Source: Pirellulaceae bacterium (GTDB lineage Bacteria > Planctomycetota > Planctomycetia > Pirellulales > Pirellulaceae). From it: 44,389 nucleotides of DNA. The translations under genes and the position numbers were made by a program. The stretch covers positions 1 to 44,389 of the forward strand of contig JABDKS010000398.1 in assembly GCA_013002105.1 (NCBI GenBank). The letters run 5' to 3'. Position 1 is the stretch's first letter. Each line of letters begins with the position of its first letter. This document shows, piece by piece, positions 1 to 44,389 of this stretch. The notes below the pieces were generated by a model. It searched no databases. It was given only the letters and a program-made list of their open reading frames with translations, and had not been told where the DNA came from.

Positions 1-1
1 T

Positions 2-127
2 GCCAAAGGCATCCGACCCCATCTGGTCCTGGAGCAAGCGGTCGAAGAGCGATCTCCTAACCGGATGACGGTTGTCGAGGCTCATCATCGCAGTCGATTG
101 AATCTAGTCGAGGGATTGAGGTCGTAG
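2..127 (+). CDS. Possible 3' end of an upstream gene (partial, unknown)
   Basis: An open frame enters from the left edge and ends at a TAG at 125-127, giving about 41 residues. The piece is charged and soluble-looking (it contains RPHLVLEQAVEERSP) and ends NLVEGLRS. I do not recognise a family. It could be the C-terminal tail of a plus-strand gene that lies mostly outside the window, or a chance open frame; the other two frames stop at about 60 and 67. Low confidence. Confidence 0.3.
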   Translation, partial: AKGIRPHLVLEQAVEERSPNRMTVVEAHHRSRLNLVEGLRS

Positions 128-458
128 GCTAAACACCGACCGAAGACCGAATATCAACGACTGAAAGCGGCGAGATTTACGTCGGGGCAATCGCGGGCAC
201 TGGACAACGATTACTTGCTTTTGGGCGATAATTGGTCACGCATGCCAGTGGTTCGTGGAATCGCGTTCGAGTCTGTGTCAGACTGCTGAGTTGGACAGCG
301 CGACTTTGGAATCAGAAAGCTGTGTTTTCCCGTCCGGATAGCCGCGGTTCCATCCGAAGACAACCGAGGCTATCGCCCATCGGCTAATGAAAAGTGGCGC
401 TGTCAAGTTAGACACCGCCGCGAACCCGGTTTCAGGTATGTCTGCTGTGCGTCATTGA
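128..458. other. Intergenic region upstream of the DUF1592 gene
   Basis: This 331-base stretch has no convincing open frame. It holds the first copy of the hairpin repeat at 337-403, described separately. The promoter of the cytochrome-domain gene at 459 must lie in it or further upstream, but I see no clear -35/-10 pair. Confidence 0.5.
337..403 (+). repeat. REP-like hairpin repeat, copy 1
   Basis: The arms GATAGCCGCGGTT (337-349) and AACCGAGGCTATC (362-374) pair with one mismatch around a 12-base loop. They are followed by a conserved 29-base tail that contains CCCATCGGCTAATGAAAAG. A second copy lies at 35287-35353 with the same spacing; outside the variable loop the two differ only by T/C at 395. 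The repeat sits between genes, as REP-type elements do. Confidence 0.8.
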
Positions 459-3215
459 ATGGATAGAAGCGTGAAATCATTGCTACTAGTTGCTCTAGTC
501 TTTACCGCGGTCGTGTGCCTGCAGCATGCTGCGACCGCAACGGAGCAAGTCCGTATCTTTTTGAAATCGAATTGCATCGAGTGTCACGGCGGAGAAGATG
601 CAGCAGCCGGATTGGACCTGGAATCACAACCTTTTTATCCGGCTGACAGTAACGCACACGAGACGTGGATCAAGATCCATGATCGCGTTGCCGCGGGCGA
701 AATGCCCCCGGTGGAATTTGGCGAAGTCGATGCCAAACGAAAACAAGCTTTTCTTGAAGCTCTCTCGGCACCGCTGATCCAGGCCATTCGTACTCAGCAG
801 CGAGTTTCCGGACGCGGTGTAGTGCGGCGACTCAATCGCGTGGAGTACGAAACGGTATTGAGTGATCTTCTGGGGATTCCGCTCCGTATCCAAGAGCGAT
901 TGCCAAGTGACGCGAAGAAAGACGGATTCGACACAGTGGGGGCAGCGCTGAATGTTTCATCGGTCCAGATGGAGGCCTGGTTGGAAACACTTGATGCGGT
1001 TTTGGACGATGCGACCGTGCTTTACGAAAAACCGGCGAGGCAGAAATGGAAACTTGACTATCGTGATACCACCGGCATCATGCAGGAGTACCGCCGGACA
1101 GGCCCCTTTCACATCTTGCCTGATGGAGTGGCATTCTTTGCGCCGGAGAAGCATGCGCATCTGAATGCTTTGCTGGATCATTTCACGGTTCCGTATTCGG
1201 CCGTTTACCGCGTGAAAGTGTCGGCCTATACGATCCGCTCGGACGAACCCATCACATTGACGATCCGCGCAGGGGGACCGGGCCATAGCGAAAGCGACGA
1301 AGTTCCCAAAACGCTGCTCGGTCATGTCAGCGTGGTTGCCGGCAAACCGCAGATCTTTCAATTCGAGCAGCGACTACAACGCGGGCAGTTCTTCCGAATC
1401 TACCCCGCTTCGTTGCCGTACATGCGATTTATTCCTCAACTGAAAGAGCGACAGAAGGACTATCGTGGTCCCGGAGTGGTCGTTCAGTGGGTCGAAGTCG
1501 ATGGTCCCATCTTCGCTTCGAACGACTCGGCGATGGGTGAATCAGATCGTTTTTCCGAGGCGACGGAGGATCATCGAAATGTCGATCCAACATGGCCGCC
1601 AAGGTCGCACCAACAATTGTGGGGAGGGGTGAAAACCCAGCCGATTGCTGAGGCACAGACGAATGCCGATCCGAACGAACATCTGACCCAACCTCCGACT
1701 CAGGTTGCCAAACCCAAGCTGACACGAGTGACGCCAAACAAACGAAGCAAGGACGGTCCCGTTGGCCAATGGCATTACGATCCCAAACAAGACGCCGGTG
1801 GTGAACCGATCTACCGACGCGCTCGAATCCCCGATCCACTGCGGTCCACGATGCGATTTGTTGTCGATAATCCAAAAGCCGAATCGTCGCGATTGCTGAC
1901 ACGATTCTTGCCGCTGGCCTACCGTCGACCGGTTGCTCAAGCCGAAACGCAACGTTTTGTGTCACTGGTTCACCGTTGGCTTGACGAGGGCGATGACTTT
2001 GAGACGGCCATGCGTGCCGGGTATCAAGCTGTATTGACTTCGCCCGGATTTCTTTATCATCAGTCCAGTCTTCCTGCCGGGTACGTCGCCGGATCGTCAC
2101 CCCCCGTCACGTCAACCAGCAGAATTCCCGGTCCGGAATTAAGCGATCATGCACTTGCTGAACGACTGTCCTTTTTTCTGTGGAATAGCGTTCCAGATAA
2201 CCGATTGCTTCGGTTGGCGGCTACGGGCGAATTGGGTCGCAATGCAAATTTACGGCAGCAAGTCGAACGAATGCTCAATGATCCTAAATCGGAGCGATTC
2301 GTGGAGGACTTTTTGGGGCAGTGGCTCGATCTTCGGCAACTCGAATTCACATCGCCAGATTCGGATCTTTATCCCGAGCACGATCCTGTGTTGCAGTGGT
2401 CGTTCGCCGAAGAGACGCATCGTTTCTTCCGCGACTTGCTCGACCATGACTTAAGCGTGCGCAACATTGTTGACTCGAATTTCACGATGGTCAATCGTCG
2501 TCTCGCCGCCCATTATGGCATCGACGGTGTCGACGACATGGCGTTTCGCAAAGTCCTGCTACCGAAAGATTCGGTCCGCGGCGGTGTGCTGACTCAAGCG
2601 AGTGTGCTGAAGGTGACCGCCAATGGCACGACGACTTCGCCCGTGGTTCGTGGTGCTTGGGTATTGGAAAAAATCATCGGTAAGCCCGCCGACCCGCCGC
2701 CACCTGGGATTCCAGCGATCGAGCCGGATATTCGCGGCGCGACGACCGTCCGACAACAACTCGAGCAGCATCGCGACGTTGCAAGCTGCGCCACCTGTCA
2801 CAACAAAATCGACCCACCGGGAGTGGCGTTAGAAAACTTTGACGTGATCGGGGCGTGGCGAGATCACTATCGTGCCCTGGATCCGCAAAGGGCCGATGAA
2901 GTGGTTCGCTACTTGCCGAATCAATCCGTCCCGATCAAATACACGAACGGATTGCCGGTTGACGCATCCGACCAGTTCGCCGACGGGCGTACATTTGCGG
3001 ACATTCGCGGGTTCAAGCAGCACCTGCTTTCGGACCCCGATCAAATAGCGCGCAACGTGATCGAGAAACTAGTCGTTTACGCCACCGGCGCACCCGTGTC
3101 GTTCGCTGACCGTGATCAGATCGAGACGATCATTGAACAAACACGCGGTAGTGAACATGGACTTCGCAGCTGCATCCACCAAATCGTTCAGAGCGAGATG
3201 TTTCGCTCGCGTTAA
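459..3215 (+). CDS. Planctomycete cytochrome-domain protein (PSCyt1/DUF1587/DUF1592/DUF1588/DUF1585)
   Basis: This 918-residue exported protein starts with a signal peptide (about residues 1-27, hydrophobic core SLLLVALVFTAVV). A c-type haem motif CIECH follows at residues 39-43 (PSCyt1). Next come a DUF1587-like stretch with VRRLNRVEYETVLSDLLG near 120-140, a DUF1592 region with FLPLAYRRPV, and a DUF1588 region with RGGVLTQASVL that carries a second haem motif CATCH. The DUF1585 domain closes the C-terminus. The family is greatly expanded in planctomycetes and is thought to act in the periplasm, perhaps in redox steps of polymer breakdown; its substrate is unknown. The stop codon overlaps the start region of the next gene (TAATG), so the two are translationally coupled. 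A central region (about 355-470) rich in Pro, Thr and charged residues is probably a linker. Confidence 0.93.
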   Translation: MDRSVKSLLLVALVFTAVVCLQHAATATEQVRIFLKSNCIECHGGEDAAAGLDLESQPFYPADSNAHETWIKIHDRVAAGEMPPVEFGEVDAKRKQAFLEALSAPLIQAIRTQQRVSGRGVVRRLNRVEYETVLSDLLGIPLRIQERLPSDAKKDGFDTVGAALNVSSVQMEAWLETLDAVLDDATVLYEKPARQKWKLDYRDTTGIMQEYRRTGPFHILPDGVAFFAPEKHAHLNALLDHFTVPYSAVYRVKVSAYTIRSDEPITLTIRAGGPGHSESDEVPKTLLGHVSVVAGKPQIFQFEQRLQRGQFFRIYPASLPYMRFIPQLKERQKDYRGPGVVVQWVEVDGPIFASNDSAMGESDRFSEATEDHRNVDPTWPPRSHQQLWGGVKTQPIAEAQTNADPNEHLTQPPTQVAKPKLTRVTPNKRSKDGPVGQWHYDPKQDAGGEPIYRRARIPDPLRSTMRFVVDNPKAESSRLLTRFLPLAYRRPVAQAETQRFVSLVHRWLDEGDDFETAMRAGYQAVLTSPGFLYHQSSLPAGYVAGSSPPVTSTSRIPGPELSDHALAERLSFFLWNSVPDNRLLRLAATGELGRNANLRQQVERMLNDPKSERFVEDFLGQWLDLRQLEFTSPDSDLYPEHDPVLQWSFAEETHRFFRDLLDHDLSVRNIVDSNFTMVNRRLAAHYGIDGVDDMAFRKVLLPKDSVRGGVLTQASVLKVTANGTTTSPVVRGAWVLEKIIGKPADPPPPGIPAIEPDIRGATTVRQQLEQHRDVASCATCHNKIDPPGVALENFDVIGAWRDHYRALDPQRADEVVRYLPNQSVPIKYTNGLPVDASDQFADGRTFADIRGFKQHLLSDPDQIARNVIEKLVVYATGAPVSFADRDQIETIIEQTRGSEHGLRSCIHQIVQSEMFRSR

Positions 3216-3262
3216 TGAACGCAGGCCGACATCGTCGCACCGTACAAAACGAAACCAAACTC

Positions 3263-4534
3263 ATGTATCGCAGAAATCTCATTCGTGCCGCTGGAGTAAC
3301 ACTGGCACTACCGCTTTTGGATTCCTTGCGACCGCGTAAGGTTTCGGCCAACGAACCCCATTATCAAAACGATGGTGTGCCGCGGCGAATGGTCTGCATT
3401 TGCAATAACCTGGGTTTGCATTTGCCGCATTTCATTCCGGAGGGGACGGGGTACGGCTGGAAACCGTCACGCTATCTCAAGGAATTGGAGCAATTTCGCA
3501 AGCAGATGACTGTCTTCAGCGGTGTCTCGCATCCCGAAGTGGACGGAGGGCACCCTGCACAAAAGAGTTTTCTCACTTGTGCACCGCACCCCGGCGGGAG
3601 CAGTTTCAAGAATTCCATCTCGCTGGATCAGTATGCGGTCGACTTTATCGGGCGCGAGACGAGGTTTCCTTCGCTAGCGTTGTGTGCCAATGGTAATGAC
3701 ACGCTGTCGTGGACGCGCGCGGGTGTTCCAATTCCTGGTGCAACGCGACCATCGCAAGTGTTCTCAAAACTTTTTCTGACCGGTAGTGAGACGGAAGTCG
3801 ATGCCCAAATCCGCCGATTGCGGCACGGACAAAGCATCATGGACACCGTGATGGATCAAGCACGGGTTATCAAAGGCAAACTCGATGGAAAGGATCGCCA
3901 AAAATTTGACGAATACGTCACGTCGGTTCGTGAAGTCGAGCGACAGATGGTCCGTCAACAACAATGGGAACGAAAACCGAAGCCCAAGGTCAACACTCGA
4001 CCGCCCAAGGATATCCGTGATCAAGCCGATGTGATCAGCCGTGCGGAATTGATGTTTGATTTGACAGCCCTTGCCTTACAGACCGACTCGACACGCCTGA
4101 TCACCATCATGATGGAAGGATTCTTTATCGTTCCGCCGATCGCAGGCGTTGAAGAAGGCTATCACACGGTTTCGCATCACGGGCAGAATCCTCGCAAAAT
4201 CCAGCAGCTTGCACTGATCGAAACGGAGCACATGAGAGCACTCGCATCGCTGTTGAGAAAATTGGACCAGACTCATGAACAGGGCGATACACTTTTGGAT
4301 CGCACGATGGTGATGTACGGCAGCAACATGGGTAATGCCAGCAGCCACGACAACCGCAATTTGCCAGTGATCCTTGCCGGCGGCGGATTCAAACATGGGC
4401 AACACCTGGGATTTGACCAGTCGGATAATTACCCCTTACCGAACCTTTACGTCAGCATGTTGCAGCGTCTTGGAATCGAAACAGATCGTTTTGCCAGCAG
4501 CACTGGGACGATGCGAGGTTTGGAAACGGTTTGA
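3263..4534 (+). CDS. DUF1552 family protein
   Basis: This is the usual partner of DUF1592 proteins in planctomycetes. The frame is open from an ATG at 3215 that overlaps the previous stop. I prefer the internal ATG at 3263 because it gives MYRRNLIRAAGVTLALPLL, an Arg-containing n-region followed by a hydrophobic stretch, which resembles the Tat-like leader common in this family. The product is about 423 residues. The body contains the family's early motif CICNNLGLH, a SGVSHPEVDGGH segment, and YGSNMGNASSHDN near the C-terminus. The last two resemble metal-site loops of the alkaline phosphatase/sulfatase-like fold. Biochemical function is unknown; it is presumably exported with its DUF1592 neighbour. 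Confidence 0.92.
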   Translation: MYRRNLIRAAGVTLALPLLDSLRPRKVSANEPHYQNDGVPRRMVCICNNLGLHLPHFIPEGTGYGWKPSRYLKELEQFRKQMTVFSGVSHPEVDGGHPAQKSFLTCAPHPGGSSFKNSISLDQYAVDFIGRETRFPSLALCANGNDTLSWTRAGVPIPGATRPSQVFSKLFLTGSETEVDAQIRRLRHGQSIMDTVMDQARVIKGKLDGKDRQKFDEYVTSVREVERQMVRQQQWERKPKPKVNTRPPKDIRDQADVISRAELMFDLTALALQTDSTRLITIMMEGFFIVPPIAGVEEGYHTVSHHGQNPRKIQQLALIETEHMRALASLLRKLDQTHEQGDTLLDRTMVMYGSNMGNASSHDNRNLPVILAGGGFKHGQHLGFDQSDNYPLPNLYVSMLQRLGIETDRFASSTGTMRGLETV

Positions 4535-4667
4535 TTTCAATTCAAGGTTTTCGTTTGACTGATGTCCACGGCATCGTCGTCGATGAAGTTGTCGCGTAGG
4601 ACGCTCAAACGTCGCACCGCAAAACCGTCGTTGTGATCGCGATTTGTCTTAGAACGAATCAAGAACG

Positions 4668-5525
4668 CTACGCCTTTAAGCCGTCGGGCAATCCATTTGG
4701 AAAGACGGCTTCGATCACCTCGGCGATGTATTGGCGTCGGTTGGCCGGTTTTGGGTGGGTGCTCATCATCTCAGGCGTGTCATGCCCTCCGCCGGCTTCT
4801 TCCAAAATTCGCATGACACCGATCATCGCATGGGGGTCATAACCAGCCGTTGCGGTAAGTTCGACGCCCCATTTATCTGACTCAAGTTCGTCATCGCGTC
4901 CATATTTCATGTTCACCATCTGACCAATCGCGGCGGCCATTTGGGCTGATTGTTGAGATCCACCAGCAACACCGGCGGCACCGACGAGACCTTGGGTCAA
5001 CTTTTGTTGCGCCAAACGCTGGGCACCGTGTCGCATCAGTACGTGACCGACCTCGTGACCCAGGACTCCGGCAAGTTGACCTTCTGTTTCTAGACGATTA
5101 TAGAGTGCTGCGGTGATAAACACCTGACCGCCGGGAAGTGCGAATGCGTTGACCGTTTGTTCATCGGCCAGCAGGTGAAACTCGAAGCGAAAGGGATTCT
5201 GACCTCCGCGCAGATCCACAATTTGATCAACGGCCTGGACCAGGCGTTGTCCAATTCGGTCCACACGTTCTTGAGCGTCACGGTCACGATGCAATCCGCC
5301 ATGTTGGGCCGCCATCTGTGGTGCCGCCTGCAATCCGAGCGCAATCTCTTCATCCGGAGAAATGGCGACACGCTGAGTTTCGCCGGTGATCGGGTTATTT
5401 TCGCTGGTGGAGAAATACGAAATCATGGAAAAAACCGCGATCCCGATTGCGATGAGCAACCGAATCGGAATTCCCGTTCGCTGTTTGCGACCGCGACCAT
5501 AAACGTTGTGGCGAACGAATCTCAT
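4668..5525 (-). CDS. M48 family zinc metalloprotease, membrane anchored
   Basis: The 285-residue protein has one N-terminal membrane segment (about residues 20-38, IRLLIAIGIAVFSMISYF). A peptidase M48 domain follows with the zinc motif HEVGH at 157-161 and the downstream Glu ligand in ELESDKWG. The sequence FALPGGQVFI before the HEVGH helix is typical of the BepA/LoiP/Oma1-like branch of M48. It probably faces the periplasm and degrades misfolded membrane or envelope proteins. It is close behind a small membrane-protein gene on the same strand (17-base gap), so the two may be co-transcribed. Its 3' end converges on the DUF1552 gene. Confidence 0.92.
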   Translation of the reverse strand: MRFVRHNVYGRGRKQRTGIPIRLLIAIGIAVFSMISYFSTSENNPITGETQRVAISPDEEIALGLQAAPQMAAQHGGLHRDRDAQERVDRIGQRLVQAVDQIVDLRGGQNPFRFEFHLLADEQTVNAFALPGGQVFITAALYNRLETEGQLAGVLGHEVGHVLMRHGAQRLAQQKLTQGLVGAAGVAGGSQQSAQMAAAIGQMVNMKYGRDDELESDKWGVELTATAGYDPHAMIGVMRILEEAGGGHDTPEMMSTHPKPANRRQYIAEVIEAVFPNGLPDGLKA

Positions 5526-5542
5526 TGGAATTCCCCGATAGG

Positions 5543-5878
5543 TTACTTAGATGTGCTGACAGATGTGGCGTGTGTGGAATGATCATCACACGGCTTCGAC
5601 TGGTGGCAGTTTTCGATGTGTGGTGCGTTGGTCAAGTATCGCGAGAACACTAGTACGTGAAGAAGAAGCATGCCCGCAAACACCGCCGCCATAATCAAAA
5701 AGCTTGTCGTCGGAATCACCGAAGCAGTCGCACCGACGAAAACAGCGAACAACGCGTACCCGAGGTAAGCAAGCCAGTCCACCGGCAGTAAGTAATCCAA
5801 GAGGACCAGGACGATCGATGCCACGAACATCGGCCAAAGGATTACCGGTGCATTGAGCTGCAGTAAAAGGTCAGCCAT
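5543..5878 (-). CDS. Small membrane protein, NfeD-like topology, function unknown
   Basis: The 111-residue protein has three predicted membrane segments: VILWPMFVASIVLVLLDYLL, LAYLGYALFAVFVGATA and SFLIMAAVFAGMLLLHVLVF. A polar, His/Ser/Thr-rich tail follows. The arrangement recalls the membrane part of short NfeD-type proteins, but I cannot see the OB-fold domain that would confirm this. It lies immediately upstream of the M48 protease gene on the same strand and may help anchor or regulate that protease. Confidence 0.7.
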   Translation of the reverse strand: MADLLLQLNAPVILWPMFVASIVLVLLDYLLPVDWLAYLGYALFAVFVGATASVIPTTSFLIMAAVFAGMLLLHVLVFSRYLTNAPHIENCHQSKPCDDHSTHATSVSTSK

Positions 5879-6445
5879 CTCGTTACCGTGAGTATGAGTT
5901 CAAGAGTGATCGCTTTGGCAAGCACGTGAAACGTTATTGCTACGTCGTATGGTGAGTATGCAATTGGCATACCAGTTGATCGACAGCTGAGTAGCCACTG
6001 CGGTTGTTGCTTGTCGAATGAAAGTCATCCGTAATCGTCGATGGATGACATGGACGCTATGCGTGACTGTCAGCGGTGTTCACGACGCGACGTTGACAGG
6101 TAAGCAGTCGAGATGGTCCGAAACCGGTCACCGATCGAGGCTACGCCAAACATGACGAATCGCAACGTGCAAGCTGGGGCGGATGCTTAGGAATTGTCAG
6201 CGAATTGAGGTTACCGGCTAAGACTCTGAAGACGGCGAAATCGAATACGAGTTGCCATTGCCAGCTTCGCCCTCATCTCGCCCGTTCGGAGTCCCGTTCG
6301 ATTTTCATCATTCGATAATGGACACGGCACAGTGCGGGCTAACTTGCCGATTGGTTTCCCACTGACGGGCGAATCTTCGCGATCGTGTTACACTGCCGCT
6401 TTTGTTAACGAGATGCCTTCACTTGGTCAATCGGTGAGTGTCCGA
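5879..6445. other. Divergent intergenic region with a short palindrome
   Basis: This region separates the minus-strand membrane-protein gene from the plus-strand MFS gene, and both promoters should lie here. The only structure I see is the inverted repeat GTATGC-aattg-GCATAC at 5956-5972, about 78 bases upstream of the membrane-protein start. Its size suits an operator for a dimeric regulator, but nothing identifies the regulator. The upstream extension of the MFS frame (6332-6445) does not look coding. Confidence 0.4.
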
Positions 6446-7726
6446 ATGCAAACCCACGACAATGTGATTGAATTTCAGCATCGCAGCTACACCATGTTGG
6501 CGTTAGTGCTGGCTGGCGAAGCCATTTTTTTTCTGCCGTTTGTGGTGGCGCGAATCTTTCGACCCACACTTTTGGACGTATTCGAGATCACAAATTTGCA
6601 GCTTGGTGTTGCCTTCTCCGCGTATGGCACGTTTGCCATGCTTTCTTATTTTCCAGGGGGGTTGCTGGCCGATCGTTTCGATGCTCGGCGGCTAATGGTT
6701 GCTGCATTGCTGTCGACGGCATTGGGCGGGATTGCGTTTGCCATGACGCCCGGTTTTCGAGCACTCGTTTGGCTGTTCGGATTTTGGGGTGTCACAACCA
6801 TTCTGATGTTTTGGGCCGCATTGATACGGGTGACCCGTCAATGGGGCGGACAACGATTGCAGGGGACCGCGTTTGGTCTGTTGGACGCTGGCAGAGGACT
6901 TTCGGCTGCAGCGATCGGTTCGATCGGTGTCGTTGCATTGGGTTGGATGTTACCCGACGCCGTCGAGACAGCAACGCTGGATCAACGCAGAGCGGCGCTT
7001 GCTCGTGTGATCCTCGGATTCACAATCGCGACCGCCGCGACTGCAATCATTGTTTGGTATGCGATCCCGGCTAGAAAGACTGCCAACCCCCTCCGCGTAG
7101 TTGCCGATTCGCCCGGAGTTCTGGCTACCGTCCGACTGCCGGCGGTCTGGGCCCAGGCGGTCGCCATCGTGTGTGCCTACGTTTGTTACAAAGGTTTGGA
7201 CGACGTCTCGCTGTTCGCACGAGATGTGATGCGGCTGGACGAAGTTCGAGCGGCTCGAGCGAGCACGATGGCGATGTGGATACGACCGCCGGCCGCGTTG
7301 GTCGCTGGGCTGGTCGCCGACCGGTGGCGTGTTTCGTCAATGATGATGATCAGCTTTGCTGTTGTTGCGTTCGGCAGTGGAATAATTGCAAGCGGATGGA
7401 TCCAGTGGGGCGGACTCTCACTTTTCTATCTAACGATCGCCACAACCAGCGCCGCCGTTTTCGGACTGCGTGGGCTGTACTTCGCGATGATGGAAGAAGG
7501 AAAGATTCCTGTGCTCACCACCGGAACAGCAGTCGGTGTGGTTTCGGTAATCGGTTTCACGCCCGATATTTTCATGGGACCACTGACGGGCTATTTACTC
7601 GATCGATCACCCGGTCCGCAGGGGCATCAACACCTGTTCGCGGTAGTCGCGTGCTTCGCAATCGCTGGATTTCTGGCGGCAGCAATGCTGCGGATAAGAA
7701 TCAGGTTGATTCGAACATTGCCGTGA
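6446..7726 (+). CDS. Major facilitator superfamily transporter
   Basis: The frame is open from 6332, but the first hydrophobic helix begins after the ATG at 6446 (MQTHDNVIEF), so I place the start there; an ATG at 6413 is also possible. The product is about 426 residues with twelve or so membrane segments. The MFS signature between helices 2 and 3 is present as GGLLADRFDARR, and a related GLVADRWR loop occurs in the second half, as expected from the internal duplication of the family. The substrate cannot be told from sequence. The 3' end overlaps the remnant of a convergent VOC gene by 26 bases. Confidence 0.88.
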   Translation: MQTHDNVIEFQHRSYTMLALVLAGEAIFFLPFVVARIFRPTLLDVFEITNLQLGVAFSAYGTFAMLSYFPGGLLADRFDARRLMVAALLSTALGGIAFAMTPGFRALVWLFGFWGVTTILMFWAALIRVTRQWGGQRLQGTAFGLLDAGRGLSAAAIGSIGVVALGWMLPDAVETATLDQRRAALARVILGFTIATAATAIIVWYAIPARKTANPLRVVADSPGVLATVRLPAVWAQAVAIVCAYVCYKGLDDVSLFARDVMRLDEVRAARASTMAMWIRPPAALVAGLVADRWRVSSMMMISFAVVAFGSGIIASGWIQWGGLSLFYLTIATTSAAVFGLRGLYFAMMEEGKIPVLTTGTAVGVVSVIGFTPDIFMGPLTGYLLDRSPGPQGHQHLFAVVACFAIAGFLAAAMLRIRIRLIRTLP

Positions 7727-8153
7727 ATCGTCGCTGCATTTCATCAGTTGCAACGTCCTCGATCGACGAACCGAGTAACCATTCGTGTCCGAACGGATCT
7801 CACAGCTTTGCTGACCGCTCTCCGTAGAACTGATCCTTTGGTTCCATCAACAACGTTGCGCCGGCTTGAACAGCGGCGTTGGTCATGTCATCAACATCCT
7901 CGACGTGCAGATGAATTGACGATCCGGTTCCGCCAAAGGCATTGGGACCCTGAATGCCGTACTCGGGATACTCATCAGAGACTAATACGGTGGTATCGCC
8001 AAATTTTAATTCGGCATGGCCGATTCGACCGTTGGGTTCCGTCAATCGAAAAGTTTCCGTCGCTCCAAAGACATCCTCGTAAAACTCGATCGCTTTGTAC
8101 GCGTCGCGAATGCGAAGATACGGGTATGCTTGCAGGATTTTGTTCTTGGTCAC
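7701..8153 (-). pseudogene. VOC (glyoxalase/PhnB-like) family gene interrupted by one in-frame TGA
   Basis: The frame starts at a GTG (8153) and reads 117 residues to a TGA at 7800-7802. It then continues in the same frame as DPFGHEWLLGSSIEDVA and on to FTAMFEST, ending at TGA 7701-7703. The intact paralogue at 19025-19471 has Arg at the stop position (AKVRDPFGHEW against AKL-stop-DPFGHEW), so a single CGA-to-TGA change explains the break. The missing 32 residues hold the final strand and the conserved HEW segment of the VOC fold. The rest is very close to the paralogue (for example SDEYPEYGIQGP and PKDQFYGER in both). Either a recent pseudogene, a readthrough gene or a sequencing error; a shortened active protein is less likely. 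Confidence 0.85.
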
Positions 8154-8559
8154 CGATTCGCTCTATGGTTAAACGAGAAAGCTACCCATCTGGCGTTTGT
8201 AGGCAATTTGTAATGCGATCTGCGATGTCACTTCAGGCCACTGTGCAAGGTTCTGTCTGTCCATTCGCTTCTCGCTTGCGTCCCCACGCATCGTAGCCTC
8301 GGCGGCACGTCGGCGTGTTTCCATTGATTCGCAATCGCTGGTCTTTGCACCACACATTTTGCACCACCCAATGGCTCTGGCGATCAATCGATCTCTGTGC
8401 CGGTTTGATCAAATGCGAGCCGCAACGGGGCGTACCGAAAACCAGTGAAGTCATCATCGAATTGACTTCTACCGTTTGAACTATTAAAACATGACTCCGT
8501 GATGCATCTTTGTTGAGTGTCAGCGGCCAACAGTTTTCGTGCGTAATCGGAGCAGAGTC
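8154..8559. other. Intergenic region, possible 72-residue minus-strand frame
   Basis: About 400 bases lie between the interrupted VOC gene and the first DUF3365 gene. A minus-strand frame at 8169-8387 encodes a basic peptide with WCKMCGAKTSDC near its start. It has no recognised family or clear ribosome binding site and I do not call it a gene. The promoter of the gene at 8560 is expected near 8460-8530 but is not obvious. Confidence 0.3.
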
Positions 8560-9117
8560 ATGAAGCGTATTGTCGTCGCAAGTCGTTTTGCAATCTTCAG
8601 TCTAATCGTTGTGATTGCATCGCAATGCGTTGTATCGCCTGAGGCGATTCTGGCGCAGGAACAGAACGGGTCTGAAACTCCCAATAAGAAAGCCGTCAAC
8701 CGTTCCCGCGAGACGGTGAAGATGCTCGATAATATTTTCAAGCAGACGATCGTGATGGTGACTGACAAGTACGTCCATGATGAGAACGACTTTGCCGCTG
8801 GAAGCGCAGCCGTTTTGCTATTCAAGAACATCTCCGAGTCGGGCGATAATAAAGTGCGGCTGATTGACGCGACAGGAGATCCCTATGAAGCAGACAACGT
8901 CGCCAAGGACGACTTTGAGAAGCAAGGAATCAAGAAGCTCAAAGCCGGTGCGAAAGGGCACGAGCAGATCGTCAAAAAAGATGGCAAATCGTATCTGCGA
9001 GCGTTGACCCCAGTACCCGTGGTCATGGAGAAGTGCATTATGTGCCATTCGCATTATGCGGATGCCAAACCAGGCGAGCCGATCGGAGCGATCAGCTACA
9101 CCGTTCCGATCAAATAG
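8560..9117 (+). CDS. Exported DUF3365 (Tll0287-like) c-haem protein
   Basis: The ATG at 8560 follows a GGAG ribosome binding site and begins a signal peptide (MKRIVVASRFAIFSLIVVIAS). The product has about 185 residues. The domain is the PAS-like DUF3365 fold, which carries one c-type haem at the motif CIMCH near the C-terminus, followed by SHYADAKPGEPIGAISYTVPI. Family members are periplasmic haem sensors or electron carriers, often forming the input part of signalling proteins. Here it stands alone. A second protein of the same type follows after a 32-base gap, so the two probably form an operon. The upstream GTG at 8539 is less likely as start. Confidence 0.85.
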   Translation: MKRIVVASRFAIFSLIVVIASQCVVSPEAILAQEQNGSETPNKKAVNRSRETVKMLDNIFKQTIVMVTDKYVHDENDFAAGSAAVLLFKNISESGDNKVRLIDATGDPYEADNVAKDDFEKQGIKKLKAGAKGHEQIVKKDGKSYLRALTPVPVVMEKCIMCHSHYADAKPGEPIGAISYTVPIK

Positions 9118-9149
9118 GTCGGCAAGCTGCACAACGTTGGACCAAAAAC

Positions 9150-9731
9150 ATGAGATCTTCCACGATTGTTCTGCTGCTGTTGATCGTGCCGCTCGTTACG
9201 ATCCTTGGCCTGCGAGCGAATGAAACGACCGGACTGCGGGAGACGGATTCTGTTGCGCCACCAGCAACGATTACAGAAGCTCGCTCGCGCGCGACGCTAT
9301 TACACGAAATGGTTCGCGGGACGTTACAAGTTGTGCATCGCGACTTCTTCGACGAAGACGATGCGCACGCGATTCCGTCGGCCTCGATGGAAGACGTTTT
9401 CCGAGAGATGTCGCGGAGCTACGACGTCGAGCTGAAATGGTTGATCGTCGAGACTGACATCGTCAACGTCGATCACCAACCTGTCGGTGAATTCGAGAAG
9501 AACGCCGTTGAGGCGCTACGTGATGACAAGACGTATTTCGAGGCAACGGAGAACAGTCGCTACCGTTTTGCCGGTCCTATTCGGCTGGCATCACAGTGCT
9601 TGAAATGCCATGTCAAGCATCGTACCAACACGGAACCACGCACCGCCGGGTTGCTGATTTCAATGCCATTGAAAACGACTGAACCCAAGCCGGTCAGTTC
9701 ACCGCTGCCGGCTCACGATGAGTCTCCATGA
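9150..9731 (+). CDS. Second exported DUF3365-like c-haem protein
   Basis: The frame is open from 9033, inside the previous gene, but the ATG at 9150 gives a proper signal peptide (MRSSTIVLLLLIVPLVTILG). I choose it; the product is about 193 residues. It shares the layout of its upstream neighbour: a helical N-terminal part, a PAS-like core, then a single haem motif CLKCH, and a final strand AGLLISMPL that matches AISYTVPI of the neighbour. The tail is Pro-rich. The two genes look like an old tandem duplication and may make a paired haem sensor or carrier in the periplasm. The gene converges on an NsrR-like regulator 27 bases away. Confidence 0.82.
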   Translation: MRSSTIVLLLLIVPLVTILGLRANETTGLRETDSVAPPATITEARSRATLLHEMVRGTLQVVHRDFFDEDDAHAIPSASMEDVFREMSRSYDVELKWLIVETDIVNVDHQPVGEFEKNAVEALRDDKTYFEATENSRYRFAGPIRLASQCLKCHVKHRTNTEPRTAGLLISMPLKTTEPKPVSSPLPAHDESP

Positions 9732-9758
9732 ACTGTTCGACGGATCGGTCCCGCATTG

Positions 9759-10181
9759 TCAGACGGTGCTCAGTTGGAGTTGGCGGCGGGTGGGCACGAC
9801 GTCAGCTAGCGTGACGCTGTCGAGATAGTTTCGTTGTACTCGTTCGGCTTCCGCGAGTACACCTTTGAGTTTGCAGAACGTGTGGATAGCACATGAATCG
9901 TCGCTACCGACGCACGACAGCAAATGCATGTCGGTTTCCATGCTGGCGATCACCGCGCCAATGGAAATGTCTTTGGGGGCCAGGGCAAGTTCGATGCCTC
10001 CACCAGCCCCGCGGATACTGCGAATGTAGCCATGTCGTGCTAACAGATTCACAACCTTGGCGACGTGGCTGGCCGAGATGTCGAACAGCGAAGCGACGTC
10101 GGCAACATTGGCGCGCGACCTTCGTGTCGCCAAAAACATCAGCGTTCGAAGCGCGTAGTCGGTTTGCGTCGTGAGTTTCAT
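9759..10181 (-). CDS. Rrf2 family regulator, NsrR-like
   Basis: The ATG at 10181 gives a 140-residue protein beginning MKLTTQTDYALRTLMFLA, the standard start of Rrf2 regulators; the upstream part of the open frame (to 10388) is not conserved in style and is excluded. A winged helix covers about residues 1-75, with the recognition segment ISASHVAKVVNLLARHGYI. Three cysteines follow in the pattern C-x6-C-x5-C (LLSCVGSDDSCAIHTFCKLKG). These would ligate the [2Fe-2S] or [4Fe-4S] cluster of NsrR, the nitric-oxide sensor. The C-terminal NYLDSVTLADV also matches NsrR. Targets are unknown; the adjacent haem proteins are candidates. Confidence 0.85.
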   Translation of the reverse strand: MKLTTQTDYALRTLMFLATRRSRANVADVASLFDISASHVAKVVNLLARHGYIRSIRGAGGGIELALAPKDISIGAVIASMETDMHLLSCVGSDDSCAIHTFCKLKGVLAEAERVQRNYLDSVTLADVVPTRRQLQLSTV

Positions 10182-10528
10182 GGTGAATCGATCGGAGACA
10201 ATCCTGACGAGAAGAGTGGGGCCGAAAATGAGATAGACCGTGCAGCTTAACGTCAGCGTAGATTGCTCCTCGAGGACCGTCAAATCAATCGCTGCCGTTC
10301 TGGCACAACGAATTGGTTTTTCCGTGCGATGGTTGGTCTGCGATACGGGTCCAGGCAGCCGCAACCCAGTGGTCGGCCGATACGACATTCCTGCTCGCTA
10401 GTTTCCCCAACGAGGTGAAGACCCATTGGCCGTTTCGGATTCAGCCCATTATCCGACACGCGGGTAGGTCCAATTCGCGAATTACAATCCGCCGTGGCTT
10501 CCAGCGATATCGTCATCGATGACACATG
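10182..10528. other. Intergenic region between the NsrR-like and macro-domain genes
   Basis: About 347 bases hold only weak open frames with no family resemblance. The promoter of the NsrR-like gene should lie at its left end (minus strand). No terminator or strong repeat was seen. Confidence 0.4.
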
Positions 10529-11038
10529 TCAATTCTTCGCTCGCGATTCCTTTGCCGCTTGGCCTTGGTGATATTCGGAATAGACGTAGATCGGGATATG
10601 CAGGTCGCCCAAATGATGCTCGATCAGTGGCTTCACGTCGGACCAATCAAGACCGCCGACTCCAGTGGCCAAGCGTGGCAGTGCAACACTCTTGATCTCT
10701 TCCTTTTCAATCAGTTTACGTAAATCTTTGAGTGAATGGTTGATATGTTCAATGTGCGCCTTGCCCGGCAGATGGCCGTGGTTGCTGGACTCGTCCTGGG
10801 TCAGTAAACAGATCACTCTTGTCACGTCACCATTGGGTCCTGGACCACTCCAGATCCACGCCTTGCCTGGTTTCGGATGAGATTGGTGGCACCAGTGACG
10901 AAAGTCCTTTGCCATCGACGGCCAGCGTTCACGGAGTGTTAATGCAAGTCCTTGATTGAAATGATCGGCCGGTGCAACGCCATGCGCAATTGCTTCTGCC
11001 TTGCTAAGAATAATATCGCCACTGACTTCCTGAATCAT
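10529..11038 (-). CDS. Macro domain protein (ADP-ribose binding)
   Basis: The 169-residue protein is a single macro domain. The N-terminal EVSGDIILSKAEAIAHGVAP corresponds to the strand and adenine-pocket loop that usually reads GDI...aDaIVN. The C-terminal half carries SVALPRLATGVGGLDWSDV, the ribose/diphosphate-binding loop of the family, most like Poa1p/TARG1-type macro domains. Proteins of this kind hydrolyse ADP-ribose-1''-phosphate or remove ADP-ribose from proteins or nucleic acids in the cytosol. The gene stands alone. A 13-base palindrome next to its ribosome binding site may be an operator. Confidence 0.88.
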   Translation of the reverse strand: MIQEVSGDIILSKAEAIAHGVAPADHFNQGLALTLRERWPSMAKDFRHWCHQSHPKPGKAWIWSGPGPNGDVTRVICLLTQDESSNHGHLPGKAHIEHINHSLKDLRKLIEKEEIKSVALPRLATGVGGLDWSDVKPLIEHHLGDLHIPIYVYSEYHQGQAAKESRAKN

Positions 11039-11046
11039 CTGTTTGT

Positions 11047-11059
11047 CCTATTCAATAGG
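11047..11059. promoter_or_regulatory. Palindrome beside the macro-domain gene start
   Basis: CCTATT-c-AATAGG is a perfect inverted repeat whose nearest base is 8 bases upstream of the start codon of the macro-domain gene. It overlaps the AGGA that serves as its ribosome binding site on the minus strand. It could be an operator or an mRNA element hiding the site. This is inference from symmetry only. Confidence 0.35.
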
Positions 11060-11140
11060 TTAAAAAGTTATCGGTAGACGCGAAGCCACTGTAGGTGTTT
11101 GGCGTCCAGAGAGGTTGCTGCGACGATTGGCGGTGCGGAT

Positions 11141-11578
11141 CTATGCTGAATGATCCGCCCACAATTCGCGTATCGGTGCGGGCAAGACGGCTTTCACGTC
11201 ATCGAGTTCTCCTTGCGTGACGTGACAGCCCAGAACGATAAATACCGCTCGTGTCAGTTCTTCGGAATCGACGCTTAAGTCGTTAGCAAACGATTCGTCG
11301 ATGTGGTTGAGGAATTGTTCTTTGGTACGGTCGCGCACCGGTGTTTTTGCTGGCGTCCACGACTCGTAATACATACCGCGCAGCAACATTGGCAATTGAG
11401 CGGCTAAGTCCGTTGCTTCATGCACCGTCAAGCGATCTCGCAGAGTATGCAACACTGCTCGCAGACCGTGGTACGCACGTTGCGGATCCTCCCATTGCAT
11501 TTCGTCCATGACTTCGCGAATCCATTCATTGGATTTTTCGACGGTTGACTCAAATGCAGCGATTTTAATATTGATCAT
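11141..11578 (-). CDS. DUF2267 family protein
   Basis: The internal ATG at 11578 gives a 145-residue protein starting MINIKIAAFESTVEKSNEWI. It matches the usual DUF2267 beginning, in which an early helix is followed by WEDPQRAYHGLRAVLHTLRDRL. The second half has HEATDLAAQLPMLLRGMYYE and then an ITEGE-like turn seen here as VTQGELDDVKAVLP. DUF2267 proteins are all-helical, soluble and of unknown function, often found near stress genes. An upstream ATG at 11650 is in frame, but the added 24 residues look unrelated. It is separated from the macro-domain gene by about 100 bases. Confidence 0.85.
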   Translation of the reverse strand: MINIKIAAFESTVEKSNEWIREVMDEMQWEDPQRAYHGLRAVLHTLRDRLTVHEATDLAAQLPMLLRGMYYESWTPAKTPVRDRTKEQFLNHIDESFANDLSVDSEELTRAVFIVLGCHVTQGELDDVKAVLPAPIRELWADHSA

Positions 11579-12151
11579 TGCGCTGTGAATTTGATCGAGG
11601 ATTAGTGTCTTGCTTCGGCGAGCAGTACGAATCGGGAATACGCATTCCACGGATCGCTTGGCGAGCCATCACAAGGATGTGAGGGACCGACGCTCGAGTT
11701 GTAAACGTCGTGTGGTTCGAACTCTTCAATGTGCCCTGGTGATACCGTCGGGTTGTGTGCGGAGGGTCGCATCTACAACGTGAAAGCGTGCGTCAACGCA
11801 CATTTGCTGACAACAGTTTTTTCATCTCGGAGACTCCTTTGGGTGATGCCCTTTTTGTTTTCTTTGATGGGATTCGGCTTGGGATCGCGGAGTTCCCGTG
11901 ATGAAAATCGGGTAACCACCCGAAAGTAAGTGCTGGGCCAACGAAACGAAACGATCAGGTTGCATCCCGCATGCCAATTGGCTCGCAAGAGAGGAATTCC
12001 GACCCTATTGGTTGTTTGACCAACATTGCTGCGCGATGAAGCCAAGTTTGGCGCACGGGTTGCAATTCACATGTTTCCTTGCGAGGGAACCTGCGCTATT
12101 CGTCGCACGAAACTGAAACCGTCACTACGCAACGTCAATGGAACCTATCTC
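11579..12151. other. Intergenic region with short palindromes and a possible leader peptide
   Basis: This 570-base gap lies between the DUF2267 gene (minus) and the DksA-like gene (plus). It contains three structures. A minus-strand AAAGGAG is followed 8 bases on by ATG and a 10-codon frame MKKLLSANVR (11793-11825). The palindrome GTGCGT-ca-ACGCAC lies at 11788-11801. The hairpin TCGGGT-aacc-ACCCGA at 11908-11923 is followed by TTTT when read on the minus strand. No longer gene is supported. Confidence 0.4.
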
Positions 12152-12466
12152 ATGGCAGACTATTCGGCCATCCGCGCCCAACTCGAAGAGCAACTCAATC
12201 AATTGATAACCCGTGCTGAAAAGATTGATGACGACTTGAGTGAACCTGGTGACGAAGACTGGGAAGAACGTGCGACCGAGTCCGAAGGTGACGAGGTAGC
12301 CGCTTCGGTTGGCAACCTTGCCTTGAAAGAGATCGAACAGATCAAGCACGCGCTGCATCGAATGGACACCGGCACCTACGGCAGTTGTGCACGATGCGGA
12401 ATGAAAATCCCGAGCGAGCGACTCGAAGCAATCCCCTTCGCGACGAGCTGTACGGGTTGTGCTTAA
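12152..12466 (+). CDS. DksA/TraR C4-type zinc-finger protein
   Basis: The ATG at 12152 gives a 104-residue protein. A coiled N-terminal helix pair (AQLEEQLNQLITRAEKIDDDL, acidic) precedes a C4 zinc finger C-x2-C-x17-C-x2-C near the C-terminus (CARCGMKIPSERLEAIPFA then CTGC). The frame continues upstream to 12026, but the domain begins at 12152. Family members bind RNA polymerase through the secondary channel or act as small regulatory factors. The acidic tip that gives DksA its activity is not clearly conserved, so the exact role is open. Confidence 0.87.
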   Translation: MADYSAIRAQLEEQLNQLITRAEKIDDDLSEPGDEDWEERATESEGDEVAASVGNLALKEIEQIKHALHRMDTGTYGSCARCGMKIPSERLEAIPFATSCTGCA

Positions 12467-12735
12467 GCTTGGACCGGTTCGCGGCATACTCTGTGCGGCG
12501 TTATCGGTAAGCACCAATCGCAAGCACTCACAGCATGCGACTGGGGCAAGCAGAACGAGAAAGACCGGCCGTACTTCAACGTGTGTTGACCCCCGCATTT
12601 TTGCAACTGAACGGGCGCGCGGAATTGCGACGTCGTTGCCGATGTTTATTTCGGATCAGTTTCCCAAATCCCGACGGTACAAGCTTTGCATAGGATGGAT
12701 CGGGCAACTTGACTGACATAGAGAAGAAGACCCGC

Positions 12736-14328
12736 ATGTATCGATTTGTTGTTTGCTTGATTGGGATGGTCGCCTGCGGATTCGTCAATCCGAGCCTTGC
12801 GGCAGAACCTGGAAACGTTGTTGAGATCGAAGCCTTTGTACGCAACGACAAACCATCCGCAGCTGAGGTGGCTGATTATTTGGCCGCGTTGTCCAGGCGA
12901 GTCCCTGGTTTAAAAATCTCGACTCATGACGTCATCAAGGACCGTTCGCAGCTTGCTCGGCTGTACGAGCTGACGAAGAAGACGGGGCGTAGCAAACCGG
13001 TGGTTCCGGCTTTCCACAGTTGCGGCCGGCTTTACTTTGGTTTTGAGAATGAAAAACAAAGTGGGCCGGCGATCGAAGATTTATTTACAGCCGATGTTTA
13101 CACGCGAAATACTTGTCCACGGTGTCGTGACGCCAAGGAGTTCATCGCGAAATTGCGTTTGCGTTGGCCTGCCATTCGTTTTCGGATTCACGAAGTCACC
13201 AACGACTCCAATGCTCGCGCGCGTTGGCAAGCACTCTGCACCGGTAGCGGCAGCACGCCTGGGTTGCCGACATTTGACTTTGGCAACCATGTCATCATCG
13301 GTTACCAGGGAGACGATATAACCGGCAAGCAATATGAACAGTTGATACAGCGAAAGGCGAGCATTGAGTACGAAAAACCTGTTGCGAAACCTCCAAGATC
13401 AGATTCTTCTTTTCAGCAAATGTTGCCTCTAGGTTTTCCAGTCTCGGTTGTGAGCGTGCTGGGAGTCGAAGACGGGGGGGATGCCGAGGACGAGTTGGAA
13501 CTGCCTGACGAAGCGAGTGAGATGGAGACGGGCGAGGCGACCGTGAAGCCAACGACTCCGGTGGAGACGTCCGTCAGTGAGACAATCGATGTGCCCGTGT
13601 TTGGAAAACTGCGTGTCGGCGATCTCGGCATGCCGTTGTTTACATTCTTGGTCGGTTTGGTTGACGGATTCAATCCGTGCGCCATGTGGATTCTTGTTTT
13701 TTTGTTATCGGTATTGGTCAACATCAAGGACCGGCGAAAGATTGTGATCATTGCCGGCACATTTGTTTTTGTCAGTGGATTGGCGTATTTCGCGTTCATG
13801 GCGGCGTGGTTGAATCTATTTCTTCTGATTGGCATCGTTCGGCCAGTTCAAATTGTGCTTGGTTTATTGGCGCTTTTTATAGGAATCGTCAACGTCAAAG
13901 ATTTTGTTGCGTTCAAAAAAGGAATTTCACTCTCCATCCCCGAAAAACAAAAACCGGCACTCTATCGACGTGTTCGCAAGATTGTCGACGCGGAGTATTT
14001 GACCGTCGCGTTGGTCGGTGCGATGGTTCTTGCTGTCGTAGTCAACATGATCGAACTTCTTTGCACCGCCGGATTGCCGGCGCTTTACACACAAATTCTG
14101 ACAATGCAGGAATACCCAGCGTGGAAAAACTATGGCTATTTGGCGCTTTACATTTCGGCCTACATGCTTGATGACACCGTTTTGGTTGTGATTGTTGTGG
14201 CAACATTGTCACATCGTAAATTGCAAGAGCGCGAGGGACGTTGGCTCAAGCTGCTCAGTGGAATTGTGATTTTGGCGCTCGGTTTGGTCATGCTTTTGCG
14301 ACCATCCTGGCTGCACCTGCAATCTTGA
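12736..14328 (+). CDS. Thioredoxin-fold plus DsbD/CcdA-like membrane protein
   Basis: A TTG start at 12709 is possible; the ATG at 12736 begins a clear signal peptide (MYRFVVCLIGMVACGFVNPS) and gives about 530 residues. Two thioredoxin/glutaredoxin-like modules follow. The first (about 20-110 of the mature part) has lost its CxxC. The second begins DVYTRNTCPRCRDAKEF with an intact CPRC. After an acidic linker come about six membrane helices. The first contains DGFNPCAMWILVFLL and a later one MIELLCTAGLPALYTQIL, the paired Cys positions expected of DsbD/CcdA-type electron conductors. It probably carries reducing equivalents across the inner membrane to a periplasmic thioredoxin fold, perhaps for cytochrome c maturation. 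The next gene is unrelated. Confidence 0.8.
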   Translation: MYRFVVCLIGMVACGFVNPSLAAEPGNVVEIEAFVRNDKPSAAEVADYLAALSRRVPGLKISTHDVIKDRSQLARLYELTKKTGRSKPVVPAFHSCGRLYFGFENEKQSGPAIEDLFTADVYTRNTCPRCRDAKEFIAKLRLRWPAIRFRIHEVTNDSNARARWQALCTGSGSTPGLPTFDFGNHVIIGYQGDDITGKQYEQLIQRKASIEYEKPVAKPPRSDSSFQQMLPLGFPVSVVSVLGVEDGGDAEDELELPDEASEMETGEATVKPTTPVETSVSETIDVPVFGKLRVGDLGMPLFTFLVGLVDGFNPCAMWILVFLLSVLVNIKDRRKIVIIAGTFVFVSGLAYFAFMAAWLNLFLLIGIVRPVQIVLGLLALFIGIVNVKDFVAFKKGISLSIPEKQKPALYRRVRKIVDAEYLTVALVGAMVLAVVVNMIELLCTAGLPALYTQILTMQEYPAWKNYGYLALYISAYMLDDTVLVVIVVATLSHRKLQEREGRWLKLLSGIVILALGLVMLLRPSWLHLQS

Positions 14329-14381
14329 GCATGGCTGGAAATGCACGCTGTGCTGCGGATCTTTAACCAGGGAAACTAAGC

Positions 14382-16079
14382 ATGTCCTCTGTGCGTCGCA
14401 TCGCCTATTTTTCGATGGAGATCGCGGTTGATCCGGACGTACCGACGTATTCGGGCGGGCTGGGGATGCTTGCCGGGGATACCGTCCGCACGGCGGCGGA
14501 CTTGCATATCCCCATGGTCGCGGTGACGTTGTTGGCACGCCGGGGTTATTTCACACAGCATTTGGACAGCGTTGGAAATCAGACAGAACAATCTGTTGAC
14601 TGGCGCGTCGGTGATCTACTGCATGAATCCGGTGTTTCGATCGAATTGTCGCTTGAGAATCGACAGGTAACCGTTCGCGCGTGGCAGTACGATGTCAAAA
14701 CGCTCGACGGATTTACTGTACCTGTCTACTTTTTGGATACGGATGTAGCGGACAATAGCGAAGAACATCGACAACTGACCGGGCAGCTTTACGGCGGGGA
14801 CGATCGGTACCGTTTGTGCCAGGAAGCGATCTTGGGGATCGGCGGGATTCGTATGTTGCGTGCGTTGAGTTACACCGAGATCGAGCGGTTTCATTTAAAC
14901 GAAGGTCATGCGGCGCTATTGGGTCTGGAGTTGTTACGCGAACAGCGTGATCAGGCTGGCCGTGTCGACATTCAACCAAACGATATTCAAGAAGTCCGAA
15001 AGCAATGTGTTTTTACAACGCATACTCCAGTGCCGGCAGGGCATGATCGTTTTGACTTGACGCTTGTCGAGGAAGTTCTTGGTCACCGAGACGAATGTGG
15101 AATCACCGATGCGATCTGCCATGCCGGGCAACTAAACCTGACCTACCTGGCACTGGCACTTAGTCATTACGTCAATGGTGTTGCAAAAAAGCACGGAGAG
15201 GTCTCGCAGCACATGTTCGCCGATTATGAAGTGGATGCGATCACCAACGGCGTTCACGCCGCGACATGGGTGTCACCCCCGATGGCCGCTCTATTTGATC
15301 AGTACATCCGAGGATGGCGCCGCGATAACTTCAGCTTGCGTTACGCGTTAGGCATTGCTGATAACGATCTTTGGCAAGCCCATCAACAGGCAAAACATGC
15401 GTTGGTGGATTTCGTCAAAGTGCAGACGGACGTTCCACTGGATCCGGATGTTTTGACGCTTGGGTTTGGGCGTCGAGCCACCAGTTACAAACGCCCGACA
15501 TTGGTCCTGAGCGATCTTGAACGACTGAGGCGAATCAGCGCGCGAGTCGGCCGATTGCAAATCGTGTTTGCGGGCAAAGCACATCCGCGGGACGAAGCGG
15601 GGAAATCACTGATTCGTGAAGTCGTTTCGCTCGGCGGGCAGCTCGGAAAGGATGTCCCTGTCGTCTACTTGCCCAACTACGACCAGCGCTTGGGGGCAAC
15701 GATGACGGCGGGCGTTGATGTATGGCTAAATACCCCCGAGCCTCCGTTGGAAGCCTCAGGCACCAGCGGCATGAAAGCCGCGCTCAACGGTGTACCCTCA
15801 TTAAGTGTTTTGGATGGTTGGTGGATCGAAGGCTGCTTGGAGGGATTGACTGGTTGGCCGATCGGACAACGTAACCATCAAATCCATGGTGCCAACGCTG
15901 AATCCTTGTATCAGCAGTTAGAAGAAGTGGTGGTTCCGCTGTTCTATACCAACCGCGAAGGTTTTATTCAGGTGATGCGGCACGCCATTGCGTTGAACGG
16001 TTCATTCTTCAACACGCAGCGAATGTTGCATGAGTATCTGGTCAAGGTATACCGAATCGGCCCGGCATGGGCACAATAG
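14382..16079 (+). CDS. glgP: Alpha-glucan (glycogen) phosphorylase, short form
   Basis: The 565-residue protein belongs to glycosyltransferase family 35, short (archaeal/bacterial AgpP-like) type. It opens with [20 protein letters not shown], the usual start of that group. The pyridoxal-phosphate lysine is K465 in [11 protein letters not shown]. The LNEGHAALL and YNDRR-like segments of the family are visible, for example [16 protein letters not shown] and HTPVPAGHD. It splits glycogen or maltodextrin with phosphate to release glucose-1-phosphate in the cytosol. The gene ends 54 bases before the debranching enzyme and the two should form an operon, so that branches blocking phosphorolysis are removed. 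Confidence 0.93.
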
Positions 16080-16133
16080 GGACGTGGGAACGTGACGGAC
16101 GGTAAATGGGCGGCTGCACAGGAGGGTGAATCC

Positions 16134-18206
16134 ATGCGACACAGTTGGGCGTCTCGCGAAGGATCGGCGTATCCGTTGGGCGTTTCGTACGTTGTCAGCG
16201 ACTACGCACTGAACTTCGCAATCTACTCTCGACACGCTCAGCGCATCGTATTGGAACTCTATGATCGTGACGACAAGAAAACGCCAGTGTTCGAGTATGA
16301 GTTCGACTATTTGACGAACAAATCCGGGCCAGTATGGCATTGCCGAGTGCCGTTGTCCGAAGTATCCGACGCGTGTTATTACGCCTATCGCGTGGACGGT
16401 CCGGCACCAGGAGGCGGATTCGAATTCCATGCGTTCGACTTCGAGAAACAGTTAACAGATCCCTACGCGCGCACGATCTACTTCCCGCCCGAGTTCAGTC
16501 GCGAAGCTGCGAGACTGCCTGGATCCAATGCCGGCAAGGCGCCGCTGGGCGTGATACCACCGACAAAAAGCCAATTTGATTGGGACGGAGATATTCGGCC
16601 CAAACACGAGTCAGAGCTGATCATCTACGAAATGCATATTCGCGGATTCACTCAACATCCGAGTTCTGGGGTCGACGATTTACACCGCGGAACCTTTCTG
16701 GGTGTCTGCGAAAAGATTCCCTATCTGCGAGATCTGGGAGTGACTGCCGTCGAACTCATGCCTGTGTTTCAGTTTGATCCACAGGAGGAGAACTACTGGG
16801 GGTATATGCCGCTGAACCTATTCGCGCCGCACCATGCATATTCGACGTGTCCCGATGTTTGTCAGCAGCGGGACGAGTTCCGCGCGATGGTCAAGTCACT
16901 GCACGCTGCCGAAATCGAGGTCATTTTGGACGTCGTATACAACCATACGTGCGAAGGAAATCGTCTAGGGCCAACTTACAATTTAAAAGGAATCGATAAC
17001 AGCACCTATTACGTTGCCACTGGTGACCCGACGGAGCCCTATGCGAACTTCAGTAGCACCGGAAATACGTTGCATACGGCGAATCGAGCAGTTCGTCTCC
17101 TTATTGTTGACAGCATGCGTTATTGGGTCGAGGAGATGCATGTCGACGGATTTCGTTTTGACTTGGCTTCAATTTTTACACGCAACTCAGACGGCACGAT
17201 TGACTTGGACGACCCACCTATTTTTGGCCAGATTGGTGCTGAGGATGACCTGGCCGACATTCGTCTGATCGCAGAGCCGTGGGATGCGGCAGGCGTGTAT
17301 CAATTGGGTCGTAGCTTTCCAGGCATGAACTGGATGCAATGGAATGCCAGCTTTCGAGACACGGTCCAGCAGTTTGTTCACTCAGACGCCGGTGGGATCG
17401 GAAAACTGATGACACGGATCTATGGCAGTTCGGATCTATTCCCCGACGACCGGGCCTACGCGTACCGACCTTGCCAGAGCGTGAACTATGTCGCTTCGCA
17501 TGATGGCATGACGATGAACGATCTGGTTTCCTACAATGCAAAAAATAACTGGGTCAATGGACACGATAACCAAGACGGGCACGATGATTACAGTTTTAAT
17601 TGCGGTTGGGAGGGCACCACGAATGTTCCGACGGCGGTGGCTAGCCAACGCAAGCAACAAATCAAGAACCTGTTCTGCCTGTTGCTCTTGTCAAACGGAA
17701 CGCCAATGTTCCGAATGGGGGACGAATTTTCGCAGACCCAACAAGGCAACAGCAATCCGTATAACCAAGACAACGAAACGAGCTGGTTAAACTGGGAGCT
17801 AGCGAAGGAAAACAACGACCTCCTGCGATTTGTCAAGCGGATGATCGCGTTTCGCAAGTCGCACGCATCCATTAGCCGATCAAGGTTCTGGCGCGACGAC
17901 ATTAAGTGGTATGGAACGGATCGGCTGGTCGACTTCTCGCCGCCGTCACGCTGCATTGCCTATTGCCTACATGGCGGGACTGAAAACGACGACGATCTGT
18001 ACGTGATGATTAACGGTAGCGATTCGACACAAACGTTTGGTATCTACGAAGGCAGTCGCGGCCAATGGCAAAAAATAGTCGACACTTCACTGCCTAGCCC
18101 AGAGGATATTACCGATGGCTCCGGCCATGCCATCACCACACCAAGCTGCCAAGTGGAAAGCAATTCGATTGCTGTGCTAGTACGCGCGAAACCATCCGTG
18201 ACTTGA
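16134..18206 (+). CDS. glgX: Glycogen debranching enzyme (isoamylase type, GH13)
   Basis: I choose the ATG at 16134, because AGGAGGG lies 8 bases upstream; a GTG at 16092 is in frame. The product has 690 residues. An N-terminal carbohydrate-binding module (VSYVVSDYALNFAIYSRHA) precedes a GH13 barrel. The catalytic set is complete: nucleophile D343 in GFRFDLAS, acid E381 in LIAEPWD and transition-state D457 in YVASHDGM. The four GH13 regions, including DVVYNHT, are in order. It hydrolyses alpha-1,6 branches of glycogen and acts with the phosphorylase directly upstream. Confidence 0.94.
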   Translation: MRHSWASREGSAYPLGVSYVVSDYALNFAIYSRHAQRIVLELYDRDDKKTPVFEYEFDYLTNKSGPVWHCRVPLSEVSDACYYAYRVDGPAPGGGFEFHAFDFEKQLTDPYARTIYFPPEFSREAARLPGSNAGKAPLGVIPPTKSQFDWDGDIRPKHESELIIYEMHIRGFTQHPSSGVDDLHRGTFLGVCEKIPYLRDLGVTAVELMPVFQFDPQEENYWGYMPLNLFAPHHAYSTCPDVCQQRDEFRAMVKSLHAAEIEVILDVVYNHTCEGNRLGPTYNLKGIDNSTYYVATGDPTEPYANFSSTGNTLHTANRAVRLLIVDSMRYWVEEMHVDGFRFDLASIFTRNSDGTIDLDDPPIFGQIGAEDDLADIRLIAEPWDAAGVYQLGRSFPGMNWMQWNASFRDTVQQFVHSDAGGIGKLMTRIYGSSDLFPDDRAYAYRPCQSVNYVASHDGMTMNDLVSYNAKNNWVNGHDNQDGHDDYSFNCGWEGTTNVPTAVASQRKQQIKNLFCLLLLSNGTPMFRMGDEFSQTQQGNSNPYNQDNETSWLNWELAKENNDLLRFVKRMIAFRKSHASISRSRFWRDDIKWYGTDRLVDFSPPSRCIAYCLHGGTENDDDLYVMINGSDSTQTFGIYEGSRGQWQKIVDTSLPSPEDITDGSGHAITTPSCQVESNSIAVLVRAKPSVT

Positions 18207-18266
18207 ATTCGCTGCATTGCACTATGTCAGTGCTGTGCTTATGACGTCAGACGTTGCCCAGCTAAT

Positions 18267-18677
18267 TCAATTTAATTCTATTCGCTGCTTTCGCATGTAC
18301 GAGTGGCATTCGACACAACGAACTGTCATCTTTACGTACCCCAGTGTTGCGCGGCTGATGTCCTTTTCGGCAGCGGCATCGGTAATGATGTCAGCTGCTT
18401 GGCGGAAATCCTGGCTTTGGACGACATACTTTTCTGTTTGAATCACCTTCCAGCCGCTTTCTAGGCTCAGCAGCTTCAGCGCCCTCGCGTTCTTTGCAAT
18501 CGCATCGAAATCTTCAAGAGTCAGGCCCTCCAAAATCGCTTTCGATCTTTCCAGTTTCATCTTCATCAGTGGTGTGACGCGGTGCGACGGTTGTTTCTTG
18601 GGAGGGTCAGCCTTCATTCCCTCTGAGCCAGCGATCGCGATGATCAGCGTGAAGGTCAAGATAAACAGTTTTTTCAT
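18267..18677 (-). CDS. Small exported c-haem protein
   Basis: The 136-residue product starts with a signal peptide (MKKLFILTFTLIIAIAGSEG). It is otherwise helical and carries one c-type haem motif CVECH only about ten residues from the C-terminus. The helices include KMKLERSKAILEGLTLEDFDAIAKNARAL, split by turns. This resembles cytochrome c'/b562-like four-helix proteins, where the haem motif sits in the last helix. It probably carries electrons in the periplasm. The gene converges on glgX with a 60-base gap that holds no obvious terminator. Confidence 0.78.
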   Translation of the reverse strand: MKKLFILTFTLIIAIAGSEGMKADPPKKQPSHRVTPLMKMKLERSKAILEGLTLEDFDAIAKNARALKLLSLESGWKVIQTEKYVVQSQDFRQAADIITDAAAEKDISRATLGYVKMTVRCVECHSYMRKQRIELN

Positions 18678-19024
18678 AATGAGACTTTAACTTGGAGAAT
18701 CGATACGGTTTCAAAAATGGATGTCTGTTTGCTTCGATCGGAAGCCCGTTTGAATGAATCGGAGAGTCATGTTCGCAAGTTCTCAAAGCGACAATTCGAT
18801 CATCTTTCGACCGAGGATTCGGTGCAAGAATCGCAACCGTCCTGTGGGTTCCGTCTTGCTCTTCGACTTCGACGAGCACGTATTGTAGGGAGTTCTAAAG
18901 TCGCTGCGATGAATGAGTTTTGTTCAGTGATACTAACTTTATCGCTGGCTGGAGCCTGTACGGCGACATCGCTGTGGCTCGCCGGGGTCCTCTAGCTGGA
19001 CACAATGCGTCACCCAACGCTGGT
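18678..19024. other. Intergenic region upstream of the small haem protein
   Basis: About 347 bases contain the promoter region of the minus-strand haem-protein gene and the 3' flank of the VOC gene. Open frames present are short and unlike any family I know. I see no repeat or terminator. Confidence 0.4.
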
Positions 19025-19471
19025 CTAATCGAACATGGCTGTGAACCGTCGCTGCATTTCCTCCGGGGCGACGTCTTCAATCGACGAGCCGAGCAACCAC
19101 TCGTGTCCAAACGGATCGCGTACTTTCGCGGCACGTTCTCCGTAAAATTGGTCCTTGGGTTCCATCACCAACGTTGCGCCGGCCTGGACCGCCGCGTTCG
19201 TCATCGCATCGACATTCTCAACATGCAGGTGGACTGACGACCCAGTTCCGCCGAACGCTTCGGGCCCCTGGATGCCGTACTCGGGATACTCGTCAGAGAC
19301 CATCACGGTGCAGTTGCCAAATTTTAATTCGGCGTGGCCAATACGACCGCCGGGTTCACTGAGTCGAAAACTTTCGGTGGCACCAAAGACGCTTTTGTAA
19401 AATTCGATCGCTTTGGACGCGTCGCGAACACGCAGGTAGGGGAATGCATCCAGGATTTTGTTGGTCGTCAA
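19025..19471 (-). CDS. VOC (glyoxalase/PhnB-like) family protein, intact copy
   Basis: Comparison with the copy at 7701-8153 fixes the start at the TTG at 19471 (TTNKILDAFPYLRVRDA), equal to the GTG start of the other copy; product 148 residues. The frame is open upstream to 19606 but that part has no counterpart. Two beta-alpha-beta-beta-beta halves make one VOC unit. Features include AIEFYKSVFGATE, the metal-site-region HAELKF, SVHLHVENVDA and FGHEWLLG. PhnB/DUF1428-like members of this group are of unknown substrate; a glyoxalase, dioxygenase or resistance role cannot be chosen. High identity to the first copy indicates duplication. Confidence 0.87.
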   Translation of the reverse strand: MTTNKILDAFPYLRVRDASKAIEFYKSVFGATESFRLSEPGGRIGHAELKFGNCTVMVSDEYPEYGIQGPEAFGGTGSSVHLHVENVDAMTNAAVQAGATLVMEPKDQFYGERAAKVRDPFGHEWLLGSSIEDVAPEEMQRRFTAMFD

Positions 19472-19635
19472 GGATTCGTACTCCGCGTTGAGGCAAAGAG
19501 ATAAGAGATGGAACCGAGAAGAAGGCAATGTTCGGCTTATCGATTTCCACTCAAGGCCTATGTCAAGCCAACCCATTGCCGTGGGCAAGGATTTTGGATC
19601 GACCACCTATTTCGTCTTGGCAAGACCGTCGAACG

Positions 19636-20673
19636 TTAGTCCTTTCTGATCGTCTCGTATGCAACGAGCTCTAATTGACGTGCTGACAGCAATTTGTCTT
19701 CTGGTGCTGTCAGCCGGCGACTTGATGAGTCCGTGTTGCAAACAATGATCTTGCCCGTCTGGTCCAGCAACACCGCATACATTTTGGATGAAACGCCTTT
19801 GACCCGTTGATTCTGATCGAACTCGATGTCGGACTCCCAACGACTCAATTGCTCCTTCGTACCATCAGCAAAGTGAACCACCACCTCACGCAGACCAGAC
19901 GTCAGGTACAGGTCATACTTGGCCGCGCTGGCGAGTTTCAGATGGGTGTTCCGGCTTTTGTCAACCGGATCCTCGTATTGAAGGTCTGCACGCAACCGAA
20001 GTTCAGAACCGTCGGCACTGGGTTGAACGGTTGAATCCAATTGCTCCAGTTTGCTGATGACCTTGCCGGAGCGACCCGCCATGGTCGTCGTCGAATCAGC
20101 GGAGATCGGTTCGCTACCAATCCGGCGTTTCGATTCGTAAATGACCATTTTGAAATGTGTCGCGGTATGCAATCGTTCCTTGGGGCCTTGGATAACAAGA
20201 CTGCCCAGTTGCAGAGGCGTCTGGGACGGTTCGACGTCAGCGTCCTGTTTGCAACAACCCACCAATCGACCATCCTGGTTATAAAACGCCGCATAGTAGG
20301 CGGCAAACATTCGCGAGTCACCGCTGTTGGTGATATCGATCAGAGGATTGATCAACCACGTATCCTCTACAAATGGTGCGATGGTCAGTCGAATACGATA
20401 CGACATCCGGCCGGTGATTTGAAATTCAAACGGATTCTGTCGATCATGAACATATGGGTTGAACGTTCCTTCGGCACGCAACGCGTGTGTCGAGCCAGTT
20501 TCCAAATCGGGCAAGTCCAATGTCACATCGCTGGAGAGAACGGTTTCGCCGGCTATGTCCGAGTCGGCTGGCCGTGGCGTATCGGTGACATCATTGGATG
20601 ACCTCCGGCATGCCGCCGAAGAGAATGCGATGACCAGCAAGATGCACACGGAACTGAAGTGGTCGTTTTTCAT
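19636..20673 (-). CDS. Predicted lipoprotein with a duplicated beta domain, function unknown
   Basis: The open frame begins at 20850, but the ATG at 20673 yields a lipoprotein signal (MKNDHFSSVCILLVIAFSSA then AC), with Cys as lipidation site. The product is about 345 residues. The mature part has two similar halves. The first includes RMFAAYYAAFYNQDGRLVGC and a later VIYESKRR. The second includes SSKMYAVLLDQTGKIIVCN and VAYETIRK. This suggests a tandem beta-sandwich, as in periplasmic FxLYD-like or DUF-type domains. No catalytic residues are evident. It is transcribed away from the sulfatase. Confidence 0.7.
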   Translation of the reverse strand: MKNDHFSSVCILLVIAFSSAACRRSSNDVTDTPRPADSDIAGETVLSSDVTLDLPDLETGSTHALRAEGTFNPYVHDRQNPFEFQITGRMSYRIRLTIAPFVEDTWLINPLIDITNSGDSRMFAAYYAAFYNQDGRLVGCCKQDADVEPSQTPLQLGSLVIQGPKERLHTATHFKMVIYESKRRIGSEPISADSTTTMAGRSGKVISKLEQLDSTVQPSADGSELRLRADLQYEDPVDKSRNTHLKLASAAKYDLYLTSGLREVVVHFADGTKEQLSRWESDIEFDQNQRVKGVSSKMYAVLLDQTGKIIVCNTDSSSRRLTAPEDKLLSARQLELVAYETIRKD

Positions 20674-21023
20674 CGATTGCAATTGGGCGAGCGTGATTGG
20701 TTGTTCATTTGATTTCAGCTTGATTGCGAAGCCAAACATGTCCATTCGCGACAAGCCGGCCTTGATCAAAGTCGCATTGGGAAACCGCAAACGAGCCGTC
20801 GCCATTAGACTTGCAGGCGACAAGCAACAACATGTCTCGTTCTCGACCAAATGACGTCTTTCACACGCCAGCGGGTCGCATGCAGGTTAACATACCTGGA
20901 GCGAGTGCTACTTGTAATGGCGATACGAGGCGGGACGTGTCGTTTCGACTGTGGTCGAGCATGATTCGCGTTTCTGCGACGATCGACCACTTTCTGACTA
21001 TCAGACGCGATAAGACTCCAACG
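20674..21023. other. Divergent intergenic region, lipoprotein and sulfatase
   Basis: About 350 bases separate two divergent starts. Both frames can be extended into it (to 20850 minus and 20811 plus), but neither extension resembles protein, because both genes have good signal peptides at the inner start. No clear operator or promoter was recognised. Confidence 0.4.
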
Positions 21024-22421
21024 ATGCGAATTACCGGTTTGAACGTCGTCCGTTATTATGCGTTGCTGTTTGCCTGCTTAACAGGCACCGCAGCATGTGA
21101 AGAGCCGATCTCCCCAACGCACTCGCCAACGCGTCCCAATGTCATTTTGATACTTGCCGATGATTTGGCGTTGGGAGATTTCGCATCGAATAACGGTGGA
21201 ATGAGTCATACGCCGAATTTGGATCGATTGGCACAGCAGAGCGTTCGGTTTCGGCAGGCATACAGTGCCTCTTGTGTTTGCGCGCCGGCGCGGGCAGCGC
21301 TGCTGACCGGACGGTACCCACATCGGACCGGCGTGGTCACGTTGAACATGAATCGTTATCCCCATCTGACACGGATCAGATTGGACGAGACGACGATTGC
21401 CGACGTCATGAAGGCTGCGGAGTATACGACGGCCCTGATCGGCAAGTGGCATTGCGGAATTGGCGAAGCCTACCACCCAAACCAACGCGGCTTCGACGAA
21501 TTCGAAGGCTTCAGTGGGTCGCAGGAACTGTCGTACTTCCGCTATCAGTTGGATATCAATGGCAAACCCGAGCAGGTTGTCGATGATTATTTAACCGACG
21601 ATCTATCGCGTCGCGCAATAGCGATGGTGCGTCGCCATCGTGATCGTCCTTTCTTTTTGCATCTGGCGCATTATGCACCCCATCGCCCACTGGAAGCGCC
21701 AAGGCAGTTGATCGATTCGTACATTGAAAAAGGCGTCGACGAATCGACCGCAACGATTTATGCGATGATCGAAGTGATGGATCGAGGAATCGGGGAGTTG
21801 CTGAGTGAATTGGAGCGTTTGAAAATCGCCGAAAACACGATCGTCATTTTTGCGAGCGACAACGGCCCCGATCCGTTGACCGGTAATCGTTTTAATCAAG
21901 ATTTGCGAGGCATGAAATACGAAGTCTACGAAGGCGGTATTCGTGTGCCGCTGTTGGTTCGTTGGCCCGGCGTTTTCGAGCCGGGTGATCGCGATCAATT
22001 AGTTCATTTTGTCGATCTCTTTCCAACGATTCTGGATTTGTGCGATGTGCAGTACGATTCGAAACTGCCGCTGGATGGATCGAGTCTCGCCGGCGTTCTG
22101 CGCGATCGCTGGATCGAGCACGATCGAACGCGATTTTGGCAATGGAATCGAGGCGTCCCGAATTACACCCACAATGCGGCGATGCGAGAGGGACCCTGGA
22201 AGTTGGTCAGGCCTTACGTCAATCGAGGTGCCAATCCGAAAGATTCGACCCAACAGCCCGTGTTGTATCACGTTGCTGACGACCCGAAGGAAGCTGTCGA
22301 TCGATCGGATCAAGAACGGGCTCGTTACACCACGATGTTACGAAAGCTTGATGATTGGTCGGAGTCGGTCGAGCGATCGCGAATACGCGAAGCATCACCG
22401 CCGACATCAACGGAACCTTAA
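21024..22421 (+). CDS. Sulfatase, formylglycine-dependent
   Basis: The ATG at 21024 starts a signal peptide (MRITGLNVVRYYALLFACLT) and gives 465 residues. The N-terminal metal motif PNVILILADDLALGDFASN is followed by the sulfatase signature CAPARAALLTGRYPHRTG, in which the Cys would be converted to formylglycine. The second signature ALIGKWHCGIGEAYHPNQRG is also present, and FASDNGPDP supplies further calcium ligands. It hydrolyses sulfate esters, probably of algal polysaccharides, in the periplasm or outside the cell. Planctomycetes carry many of these. The substrate is not predictable, and no carbohydrate operon surrounds it. Confidence 0.94.
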   Translation: MRITGLNVVRYYALLFACLTGTAACEEPISPTHSPTRPNVILILADDLALGDFASNNGGMSHTPNLDRLAQQSVRFRQAYSASCVCAPARAALLTGRYPHRTGVVTLNMNRYPHLTRIRLDETTIADVMKAAEYTTALIGKWHCGIGEAYHPNQRGFDEFEGFSGSQELSYFRYQLDINGKPEQVVDDYLTDDLSRRAIAMVRRHRDRPFFLHLAHYAPHRPLEAPRQLIDSYIEKGVDESTATIYAMIEVMDRGIGELLSELERLKIAENTIVIFASDNGPDPLTGNRFNQDLRGMKYEVYEGGIRVPLLVRWPGVFEPGDRDQLVHFVDLFPTILDLCDVQYDSKLPLDGSSLAGVLRDRWIEHDRTRFWQWNRGVPNYTHNAAMREGPWKLVRPYVNRGANPKDSTQQPVLYHVADDPKEAVDRSDQERARYTTMLRKLDDWSESVERSRIREASPPTSTEP

Positions 22422-22522
22422 CACGATGTCGGTCGGCATGCATCACTAGTCAATCGGATCGCCAGCGAAAGGGGACGCTCGTGAATCTGACGACGACCGA
22501 GTCGGTCAACGCCGCCTTTTTC

Positions 22523-22552
22523 TGGCTTCACCGTCTTTATGGCTTCACCGTC
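22523..22552. repeat. Short direct repeat at the 3' end of the kinase gene
   Basis: The 13-mer TGGCTTCACCGTC occurs at 22523-22535 and again at 22540-22552. The second copy covers the last codons and stop of the kinase gene, so a small duplication has added a non-coding copy downstream. It has no evident function. Confidence 0.6.
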
Positions 22553-24014
22553 GCGGTGTGCGAATCGACGGCGAGTCGTAAGTGACAGTTTGGCTGGCTT
22601 CGGGCAGCATCTTGTTGGCATCAGAGAGCCAGTGCTTGATCAACTGACAAAAAGGTGCTCCGAGACCGCCGCGTGTCAACGTTTGCATAAAGGGATGGGT
22701 GCCATCTTTTCCGATCAATGCGTCCTCGGCGTTTGCGAAACGCTTTTCGGGATCAGGGTCGATCAATTTGCGCAAGAGCGTCATCAGTTCTTTGGATTTT
22801 TGAAACTGCTTGGGCACCAATTCATCGAGCCGATTGGGTAGGTGCAGCTTTTCTGCCAATAGGTGACGATCCCATTCGGTTCCCAGCATACGAGTTGAAT
22901 CGGAATCGAGGACGGGACCGGACACGGCGGGCTGACCGCTTAGCAGTTCGATCAGAACATAACCCAGGCTGGCCAAATCCGACTGAGGCGTCCACGCGTC
23001 GCCCTCGAATATTTCTGGCGGAGCGTAACGTGGAGTCCAGGTATGTCGGTGAGGCGGTTCGTCCTGAGCGAACGCCGACCCAATGTCGATCAGCCGGATT
23101 CCACCGTAACGGTCCAGCATAATATTGGACGGTTTGATGTCACCGTGAACGATCCCTTCACTATGAAGCGCATCGAGAGCCCGCAAGCACTTTTCGATGA
23201 TATTGACCGCCATACCGGGTTTCAATCGCGATTGAATCGTACCTTGCGTCGTGATCACCGAACTATTCAAGTGTTCCCAGCGCTCGTCGTCGACCTTGTA
23301 CCGCAACCTCTCCATTAATTCAGGCCGGAGCAGGGTTGCCAAGTCGTGGCCTTCGATCCAGCGCATCACCATCAAACAAATGTCATGGTGATATGTGAAT
23401 CGGTCGACCATGACCAAGTTATCCACTTGCATGCGGTAGACCAGCGAAGCGATTTTTCCCATTCGGTCCATGTCGTCGTAGTAGTCCGAAACGCTGTCAT
23501 AGGGTTCGGGCGAAAAGATCTTGACCGCTTTGGGCAAGTGATGTTCATCGACACAATGGGTCAGGTAGACGATCCCCTGTCCACCGCTACCAATCACTTT
23601 CATTTTTCGATAGTCGTATCGGTAACTGAGGTGATCGTCTCGTTTGCAGGCGTCCAGTTGGAACATCAGACGATCGAAATCCGGATCACGCGCGGTGACG
23701 GTGACTCGCTTCCCACGCGTCTCCTCTTGTGACGGAGCACGAAACTTAGTTTCTGCGGCGGACTTTGCTGCATCCTCTTCTTGCTTTGCCCGGTTGATGA
23801 TCTCGTCGATCAACTCTGACGAACTACCGAGATCCTCCATCGCTTGCTGGTCGTCGTCGGTCAAACTGCCAGCGAGATTCTCCGAATCGAAATCCAACAG
23901 TGGTTCAAAGACAAGATCGACCAACTGATCGACCACTCCCAACTCTTTCTCGTTTGGACTGGACTTCGCTTTGACGTCGCTACTTTGTCTTCGCATTGGG
24001 TATTTATTACTCAT
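22545..24014 (-). CDS. Soluble serine/threonine protein kinase (Hanks type)
   Basis: The ATG at 24014 has AAGGAG about 10 bases upstream, inside the end of the sigma-factor gene, with which it overlaps by 8 bases; product 489 residues. An acidic N-terminal region (about 25-95) precedes the kinase domain. Numbered from the GTG at 24017, the domain has the Gly loop GSGGQGIVY at 143-151, K166 in AVKI, the catalytic loop HGDIKPSN at 291-298 with D293 and K295, and DIG at 311-313 in place of DFG. APPE is at 332-335. The HRD Arg is Gly, so it probably does not need activation-loop phosphorylation. There is no membrane segment. It is coupled to the ECF sigma factor and divergent from the tagging operon, whose first product has an FHA-like domain. 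Confidence 0.92.
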   Translation of the reverse strand: MSNKYPMRRQSSDVKAKSSPNEKELGVVDQLVDLVFEPLLDFDSENLAGSLTDDDQQAMEDLGSSSELIDEIINRAKQEEDAAKSAAETKFRAPSQEETRGKRVTVTARDPDFDRLMFQLDACKRDDHLSYRYDYRKMKVIGSGGQGIVYLTHCVDEHHLPKAVKIFSPEPYDSVSDYYDDMDRMGKIASLVYRMQVDNLVMVDRFTYHHDICLMVMRWIEGHDLATLLRPELMERLRYKVDDERWEHLNSSVITTQGTIQSRLKPGMAVNIIEKCLRALDALHSEGIVHGDIKPSNIMLDRYGGIRLIDIGSAFAQDEPPHRHTWTPRYAPPEIFEGDAWTPQSDLASLGYVLIELLSGQPAVSGPVLDSDSTRMLGTEWDRHLLAEKLHLPNRLDELVPKQFQKSKELMTLLRKLIDPDPEKRFANAEDALIGKDGTHPFMQTLTRGGLGAPFCQLIKHWLSDANKMLPEASQTVTYDSPSIRTPRR

Positions 24015-24720
24015 CACCGTCGATCTCCTTTTCCAATTGACTACGCAATTTCCGTCTAGCGTCTCTCAATGCCGATTTAACAGCCGATTTGGACATGGGA
24101 TCATTCCCAGTCCTCCATTTTGTTGCATTCACAGCTTCTGTTAGCTCAGCCGTAGAAGGCTTACGGTTGTATTCTAGTAGGAGCTCAATAAATATTCGCA
24201 TCACGTGATGATGCCTGTCGGTCAAGCCCGCCATCTCTGAGGCCCGGTCGAAAGCACTCAACACAAAAGTGCGAAAGTCTTCGAAGGTCCTGCCGGTTGT
24301 GCAAGGGCGTCGTCGATCGCTGGACATCTCCGAGTCGAAGTCTTTCATTACCGCCGCACGTCGAACAGCACACCGTCGCCGTATCTCGTCAATCGCAGTG
24401 TGCGCAGCGATGCAACAGATGTAGGCGTTCAGTCTGCCCCTGGCTTCGTACTTGCCTGCTGCGGCGTTCTTCCAAATCTCTAACAACGTTTCTTGATACA
24501 AATCAGCAAGATCCTCAGACGAGAAATTCCTGCTGATGGCACGTAAGATTCTGAAGATATATTTGCGTTTTTCGGTATCTAAATAGATGACACCTGTGCG
24601 TTGGGCACGCTCACAATCGGATGCGAGTAACCGCTCGATCGCTTCGTCGCTGCGATCGACGTCGTTCGTTTGATCGTCGTTCTCACGACGACCGTCATCT
24701 GGGCTGTCACGTTTCTGCAT
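24007..24720 (-). CDS. RNA polymerase ECF-type sigma factor
   Basis: The ATG at 24720 has GGAGG seven bases upstream and gives 237 residues; a GTG at 24741 lies in the same frame. Region 2 is visible with EDLADLYQETLLEIWKNA and RGRLNAYICCIAAHTAIDEI, typical of sigma-70 regions 2.2-2.4. Region 4 is in the C-terminal half (LTDRHHHVMRIFIELLLEY, then SAVKSALRDARRKLRSQL). The extended spacing and acidic N-terminus resemble the planctomycete sigma factors encoded next to Ser/Thr kinases. No anti-sigma gene is seen; the kinase downstream is the likely controlling partner. Its promoter must lie in the shared region with the tagging operon. Confidence 0.85.
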   Translation of the reverse strand: MQKRDSPDDGRRENDDQTNDVDRSDEAIERLLASDCERAQRTGVIYLDTEKRKYIFRILRAISRNFSSEDLADLYQETLLEIWKNAAAGKYEARGRLNAYICCIAAHTAIDEIRRRCAVRRAAVMKDFDSEMSSDRRRPCTTGRTFEDFRTFVLSAFDRASEMAGLTDRHHHVMRIFIELLLEYNRKPSTAELTEAVNATKWRTGNDPMSKSAVKSALRDARRKLRSQLEKEIDGDE

Positions 24721-25144
24721 GGGTCGCCTCCGGTGATCCACTCGATTACGTCAACTGTTGACTCGTGTCTTGTCTTATCCCAAATCCTTTAGCTGTTGGG
24801 CACAGAACTTGATAAATTGTCCAACAAATTTTTCTTCATGCAACGAATGATTCATCGATCGCTCCTGTTGCGACTTTCTCAATCAAATTCTCATTTTTTT
24901 CGCCTCCGCTTTGCGCCGTCGCCGATTCAATGGTCGCCGATTGCATTTCCGACCGACAGGTCGACCGGGGCTAGCATCACGGGTATCGGATCTCCGTTGT
25001 CGATGGTTGTCCCATGTTCAAGGTTGTCGCAGCCGCATCGTTCGCTGAACCATCACGAAATCAATGGGCCAGGGAGCCGTAACTGAAGGAAACGAAATGT
25101 GGTCTCATTGGGTGTATCGCAACGCGTTTTGACGCGAGGCGAAC

Positions 25145-25173
25145 AATCTGACGAATTAGTCAGATTTTCTTTT
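25145..25173 (+). terminator. Intrinsic-terminator-like hairpin 1 in the operon leader
   Basis: AATCTGAC (25145-25152) and GTCAGATT (25159-25166) pair perfectly over a 6-base loop. TTCTTTT follows. The T-rich tail exists only in the rightward direction. No annotated gene upstream on this strand needs a terminator. Confidence 0.6.
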
Positions 25174-25198
25174 CACAAAGATCATTGACGATGATTTC

Positions 25199-25221
25199 GT
25201 CGCTAATTGCAGCGACTTTTT
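25199..25221 (+). terminator. Intrinsic-terminator-like hairpin 2 in the operon leader
   Basis: GTCGCT (25199-25204) and AGCGAC (25211-25216) pair perfectly over a 6-base loop and are followed directly by TTTTT. This is the more classical of the two hairpins. It stands 174 bases before the first start codon of the tagging operon. Confidence 0.6.
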
Positions 25222-25320
25222 AAGTTGACCGCGAGTTTCTTCGCCTCCAGTTCGCACTTCTTGCGAATGAATGAATGTCGGCACGTCGTTACGAGCTTGC
25301 GGCTACAGGCGTTTGATTCT

Positions 25321-25338
25321 GTGTCGCGATTTCGACAC
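25321..25338. promoter_or_regulatory. Inverted repeat, possible operator of the tagging operon
   Basis: GTGTCG-cgattt-CGACAC is a perfect inverted repeat with 6-base arms, centred about 65 bases upstream of the first start codon. There is no T-run, so it is more likely a protein-binding site or mRNA hairpin than a terminator. Confidence 0.35.
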
Positions 25339-25394
25339 GTCTGAAATCGATCGACAAGTGAATCGATAACCACACGACAGCAGGGGGAATAGTC

Positions 25395-25931
25395 ATGGCA
25401 TTGCTTTGGAAAGCGTCGAAAGATGGCCTGGTCGCGGATCAGGTCGGCGAGGCGAACATCGAGGTCGGTACGAACAGGCACGACATCATTCGAATCATCT
25501 CGGTGCCCGCAAAGGGCGGCGTTCAATACGCATTGATTTCGCACCCGAAACTGGCACTTCGCGTCAACGGGAGGGCGGTGGTCGCCGGTTTGCAAGTTCT
25601 CAAGCATAAAGACGAGTTGCAATTTGGCGACCGGCAAATGTTTTTCTCTGCCGAGTCGGTGCCGAAGGTAACCGTCTACCGGCACGACGGCGCGAAACGC
25701 CGACCGCACTGCCCGGTTTGTCGCGCGGAAATCGAGGACGGTCAACACATGGTTGTTTGCCCTGGATGCTCGCGTCGATATCACCAAATTGCCACGGCGG
25801 GTGATGCAACTGAAAAACCGTGCTGGACGTATCGCGAGTCGTGTCGCTTCTGCGAACAGCCGACTTCGCTTTCCGGACAACCGAACTGGCGTCCCGACGC
25901 GGAAAGCATCCACGAGTGGGCCTCGAATTGA
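25395..25931 (+). CDS. FHA-like plus RING-type zinc protein (candidate E3)
   Basis: The 178-residue protein opens the tagging operon behind a strong ribosome binding site. Residues about 1-90 look like a degenerate FHA domain: RVNGRAVVAGLQVLKHKDEL then QFGD matches the last strands of FHA, but the GR and SxxH phosphothreonine contacts are not evident. Residues 106-153 carry eight metal ligands in four pairs: C106/C109, C122/C125, H130/C143 and C150/C153, as in a cross-braced RING or related binuclear treble clef. RING domains hold E2 enzymes, and an E2 is encoded two genes on, so an E3-like role is reasonable inference. The stop is 34 bases before the E1 start. Ring-type proteins in prokaryotic ubiquitin-like operons are known from comparative genomics. 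Confidence 0.85.
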   Translation: MALLWKASKDGLVADQVGEANIEVGTNRHDIIRIISVPAKGGVQYALISHPKLALRVNGRAVVAGLQVLKHKDELQFGDRQMFFSAESVPKVTVYRHDGAKRRPHCPVCRAEIEDGQHMVVCPGCSRRYHQIATAGDATEKPCWTYRESCRFCEQPTSLSGQPNWRPDAESIHEWASN

Positions 25932-25965
25932 CAACCTGGACTCGATCGGACGAGGAGTCAGAGAT

Positions 25966-27012
25966 ATGCCATTGCAACAACATCAACCAATCAACTTGCC
26001 CAGTTCCTCCGAGCTGGCGCTGGAGCGACTTCGATCGACACGAATTTTGGTCGTCGGATTGGGGAACATCGGCTCGCAGTTAGTCACGTCGTTGGCACCG
26101 TTGGTGAAATTTATCCGATTGGTCGATCGTGACGTCGTCGAGCCTCACAACGCATTGAATCAATCGTATCGACCGGACCAGTCCGGACAGATGAAGGTCG
26201 ATGCGACGGCCGATCGACTTCAACTGATCGCTCCGGATCTGGTGGTCGAGCGACGCGCGATGGACTTGCGAGACCTACCCGGTGGCGACTTGGCTGACAT
26301 ACAGATCGTCCTATCCGGTCTCGACTCACTGTTGGCCCGCAGAGACCTCGCGGAAAGGGTCTCGGTTCTGCATCTACCGTACATCGATGGCGCTGTCGGC
26401 GACTACCAGGCACGGGTGCAAGTGTTGCTGCCCGGGTGCGCCTGTTTGGAGTGTAGCTGGGGCGGTGAGCAGTATCGTCAAATTGCGACAGAGTATCCCT
26501 GTCATCCTGATCGAACCGAATCGACCAGACCGACCGTGGCGCTGTCCTGCACCGGCGCCGCTGCTGCTTCGCTGATGGTGGCTCAATGCATCGTCCTGAT
26601 GGGCGAGAGTCCCCCTGAGCAAAGCTATGAGATCAACGGCGATCTGTTGACCGGACGATTCATTTCATCCAGGCGTCGCCGCAATCCGGCATGTCGGTTC
26701 GCACATGAGGGTCCGCCACGCGTGGTTCAAATCGCAACACAGTTCGATCAGGCGACCGTCGCCGATTTGATTTCGGCGGCAGGCAATGCATTCGCATCGG
26801 ATGCGTTGCAATACGAATTTCGACGTGGCGTGCTGCCTAGCGAACTGTTCGCTTCCGAGCGTTTTGCGTCGACTGATTACCTCCACCGCGTCGCGGATCG
26901 TCGACTGAGTGCGTTGGGCCTGACGGTGCGAGACCGTGTGGTGATTCGACACCGTGATCAACCCGGTTTGGCTCATGTCTGTTTCGAGTCTCCAACCAGG
27001 AGTGAACGATGA
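25966..27012 (+). CDS. E1-like (ThiF/MoeB superfamily) activating enzyme
   Basis: The ATG at 25966, with GAGGAG just upstream, gives 348 residues; the frame is open from 25753 inside the preceding gene, which I exclude. A Rossmann ATP-binding site RILVVGLGNIGS is at 26-37, with the acidic residue after strand 2 at D54 (RLVDRDVVEPHN) and K77 in GQMKV. The strand-crossover SNLxRQ of MoeB and E1 reads HNALNQ here, so the usual Arg is Asn. Cysteines cluster at GCACLECSW, and another at ALSCTGAAAAS is placed like the catalytic Cys or crossover region. A C-terminal extension of about 90 residues could recruit the E2 or modifier. It should adenylate the C-terminus of the modifier encoded at 28463. 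It overlaps the E2 gene by 4 bases. Confidence 0.88.
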   Translation: MPLQQHQPINLPSSSELALERLRSTRILVVGLGNIGSQLVTSLAPLVKFIRLVDRDVVEPHNALNQSYRPDQSGQMKVDATADRLQLIAPDLVVERRAMDLRDLPGGDLADIQIVLSGLDSLLARRDLAERVSVLHLPYIDGAVGDYQARVQVLLPGCACLECSWGGEQYRQIATEYPCHPDRTESTRPTVALSCTGAAAASLMVAQCIVLMGESPPEQSYEINGDLLTGRFISSRRRRNPACRFAHEGPPRVVQIATQFDQATVADLISAAGNAFASDALQYEFRRGVLPSELFASERFASTDYLHRVADRRLSALGLTVRDRVVIRHRDQPGLAHVCFESPTRSER

Positions 27013-27617
27013 CGTACGACTACCAGCCCGATCTACCGACAAACCCAACCGACGCATTGATCCTATTGGGTTCCGGCCCAGAGCCTCATGTGGACCCGGT
27101 GATGCACGGTTTCTTGCACGAAAACTATCTCGCGTTGAAATCGCAATGTGAGAACGGCGGCTTGCTGTCGTATGTCTCGTTGGGGGCGACGATTCCGTGG
27201 CTCTATCGGCTTGAGTTTCGCACCCGCGGTTTTGTTCGGACGAATAGCGGCGTCGTTCGATCGCATGAGCGGCACATCGTGGCGTTGCGGTTCGGGGCGG
27301 ACTTTCTGCGCACTGCGGATCGTTTTGCTATGTCGCGATTGGTGGAGCCCAGCGGGAACGCGTTTCACCCAAATATTTCCCCCAGCGGCGGAATTTGCTT
27401 GGAAATCTACCCGGGCGAAACGCTGATCGAAATCTGCCAATCGTTACACGACCTCTTTCGTTGGCGGCTGCGGCAGTACGACGAACGCGACGCACTGAAC
27501 CCCGACGCATGCGCTTGGGGTCGTGAAAATATCCAACAGCCGATTGACGATCGACCTTTGTTCGGACGATCTGTGGCAATCGACTGGCAACCCACTGGAG
27601 ACTCCAACGAATGTTGA
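27009..27617 (+). CDS. E2-like ubiquitin-conjugating enzyme
   Basis: The 202-residue protein begins in an ATGA overlap with the E1 gene. The second half has the core of the ubiquitin-conjugating fold: NAFHPNISPSGGICLEIYPG (117-136) contains the HPN tripeptide at 120-122 and the expected catalytic Cys at C130. The helix and turn ALNPDACAWGREN (162-174) match the PLNP...A segment that follows the active site in eukaryotic E2s. An N-terminal extension of about 50 residues precedes the first strands. It should accept the modifier from the E1 as a thioester and pass it to a lysine, with the RING protein as helper. The 3' end overlaps the next gene by 7 bases. Confidence 0.9.
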   Translation: MTYDYQPDLPTNPTDALILLGSGPEPHVDPVMHGFLHENYLALKSQCENGGLLSYVSLGATIPWLYRLEFRTRGFVRTNSGVVRSHERHIVALRFGADFLRTADRFAMSRLVEPSGNAFHPNISPSGGICLEIYPGETLIEICQSLHDLFRWRLRQYDERDALNPDACAWGRENIQQPIDDRPLFGRSVAIDWQPTGDSNEC

Positions 27618-28381
27618 CATCCACCATCGCTCACGCGCGCCGCGACAGCGCGGCTTGCAGCAGCCAACCGGATCAAGTCATGACACGACCTGAGCGTTCC
27701 TATTTGACATACAAGGCAGGCGGTTGGATCGCGGTGAGCCAACCACGCAAAGACCTGGTGGCCGATGCCCACGCGTTGCTGGATCGGCCGAGGGAAAACA
27801 ATCCCGGCAATCAGCGGTTCACGATCGTGGACGGCGGCGTCCGTGAGCTGGGTGAGTGGCGAACGAGTGGTTTGCTGGCCGCCGCAAACACGAACCGATT
27901 CTCGGAACCTGCGTCCTGGCGGGGCGACCGAATCGGAATTGACGAACAACCCGATACCGACGAACTAGCGTGTGTGGTCAACGATACACCCTTCGACTGG
28001 AAACCGCTGGAGCAGAGCGATCACTGGCAATCTGTTGTCACGCATCCTGACGGCGGTCGTTGTGAGTTAACCGTCTTGCCGGTGCAGGGTGGTATCGAGA
28101 CGCGTGCGACGGTGGCCGCCTGGAAATCGGATTTATCGGACGTCTCTCGCGAAGCCGTCGCCAAGTTTTTGTTGGCTGCTCACAACCACGTGCGCTTCAC
28201 TCGATTTGTGCTGGGAACTGGCGGTGTGTCAGCCATTTCGTTCGCCTGCACCAGGCAGATGGATACGCAGTTACCCGACAGCATCTTGGCAGTCATTGCA
28301 GCCCACCGATGCGTTTTTCGTGAGGTGCAGTTGCTGTTAAGCGACTCGGTCGCGAAGCAATATTTGGCGGCGATCCAGTAG
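27611..28381 (+). CDS. Unknown protein inside the tagging operon
   Basis: The 256-residue product starts at an ATG overlapping the E2 stop, with GGAG about 11 bases upstream; an ATG at 27680 is an alternative. I do not recognise a family. It is soluble. Its second half, from WQSVVTHPDGGRCELTVLP to VQLLLSDSVAKQYLAAI, alternates strands and helices (AVAKFLLAAHNHVRFTRFVL). This recalls the YbjN/type III secretion chaperone fold, but that is a weak impression. Tight coupling to E1 and E2 argues for a role in the same pathway, such as adaptor, substrate receptor or chaperone of the conjugating enzymes. No catalytic motif is visible. Confidence 0.75.
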   Translation: MLTSTIAHARRDSAACSSQPDQVMTRPERSYLTYKAGGWIAVSQPRKDLVADAHALLDRPRENNPGNQRFTIVDGGVRELGEWRTSGLLAAANTNRFSEPASWRGDRIGIDEQPDTDELACVVNDTPFDWKPLEQSDHWQSVVTHPDGGRCELTVLPVQGGIETRATVAAWKSDLSDVSREAVAKFLLAAHNHVRFTRFVLGTGGVSAISFACTRQMDTQLPDSILAVIAAHRCVFREVQLLLSDSVAKQYLAAIQ

Positions 28382-28462
28382 ATCGGCGTCATAGATCAGG
28401 ATTCAAGCCATGTTGGTTTGGAGACAACGTTGATTACTCGAAAGTGAATGGAGAGGAAGCTC

Positions 28463-28753
28463 ATGATTCTTAGTGATGACAATACGATGACGTTGGAGGT
28501 CGAAGATTTCACCGGCCAAATTCGTCGTCGCGCAGATGGCATTCCCCGTGCGGCGACCGTCGGCGACTTGGTCCAAAGTATTCAAGGCGAAATGCAGTTG
28601 CCGGATCAAGACGCGCAAGGCCGCCCGATTCTTTACGGAGCCGTTTCGGCCAGCGGTGACATGCTCAACGCTACCGACACGGTAGGCGATGTCTTAGCGG
28701 ACGAAGACGTGCTGACGTTGACCCGATCAGTCACCGCTGGGCACTGCTGTTAG
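28463..28753 (+). CDS. Ubiquitin-like modifier protein
   Basis: The ATG at 28463 sits behind GGAGAGGAAG and gives 96 residues; an upstream ATG (28448) adds MERKL. The order of elements fits the beta-grasp fold: strands MTLEVEDFTG and [11 protein letters not shown], helix TVGDLVQSIQGEM, strand GRPILYGAVS, and the late segment TDTVGDVLADEDVLTLT, which resembles the ubiquitin 'TL.d..i..g..l.l..r' end. It ends SVTAGHCC, not Gly-Gly, so trimming after Ala-Gly would be needed for E1 activation. From this start it contains no lysine, so it cannot build lysine-linked chains on itself. Neighbours E1, E2 and JAMM support the call. A spacer of 123 bases with two stem-loops follows. Confidence 0.82.
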   Translation: MILSDDNTMTLEVEDFTGQIRRRADGIPRAATVGDLVQSIQGEMQLPDQDAQGRPILYGAVSASGDMLNATDTVGDVLADEDVLTLTRSVTAGHCC

Positions 28754-28757
28754 GCAA

Positions 28758-28841
28758 CCAGCAAAGCACCCGGTTTCGCCTCGTCCGCCTGCTGGCAACG
28801 GGTTCCAAGCGGGTCACTTCGCCATCGGAGTCGACCCGCTT
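28758..28841 (+). promoter_or_regulatory. Two stem-loops between the modifier and JAMM genes
   Basis: CCAGCA (28758-28763) pairs with TGCTGG (28790-28795). The stronger stem is AAGCGGGTC (28807-28815) with GACCCGCTT (28833-28841), nine perfect pairs over a 17-base loop. No T-run follows, so these are more likely 3'-end stabilisers or processing sites than terminators. Confidence 0.5.
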
Positions 28842-28876
28842 TGCGGCACCAAACATTCCCCAATATGAGGCTGACT

Positions 28877-29944
28877 ATGTCGACAGATCAATCCATCCGA
28901 ACACAGCACGGATACGAGCTCGAGTTTGTGAACGAAACAGGCACTGTCGTGGGACGTCGACGAATCAAAAGTACGGACTTCGGCCATGCTGTTCGCGATG
29001 CTGCGTTCGATGCGCTTAAACGTGGACTGATCGACGACTTGGTCGGTCAGATTCGTGAGGTGACGGTTGAGCCTCTGTATATCGATCCGGCAGATGCGTT
29101 GCCTGAAACCAACGGGTTTCGAGTCACGCTGGGTTTGGTAAACGCGGGCGAACATGTCTACGACTATTCCTTGAGCTATTTCACGATGCTGGCCAATCAA
29201 GAGCGTGCGGAAATGAATCGCATGGCGCAGTCGGCACCCAGCGATCAGTTGCGTTATCGGCTGCAAGCTTTTTTGGATGACGACGGTTGGAAACCAAACA
29301 CGAACAAGTTGTCGATTTCGCTCCATGATGAGCGCCCAAATATTTCGCTGCGAAACGGATCGTTGAACGATTTTGCAAGTCGCGACCGATGGGACGACTG
29401 CAACCGGTGGGATGTACCTGTGGTTGTCGATCAATCGGTCGTCGAAGAGGTCGTCGATGAATCAAAAGCGACTCCGGATCGTGAGATCGGAGGCTTCCTG
29501 CTGGGAGATTTGCATCGCGATCGATCCACCGGCGAAATCTTTGTCTCAGTCACGGGACTGGTGTCGGCAGCGGGTACGACCGAGTCGAGCGAGATATCGG
29601 TGACTTTCACACCCGCCTCGTTTGTGCATGCTCGCAAGATGATCGAATTGCGCAGTCGTGGTGAATCGATTGTTGGCTGGTATCACTCGCATCCGTTCAC
29701 AGTGTGCGCCGAGTGTCCGATTCCAATGCCAAAAGAGTGCATCGAGAAGATTCTGTTCTTCTCGGCCGACGACGTTCATGTCATGGCGACCACCTTTGAA
29801 AGACCTCACATGATCGGACTGCTGGCAGCCGTCGAGCCACGCATCGAACAGGCCATTGGTCATCTGCCGGTCAAGTTGTACGGCTGGCGCCATGGCGAAA
29901 TCCGGCCGCGCGGTTTTGATGTGGTCCGCAACTGTGCCGACTGA
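28877..29944 (+). CDS. JAMM/JAB1-MPN metallo-isopeptidase with N-terminal extension
   Basis: The start at 28877 (MSTDQSIRTQHG) gives 355 residues; an ATG at 28865 is also possible. Residues 1-180 form an extra domain of unknown type. The JAMM domain follows: E203 in REIGGFLLG, then HSHP at 270-273, and S296-A-D-D299. These are the ligands of the JAMM zinc site (E, HxH, S-x2-D). The usual spacing after HSHP is about seven residues, but here some 22 residues separate P273 from S296 and include C277, C280 and C288. JAMM enzymes remove ubiquitin or ubiquitin-like tags, and trim modifier precursors. It probably deconjugates or matures the modifier encoded upstream. The AAA+ gene follows after 40 bases. 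Confidence 0.88.
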   Translation: MSTDQSIRTQHGYELEFVNETGTVVGRRRIKSTDFGHAVRDAAFDALKRGLIDDLVGQIREVTVEPLYIDPADALPETNGFRVTLGLVNAGEHVYDYSLSYFTMLANQERAEMNRMAQSAPSDQLRYRLQAFLDDDGWKPNTNKLSISLHDERPNISLRNGSLNDFASRDRWDDCNRWDVPVVVDQSVVEEVVDESKATPDREIGGFLLGDLHRDRSTGEIFVSVTGLVSAAGTTESSEISVTFTPASFVHARKMIELRSRGESIVGWYHSHPFTVCAECPIPMPKECIEKILFFSADDVHVMATTFERPHMIGLLAAVEPRIEQAIGHLPVKLYGWRHGEIRPRGFDVVRNCAD

Positions 29945-29984
29945 CAGACCAATTTCATTCCAAAGATCATTCAGGAGAACGACG

Positions 29985-31643
29985 ATGACGAAACAAGCCG
30001 AGATCCAAGAGCAGGCCGATTTGCCGTCCCAGGAGCAACCCGATTCATCGGGCAACTCCTTCGTGCAAACGTGCAAGGTGATTGATGAAGCGCACGCAAA
30101 CAAGGATGCCGATGCCGTACGCGATGTTGCGGTGACCCTGGCGAAGCGTCTGTCAACCGCCGAGCGGCGTCTCGGCAAAGCGACCCGTTTTCAACAAGCG
30201 GCCCGAGAGAAACTAGAGGCACTGACCCTGCCGGCTCAGTATCCGGTCACGATCATACGCGTTCACCAAAATGGTCGATTGATTGTGGAGGTCGCTGGTT
30301 CGGGGAATTCACGCGTTTGCGTGAGCGTGCATCCAGATGTGAATCCGGCAGATTTGGTGGTCGGTGCGACAGCGGTGGTTTCCAGCCAACGCAATTGTTT
30401 GTTGTCAGTCACCGCCCCGGAAGGTCCATGGAAGAACGTTGCGACGTTCGAGCGCTACATTGGTTCATCGGATCGCATGTTGGTTCGCGATCGTGACGCC
30501 TTTTTGGTCGTCGACCAAAGCGAGGCGTTGCGCGGTACGACGTTGACCAAGAGTGACTTGATCGGGTTTGACCGCGACGTGTCGGGGATCGCGTATGCAC
30601 GATTGGATCCGCCAGCGAGCGAACACCTGTTTGACGACGATGTCACGGACGACTTTGCACGGTTGGGCGGATTGGATCAGCCGATCGCTCGAGTGCGCCA
30701 AATCATTGACTTTCGATTTCGCCATCCACATCTAGCATCCAAATACGGTCTGAAAACCAAGTGCGGCATCTTGTTTCATGGACCTCCCGGGAATGGCAAG
30801 ACGGTGATGGTCCGCAGCGCTGTTTCCTACGCCCGTCGCTTGATGCCTGATAAGCGTTGTCGGTTTATGCACACCGCGGGCTCGCAGGACAACAGCAAGT
30901 GGTTTGGCGAGTCGGAGCAGAATCTGATCGAGCGGATGGATGCGATCCGAGCCGCAGCAAAGGACGCAATCGTATTTGCATTCTGGGATGAAGTTGATGC
31001 GATCGCCCGATGCCGAGGTACCGATCTGGGTAGCGGCGCACCGGATCGGATTCTGAACACATTCTTAAGTCAACTGGACGGAATGGCTGCCTTGGAAAAC
31101 GTGGTGTTGATGTTCGCTACCAATCGAGCCGACACGCTGGATCCAGGGTTTATGCGTGCGGGTCGGGTCGACCAAAAAATCGAGATTCCGTCGCCCAATC
31201 GCCGCGGTGCCAAGGCGATCTTGGAACGTTATCTCGGCAACGGCTTGCCATTGGCGTCGCCGCATGACAGCACGGACCAACTGGTTGCACCGTTGCTTTC
31301 ACGTTTGTTCGCACCCAACGGACAGTACGCACGCGTCGCTGAAGTCAAGCTGAACGATGGTCGTCAGTTGGGCGTCGCCGGGCGTCATCTGATCAGTGGT
31401 GCGATGCTGGAGAACGTTGTGACGATGGCGGCACAACATGCAGCCGTCCGAGAGGCCGAGACGGGTCAGGAAGGTGTGACTGAAGAGGACCTGCTATTTG
31501 TGCTCAACGGCGAACTGACCGCTGCGGTTTCGCTACTGACTGCGGCGAACATCAAGAACTACGTCGCAACGATCCCCAAAGAATCGCAGCCGATCGCTGT
31601 GGATTCATTATTGACATCGTCCTCATCCGTCCCCGCGAGGTAA
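29985..31643 (+). CDS. Mpa/ARC-like proteasome-type AAA+ ATPase
   Basis: The ATG at 29985 is preceded by AGGAG and gives 552 residues; the upstream frame (from 29856) overlaps the JAMM gene and is excluded. An N-terminal coiled coil (about 40-80) precedes a region resembling the OB domains of Mpa/ARC (85-205). The AAA+ domain has Walker A GPPGNGKT at 266-273, an aromatic pore loop KWFGESEQ at 305-312 and Walker B FAFWDEVDAI with D335/E336. Sensor Asn is in ATNR (378-381), and arginine fingers lie in FMRAGRVD. The C-terminus reads SSSSVPAR, without the GQYL/HbYX tail that docks Mpa onto the 20S proteasome. In Mpa the coiled coil binds Pup, and a Pup-like gene lies two genes on. It is four bases upstream of the first PafA/Dop-type gene. 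Confidence 0.9.
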   Translation: MTKQAEIQEQADLPSQEQPDSSGNSFVQTCKVIDEAHANKDADAVRDVAVTLAKRLSTAERRLGKATRFQQAAREKLEALTLPAQYPVTIIRVHQNGRLIVEVAGSGNSRVCVSVHPDVNPADLVVGATAVVSSQRNCLLSVTAPEGPWKNVATFERYIGSSDRMLVRDRDAFLVVDQSEALRGTTLTKSDLIGFDRDVSGIAYARLDPPASEHLFDDDVTDDFARLGGLDQPIARVRQIIDFRFRHPHLASKYGLKTKCGILFHGPPGNGKTVMVRSAVSYARRLMPDKRCRFMHTAGSQDNSKWFGESEQNLIERMDAIRAAAKDAIVFAFWDEVDAIARCRGTDLGSGAPDRILNTFLSQLDGMAALENVVLMFATNRADTLDPGFMRAGRVDQKIEIPSPNRRGAKAILERYLGNGLPLASPHDSTDQLVAPLLSRLFAPNGQYARVAEVKLNDGRQLGVAGRHLISGAMLENVVTMAAQHAAVREAETGQEGVTEEDLLFVLNGELTAAVSLLTAANIKNYVATIPKESQPIAVDSLLTSSSSVPAR

Positions 31644-31647
31644 AGCA

Positions 31648-33177
31648 ATGGTTGATCAAGGCAAGCAAGATCCCCAGTTGACGGTCGCCAAGATTTTGGG
31701 CGCGGATTGCGAATTGTCCAATGCGATCATGGGTCGACACCCCCAGCCACCGCGTATCGCGGCAGCGACGCTACTGTCACATATCGATGGCTTTCCGCGA
31801 CGTCGGAAACGGGGAACCGCGATTGAACGAGACCGACGGTTTTTGCCGCAAACTGCCGCATCGTTTTACGAAGATTCAGATCACGTTGAGCTGAATCTGC
31901 CGGAGCATACCCGTGCGATGGATCACGCCAACATGCTGCATGGCGCTGGATTTCGTCCTGTTCAGCAAGCGATGCAGGCTGCCCAGCGTGAGTTGCCTGC
32001 GGACACGCGGATGAACGTGGTGGCCAACTGCAGCGATGGGCACACCTCCTGGGGCAGCCACCTGAACATCATGGTGACTCGAAATTGTTTCGATGACATT
32101 GTCGCACGAAAACCACATCAAGCTGGATTTCTTGCGACGCATTTTGTCACCTCCGTTGGATACACCGGGCAGGGGATGGTCGGAGCGAGCAATGGTCGGG
32201 CCAACTGCACGTTTCAACTGAGTCAACGAGCGGACTGGTTCGAGACATTCGCCAGTCATCAAACAATGTTTGACAGGGGCGTGATCAACTTGCGTGACGA
32301 ATCTCATGCGAATCGCCAGTTAGCACGCATGCACATTATTTTTTTCGACATGGTTTTGTCACCGATCGCCAATATTCTCAAAGCCGGCACAACCCAATTG
32401 GTCTTGGCGATGATCGAAGCAGGCTGGGTCGATCCAACCCTTTGTTTGGACAACGCAGTCGCTGCTGCATCGGAGATCAGTCGGGACATGTCCATGCGAT
32501 GTCGACTCCAGACAGTAGTTCGCGGGCGGTTGATGACGGCGGTGGAGATTCAGCGTGCGATCGCCGAATTGGCTGGTGAGTTCGTCGCAAGCGGGTGTGC
32601 CGAAGGGATCGTGCCTGACGCCCAGCAGATTGTTGACCTTTGGATCGAAACGCTGAGCTTGTTGCAGCGCGGCGAGATAGAAGCTTTGGCCAAACGTTGT
32701 GATGCATGGTTGAAATTCCTTTCACTTGATCGACAGCGTGCCCGACGAAACCTGTCCTGGCCATCCGATGAGATGCACATTGCCGATTCGTTATTTGCCA
32801 GTCTGGACCCTCAAACGTCGCTGTTTTTTCAAGCCGCCGAAAAAGGGTTTGTGCAACAGATGCCCGATACGGCAACCGTGGAGCGGTTTGCGACCGAGCC
32901 GCCCGACGATACGCGAGCGTACTTTCGCGCCCACGTCCTACGTCGATTTGGCAAAAACGTTGATTCGATGGATTGGTCTCGAATCACTTTTCAGGTTCCC
33001 ACCGCACGCCATTGGGCATCGTTCGCAGACATTCCGATGTTGGATCCCCGCCGTCTGACTCGGGCCGAAACCGAAGTCTTGCTGCAAGAGGCGACGACTC
33101 TGGAAGAGTTGGTCGAGGCTGCCAACGCGCTGACGCAAACCGACCAGTCGCTAGTCCCGGTCGGCTACCAAAACTAG
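31648..33177 (+). CDS. PafA/Dop family enzyme 1 (Pup ligase or deamidase type)
   Basis: The 509-residue protein belongs to the carboxylate-amine/ammonia ligase group of Pup enzymes. Motifs in order are ILGADCELSN (16-25), at the place of the MGxExEY nucleotide site, and HVELNLPEHTRAMDH, matching the HxEYxxPE segment. Next come LATHFVTSVGYTGQG and FQLSQRADWFETFASHQTM, then GVINLRDESHAN and ILKAGTTQLVLAMIEAG, all typical of the family. The first metal/ATP Glu of ExE is Asp (D20), with E22 kept. The gene begins four bases after the ATPase and ends 71 bases before the Pup-like gene. Whether it ligates the tag or removes it cannot be settled; the pairing with a second homologue suggests division of labour. 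Confidence 0.88.
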   Translation: MVDQGKQDPQLTVAKILGADCELSNAIMGRHPQPPRIAAATLLSHIDGFPRRRKRGTAIERDRRFLPQTAASFYEDSDHVELNLPEHTRAMDHANMLHGAGFRPVQQAMQAAQRELPADTRMNVVANCSDGHTSWGSHLNIMVTRNCFDDIVARKPHQAGFLATHFVTSVGYTGQGMVGASNGRANCTFQLSQRADWFETFASHQTMFDRGVINLRDESHANRQLARMHIIFFDMVLSPIANILKAGTTQLVLAMIEAGWVDPTLCLDNAVAAASEISRDMSMRCRLQTVVRGRLMTAVEIQRAIAELAGEFVASGCAEGIVPDAQQIVDLWIETLSLLQRGEIEALAKRCDAWLKFLSLDRQRARRNLSWPSDEMHIADSLFASLDPQTSLFFQAAEKGFVQQMPDTATVERFATEPPDDTRAYFRAHVLRRFGKNVDSMDWSRITFQVPTARHWASFADIPMLDPRRLTRAETEVLLQEATTLEELVEAANALTQTDQSLVPVGYQN

Positions 33178-33248
33178 TCGACACGAGTCCGAGCAAAAGA
33201 TCGTGAGTCCGTTACCTATTTTCTTGTACCTCCAAAAGGAACCTCGCC

Positions 33249-33449
33249 ATGGAACGCGAACAATCGTTTGAAACAGATCCGATCCAACATGGCCATGCCG
33301 TCGACCCTTCGTCGGATGCCGATGGTCTACAGCAGCAACGCGAAGAAATTAATGACTTGCTGCAATCCGCCGACGAGCATTTTGATTCGATTACCAATTT
33401 GTTCTCACACGGGTACTTACAGCAAAACTTTCAGACCGGCGGACAGTAG
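33249..33449 (+). CDS. Pup-like protein modifier ending in Gly-Gly-Gln
   Basis: The 66-residue protein starts at ATG 33249 after AAGGAA. The first 30 residues are polar and probably disordered. Residues 31-60 are helical with heptad spacing (REEINDLLQSADEHFDSITN then LFSHGYLQQN), like the Mpa-binding helix of Pup. The end is FQTGGQ, the hallmark of Pup precursors, whose Gln is deamidated to Glu by Dop before PafA links it to lysine. It contains no lysine. The gene sits between two PafA/Dop-type genes, which strongly supports the call despite the small size. Pup homologues outside actinobacteria have been called UBact in some lineages; this one has a true GGQ end. A seven-pair stem-loop follows the stop. 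Confidence 0.88.
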   Translation: MEREQSFETDPIQHGHAVDPSSDADGLQQQREEINDLLQSADEHFDSITNLFSHGYLQQNFQTGGQ

Positions 33450-33462
33450 GTCTCGGCCGCAG

Positions 33463-33494
33463 CGGTAGGCAGATCCACAACGGTCATCCTACCG
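33463..33494 (+). promoter_or_regulatory. Stem-loop downstream of the Pup-like gene
   Basis: CGGTAGG (33463-33469) and CCTACCG (33488-33494) pair perfectly over an 18-base loop, starting 14 bases after the stop codon of the Pup-like gene. No T-run follows. It may protect the 3' end of a short abundant transcript. Confidence 0.45.
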
Positions 33495-33523
33495 ACGCGC
33501 TGACGTCCCCCGATTGATCACAG

Positions 33524-33562
33524 CTTATTGAGCCAACCTTTTTGATTACAACCTTATTGAGC
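33524..33562 (+). repeat. Ten-base direct repeat before PafA/Dop enzyme 2
   Basis: CTTATTGAGC occurs at 33524-33533 and 33553-33562, 29 bases apart and therefore nearly three helical turns. It lies just upstream of the ribosome binding site of the second PafA/Dop-type gene. Function unknown. Confidence 0.4.
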
Positions 33563-33580
33563 AGGCAGGGAGCGATCCTG

Positions 33581-35212
33581 ATGAAGAAAGCCAGAGCGTT
33601 CTTGATGGGAAACGAAACCGAATATTCGATGGCGCTGGCACCGGATGAACCATCGGATATTCGTAGCTCCGAGTCGACGTCGCTGGTGCGTCGGCGTAAT
33701 TCACAGTTGCACGATGTGTTGTTGGCGGCCATTCGTGAGAGGCACGATTGGTTGCCGGATGTTCGTGGCAACGGCGGCATCTACATCGACAACGGAGCCA
33801 GGTACTACTTGGACACAGGCAATCACAACGAATTCAGTTCGCCGGAGTTGTCGACGCCGCGCGACTTGGCGACCTACGACCGGGCCGCCGAACGGATTTT
33901 GCGACGTGCTCAGGCGGACGTACGGGCCGGAGCCGACGGACTGAACATCGCCGTCACGAAAAGTAATATCAATTTTTCCATGCCGGATCGTGCGACTTGG
34001 GGGCTACACGAAGCCTACACCTGCCGAGTACCTCTCCGTGACGCGGCTCCGCAGCTGATGGCACATCTGGTCAGTCGAGTTCCCTATGCCGGCGCCGGTT
34101 ACTTGTCGGCGGAGTCGCGAGGGACGGGATTCGAACTTTCCCAGCGAGCCCGTCATATGACGCGGCCGATGGGTGTGGAGACGACTCGGGACCGAGCGAT
34201 TTTTTGCACACGGTCATGGAAGCCGTCGGACGTCAGTGAGACGGGATGGCGACGAACGAATCTGATCTGCAAAGACAGTCAGCGTTGTTCCTTTGGCGTT
34301 TACCTGAGCCATGGTGTGACCGGTTTGCTGTTCATGATCATCAACGAAGGCCATCGGATCGGTCGTACCATGAAACTGAAGAACCCGGTTGCCGCGATGC
34401 GATCCATTTCGCTCGATCCGACCTTGAAAGCACGCGTTGAGTTATCCGACGGACGTCAAGTGACCGCATTGGATATTCAGCGGACGTACCTGCGAGAGGC
34501 AAAGCCGCACGTCGAAAGTGGATGTTTCCCGCAGTGGACAGCCGAATTATGGAATCACTGGTCCGATACGGTCGATCAACTGGACAACGATCCGGGACAA
34601 TTGGCCGATCGCCTGGATACCTATTTGAAGTTCAAGCTGTTTGACCGGCAGCTCAAGCGGGCTGAATTGACTTGGCCGATGCTACGCGAAGCACTCGGCG
34701 TGTTAACGATGGCCCGACATCGAACAACCGAATCGGTGATCGCGGCAGTCTTGAGCGAGGATGGATCTCAGCTAAGCAAGGAGGACTTGGTCCTGTTCCG
34801 TCAGCTTTCGAGTCATCGGGATGTCAAACGTGTCGGTTTGGAAAGATTATGCTTCGCCGTCCGCTTACAAGCGGTCGAATTGAACTATCACGAATTGGGT
34901 GGACTGTTTGATCAGTTGAACGACGCCGGCAAGATTGACTCGGTCGTTGTCGACCCGGACGCAGTGGAACCGGCGATGCATCGTCCGCCCGCCGGTGGGC
35001 GGGCCGAAGCACGCAGCCAATCGATCGTCGAAGCGAGTGGGGAGGGCTGGGCGTGCGACTGGGAATACGTGATCCATCGCGCGGACAAGCAGTGGTACGA
35101 CCTGCGCGATCCGTTCAGCAACGAACGAGAGTTGACGACGTTTCCAGATGATTCCCAATTGGCACGTTCTTCCAGCATGTTGGCCAGCCTGATCTCGCGT
35201 TTGAGTGACTAG
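33581..35212 (+). CDS. PafA/Dop family enzyme 2
   Basis: The ATG at 33581 gives 543 residues starting MKKARAFLMGNETEYSMAL, with the canonical ExEY nucleotide/metal site; the frame is open from 33542. It continues with NGARYYLDTGNHNEFSSPEL and STPRDLATYDRAAERIL, which look very like the Dop segment (HPEYSSPE, NPRD). Further family features are VSRVPYAGAGYLS and GFELSQRARHM. The better preserved Dop-like motifs make this the favoured deamidase/depupylase, leaving enzyme 1 as the favoured ligase, but this is inference. About 60 extra residues at the C-terminus have no clear match. It is the last gene of the operon; a copy of the hairpin repeat follows. Confidence 0.89.
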   Translation: MKKARAFLMGNETEYSMALAPDEPSDIRSSESTSLVRRRNSQLHDVLLAAIRERHDWLPDVRGNGGIYIDNGARYYLDTGNHNEFSSPELSTPRDLATYDRAAERILRRAQADVRAGADGLNIAVTKSNINFSMPDRATWGLHEAYTCRVPLRDAAPQLMAHLVSRVPYAGAGYLSAESRGTGFELSQRARHMTRPMGVETTRDRAIFCTRSWKPSDVSETGWRRTNLICKDSQRCSFGVYLSHGVTGLLFMIINEGHRIGRTMKLKNPVAAMRSISLDPTLKARVELSDGRQVTALDIQRTYLREAKPHVESGCFPQWTAELWNHWSDTVDQLDNDPGQLADRLDTYLKFKLFDRQLKRAELTWPMLREALGVLTMARHRTTESVIAAVLSEDGSQLSKEDLVLFRQLSSHRDVKRVGLERLCFAVRLQAVELNYHELGGLFDQLNDAGKIDSVVVDPDAVEPAMHRPPAGGRAEARSQSIVEASGEGWACDWEYVIHRADKQWYDLRDPFSNERELTTFPDDSQLARSSSMLASLISRLSD

Positions 35213-35532
35213 GTCGAGTGACTAATCGGACAGTGTTACTTAGGAATCACGGCGTCGTGTTTTTCCCATCCCAATAGCCGCACGGCGATAGCCGCGGTTC
35301 GTTGGGAAAACAACCGAGGCTATCGCCCATCGGCTAATGAAAAGCGGCGCTGTTCAGGAGTGCCGGGTGGATGGACAGCCACGTGGTGGCTGCGATGGTT
35401 GTCGCTGGACGTATGCCCAAAGTGAGCTGATCGCGATTTGTTTCGTGGGCGAGGCTTTTGCGATAGATTGTGTCGACGCAATCGGGGTGGATTGCGGTTG
35501 GAACACACCCTCGTAGACTGAAAGAGATCGCG
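35213..35532. other. Intergenic region after the tagging operon
   Basis: This 320-base gap holds the second hairpin repeat (35287-35353) and no gene. I saw no classical terminator with a T-run after the operon; the repeat's stem could serve that purpose. Confidence 0.5.
35287..35353 (+). repeat. REP-like hairpin repeat, copy 2
   Basis: Arms GATAGCCGCGGTT (35287-35299) and AACCGAGGCTATC (35312-35324) match copy 1 at 337 exactly. The 29-base tail is identical except for C instead of T at 35345, while the loop differs. It is the only large sequence shared by two intergenic regions of the window. Confidence 0.8.
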
Positions 35533-36210
35533 ATGGAACCTGCATTGATCGTGGGGGCGTCGATTTTTGGCGGCATTGCCTTGGTTGGAGGAATACTCTT
35601 TGCCGCTTACAAATTCGAGCAGGCTCGAACGGAGAAACTAAAGGCGATAGCCGATGAACTGGGACTGGAATTTTTTCCCAAGGGAGACGATTCCGTGAAG
35701 AATTCGCTGGGGCACCTGCAATTGTTTAACCGTGGCCACGGGCGACGTATGCAAAATATGCTTAGTGGCCAGTCAGACGAAATTGAGATGGCGATTTTTG
35801 GCTATCGCTACACGACCGGTGGAGGCAAGAATCAGCAGACGCATCAGCAAACGGTCATCAGTTTTCAGACGCCAGCTCTGTCACTGCCTGCATTCGAGTT
35901 ACGTCCCGAGCACATGTTTCATAAAATCGGCAAAGTGTTCGGATATCAAGACATCAATTTCAATTCGCATCCGGTGTTTTCCAAACGGTACTTGTTGCGG
36001 GGGAGCGACGAAGAGGCCATTCGAAAACTGTTTACGGCGGATGTGCTGGCATTTTTTGAGTCACAGCAGGGGATCAGTGTCGAGGCTGATCGAGATCGGT
36101 TGATCTATTACCGCAGTGGCAAACGCAGCAAGCCAGAGTTGTTGCGAGGTTTTATGGAAGAAGGTTTTCGCGTGTATGGTCTGCTTCAGCACGGATCATC
36201 CGGTGCGTAA
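35533..36210 (+). CDS. Membrane-anchored protein of unknown function
   Basis: The ATG at 35533, after AAGAGA, gives 225 residues. One N-terminal membrane helix (LIVGASIFGGIALVGGILFA) is followed by a soluble domain that begins LKAIADELGLEFFPKGD. It continues with LFNRGHGRRMQN, an IFGYRYTTGGG strand and QTVISFQTPAL, and ends near YYRSGKRSKPELL. This layout resembles DUF3137-like or related proteins of unknown role. It is alone, with 48 bases before a convergent gene. Confidence 0.7.
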   Translation: MEPALIVGASIFGGIALVGGILFAAYKFEQARTEKLKAIADELGLEFFPKGDDSVKNSLGHLQLFNRGHGRRMQNMLSGQSDEIEMAIFGYRYTTGGGKNQQTHQQTVISFQTPALSLPAFELRPEHMFHKIGKVFGYQDINFNSHPVFSKRYLLRGSDEEAIRKLFTADVLAFFESQQGISVEADRDRLIYYRSGKRSKPELLRGFMEEGFRVYGLLQHGSSGA

Positions 36211-36258
36211 TCGCCGACGACATAAGGTGATGCACCTGCACAGCGATCCGTTTTCTGA

Positions 36259-37458
36259 TTAGCTGCCGGTGCTGTCAGGCGTGGTTGCGTCGTCACTCGC
36301 ATCCGCGGCACTTCGTTGGGTCGTATCTCCCAATTCGGTTGGGTCGACGACGTGGATGTTGGTGGCCAGGTGTTCGTGAGCGATTCGTTGCACGTCGTCT
36401 TGGTCGACGCGTTTTTCGTGGTGCTTGGCCGATTTTTTGCTGGGCAGTCGACCGATATGGATCACTGGTTCACCCGGTTGAACGGCGGGCAATGTGGTCA
36501 TCCCAATCACGACGCCGGCAAAGGGTGCATCGAGTCGGTTTTGTTCGGCTGCCATCAGATCGCTGTTGGTCGCCAGCGGTTGGCCCTCGACCACGATGTC
36601 TCCCGGTGCCACGTGCATTGACATGAACCCGCCGCGTTCAGCGCGAATCCACTTGGTCTGCTTCAGCATGGCTTGCGAGGGTGGGATATCGGGCTGGCCC
36701 TCCATCATCTCCAGTTCTTTCAGGACGTTCAAAACGCCGCGTGTCATGCAATCTGCTACCGACGGTTCGACTTTCCAAACTTCACCGCCTTCGACAACGA
36801 TGGTGGGGCAATTCGCGGCAGTGGCTTCGCGCCGCAACGATCCTTTCGGGCCCGCTCCGGCCAACACGATGCCCGCACCGAATGCTTTTGCCAATCGCAT
36901 GCATGATTCGTTATTGAAATCGGCACGTGCGTTGGGAAAATTCGTTCGCCGAACCGCCGCGGTGTGCAGGTCGACGCCGTAGTCACAGCGGGCGACCAAT
37001 TCGTCAAAGATCACCCGTGCCAGGCGCGACGCCATGCTGCCGGTTTTGCTGCCGGGAAAGCAACGGTTCAGGTCGCGGCGGTCGGGTAAATAACGTGAAT
37101 GGCGCTCAAAGCCGAGGACATTCAGAACCGGAATCAGGAGCAGCGTTCCGGCGGTGAGTTTCCATTCGGGGTCAGCCAATAAGGTTCGAATCGCTCCGGT
37201 GCCATTCAGTTCGTCACCATGCAGAGCCGCGGAAACAAAGACGGTGGGACCCGGGCGAATTCCGCGACGGATGTGAATCGGAACGACCACGTCACGACTG
37301 CTGTAGCTTTCGGTAATTTCCAATTCGCCACTGGCCGACTGTCCCGGGCCCACTTGTTGGCCAAACCACCGTTGCGCTTCGTTGGGATCGGTTTTTTTCT
37401 GCATCGGGGGTGATTCGACCGACGCGGACTCAGCAGGTTCCGACTCGTTGGTGCTCAT
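36259..37458 (-). CDS. Succinylglutamate desuccinylase/aspartoacylase family zinc hydrolase
   Basis: The 399-residue protein has the AstE/aspartoacylase zinc site: HGDELNGTG (first His and Glu), then RRDLNRCFPG, and YGVDLHTA (third ligand His). The N-terminal 30 residues are polar, and the C-terminal 60 are acidic and low in complexity. A domain near 280-330 with SMHVAPGDIVVEGQPLAT resembles the beta-barrel or biotinyl-like cap of the family. Enzymes of this group cleave N-acyl amino acids or peptide-like amides; partner RimK-type ligases are common but absent here. The substrate is unknown. Confidence 0.88.
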   Translation of the reverse strand: MSTNESEPAESASVESPPMQKKTDPNEAQRWFGQQVGPGQSASGELEITESYSSRDVVVPIHIRRGIRPGPTVFVSAALHGDELNGTGAIRTLLADPEWKLTAGTLLLIPVLNVLGFERHSRYLPDRRDLNRCFPGSKTGSMASRLARVIFDELVARCDYGVDLHTAAVRRTNFPNARADFNNESCMRLAKAFGAGIVLAGAGPKGSLRREATAANCPTIVVEGGEVWKVEPSVADCMTRGVLNVLKELEMMEGQPDIPPSQAMLKQTKWIRAERGGFMSMHVAPGDIVVEGQPLATNSDLMAAEQNRLDAPFAGVVIGMTTLPAVQPGEPVIHIGRLPSKKSAKHHEKRVDQDDVQRIAHEHLATNIHVVDPTELGDTTQRSAADASDDATTPDSTGS

Positions 37459-37680
37459 AATCGTGTGTTTTTCATGAATGGCTGCCGCAGGTGTCCGCTC
37501 AGTATATCCGATGCTTTTGCGGACAAGTCTCCAGCGAGGATCCGATGCGGTTCGGCGTCTCCGCTTTGGTCCAGATAAATGCCGCTAGAGAGCCACCTGC
37601 TGCGATCTGTTCTCACGTGGCATAATTTCATCTGAGCCCATCAACGTAAATGCCCAGCGTCGTCACTGCCCACCCATGCA

Positions 37681-39108
37681 ATGAGCGATGCGTTGATTGA
37701 GATATTGGACGACACCATCATGGAAACTCCTTCACAAAACGACGAAGCAACCGAGATGGAGGATCGCCCATGGGAGCGATTGTTGCAGTTGGCGCAGCAG
37801 GGCGATGTCGAAGAATTAGAGCGATTCGTTAGTGAATTGTCGACGGCCGATCAAGCACTCGCGATTAGTCGTTTGGATGCGCACGAGCGTCCCCAAGTCT
37901 TGACGGCGTTGACGTCCGATGACGCCGCTGAATTGATTAGCCACTTGGGCGAAACCCAGGCGGCTCGCACGATCGAGATGCTGGAGCCCGACGACGCCGC
38001 GGCGATTGTGCACGAGCTACCCAGTGACGAACAGGCTGATGTTCTGGGGGACTTGAGCGAGGAAAAGGCCGAGGCGATTTTGCAGGCGTTGCCTGCCGAA
38101 GAAGCCGCCGCCGCCCGCACATTGACATCCTATCCCGACGATGTTGCTGGCGGATTGATGGTCTTGGAGATGCTCCGGTTTTACGAGCGAATGACCGTTG
38201 GCGATGTGATCAATGAACTGAGTGAACATGGAGAAAAGTACAGCGATTTTGACGTGCGCTATGCCTACGTCTGCGATGACCAAGAACGATTGATCGGTGT
38301 GTTGCCGATGCGAAACTTGCTGTTTGTCAAACGCAGTGCGCAGCTGAGCGATTTGATGATTCGCGAACCGCTATCGGTGTTGGATACAACGTCGCTGGAT
38401 GACCTGATCGAGTTTTTTGATACGCACGAGTATTTGGGTGTCCCGGTCGTTGACCCGGACGGTCAGTTGAAAGGGATTTTGCATCGCGAGGCGGTCGATT
38501 ACGAAGAGACCCGCGCGGCCGAAAGTGACTACTTGAAAAGCCAAGGGATCGTCGGCGGCGAAGAGCTGCGTACGATGCCGGTTTGGTTGCGATCGCGTCG
38601 GCGGCTTAGCTGGTTGAGCATCAATGTGGTGCTGAACATCGGAGCAGCAAGTGTGATTGCGTTTTTTCAAGAGACGCTGCAAGCAGTGATCGCTCTGGCC
38701 GTATTTTTGCCGATCATCAGTGACATGAGCGGTTGCAGTGGCAATCAGGCGGTTGCTGTCAGTATGCGCGAGTTGTCGTTGGGGTTGGTGCGACCGACGG
38801 AAATGTTGCGTGTCTGGTGGCAGGAGGTCTCGGTGGGCTTGATCAACGGTGCGGCGCTCGGTGTCTTGGTCGCCATCGTCGCGGTCCTGTTTAATGGCAA
38901 TGCCTATTTGGGTGTCGTGGTGGGCATCGCATTGTTTGCCAACACGATCATTGCTGTGTCGATCGGCGGTACAGTGCCGCTTTTGCTAAAACGATTCGGA
39001 TTTGACCCGGCCGTTGCCAGTGGCCCGCTATTGACCACCGTGACTGATATGTGCGGATTCTTTTTGGTATTGGGACTGGCAACCATGATGCTGTCCAAGC
39101 TGATTTAG
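37681..39108 (+). CDS. mgtE: Magnesium transporter MgtE
   Basis: The 475-residue protein contains the three MgtE parts in order. The cytosolic N domain of superhelical repeats includes ERPQVLTALTSDDAAELISH and DEQADVLGDLSEEKAEAILQ. A CBS pair follows (about 150-275, with LMIREPLSVLDTTSLDDLIE). The membrane domain of five helices begins near 315. The signature LPIISDMSGCSGNQAV carries the NQ ion-pathway motif. It opens when cytosolic Mg2+ is low. ATG at 37720 is an alternative start. Nearby is a divergent Nramp, perhaps a second metal transporter. Confidence 0.94.
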   Translation: MSDALIEILDDTIMETPSQNDEATEMEDRPWERLLQLAQQGDVEELERFVSELSTADQALAISRLDAHERPQVLTALTSDDAAELISHLGETQAARTIEMLEPDDAAAIVHELPSDEQADVLGDLSEEKAEAILQALPAEEAAAARTLTSYPDDVAGGLMVLEMLRFYERMTVGDVINELSEHGEKYSDFDVRYAYVCDDQERLIGVLPMRNLLFVKRSAQLSDLMIREPLSVLDTTSLDDLIEFFDTHEYLGVPVVDPDGQLKGILHREAVDYEETRAAESDYLKSQGIVGGEELRTMPVWLRSRRRLSWLSINVVLNIGAASVIAFFQETLQAVIALAVFLPIISDMSGCSGNQAVAVSMRELSLGLVRPTEMLRVWWQEVSVGLINGAALGVLVAIVAVLFNGNAYLGVVVGIALFANTIIAVSIGGTVPLLLKRFGFDPAVASGPLLTTVTDMCGFFLVLGLATMMLSKLI

Positions 39109-39242
39109 TCGATCGCAATCGCGGCATGCGAACCGTCATTCACATCATCGTGCCCACAACGCTCGTATACAAAACGTTACGCTGTGGGTCCCAGGTTGCG
39201 GCTGTTTTTTGACCTCTCAACGATGATGCGATAGCGACTGAC

Positions 39243-40148
39243 ATGAAACCATTTGATCTCCAAGTCAACGGGTATGCCGGAGTCGACTTCTGCGCCGACA
39301 ATCTGACAGCCGAAGACTTGCATCACGCCTGTAAGAAATTGGCTGCTGACGGTGTCGATTCCGTGCTTGCAACGTTGATTACCGATCGAGTCGATCGTTT
39401 GGTGGCCAAGCTGAAACATTTTGTGCAACTACGAGAGGCCGATTCGTTAGTGGAATTGGTGATCAAGGGGTTTCACATCGAAGGCCCGTTCTTGAATCCG
39501 ACCAAGGGGTACATCGGGGCCCATGACAGCGACGCGGTGGTGGAGGCGAACGTTGGTGACGCGCAACGCTTGTTGAGCGCCGCGGGGGGATTAACAAAAC
39601 TGGTGACGTTGGCGCCCGAGCACGATCCGGGCTTCAAAACGATCGATTTTTTGGTCAAGGAGGGTGTGACCGTTTCGGCGGGGCATTGCGATCCGACTTT
39701 GGATCAGCTGACCGAAGCGGTCGATCATGGGCTGACTATGGTGACCCATTTTGGCAACGGCTGTCCGCTGCAATTGGCACGTCATAACAATATTTTGCAA
39801 CGCGTGCTCCACTTACGAGATCGGCTGTGGATCTGTTTTATCCCCGACGGCGCCCACATCGAGTTTTTTGTTCTCAAAAACTATTTGGATCTCGTTGGGG
39901 TGGACCGCGCGATTATGGTCACCGACGCGATCTCGGCAGCCACTCTTGGTCCGGGACGATACGAAATATCGGGCATGTCGGTCGAAGTGGACGAGAGGGG
40001 CGTTGCGCGAAAACCGGGTTCAAAAAATCTTGCCGGGTCGACCGTCACGATGCCGGTCATCGCTGACAATTTAGCCAACCAACTTGGCTTCAGTGAGCAG
40101 GAAATCAGCAAGTTGATCGACGCCAATCCCCGAGCGGCTGTCTTGTAA
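39243..40148 (+). CDS. Minimal NagA-like amidohydrolase (N-acetylglucosamine-6-phosphate deacetylase family)
   Basis: The 301-residue protein begins at the barrel (KPFDLQVNGYAGVDF) and ends at NPRAAVL, so it lacks the flanking beta-sandwich that brings normal NagA to about 380 residues. Active-site features are kept: the metal Glu in GFHIEGPFLNP, His in SAGHCDPT and in THFGNGC, substrate-loop His in DGAHIE, and catalytic Asp in MVTDAISAA. LAGSTVTM is the usual C-terminal signature. It probably deacetylates an N-acetyl amino-sugar phosphate or related compound. No amino-sugar transporter or isomerase lies next to it. Confidence 0.85.
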   Translation: MKPFDLQVNGYAGVDFCADNLTAEDLHHACKKLAADGVDSVLATLITDRVDRLVAKLKHFVQLREADSLVELVIKGFHIEGPFLNPTKGYIGAHDSDAVVEANVGDAQRLLSAAGGLTKLVTLAPEHDPGFKTIDFLVKEGVTVSAGHCDPTLDQLTEAVDHGLTMVTHFGNGCPLQLARHNNILQRVLHLRDRLWICFIPDGAHIEFFVLKNYLDLVGVDRAIMVTDAISAATLGPGRYEISGMSVEVDERGVARKPGSKNLAGSTVTMPVIADNLANQLGFSEQEISKLIDANPRAAVL

Positions 40149-40262
40149 CGGCGGCTGCCTGATGAGCATGTCTGTCGGTTGCGATACGCCAACGGATCTG
40201 TGTCGCCGATCAGCGTGATGTCGCTTGCGACCAACCATTGTCCTTCGAAGTGGAAATGACTT

Positions 40263-41582
40263 ATGAAACGATTGCTCCGTTCAATTGGTCCTGCGATCAT
40301 CGTGGCCGCGGTAGTGCTCGGTCCTGGTTCGATCCTGACCAGTTCCAAAGTGGGTGCAACATTTGGTCTGATCGGCTTACCGGTTGTGTTTGGAGCGACA
40401 TTGCTGATGATCGCAATGGTTGCCCTATCAGCGCGACTGGGTGCGGTCTACGACGACAGTTTGTGCGATGAATTGGCAAAGCGACTCGGTCGCGGCGTTG
40501 CCGTTGCCATCGGATTGACGCTGTTCACGTTGGTTGCATTCTTTCAATCGTCCAACAACATCGCATTGGTCGGTGGTTTGGAGCCCATGTTTGGAGAGAC
40601 GCCGTTGCCGTTTGTCTGGCGAGCTGCGTTGCTGATAGCGGTCAATTTGTTGGTTGTTGGAAGTCTCTATCTGCTAAAGGATCTCTACAGCAGCGTCGAA
40701 TGGGCGATGAAAATTTTGATCGGCCTGATGACGATCGCATTTCTTTTTAATTTTTTGCTGATCTTTTGGGATCCACCTGAGATCGTCCGTAACGCAACCA
40801 GCGGCAGTGCCGCGGTCGCGGCAAACAACACGCGGGACTACTTGGCGCTGTTGGGGATGATCGGAACGACCTTCTCGGTTGGCGGTGCGTTTTACCAAGC
40901 CTACTTGGTTAAAGAGAAAGGTTGGGGGCTGGGCGAAGTTCGTGAGGGTGTAACCGATTCGATTATCAGTATGACGATGTTGGGTTTGGTGACAGCGATG
41001 ATCTTGGTCACGTCGTATCGCGTTTTTTACGGGCGGGCCGAACCGGTGGCGCTGTCATCGGTGGGGGACGTGGCGCGGCAGTTAGAACCATTGTTTGGGT
41101 CGGCCGCGAAAGTGATCTTTTGCGCGGGGATTTTGGCGGGCGGTTTGAGTTCCTTTTTGGTCAATGCACTGATCGGTGGGACCGTGATGGCTGATTCGCT
41201 GGGCAAGGGGTCGAAACTCGAGGACAAATGGCCGCTGCACCTGACGACCGTCGCCTTGTTGGTGGGTATGGCGGTTGCAATCGCGTCCATGGCCAAGGAG
41301 GGCAGTACCGTTCACTTGATCACGCTGGCCCAAGCGTTGACGGTGTTGGGAATTCCAGCCTTGGCTGCTTCCTTGATCTATTTGGGTACGCGGCAAGAAT
41401 TGACTGGCGAAAGAAAGGTTCCGCGATTGATCCTCGCGATTGCGATGATCGGCTTTGTGGTGGCGTGCGTACTGGCATGCCTGACGGCCAGCAAAGTGTA
41501 TCAAAAGCTATCCGCCAAACCGGTCGTGGTGATCATGGCCGATGGATGTTCCCAGGTGGATGCTCTTTCGAGTGAATGTTGA
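40263..41582 (+). CDS. Divergent Nramp family transporter
   Basis: The 439-residue protein has about eleven membrane segments and the Nramp layout, starting MKRLLRSIGPAIIVAAVVLG. The helix-1 motif DPGN, which binds the metal, reads GPGS here. The helix-6 MPHN region reads GAFYQAYLV. The later conserved GLSS...GT...M segment is kept as GGLSSFLVNALIGGTVM. Loss of the helix-1 Asp/Asn and helix-6 Met means that it is not a typical Mn2+/Fe2+ carrier; Nramp-related Mg2+ transporters also deviate at these sites. It lies in the same strand and region as mgtE and ends shortly before the protease fusion gene. Confidence 0.85.
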   Translation: MKRLLRSIGPAIIVAAVVLGPGSILTSSKVGATFGLIGLPVVFGATLLMIAMVALSARLGAVYDDSLCDELAKRLGRGVAVAIGLTLFTLVAFFQSSNNIALVGGLEPMFGETPLPFVWRAALLIAVNLLVVGSLYLLKDLYSSVEWAMKILIGLMTIAFLFNFLLIFWDPPEIVRNATSGSAAVAANNTRDYLALLGMIGTTFSVGGAFYQAYLVKEKGWGLGEVREGVTDSIISMTMLGLVTAMILVTSYRVFYGRAEPVALSSVGDVARQLEPLFGSAAKVIFCAGILAGGLSSFLVNALIGGTVMADSLGKGSKLEDKWPLHLTTVALLVGMAVAIASMAKEGSTVHLITLAQALTVLGIPALAASLIYLGTRQELTGERKVPRLILAIAMIGFVVACVLACLTASKVYQKLSAKPVVVIMADGCSQVDALSSEC

Positions 41583-41669
41583 ACGACTCACCGTTTGAAT
41601 CAACTAGAATGAGTCAAGCATTCTGCGCGATTCTTTGCGCTCGATTCTTTTTTATTTCGGATATCACGT

Positions 41670-43904
41670 ATGACGTTTCTCTATTGTCGGCGATTGATTC
41701 TTGTCTTGCTGTTGGCAATTCCGCTGAGCAATTCGTTGATTGCCGACGATTCACAGGCCAGCGACCCACCTGGCGAGTCGAGCGGCGAATTAAGGGGTTT
41801 GATCGCGAAGGTGCGCCCATCGATCGCGACCATTCGTGTCGAAGGGCGCGATGGTGACGCATTGGGAATAGGAACCGGGTTCGTTGTCGACTCGACCGGT
41901 TTGATCGCGACGAACTACCACGTGATCAACGAGGGGCGCAAGTTCACGGTGGAATTGGCGGACAAGAAACTGAAGGTTCTGGCGGTGGAAGCATCCGATC
42001 GTGTCAGCGATCTGGTATTGATTCGTGTCGATACGACCAACGGCGAGTTGCCGGCATTGGAGATCGCCGACGATAGCGTGGCAGAGCAGGGCACCGCCGT
42101 GCTGGCGTTTGGTAATCCGTTAGGTCTGCAGGATAGCGTTGTCGATGGAATCGTTTCGGCGGTTCGCGAAGTGCAGGGCCGCGAGATGATTCAGTTGGCG
42201 ATGCCGATCGAACAGGGCAACAGTGGTGGCCCGCTGGTGGACCGCAGCGGCCGCGTGCTGGGAATCATCAACATGAAATCCGCGCTGGATGAAAACCTGA
42301 GTTTTGCCATTCCAATCCGTCAGCTACGACCACTGCGTGAAAAACCTAATCCGGTATCGATGCAGCGCTGGGTGCGATTGACCAGGATCAACCAGCAGCG
42401 TTGGCAGCCGATGATGGGAGCGACTTGGCAACAGCGGGGCGGAATCATTTCGGCTCGCGGATCGGGCAAGGGATTCGGTGGCCGTTCACTTTGTTTGTCG
42501 ACGCAACCGCAACCCGATTCGCAGTTCGATGTGGTGGTGTTGGTCAAATTGGATGACGAGTCGGGAGCGGCGGGGATCGCTTTTCATAGTGACGGAAAAC
42601 ACAAACACTACGGGTTTTATCCCAGTAGCGGCCGTTTGCGTCTGACCTGTTTCAAGGGACCAACGGTCTATTCTTGGCAGGTGCTCGAGGAAGTCGAATC
42701 GGAACACTACCTGAGCGAGCAGTGGAATCGGCTGCGGGTCCGAATCAGCGATGACGAGATTCAGTGCTTTGTCAACGGTCACTTGGTCATCACCAGCACG
42801 GATCGACAGCTGACATCGGGCAAGATTGGCTTGGTCAAGTTTCGCGATACGAATCCCGATTTTCGTGGTTTTGAGATCGGAGTCGATTTGCAGGCGAAAT
42901 CCTTGTCGCAGCAAGCAACCGATTGGTTTGCAATGCTGGACCAAAAACGGGTGGACGCGGACCGGATCAGCGCCGATCAATTGGATGAACTTGGTAAGTC
43001 GGGCGACTTGGCGTCTGGAGAATTGGTACGTCGGGCGTTGGAACTGGAGAGATCCGCCCAGCGTGTCCGGCAATTGGCCGAAGACGTACGACGTGTTCCC
43101 ACGTTGGCAGCGCTGAAGCAATTATTTCAATCCAAGGATGCCAGTCCCAATCGGCTACTGGAGGCGACACTGTTAGTGGCACGGCTGGATCATCCCGAAA
43201 TCGACGTCGACTACTACGAACAAAGAATCGACGAGATGGCCGACGAGATCCGAGCTGACTTAGCCAAAGACGCTACCGACGCGGACCGGCGCGAGGCTTT
43301 GGACCGGTATCTGTTCAAGGAAAACGGATTTCACGGCGGACGCAGCGAATACTACCATCCGGCCAATAGTCACCTCAATCGCGTGATCGATGATCGCGAA
43401 GGATTGCCGATTACGCTATCGATCTTGTATATGGAACTTGGGAGACGGTTGGATCTGACGATCGAAGGCGTCGGGCTGCCCGGTCACTTTGTCGTCAATC
43501 ATGTAACCGATCAAGGCGACAATCAGCTGATCGACGTCTTTGATGGCGGGCGGTCGATGTCACGAAATGACGCGTCTCTTGCGATGTTGCAATATTCCGG
43601 GCGAACACTACGTGACGAGGACTTGCGGGCTCAGAGTGACGAGGAGATCGTAACGCGCGTGCTTAGCAATCTGATGGGAATTGCGACACGAAGCGAAGAC
43701 TTGGAAGCCATGCTGCGGTACATCGAAGCGATCGTGGCAATCAATCCCGAAGCGGTTAACTTTCGTATGATGCGGGCACAGCTACGTGGGATGACCAACC
43801 GAAATTCGCGAGCCGTTGAGGACATTGAATGGTTGCTGCAGAAAGACCCACCGGGGATTGATCAAGGTCGACTCGAGGAAATGCGAGCGGCGATCGAAGA
43901 TTAA
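41670..43904 (+). CDS. Trypsin-like protease / LamG-like / SirB1 fusion protein
   Basis: The 744-residue protein has a signal peptide (RLILVLLLAIPLSNSLIADD). An HtrA-type serine protease domain follows with H84 in ATNYHVIN, D114 in SDLVLIR and S185 in GNSGGPLV. No PDZ domain follows. A LamG/DUF1080-like beta-sandwich occupies about 230-405 (GIAFHSDGKHKHYGFYPSSG, IQCFVNGHLV). The C-terminal part from about 553 is a SirB1/transglutaminase-like domain with NSHLNRVIDDREGLPITLSI and GVGLPGHFVVNH; the cysteine of true transglutaminases is not seen. Helical repeats near 665-735 close the protein. It is probably a periplasmic protease with sugar- or protein-binding modules. Confidence 0.87.
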   Translation: MTFLYCRRLILVLLLAIPLSNSLIADDSQASDPPGESSGELRGLIAKVRPSIATIRVEGRDGDALGIGTGFVVDSTGLIATNYHVINEGRKFTVELADKKLKVLAVEASDRVSDLVLIRVDTTNGELPALEIADDSVAEQGTAVLAFGNPLGLQDSVVDGIVSAVREVQGREMIQLAMPIEQGNSGGPLVDRSGRVLGIINMKSALDENLSFAIPIRQLRPLREKPNPVSMQRWVRLTRINQQRWQPMMGATWQQRGGIISARGSGKGFGGRSLCLSTQPQPDSQFDVVVLVKLDDESGAAGIAFHSDGKHKHYGFYPSSGRLRLTCFKGPTVYSWQVLEEVESEHYLSEQWNRLRVRISDDEIQCFVNGHLVITSTDRQLTSGKIGLVKFRDTNPDFRGFEIGVDLQAKSLSQQATDWFAMLDQKRVDADRISADQLDELGKSGDLASGELVRRALELERSAQRVRQLAEDVRRVPTLAALKQLFQSKDASPNRLLEATLLVARLDHPEIDVDYYEQRIDEMADEIRADLAKDATDADRREALDRYLFKENGFHGGRSEYYHPANSHLNRVIDDREGLPITLSILYMELGRRLDLTIEGVGLPGHFVVNHVTDQGDNQLIDVFDGGRSMSRNDASLAMLQYSGRTLRDEDLRAQSDEEIVTRVLSNLMGIATRSEDLEAMLRYIEAIVAINPEAVNFRMMRAQLRGMTNRNSRAVEDIEWLLQKDPPGIDQGRLEEMRAAIED

Positions 43905-43921
43905 TCGCTGCGGCGAGTGGT

Positions 43922-44389
43922 TCAAGTGACTTCACGGATGCTGAGGGATCGTTCTCTGGCAACGATGATGTGGTCCAGAACGTTGATCCCCAACATCTTT
44001 CCCGCTTCGGTCAACTGATCGGTGACCTGATGGTCTTCGCGACTGGGTGTTGGATCGCCGCTGGGGTGATTGTGGATCAGGAGCACGGCGGATGCCGCAT
44101 CGCGGATCGCCGGCCGAAACACTTCACGCGGATGTACCAGGCTTGCATCGAGTGTGCCGACGGTGATGCGATGGGATCGGATTGGCTTGTGTTTGGTATC
44201 CAACGTGACGATGTGAAATTCTTCTTGCACGGCATCGCGTGCCAAGCGAGCGAACTCCTGTTCACAATAGGCGACCGCCAACTTGGTACTGGTGATTTTG
44301 GTCGGTGCGTCTTCCACGGCAGCGTCGGCACGAGCGATTCGTCGGCCCAGTTCGATCCCGGCCATGATTTGAGCATAGCTGGATGCGGT
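43922..44389 (-). CDS. radC: RadC family protein (5' end beyond the window)
   Basis: The frame runs off the right edge; the visible part covers 155 residues. It starts within the linker after the missing helix-hairpin-helix domain (TASSYAQIMAGIELGRRIAR). The JAB-type domain holds LIHNHPSGDPTPSREDHQVT, with HxH, Ser and Asp of the JAMM-like metal site, and GINVLDHIIVA. RadC proteins are predicted metal-dependent enzymes with no established role in repair. It converges on the protease fusion gene. Confidence 0.92.
   Translation of the reverse strand, partial: TASSYAQIMAGIELGRRIARADAAVEDAPTKITSTKLAVAYCEQEFARLARDAVQEEFHIVTLDTKHKPIRSHRITVGTLDASLVHPREVFRPAIRDAASAVLLIHNHPSGDPTPSREDHQVTDQLTEAGKMLGINVLDHIIVARERSLSIREVT

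Follow-up and report, generated by a model that had tools for sequence, protein, structure and literature searches.

A planctomycete operon that joins ubiquitin-like and Pup-like tagging genes around a single AAA+ ring gene

In DNA from a Pirellulaceae bacterium, we found an operon in which ubiquitin-type and Pup-type chemistries stand together, and tree comparisons support that both form one largely co-inherited unit across three phyla. Ubiquitin and Pup are a textbook case of convergent evolution, i.e., unrelated chemistries for the same idea, which are usually found apart. Because the set was largely inherited together in three phyla, it is probable that both tags, though chemically unrelated, work for one machine. 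The reading that we prefer, with a little less than even confidence, is a single, largely co-inherited machine that would bring two covalent tags to a shared AAA ring without a dedicated proteasome; the joint descent rests on the trees, and the two-tag mechanism is inferred, as neither gene order nor co-descent proves a meeting of both tags at the ring. A jointly inherited operon of this kind lets one ask directly if tags are used in combination by bacteria, in the way that eukaryotes use several ubiquitin types together.

Composition of the operon

The operon spans positions 25395–35212 of the window (the whole 44,389-nucleotide stretch of DNA that was analyzed) and comprises ten genes, all on the + strand (Table 1). 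Gene content, strand, and coordinates were given correctly in the initial annotation, and its count of nine genes becomes ten once the Pup-like protein is included. Its description of short or overlapping junctions was likewise accurate: according to the coordinates, five of the nine junctions measure ≤40 bases (gaps of 34, 40, and 4 bases, overlaps of 4 and 7 bases), and the other four are gaps of 81, 111, 71, and 131 bases. The single AAA+ ring gene is placed between the Ubl set and the Dop–Pup–PafA set, and the Pup half (AAA–Dop–Pup–PafA) follows the classical Pup order without the 20S genes. Promoter and terminator scans of the operon were no better than those of shuffled sequence. Chance or mis-called genes are ruled out as the source of the gene set, since the same layout is found again in 13 other genomes.

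Table 1. Genes of the operon, with positions in the window and supporting matches or features.
Product	Position	Strand	Evidence
RING-like E3 candidate, 178 aa	25395..25931	+	Prok-RING_1 4.1e-5 (below cut-off)
E1-like ThiF adenylating enzyme, 348 aa	25966..27012	+	ThiF 1.9e-27
E2-like enzyme, 202 aa	27009..27617	+	UQ_con 0.0042 (below Pfam cut-off) and family profile
256-aa protein, type III secretion chaperone/YbjN fold at ~112-245	27611..28381	+	predicted fold
Ubiquitin-like modifier (Ubl), 96 aa	28463..28753	+	beta-grasp model, ...VTAG then HCC
JAMM/JAB isopeptidase, 359 aa	28865..29944	+	JAB 1e-8
AAA+ unfoldase ring subunit, 552 aa	29985..31643	+	AAA 1.3e-25
Dop-side Pup-ligase family member, probable depupylase/deamidase	31648..33177	+	Pup_ligase match, GxDxE
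Pup-like protein, 66 aa	33249..33449	+	C-terminus ...NFQTGGQ, family profile
PafA-side Pup-ligase family member, probable Pup ligase	33581..35212	+	Pup_ligase match, GxExE and DTGxHxE

The E1–E2–RING-like–Ubl–JAMM set is complete, as shown by sequence and predicted structure, and active-site motifs are retained in E1, E2, JAMM, AAA, and both Pup-ligase-family enzymes. The E1-like enzyme matches the catalytic subunit of the NEDD8 E1 (6.1e-11) and carries a candidate catalytic cysteine (EYPC) and a CxxC motif. The Pfam matches of the E2-like and RING-like proteins are weak, both below cut-off (Table 1). Within the E2-like family, H120-P121-N122, C130, and G136 are invariant, and all 29 PDB matches of the family profile are E2 proteins (best 3.6e-4). 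The RING-like protein has six cysteines (106, 109, 122, 143, 150, and 153) that are invariant in the five aligned sequences, and an invariant N-G in its N-terminal domain; Pfam gave no FHA match in this protein, and the FHA-like appearance of its N-terminus by eye is a guess. The JAMM protein retains E, HxH, and SxxD and has a Cys-rich insert downstream of HSHP; in locus L004 it is spread over two reading frames, near ambiguous bases.

No convincing Pfam family was found for either Ubl or Pup. The Ubl is predicted to adopt a beta-grasp fold (mean pLDDT 84.6), and its model (m7051414ef093) matches SUMO/ubiquitin (E 2.7e-5, prob 1.00). Its C-terminus ends in Ala-Gly before the HCC tail, not in GG. 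Ala-Gly is invariant in alignment A3 (10/10) and present by pattern in 48 of 50 close homologs, in line with the Ala-Gly remnant that had been expected on Ubl-modified lysines. In many members, Ala-Gly is followed by a short tail, which is presumably removable.

The Dop–Pup–PafA set is also complete and in classical gene order, as sequence and structure show when taken together. With the Pup family profile (A6), the top match was M. tuberculosis Pup (2.2e-4). In all 13 hybrid (type-A) loci that cover the gap, the two enzymes flank a Pup candidate, including L028, where it ends in SAQ; the candidates of L092, G200, and L097 are outside A6 and were called by position and ending alone. The two PafA/Dop enzymes of the window (Pup_ligase E-values of 2.8e-76 and 4.5e-80) were assigned by placement in the tree, in agreement with active-site spacing. 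Second enzymes group with canonical PafA (split support 87/91), and first enzymes lie on canonical Dop's side of the split, yet not in one clade with canonical Dop; a midpoint root would place them outside both canonical Dop and PafA. The spacing is short and Dop-like in 13 of 13 first enzymes, and long and PafA-like in 10 of 13 second enzymes (L028, L095, and L097 deviate). In the Dop-side enzyme, GxDxE replaces GxExE, which might reflect an altered activity. This motif is present in all 15 readable first enzymes (including L001 and L095; L153 was unreadable), and its occurrence in three single-gene armatimonad relatives (L039, L048, and L050) weakens it as a mark of the hybrid. The second enzyme of L003 has E in place of D. 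Structure and profile tests of the E2, beta-grasp, and PafA/Dop folds that had been proposed gave nothing that speaks against them.

The C-terminal domain of the protein encoded from position 27611 is predicted to have the fold given in Table 1. Its homology across loci is weak: a protein search found one relative besides the protein itself, and an HMM built without the L004 row matched only L003 (20 bits) and L153 (16 bits). Counterparts in L002, L003, L028, L090, L091, L092, L094, and L097 were recognized by eye from position and C-terminus.

Recurrence and joint descent

The 13 other genomes with this layout belong to Planctomycetota, Verrucomicrobiota, and Armatimonadota. Leaving the 27611-type gene aside, the full layout is present in L002, L004, L028, L090, L091, L092, L094, L097, L152, and L153; it is limited by contig ends in L003 and G794 (L151), and split over two contigs, each ending in AAA, in G200. 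L001, whose contig begins inside AAA, was excluded from the type-A count. All four strong E2 matches outside the training rows of the profile (G200, G794, G645, and G795) are accompanied by the Pup half, which in G794 is represented by the start of the Dop-side gene, where the contig ends. Alignment A5 omitted the homologs P0128, P0148, P0157, and P0168.

As to relatives in which the halves might be unlinked, a point raised by the initial annotation, we examined ten planctomycete genomes in which two PafA/Dop-family genes lie side by side. The whole Ubl set stands upstream in six of them, contig ends limit the view in three, and one (G045, with AAA–Dop–Pup–PafA) has no Ubl genes in the 8.8 kb upstream. 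AAA also accompanies single halves, namely the Ubl half in L131 and the Pup half in L093. We also sampled 16 loci with weaker E2 matches (three Myxococcota E2 matches and most weaker E2 matches were left out): in the stretch examined, none of the 16 has a PafA/Dop-family gene (two contigs are <5 kb), and 15 have no AAA match. Among the planctomycete and armatimonad loci without Pup that were examined, most also have a Ubl ending in AG.

Trees of the Ubl half and the Pup half were compared over 13 rows, with G794 left out. They have 7 of 10 splits in common, compared to a mean of 0.258 and a maximum of 3 in 2000 shuffles. The Mantel correlation between the halves is 0.954, and the AAA tree correlates with the Ubl half and the Pup half at 0.948 and 0.937, respectively; for each pair, 0 of 5000 permutations were as high. 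With earlier alignments, exact identity of the two trees was rejected by AU tests (p 0.029 and 0.034) and not rejected by the SH test (0.339 and 0.368). Conflicting splits in the 13-row trees have support of 52 to 99, and the W+L003 split (support 99) may reflect the partial E1 of L003. Conserved synteny, which had been proposed as support for a single system in planctomycetes, extends over three phyla, with trees that largely agree.

Models for the use of two tags

In the two-tag machine that we prefer, JAMM would trim the Ubl tail behind Ala-Gly, and E1 and E2, aided by the RING protein, would attach Ubl-AG to lysines. Dop would deamidate the C-terminal Gln of Pup, PafA would then ligate Pup, and the AAA ring would receive proteins bearing either mark. 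The flexible Pup is a likely threading handle at the ring, and the folded Ubl may be removed there by JAMM in analogy to Rpn11, which takes ubiquitin off at the 26S proteasome. Without a dedicated proteasome, the ring would mainly act as an unfoldase or segregase, with the substrate being released or remodelled, and the probable task of the secretion-chaperone-like protein is to keep a flexible partner, such as Pup, a Ubl tail, or substrate, at the ring. A stricter version, conceivable but doubtful, is a proteasome-independent two-key machine, in which Ubl and Pup would both be needed on one protein or complex before the shared AAA acts; here, Ubl and JAMM would form a checkpoint, the disordered Pup the threading handle, and the secretion-chaperone-like protein an adaptor. 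If true, this would be the first system uniting thioester-type and glutamine-synthetase-type tagging in one pathway.

The initial annotation had suggested either two tags feeding one unfoldase or one tag controlling the other. Its joining of both chemistries holds in that they form one largely co-inherited unit. We lean towards two tags for one unfoldase, because neither tag has an invariant lysine and AAA occurs with either half alone. Hierarchical cross-talk, in which one tag would control the other (e.g., Ubl on the Pup enzymes or the AAA ring as a switch, or pupylated Ubl enzymes) and the halves would have no common substrates, appears unlikely to us. It agrees with the joint descent of the halves, and the ubiquitin-like machinery of bacterial CBASS is reported to act on that system's cGAS-like enzyme (PMC10097602, PMC11153139). 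However, neither the Ubl nor the Pup alignment contains an invariant lysine, and both tags of the window are lysine-free. Fixed mixed chains are therefore unlikely, and the enzymes are the possible acceptors left. Lysine-free tags are not a general rule, as 34 of 50 close Ubl homologs carry exactly one lysine and several Pups carry one to five (L095, outside type A, has eight).

That two separate pathways share one promoter for joint expression (e.g., under the same stress), each tag having its own reader, is improbable. The sampled weaker-E2 loci without PafA/Dop-family genes and the Pup half without Ubl genes in L093 would fit such an arrangement; however, there is just one AAA gene, the trees of the halves agree across the three phyla, in which gene order is the same, and the hybrid in G645 and G795 retains its own Pup half beside a second Pup-20S locus.

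We regard ordinary degradation, in which the ring would unfold tagged proteins for destruction by 20S or another protease (HslV, Clp) encoded elsewhere, as slightly more improbable. It draws on the likeness of the window's AAA to the Pup-proteasome ATPase over nearly the full length (TIGR03689, 229 bits, 8.5e-68, below the cut-off of 504.75; residues 50–534 on model positions 11–502 of 512). Walker A/B and an aromatic pore loop (KWFGESE) are retained, and the C-terminal GQYL is absent. GQYL ends none of the 14 AAA proteins examined, which come from the window, L001, and 12 type-A loci (with the G200 end left out), whereas 25 of 29 comparison AAA proteins end in [QH]YL. As proof against 20S docking, the missing GQYL is weakened, because AAA proteins linked to 20S genes in the armatimonads L031, L169, and L170 share this lack. 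There are no 20S protease genes within the window's operon, and searches of the 13 other type-A genomes turned up no 20S in 11 of them; these genome-wide absences are soft, since genome completeness is not given. The two armatimonads G645 and G795 have 20S beta, which overturned the notion that no type-A genome has 20S; in both, the hybrid stands alongside a Pup-20S locus at another site. HslV is present in several genomes but has its own partner, HslU. A second PF00227 match (29 bits) was found in G001.

Relation to known systems

We found no account of the hybrid operon in the literature covered; Burroughs 2011, outside this coverage, could mention the linkage and reportedly describes bacterial E1–E2–Ubl–JAB systems, some with RING. 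The Pup-proteasome system of Actinobacteria, Myxococcota, and others, with the actinobacterial gene order mpa-dop-pup-prcBA-pafA, resembles the hybrid in its AAA–Dop–Pup–PafA order, the C-terminal motif of Pup, and the enzyme families. In contrast, the hybrid lacks prcBA and an AAA ending in GQYL, has GxDxE on the Dop side, and begins with a full Ubl module. UBact, whose phyla overlap with those of the hybrid carriers, also combines a Pup-like tag with PafA/Dop, but the window's Pup is not of the ...YRQRSGE type. The separate locus in G645 and G795, which encodes 20S and a ...YRQRSGE-type Pup, is presumably UBact, the Pup of Gram-negative bacteria, a name that also appears in PMC11354881.

Passages of the same source describe BilABCD as one operon with Ubl, E1, E2, and JAB, as in the hybrid, and name no RING, AAA, or Pup in it (PMC11354881). 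BilB has CEHH, whereas the window's E2 has HPN and a Cys; the Bil spacing (Cys, Glu +6, His +8/+13) is absent from the window row of the E2 alignment (A2), which reads C130-L-E-I-Y-P-G136. PADLOC returned general matches to E1 (including one BilD model), to JAB, and to AAA, and Cas6b at 0.052; these being general or weak, we do not claim a role in defence. A plasmid search with AAA as the query gave nothing but distant AAA proteins. Components of the Ubl half are shared with bacterial E1–E2–Ubl–JAB systems, some with RING, according to parts of Iyer 2006 and Kaur 2020, from which the hybrid differs by its PafA/Dop-family and AAA genes, as the weaker-E2 sample indicates. The Caldiarchaeum subterraneum ubiquitin operon, as portrayed in sections of PMC5654768, likewise has E1, E2, and a small RING protein, with an Rpn11-like JAMM encoded nearby, which trims a pro-peptide to expose a Gly end; its Ubl ends in di-glycine, in contrast to the Ala-Gly of the hybrid, and the word Pup has a count of 0 in that text.

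The hybrid makes available a Pup pathway that lacks a proteasome of its own and a ubiquitin-like tag with an Ala-Gly end that is probably processed by JAMM. It is also a compact model in which unfoldase ring, JAMM enzyme, and tags are brought together, comparable to the 26S proteasome. As two armatimonads carry the hybrid beside a separate Pup-20S system, both can be compared in one cell.

Gene content of the operon and its ubiquitin-like half

The initial annotation had described nine genes on one strand; the shared strand was confirmed, and the count was corrected to ten (see the table). In order, they encode a RING protein, E1, E2, an unknown protein, a ubiquitin-like modifier (Ubl), a JAMM enzyme, an AAA protein, a Dop-side enzyme, Pup, and a PafA-side enzyme. 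Pfam matches were obtained for E1 (ThiF, 1.9e-27), JAMM (1e-8), AAA (1.3e-25), and both Pup-ligase enzymes (2.8e-76 and 4.5e-80); those for RING (4.1e-5) and E2 (0.0042) were weak and below the cut-off. The E2 match is strengthened by the family profile A2, since all 29 PDB proteins retrieved at E up to 1 were ubiquitin-, SUMO-, or NEDD8-conjugating or UBC proteins by name (best 3.6e-4). The E2 alignment (ten sequences) shows no variation at H-P-N, Cys, and Gly, and the window JAMM enzyme retains E, HxH, and SxxD and carries a Cys-rich insert. The Pup family profile retrieved M. tuberculosis Pup (2.2e-4). The predicted Ubl model (mean pLDDT 84.6) shows the beta-grasp order. Against the PDB it matched SUMO and ubiquitin (2.7e-5, probability 1.00), and the first 13 rows also include C. 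subterraneum ubiquitin and a bacterial Ubl-deubiquitinase complex. These profile and structure comparisons do not contradict the proposed E2, beta-grasp, and PafA/Dop folds.

The window Ubl ends in VTAG-HCC. Its Ala-Gly is invariant in all ten distant members aligned and was found by pattern matching in 48 of 50 close homologs, followed by three residues in 31 and by none in ten; of the two non-matching homologs, one has TAG plus a longer tail and one a different end. The Ubls of four more loci with the hybrid layout (type A; L122, L151, L152, and L153) likewise end in AG or AG plus a tail. Judged from sequence, such ends are those expected of a precursor that undergoes trimming before use, and the available text on C. 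subterraneum describes removal of such a tail by an Rpn11-like JAMM (PMC5654768). Nine Ubl-E1-JAB-RING-E2 loci without PafA/Dop (L123, L124, L126-L129, and L155-L157) frequently show multiple RING-like matches per locus; in eight of them, EITAG forms the Ubl end or precedes a tail (L124 reads differently).

Features in the window and in the related locus L131
Feature	Sequence	Coordinates	Strand	Remark
Sulfatase	window	20961-22421		near operon
Ser/Thr kinase and sigma-70 region 2 protein	window	22545-24741	-	transcribed away from operon
Hybrid operon	window	25395-35212	+	ten genes
AstE/AspA-type enzyme	window	36259-37458	-	near operon
MgtE transporter	window	37681-39108		near operon
RING-E1-E2-gene of unknown fold-Ubl-JAB-AAA locus	L131 (G314:C115)	259-9839		no PafA/Dop
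Second ThiF protein	L131 (G314:C115)	9048-9839		in second cassette

Distribution and co-descent of the two halves

Scanning named genomes with a PafA alignment yielded 51 loci, four of which contain the Ubl half (L002, L003, L004, and L028); L001 has a contig that begins within AAA, and no Ubl-half match was obtained in the remaining 46, many of which lie on short contigs. Pup_ligase occurred in 38 of 392 Planctomycetota genomes, with two adjacent genes in ten. As to the conserved planctomycete synteny that the initial annotation named as support for a single system, six of these ten (G002, G021, G024, G027, G058, and G274) have the whole Ubl set upstream, whereas in G045 the 8.8 kb of sequence retrieved ahead of the Pup half contains no Ubl genes. 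Contig ends limit the remaining three (G200, G059, and G328): the operon of G200 is split over two contigs, both ending in AAA, and the contig of G059 begins just before Pup. On the 5.7-kb contig of L098 (G328:C901), RING and the E1 start directly precede the Dop-side gene, which may reflect a deletion or an assembly error.

Profile A2 matched 42/392 Planctomycetota and 4/240 Verrucomicrobiota genomes (E up to 0.01), and 38/201 Armatimonadota and 3/140 Myxococcota genomes (E up to 0.001). Twelve of 973 genomes scored at least 124 bits, the next best 92; eight of them had supplied rows of A2 and four (G200, G794, G645, and G795) had not. All 12 carry the Pup half, on a separate contig in G200 and up to the start of the Dop-side gene, at the contig end, in G794. 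No PafA or Dop match was found in the 16 weaker-E2 loci examined, two of them on contigs <5 kb.

Trees of E1+E2+Ubl+JAMM, AAA, and Dop+PafA were compared for 13 members (G794 left out). The Ubl-half and Pup-half trees share seven of ten splits (against a mean of 0.258 and a maximum of 3 in label shuffles), and their Mantel correlation was 0.954; AAA agreed with the two halves at 0.948 and 0.937, and for every pair 0 of 5000 permutations were as high. The half trees are not identical (AU p 0.029 and 0.034; SH 0.339 and 0.368, on earlier alignments), conflicting splits in the present comparison having support of 52 to 99. Some horizontal transfer or wrong binning is indicated, because three phyla are represented and L004 falls among planctomycete rows. 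L004 and G794 lie on contigs <10 kb; longer type-A contigs are those of L028 (146,823 bases), G645 (63,884), and G795 (19,703).

The Pup half and the proteasome

In a PafA/Dop tree of 44 rows, with canonical identities taken from NCBIfam for L018 and L007, the second enzymes (window 33581) group with canonical PafA (split support 87/91); the first enzymes (window 31648) fall on the Dop side, but not in a single clade with Dop. Active-site spacing is of the short Dop type in 13/13 first enzymes and of the longer PafA type in 10/13 second enzymes. Tree side and matching spacing therefore identify AAA-Dop-Pup-PafA as the classical order without 20S. All 15 readable first enzymes, including L001 and L095, carry GxDxE, the aligned canonical enzymes GxExE; GxDxE also occurs in three single-gene armatimonad relatives.

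A PF00227 search of 13 type-A genomes (completeness not given; the window's genome lies outside this set) found no match in G003, G021, G024, G027, G058, and G200, HslV only in G002, G004, G005, G274, and G794, and both 20S beta and HslV in G645 and G795. The latter 20S genes (L169 on C2, L170 on C290) lie in separate loci, each with an AAA, Dop, and PafA gene of its own and a Pup that ends in YRQRSGE. GQYL is absent from the C-terminus of all 14 AAA proteins read (those of the window, L001, and 12 type-A loci), an argument limited by armatimonad AAA proteins that adjoin 20S genes and also lack it; [QH]YL ends 25 of 29 other AAA proteins (L093, L122, and L131 not counted). Six of the 14 (L001, L090, L094, L151, L152, and L153) share the C-terminal pattern [YF]-[ILMV]-x-x-A, which may be a tail for docking to a partner.

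Candidate mechanisms and published systems

The window AAA core is nearest to Cdc48/p97 by sequence (1.4e-68), and the Pup-proteasome ATPase model matched over nearly its whole length, though below the model's cut-off. In L131 AAA accompanies only the Ubl half and in L093 only the Pup half, which fits a putative reader of both tags. Neither the Ubl nor the Pup alignment contains an invariant lysine. On these two grounds we tentatively favour, with slightly less than even confidence, a reading from sequence comparison in which Ubl and Pup would be two tags serving one unfoldase, AAA, without a dedicated proteasome. The missing invariant lysines argue against obligatory mixed chains. Hierarchical control of one tag by the other is a less probable alternative. 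That the halves are joined merely for co-expression seems less probable still, and ordinary degradation of tagged proteins is the least probable reading.

In the portions of the literature examined, a scope outside which Burroughs 2011 lies, Ubl and Pup systems are nowhere joined. The accessible text of Iyer 2008 describes a Rhodopirellula Pup without proteasome linkage and a ligase with membrane inserts (PMC2588565); by inference, the single Pup_ligase genes with split matches in our Planctomycetota survey are probably of this type, which is distinct from the hybrid operon. Likewise from partial texts, prokaryotic JAB, E1, RING, and Ubl-E2 sets are known in other systems (Kaur 2020, PMC7159879), and single-copy PafA/Dop relatives in planctomycetes from a 2020 paper (PMC7947786).

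Regarding neighbouring genes, the Ser/Thr kinase and sigma-70 region 2 protein are possible regulators. In L131, the place of the Pup half is taken by a second cassette, which contains another ThiF protein along with small genes; the second tag module may thus be exchangeable.
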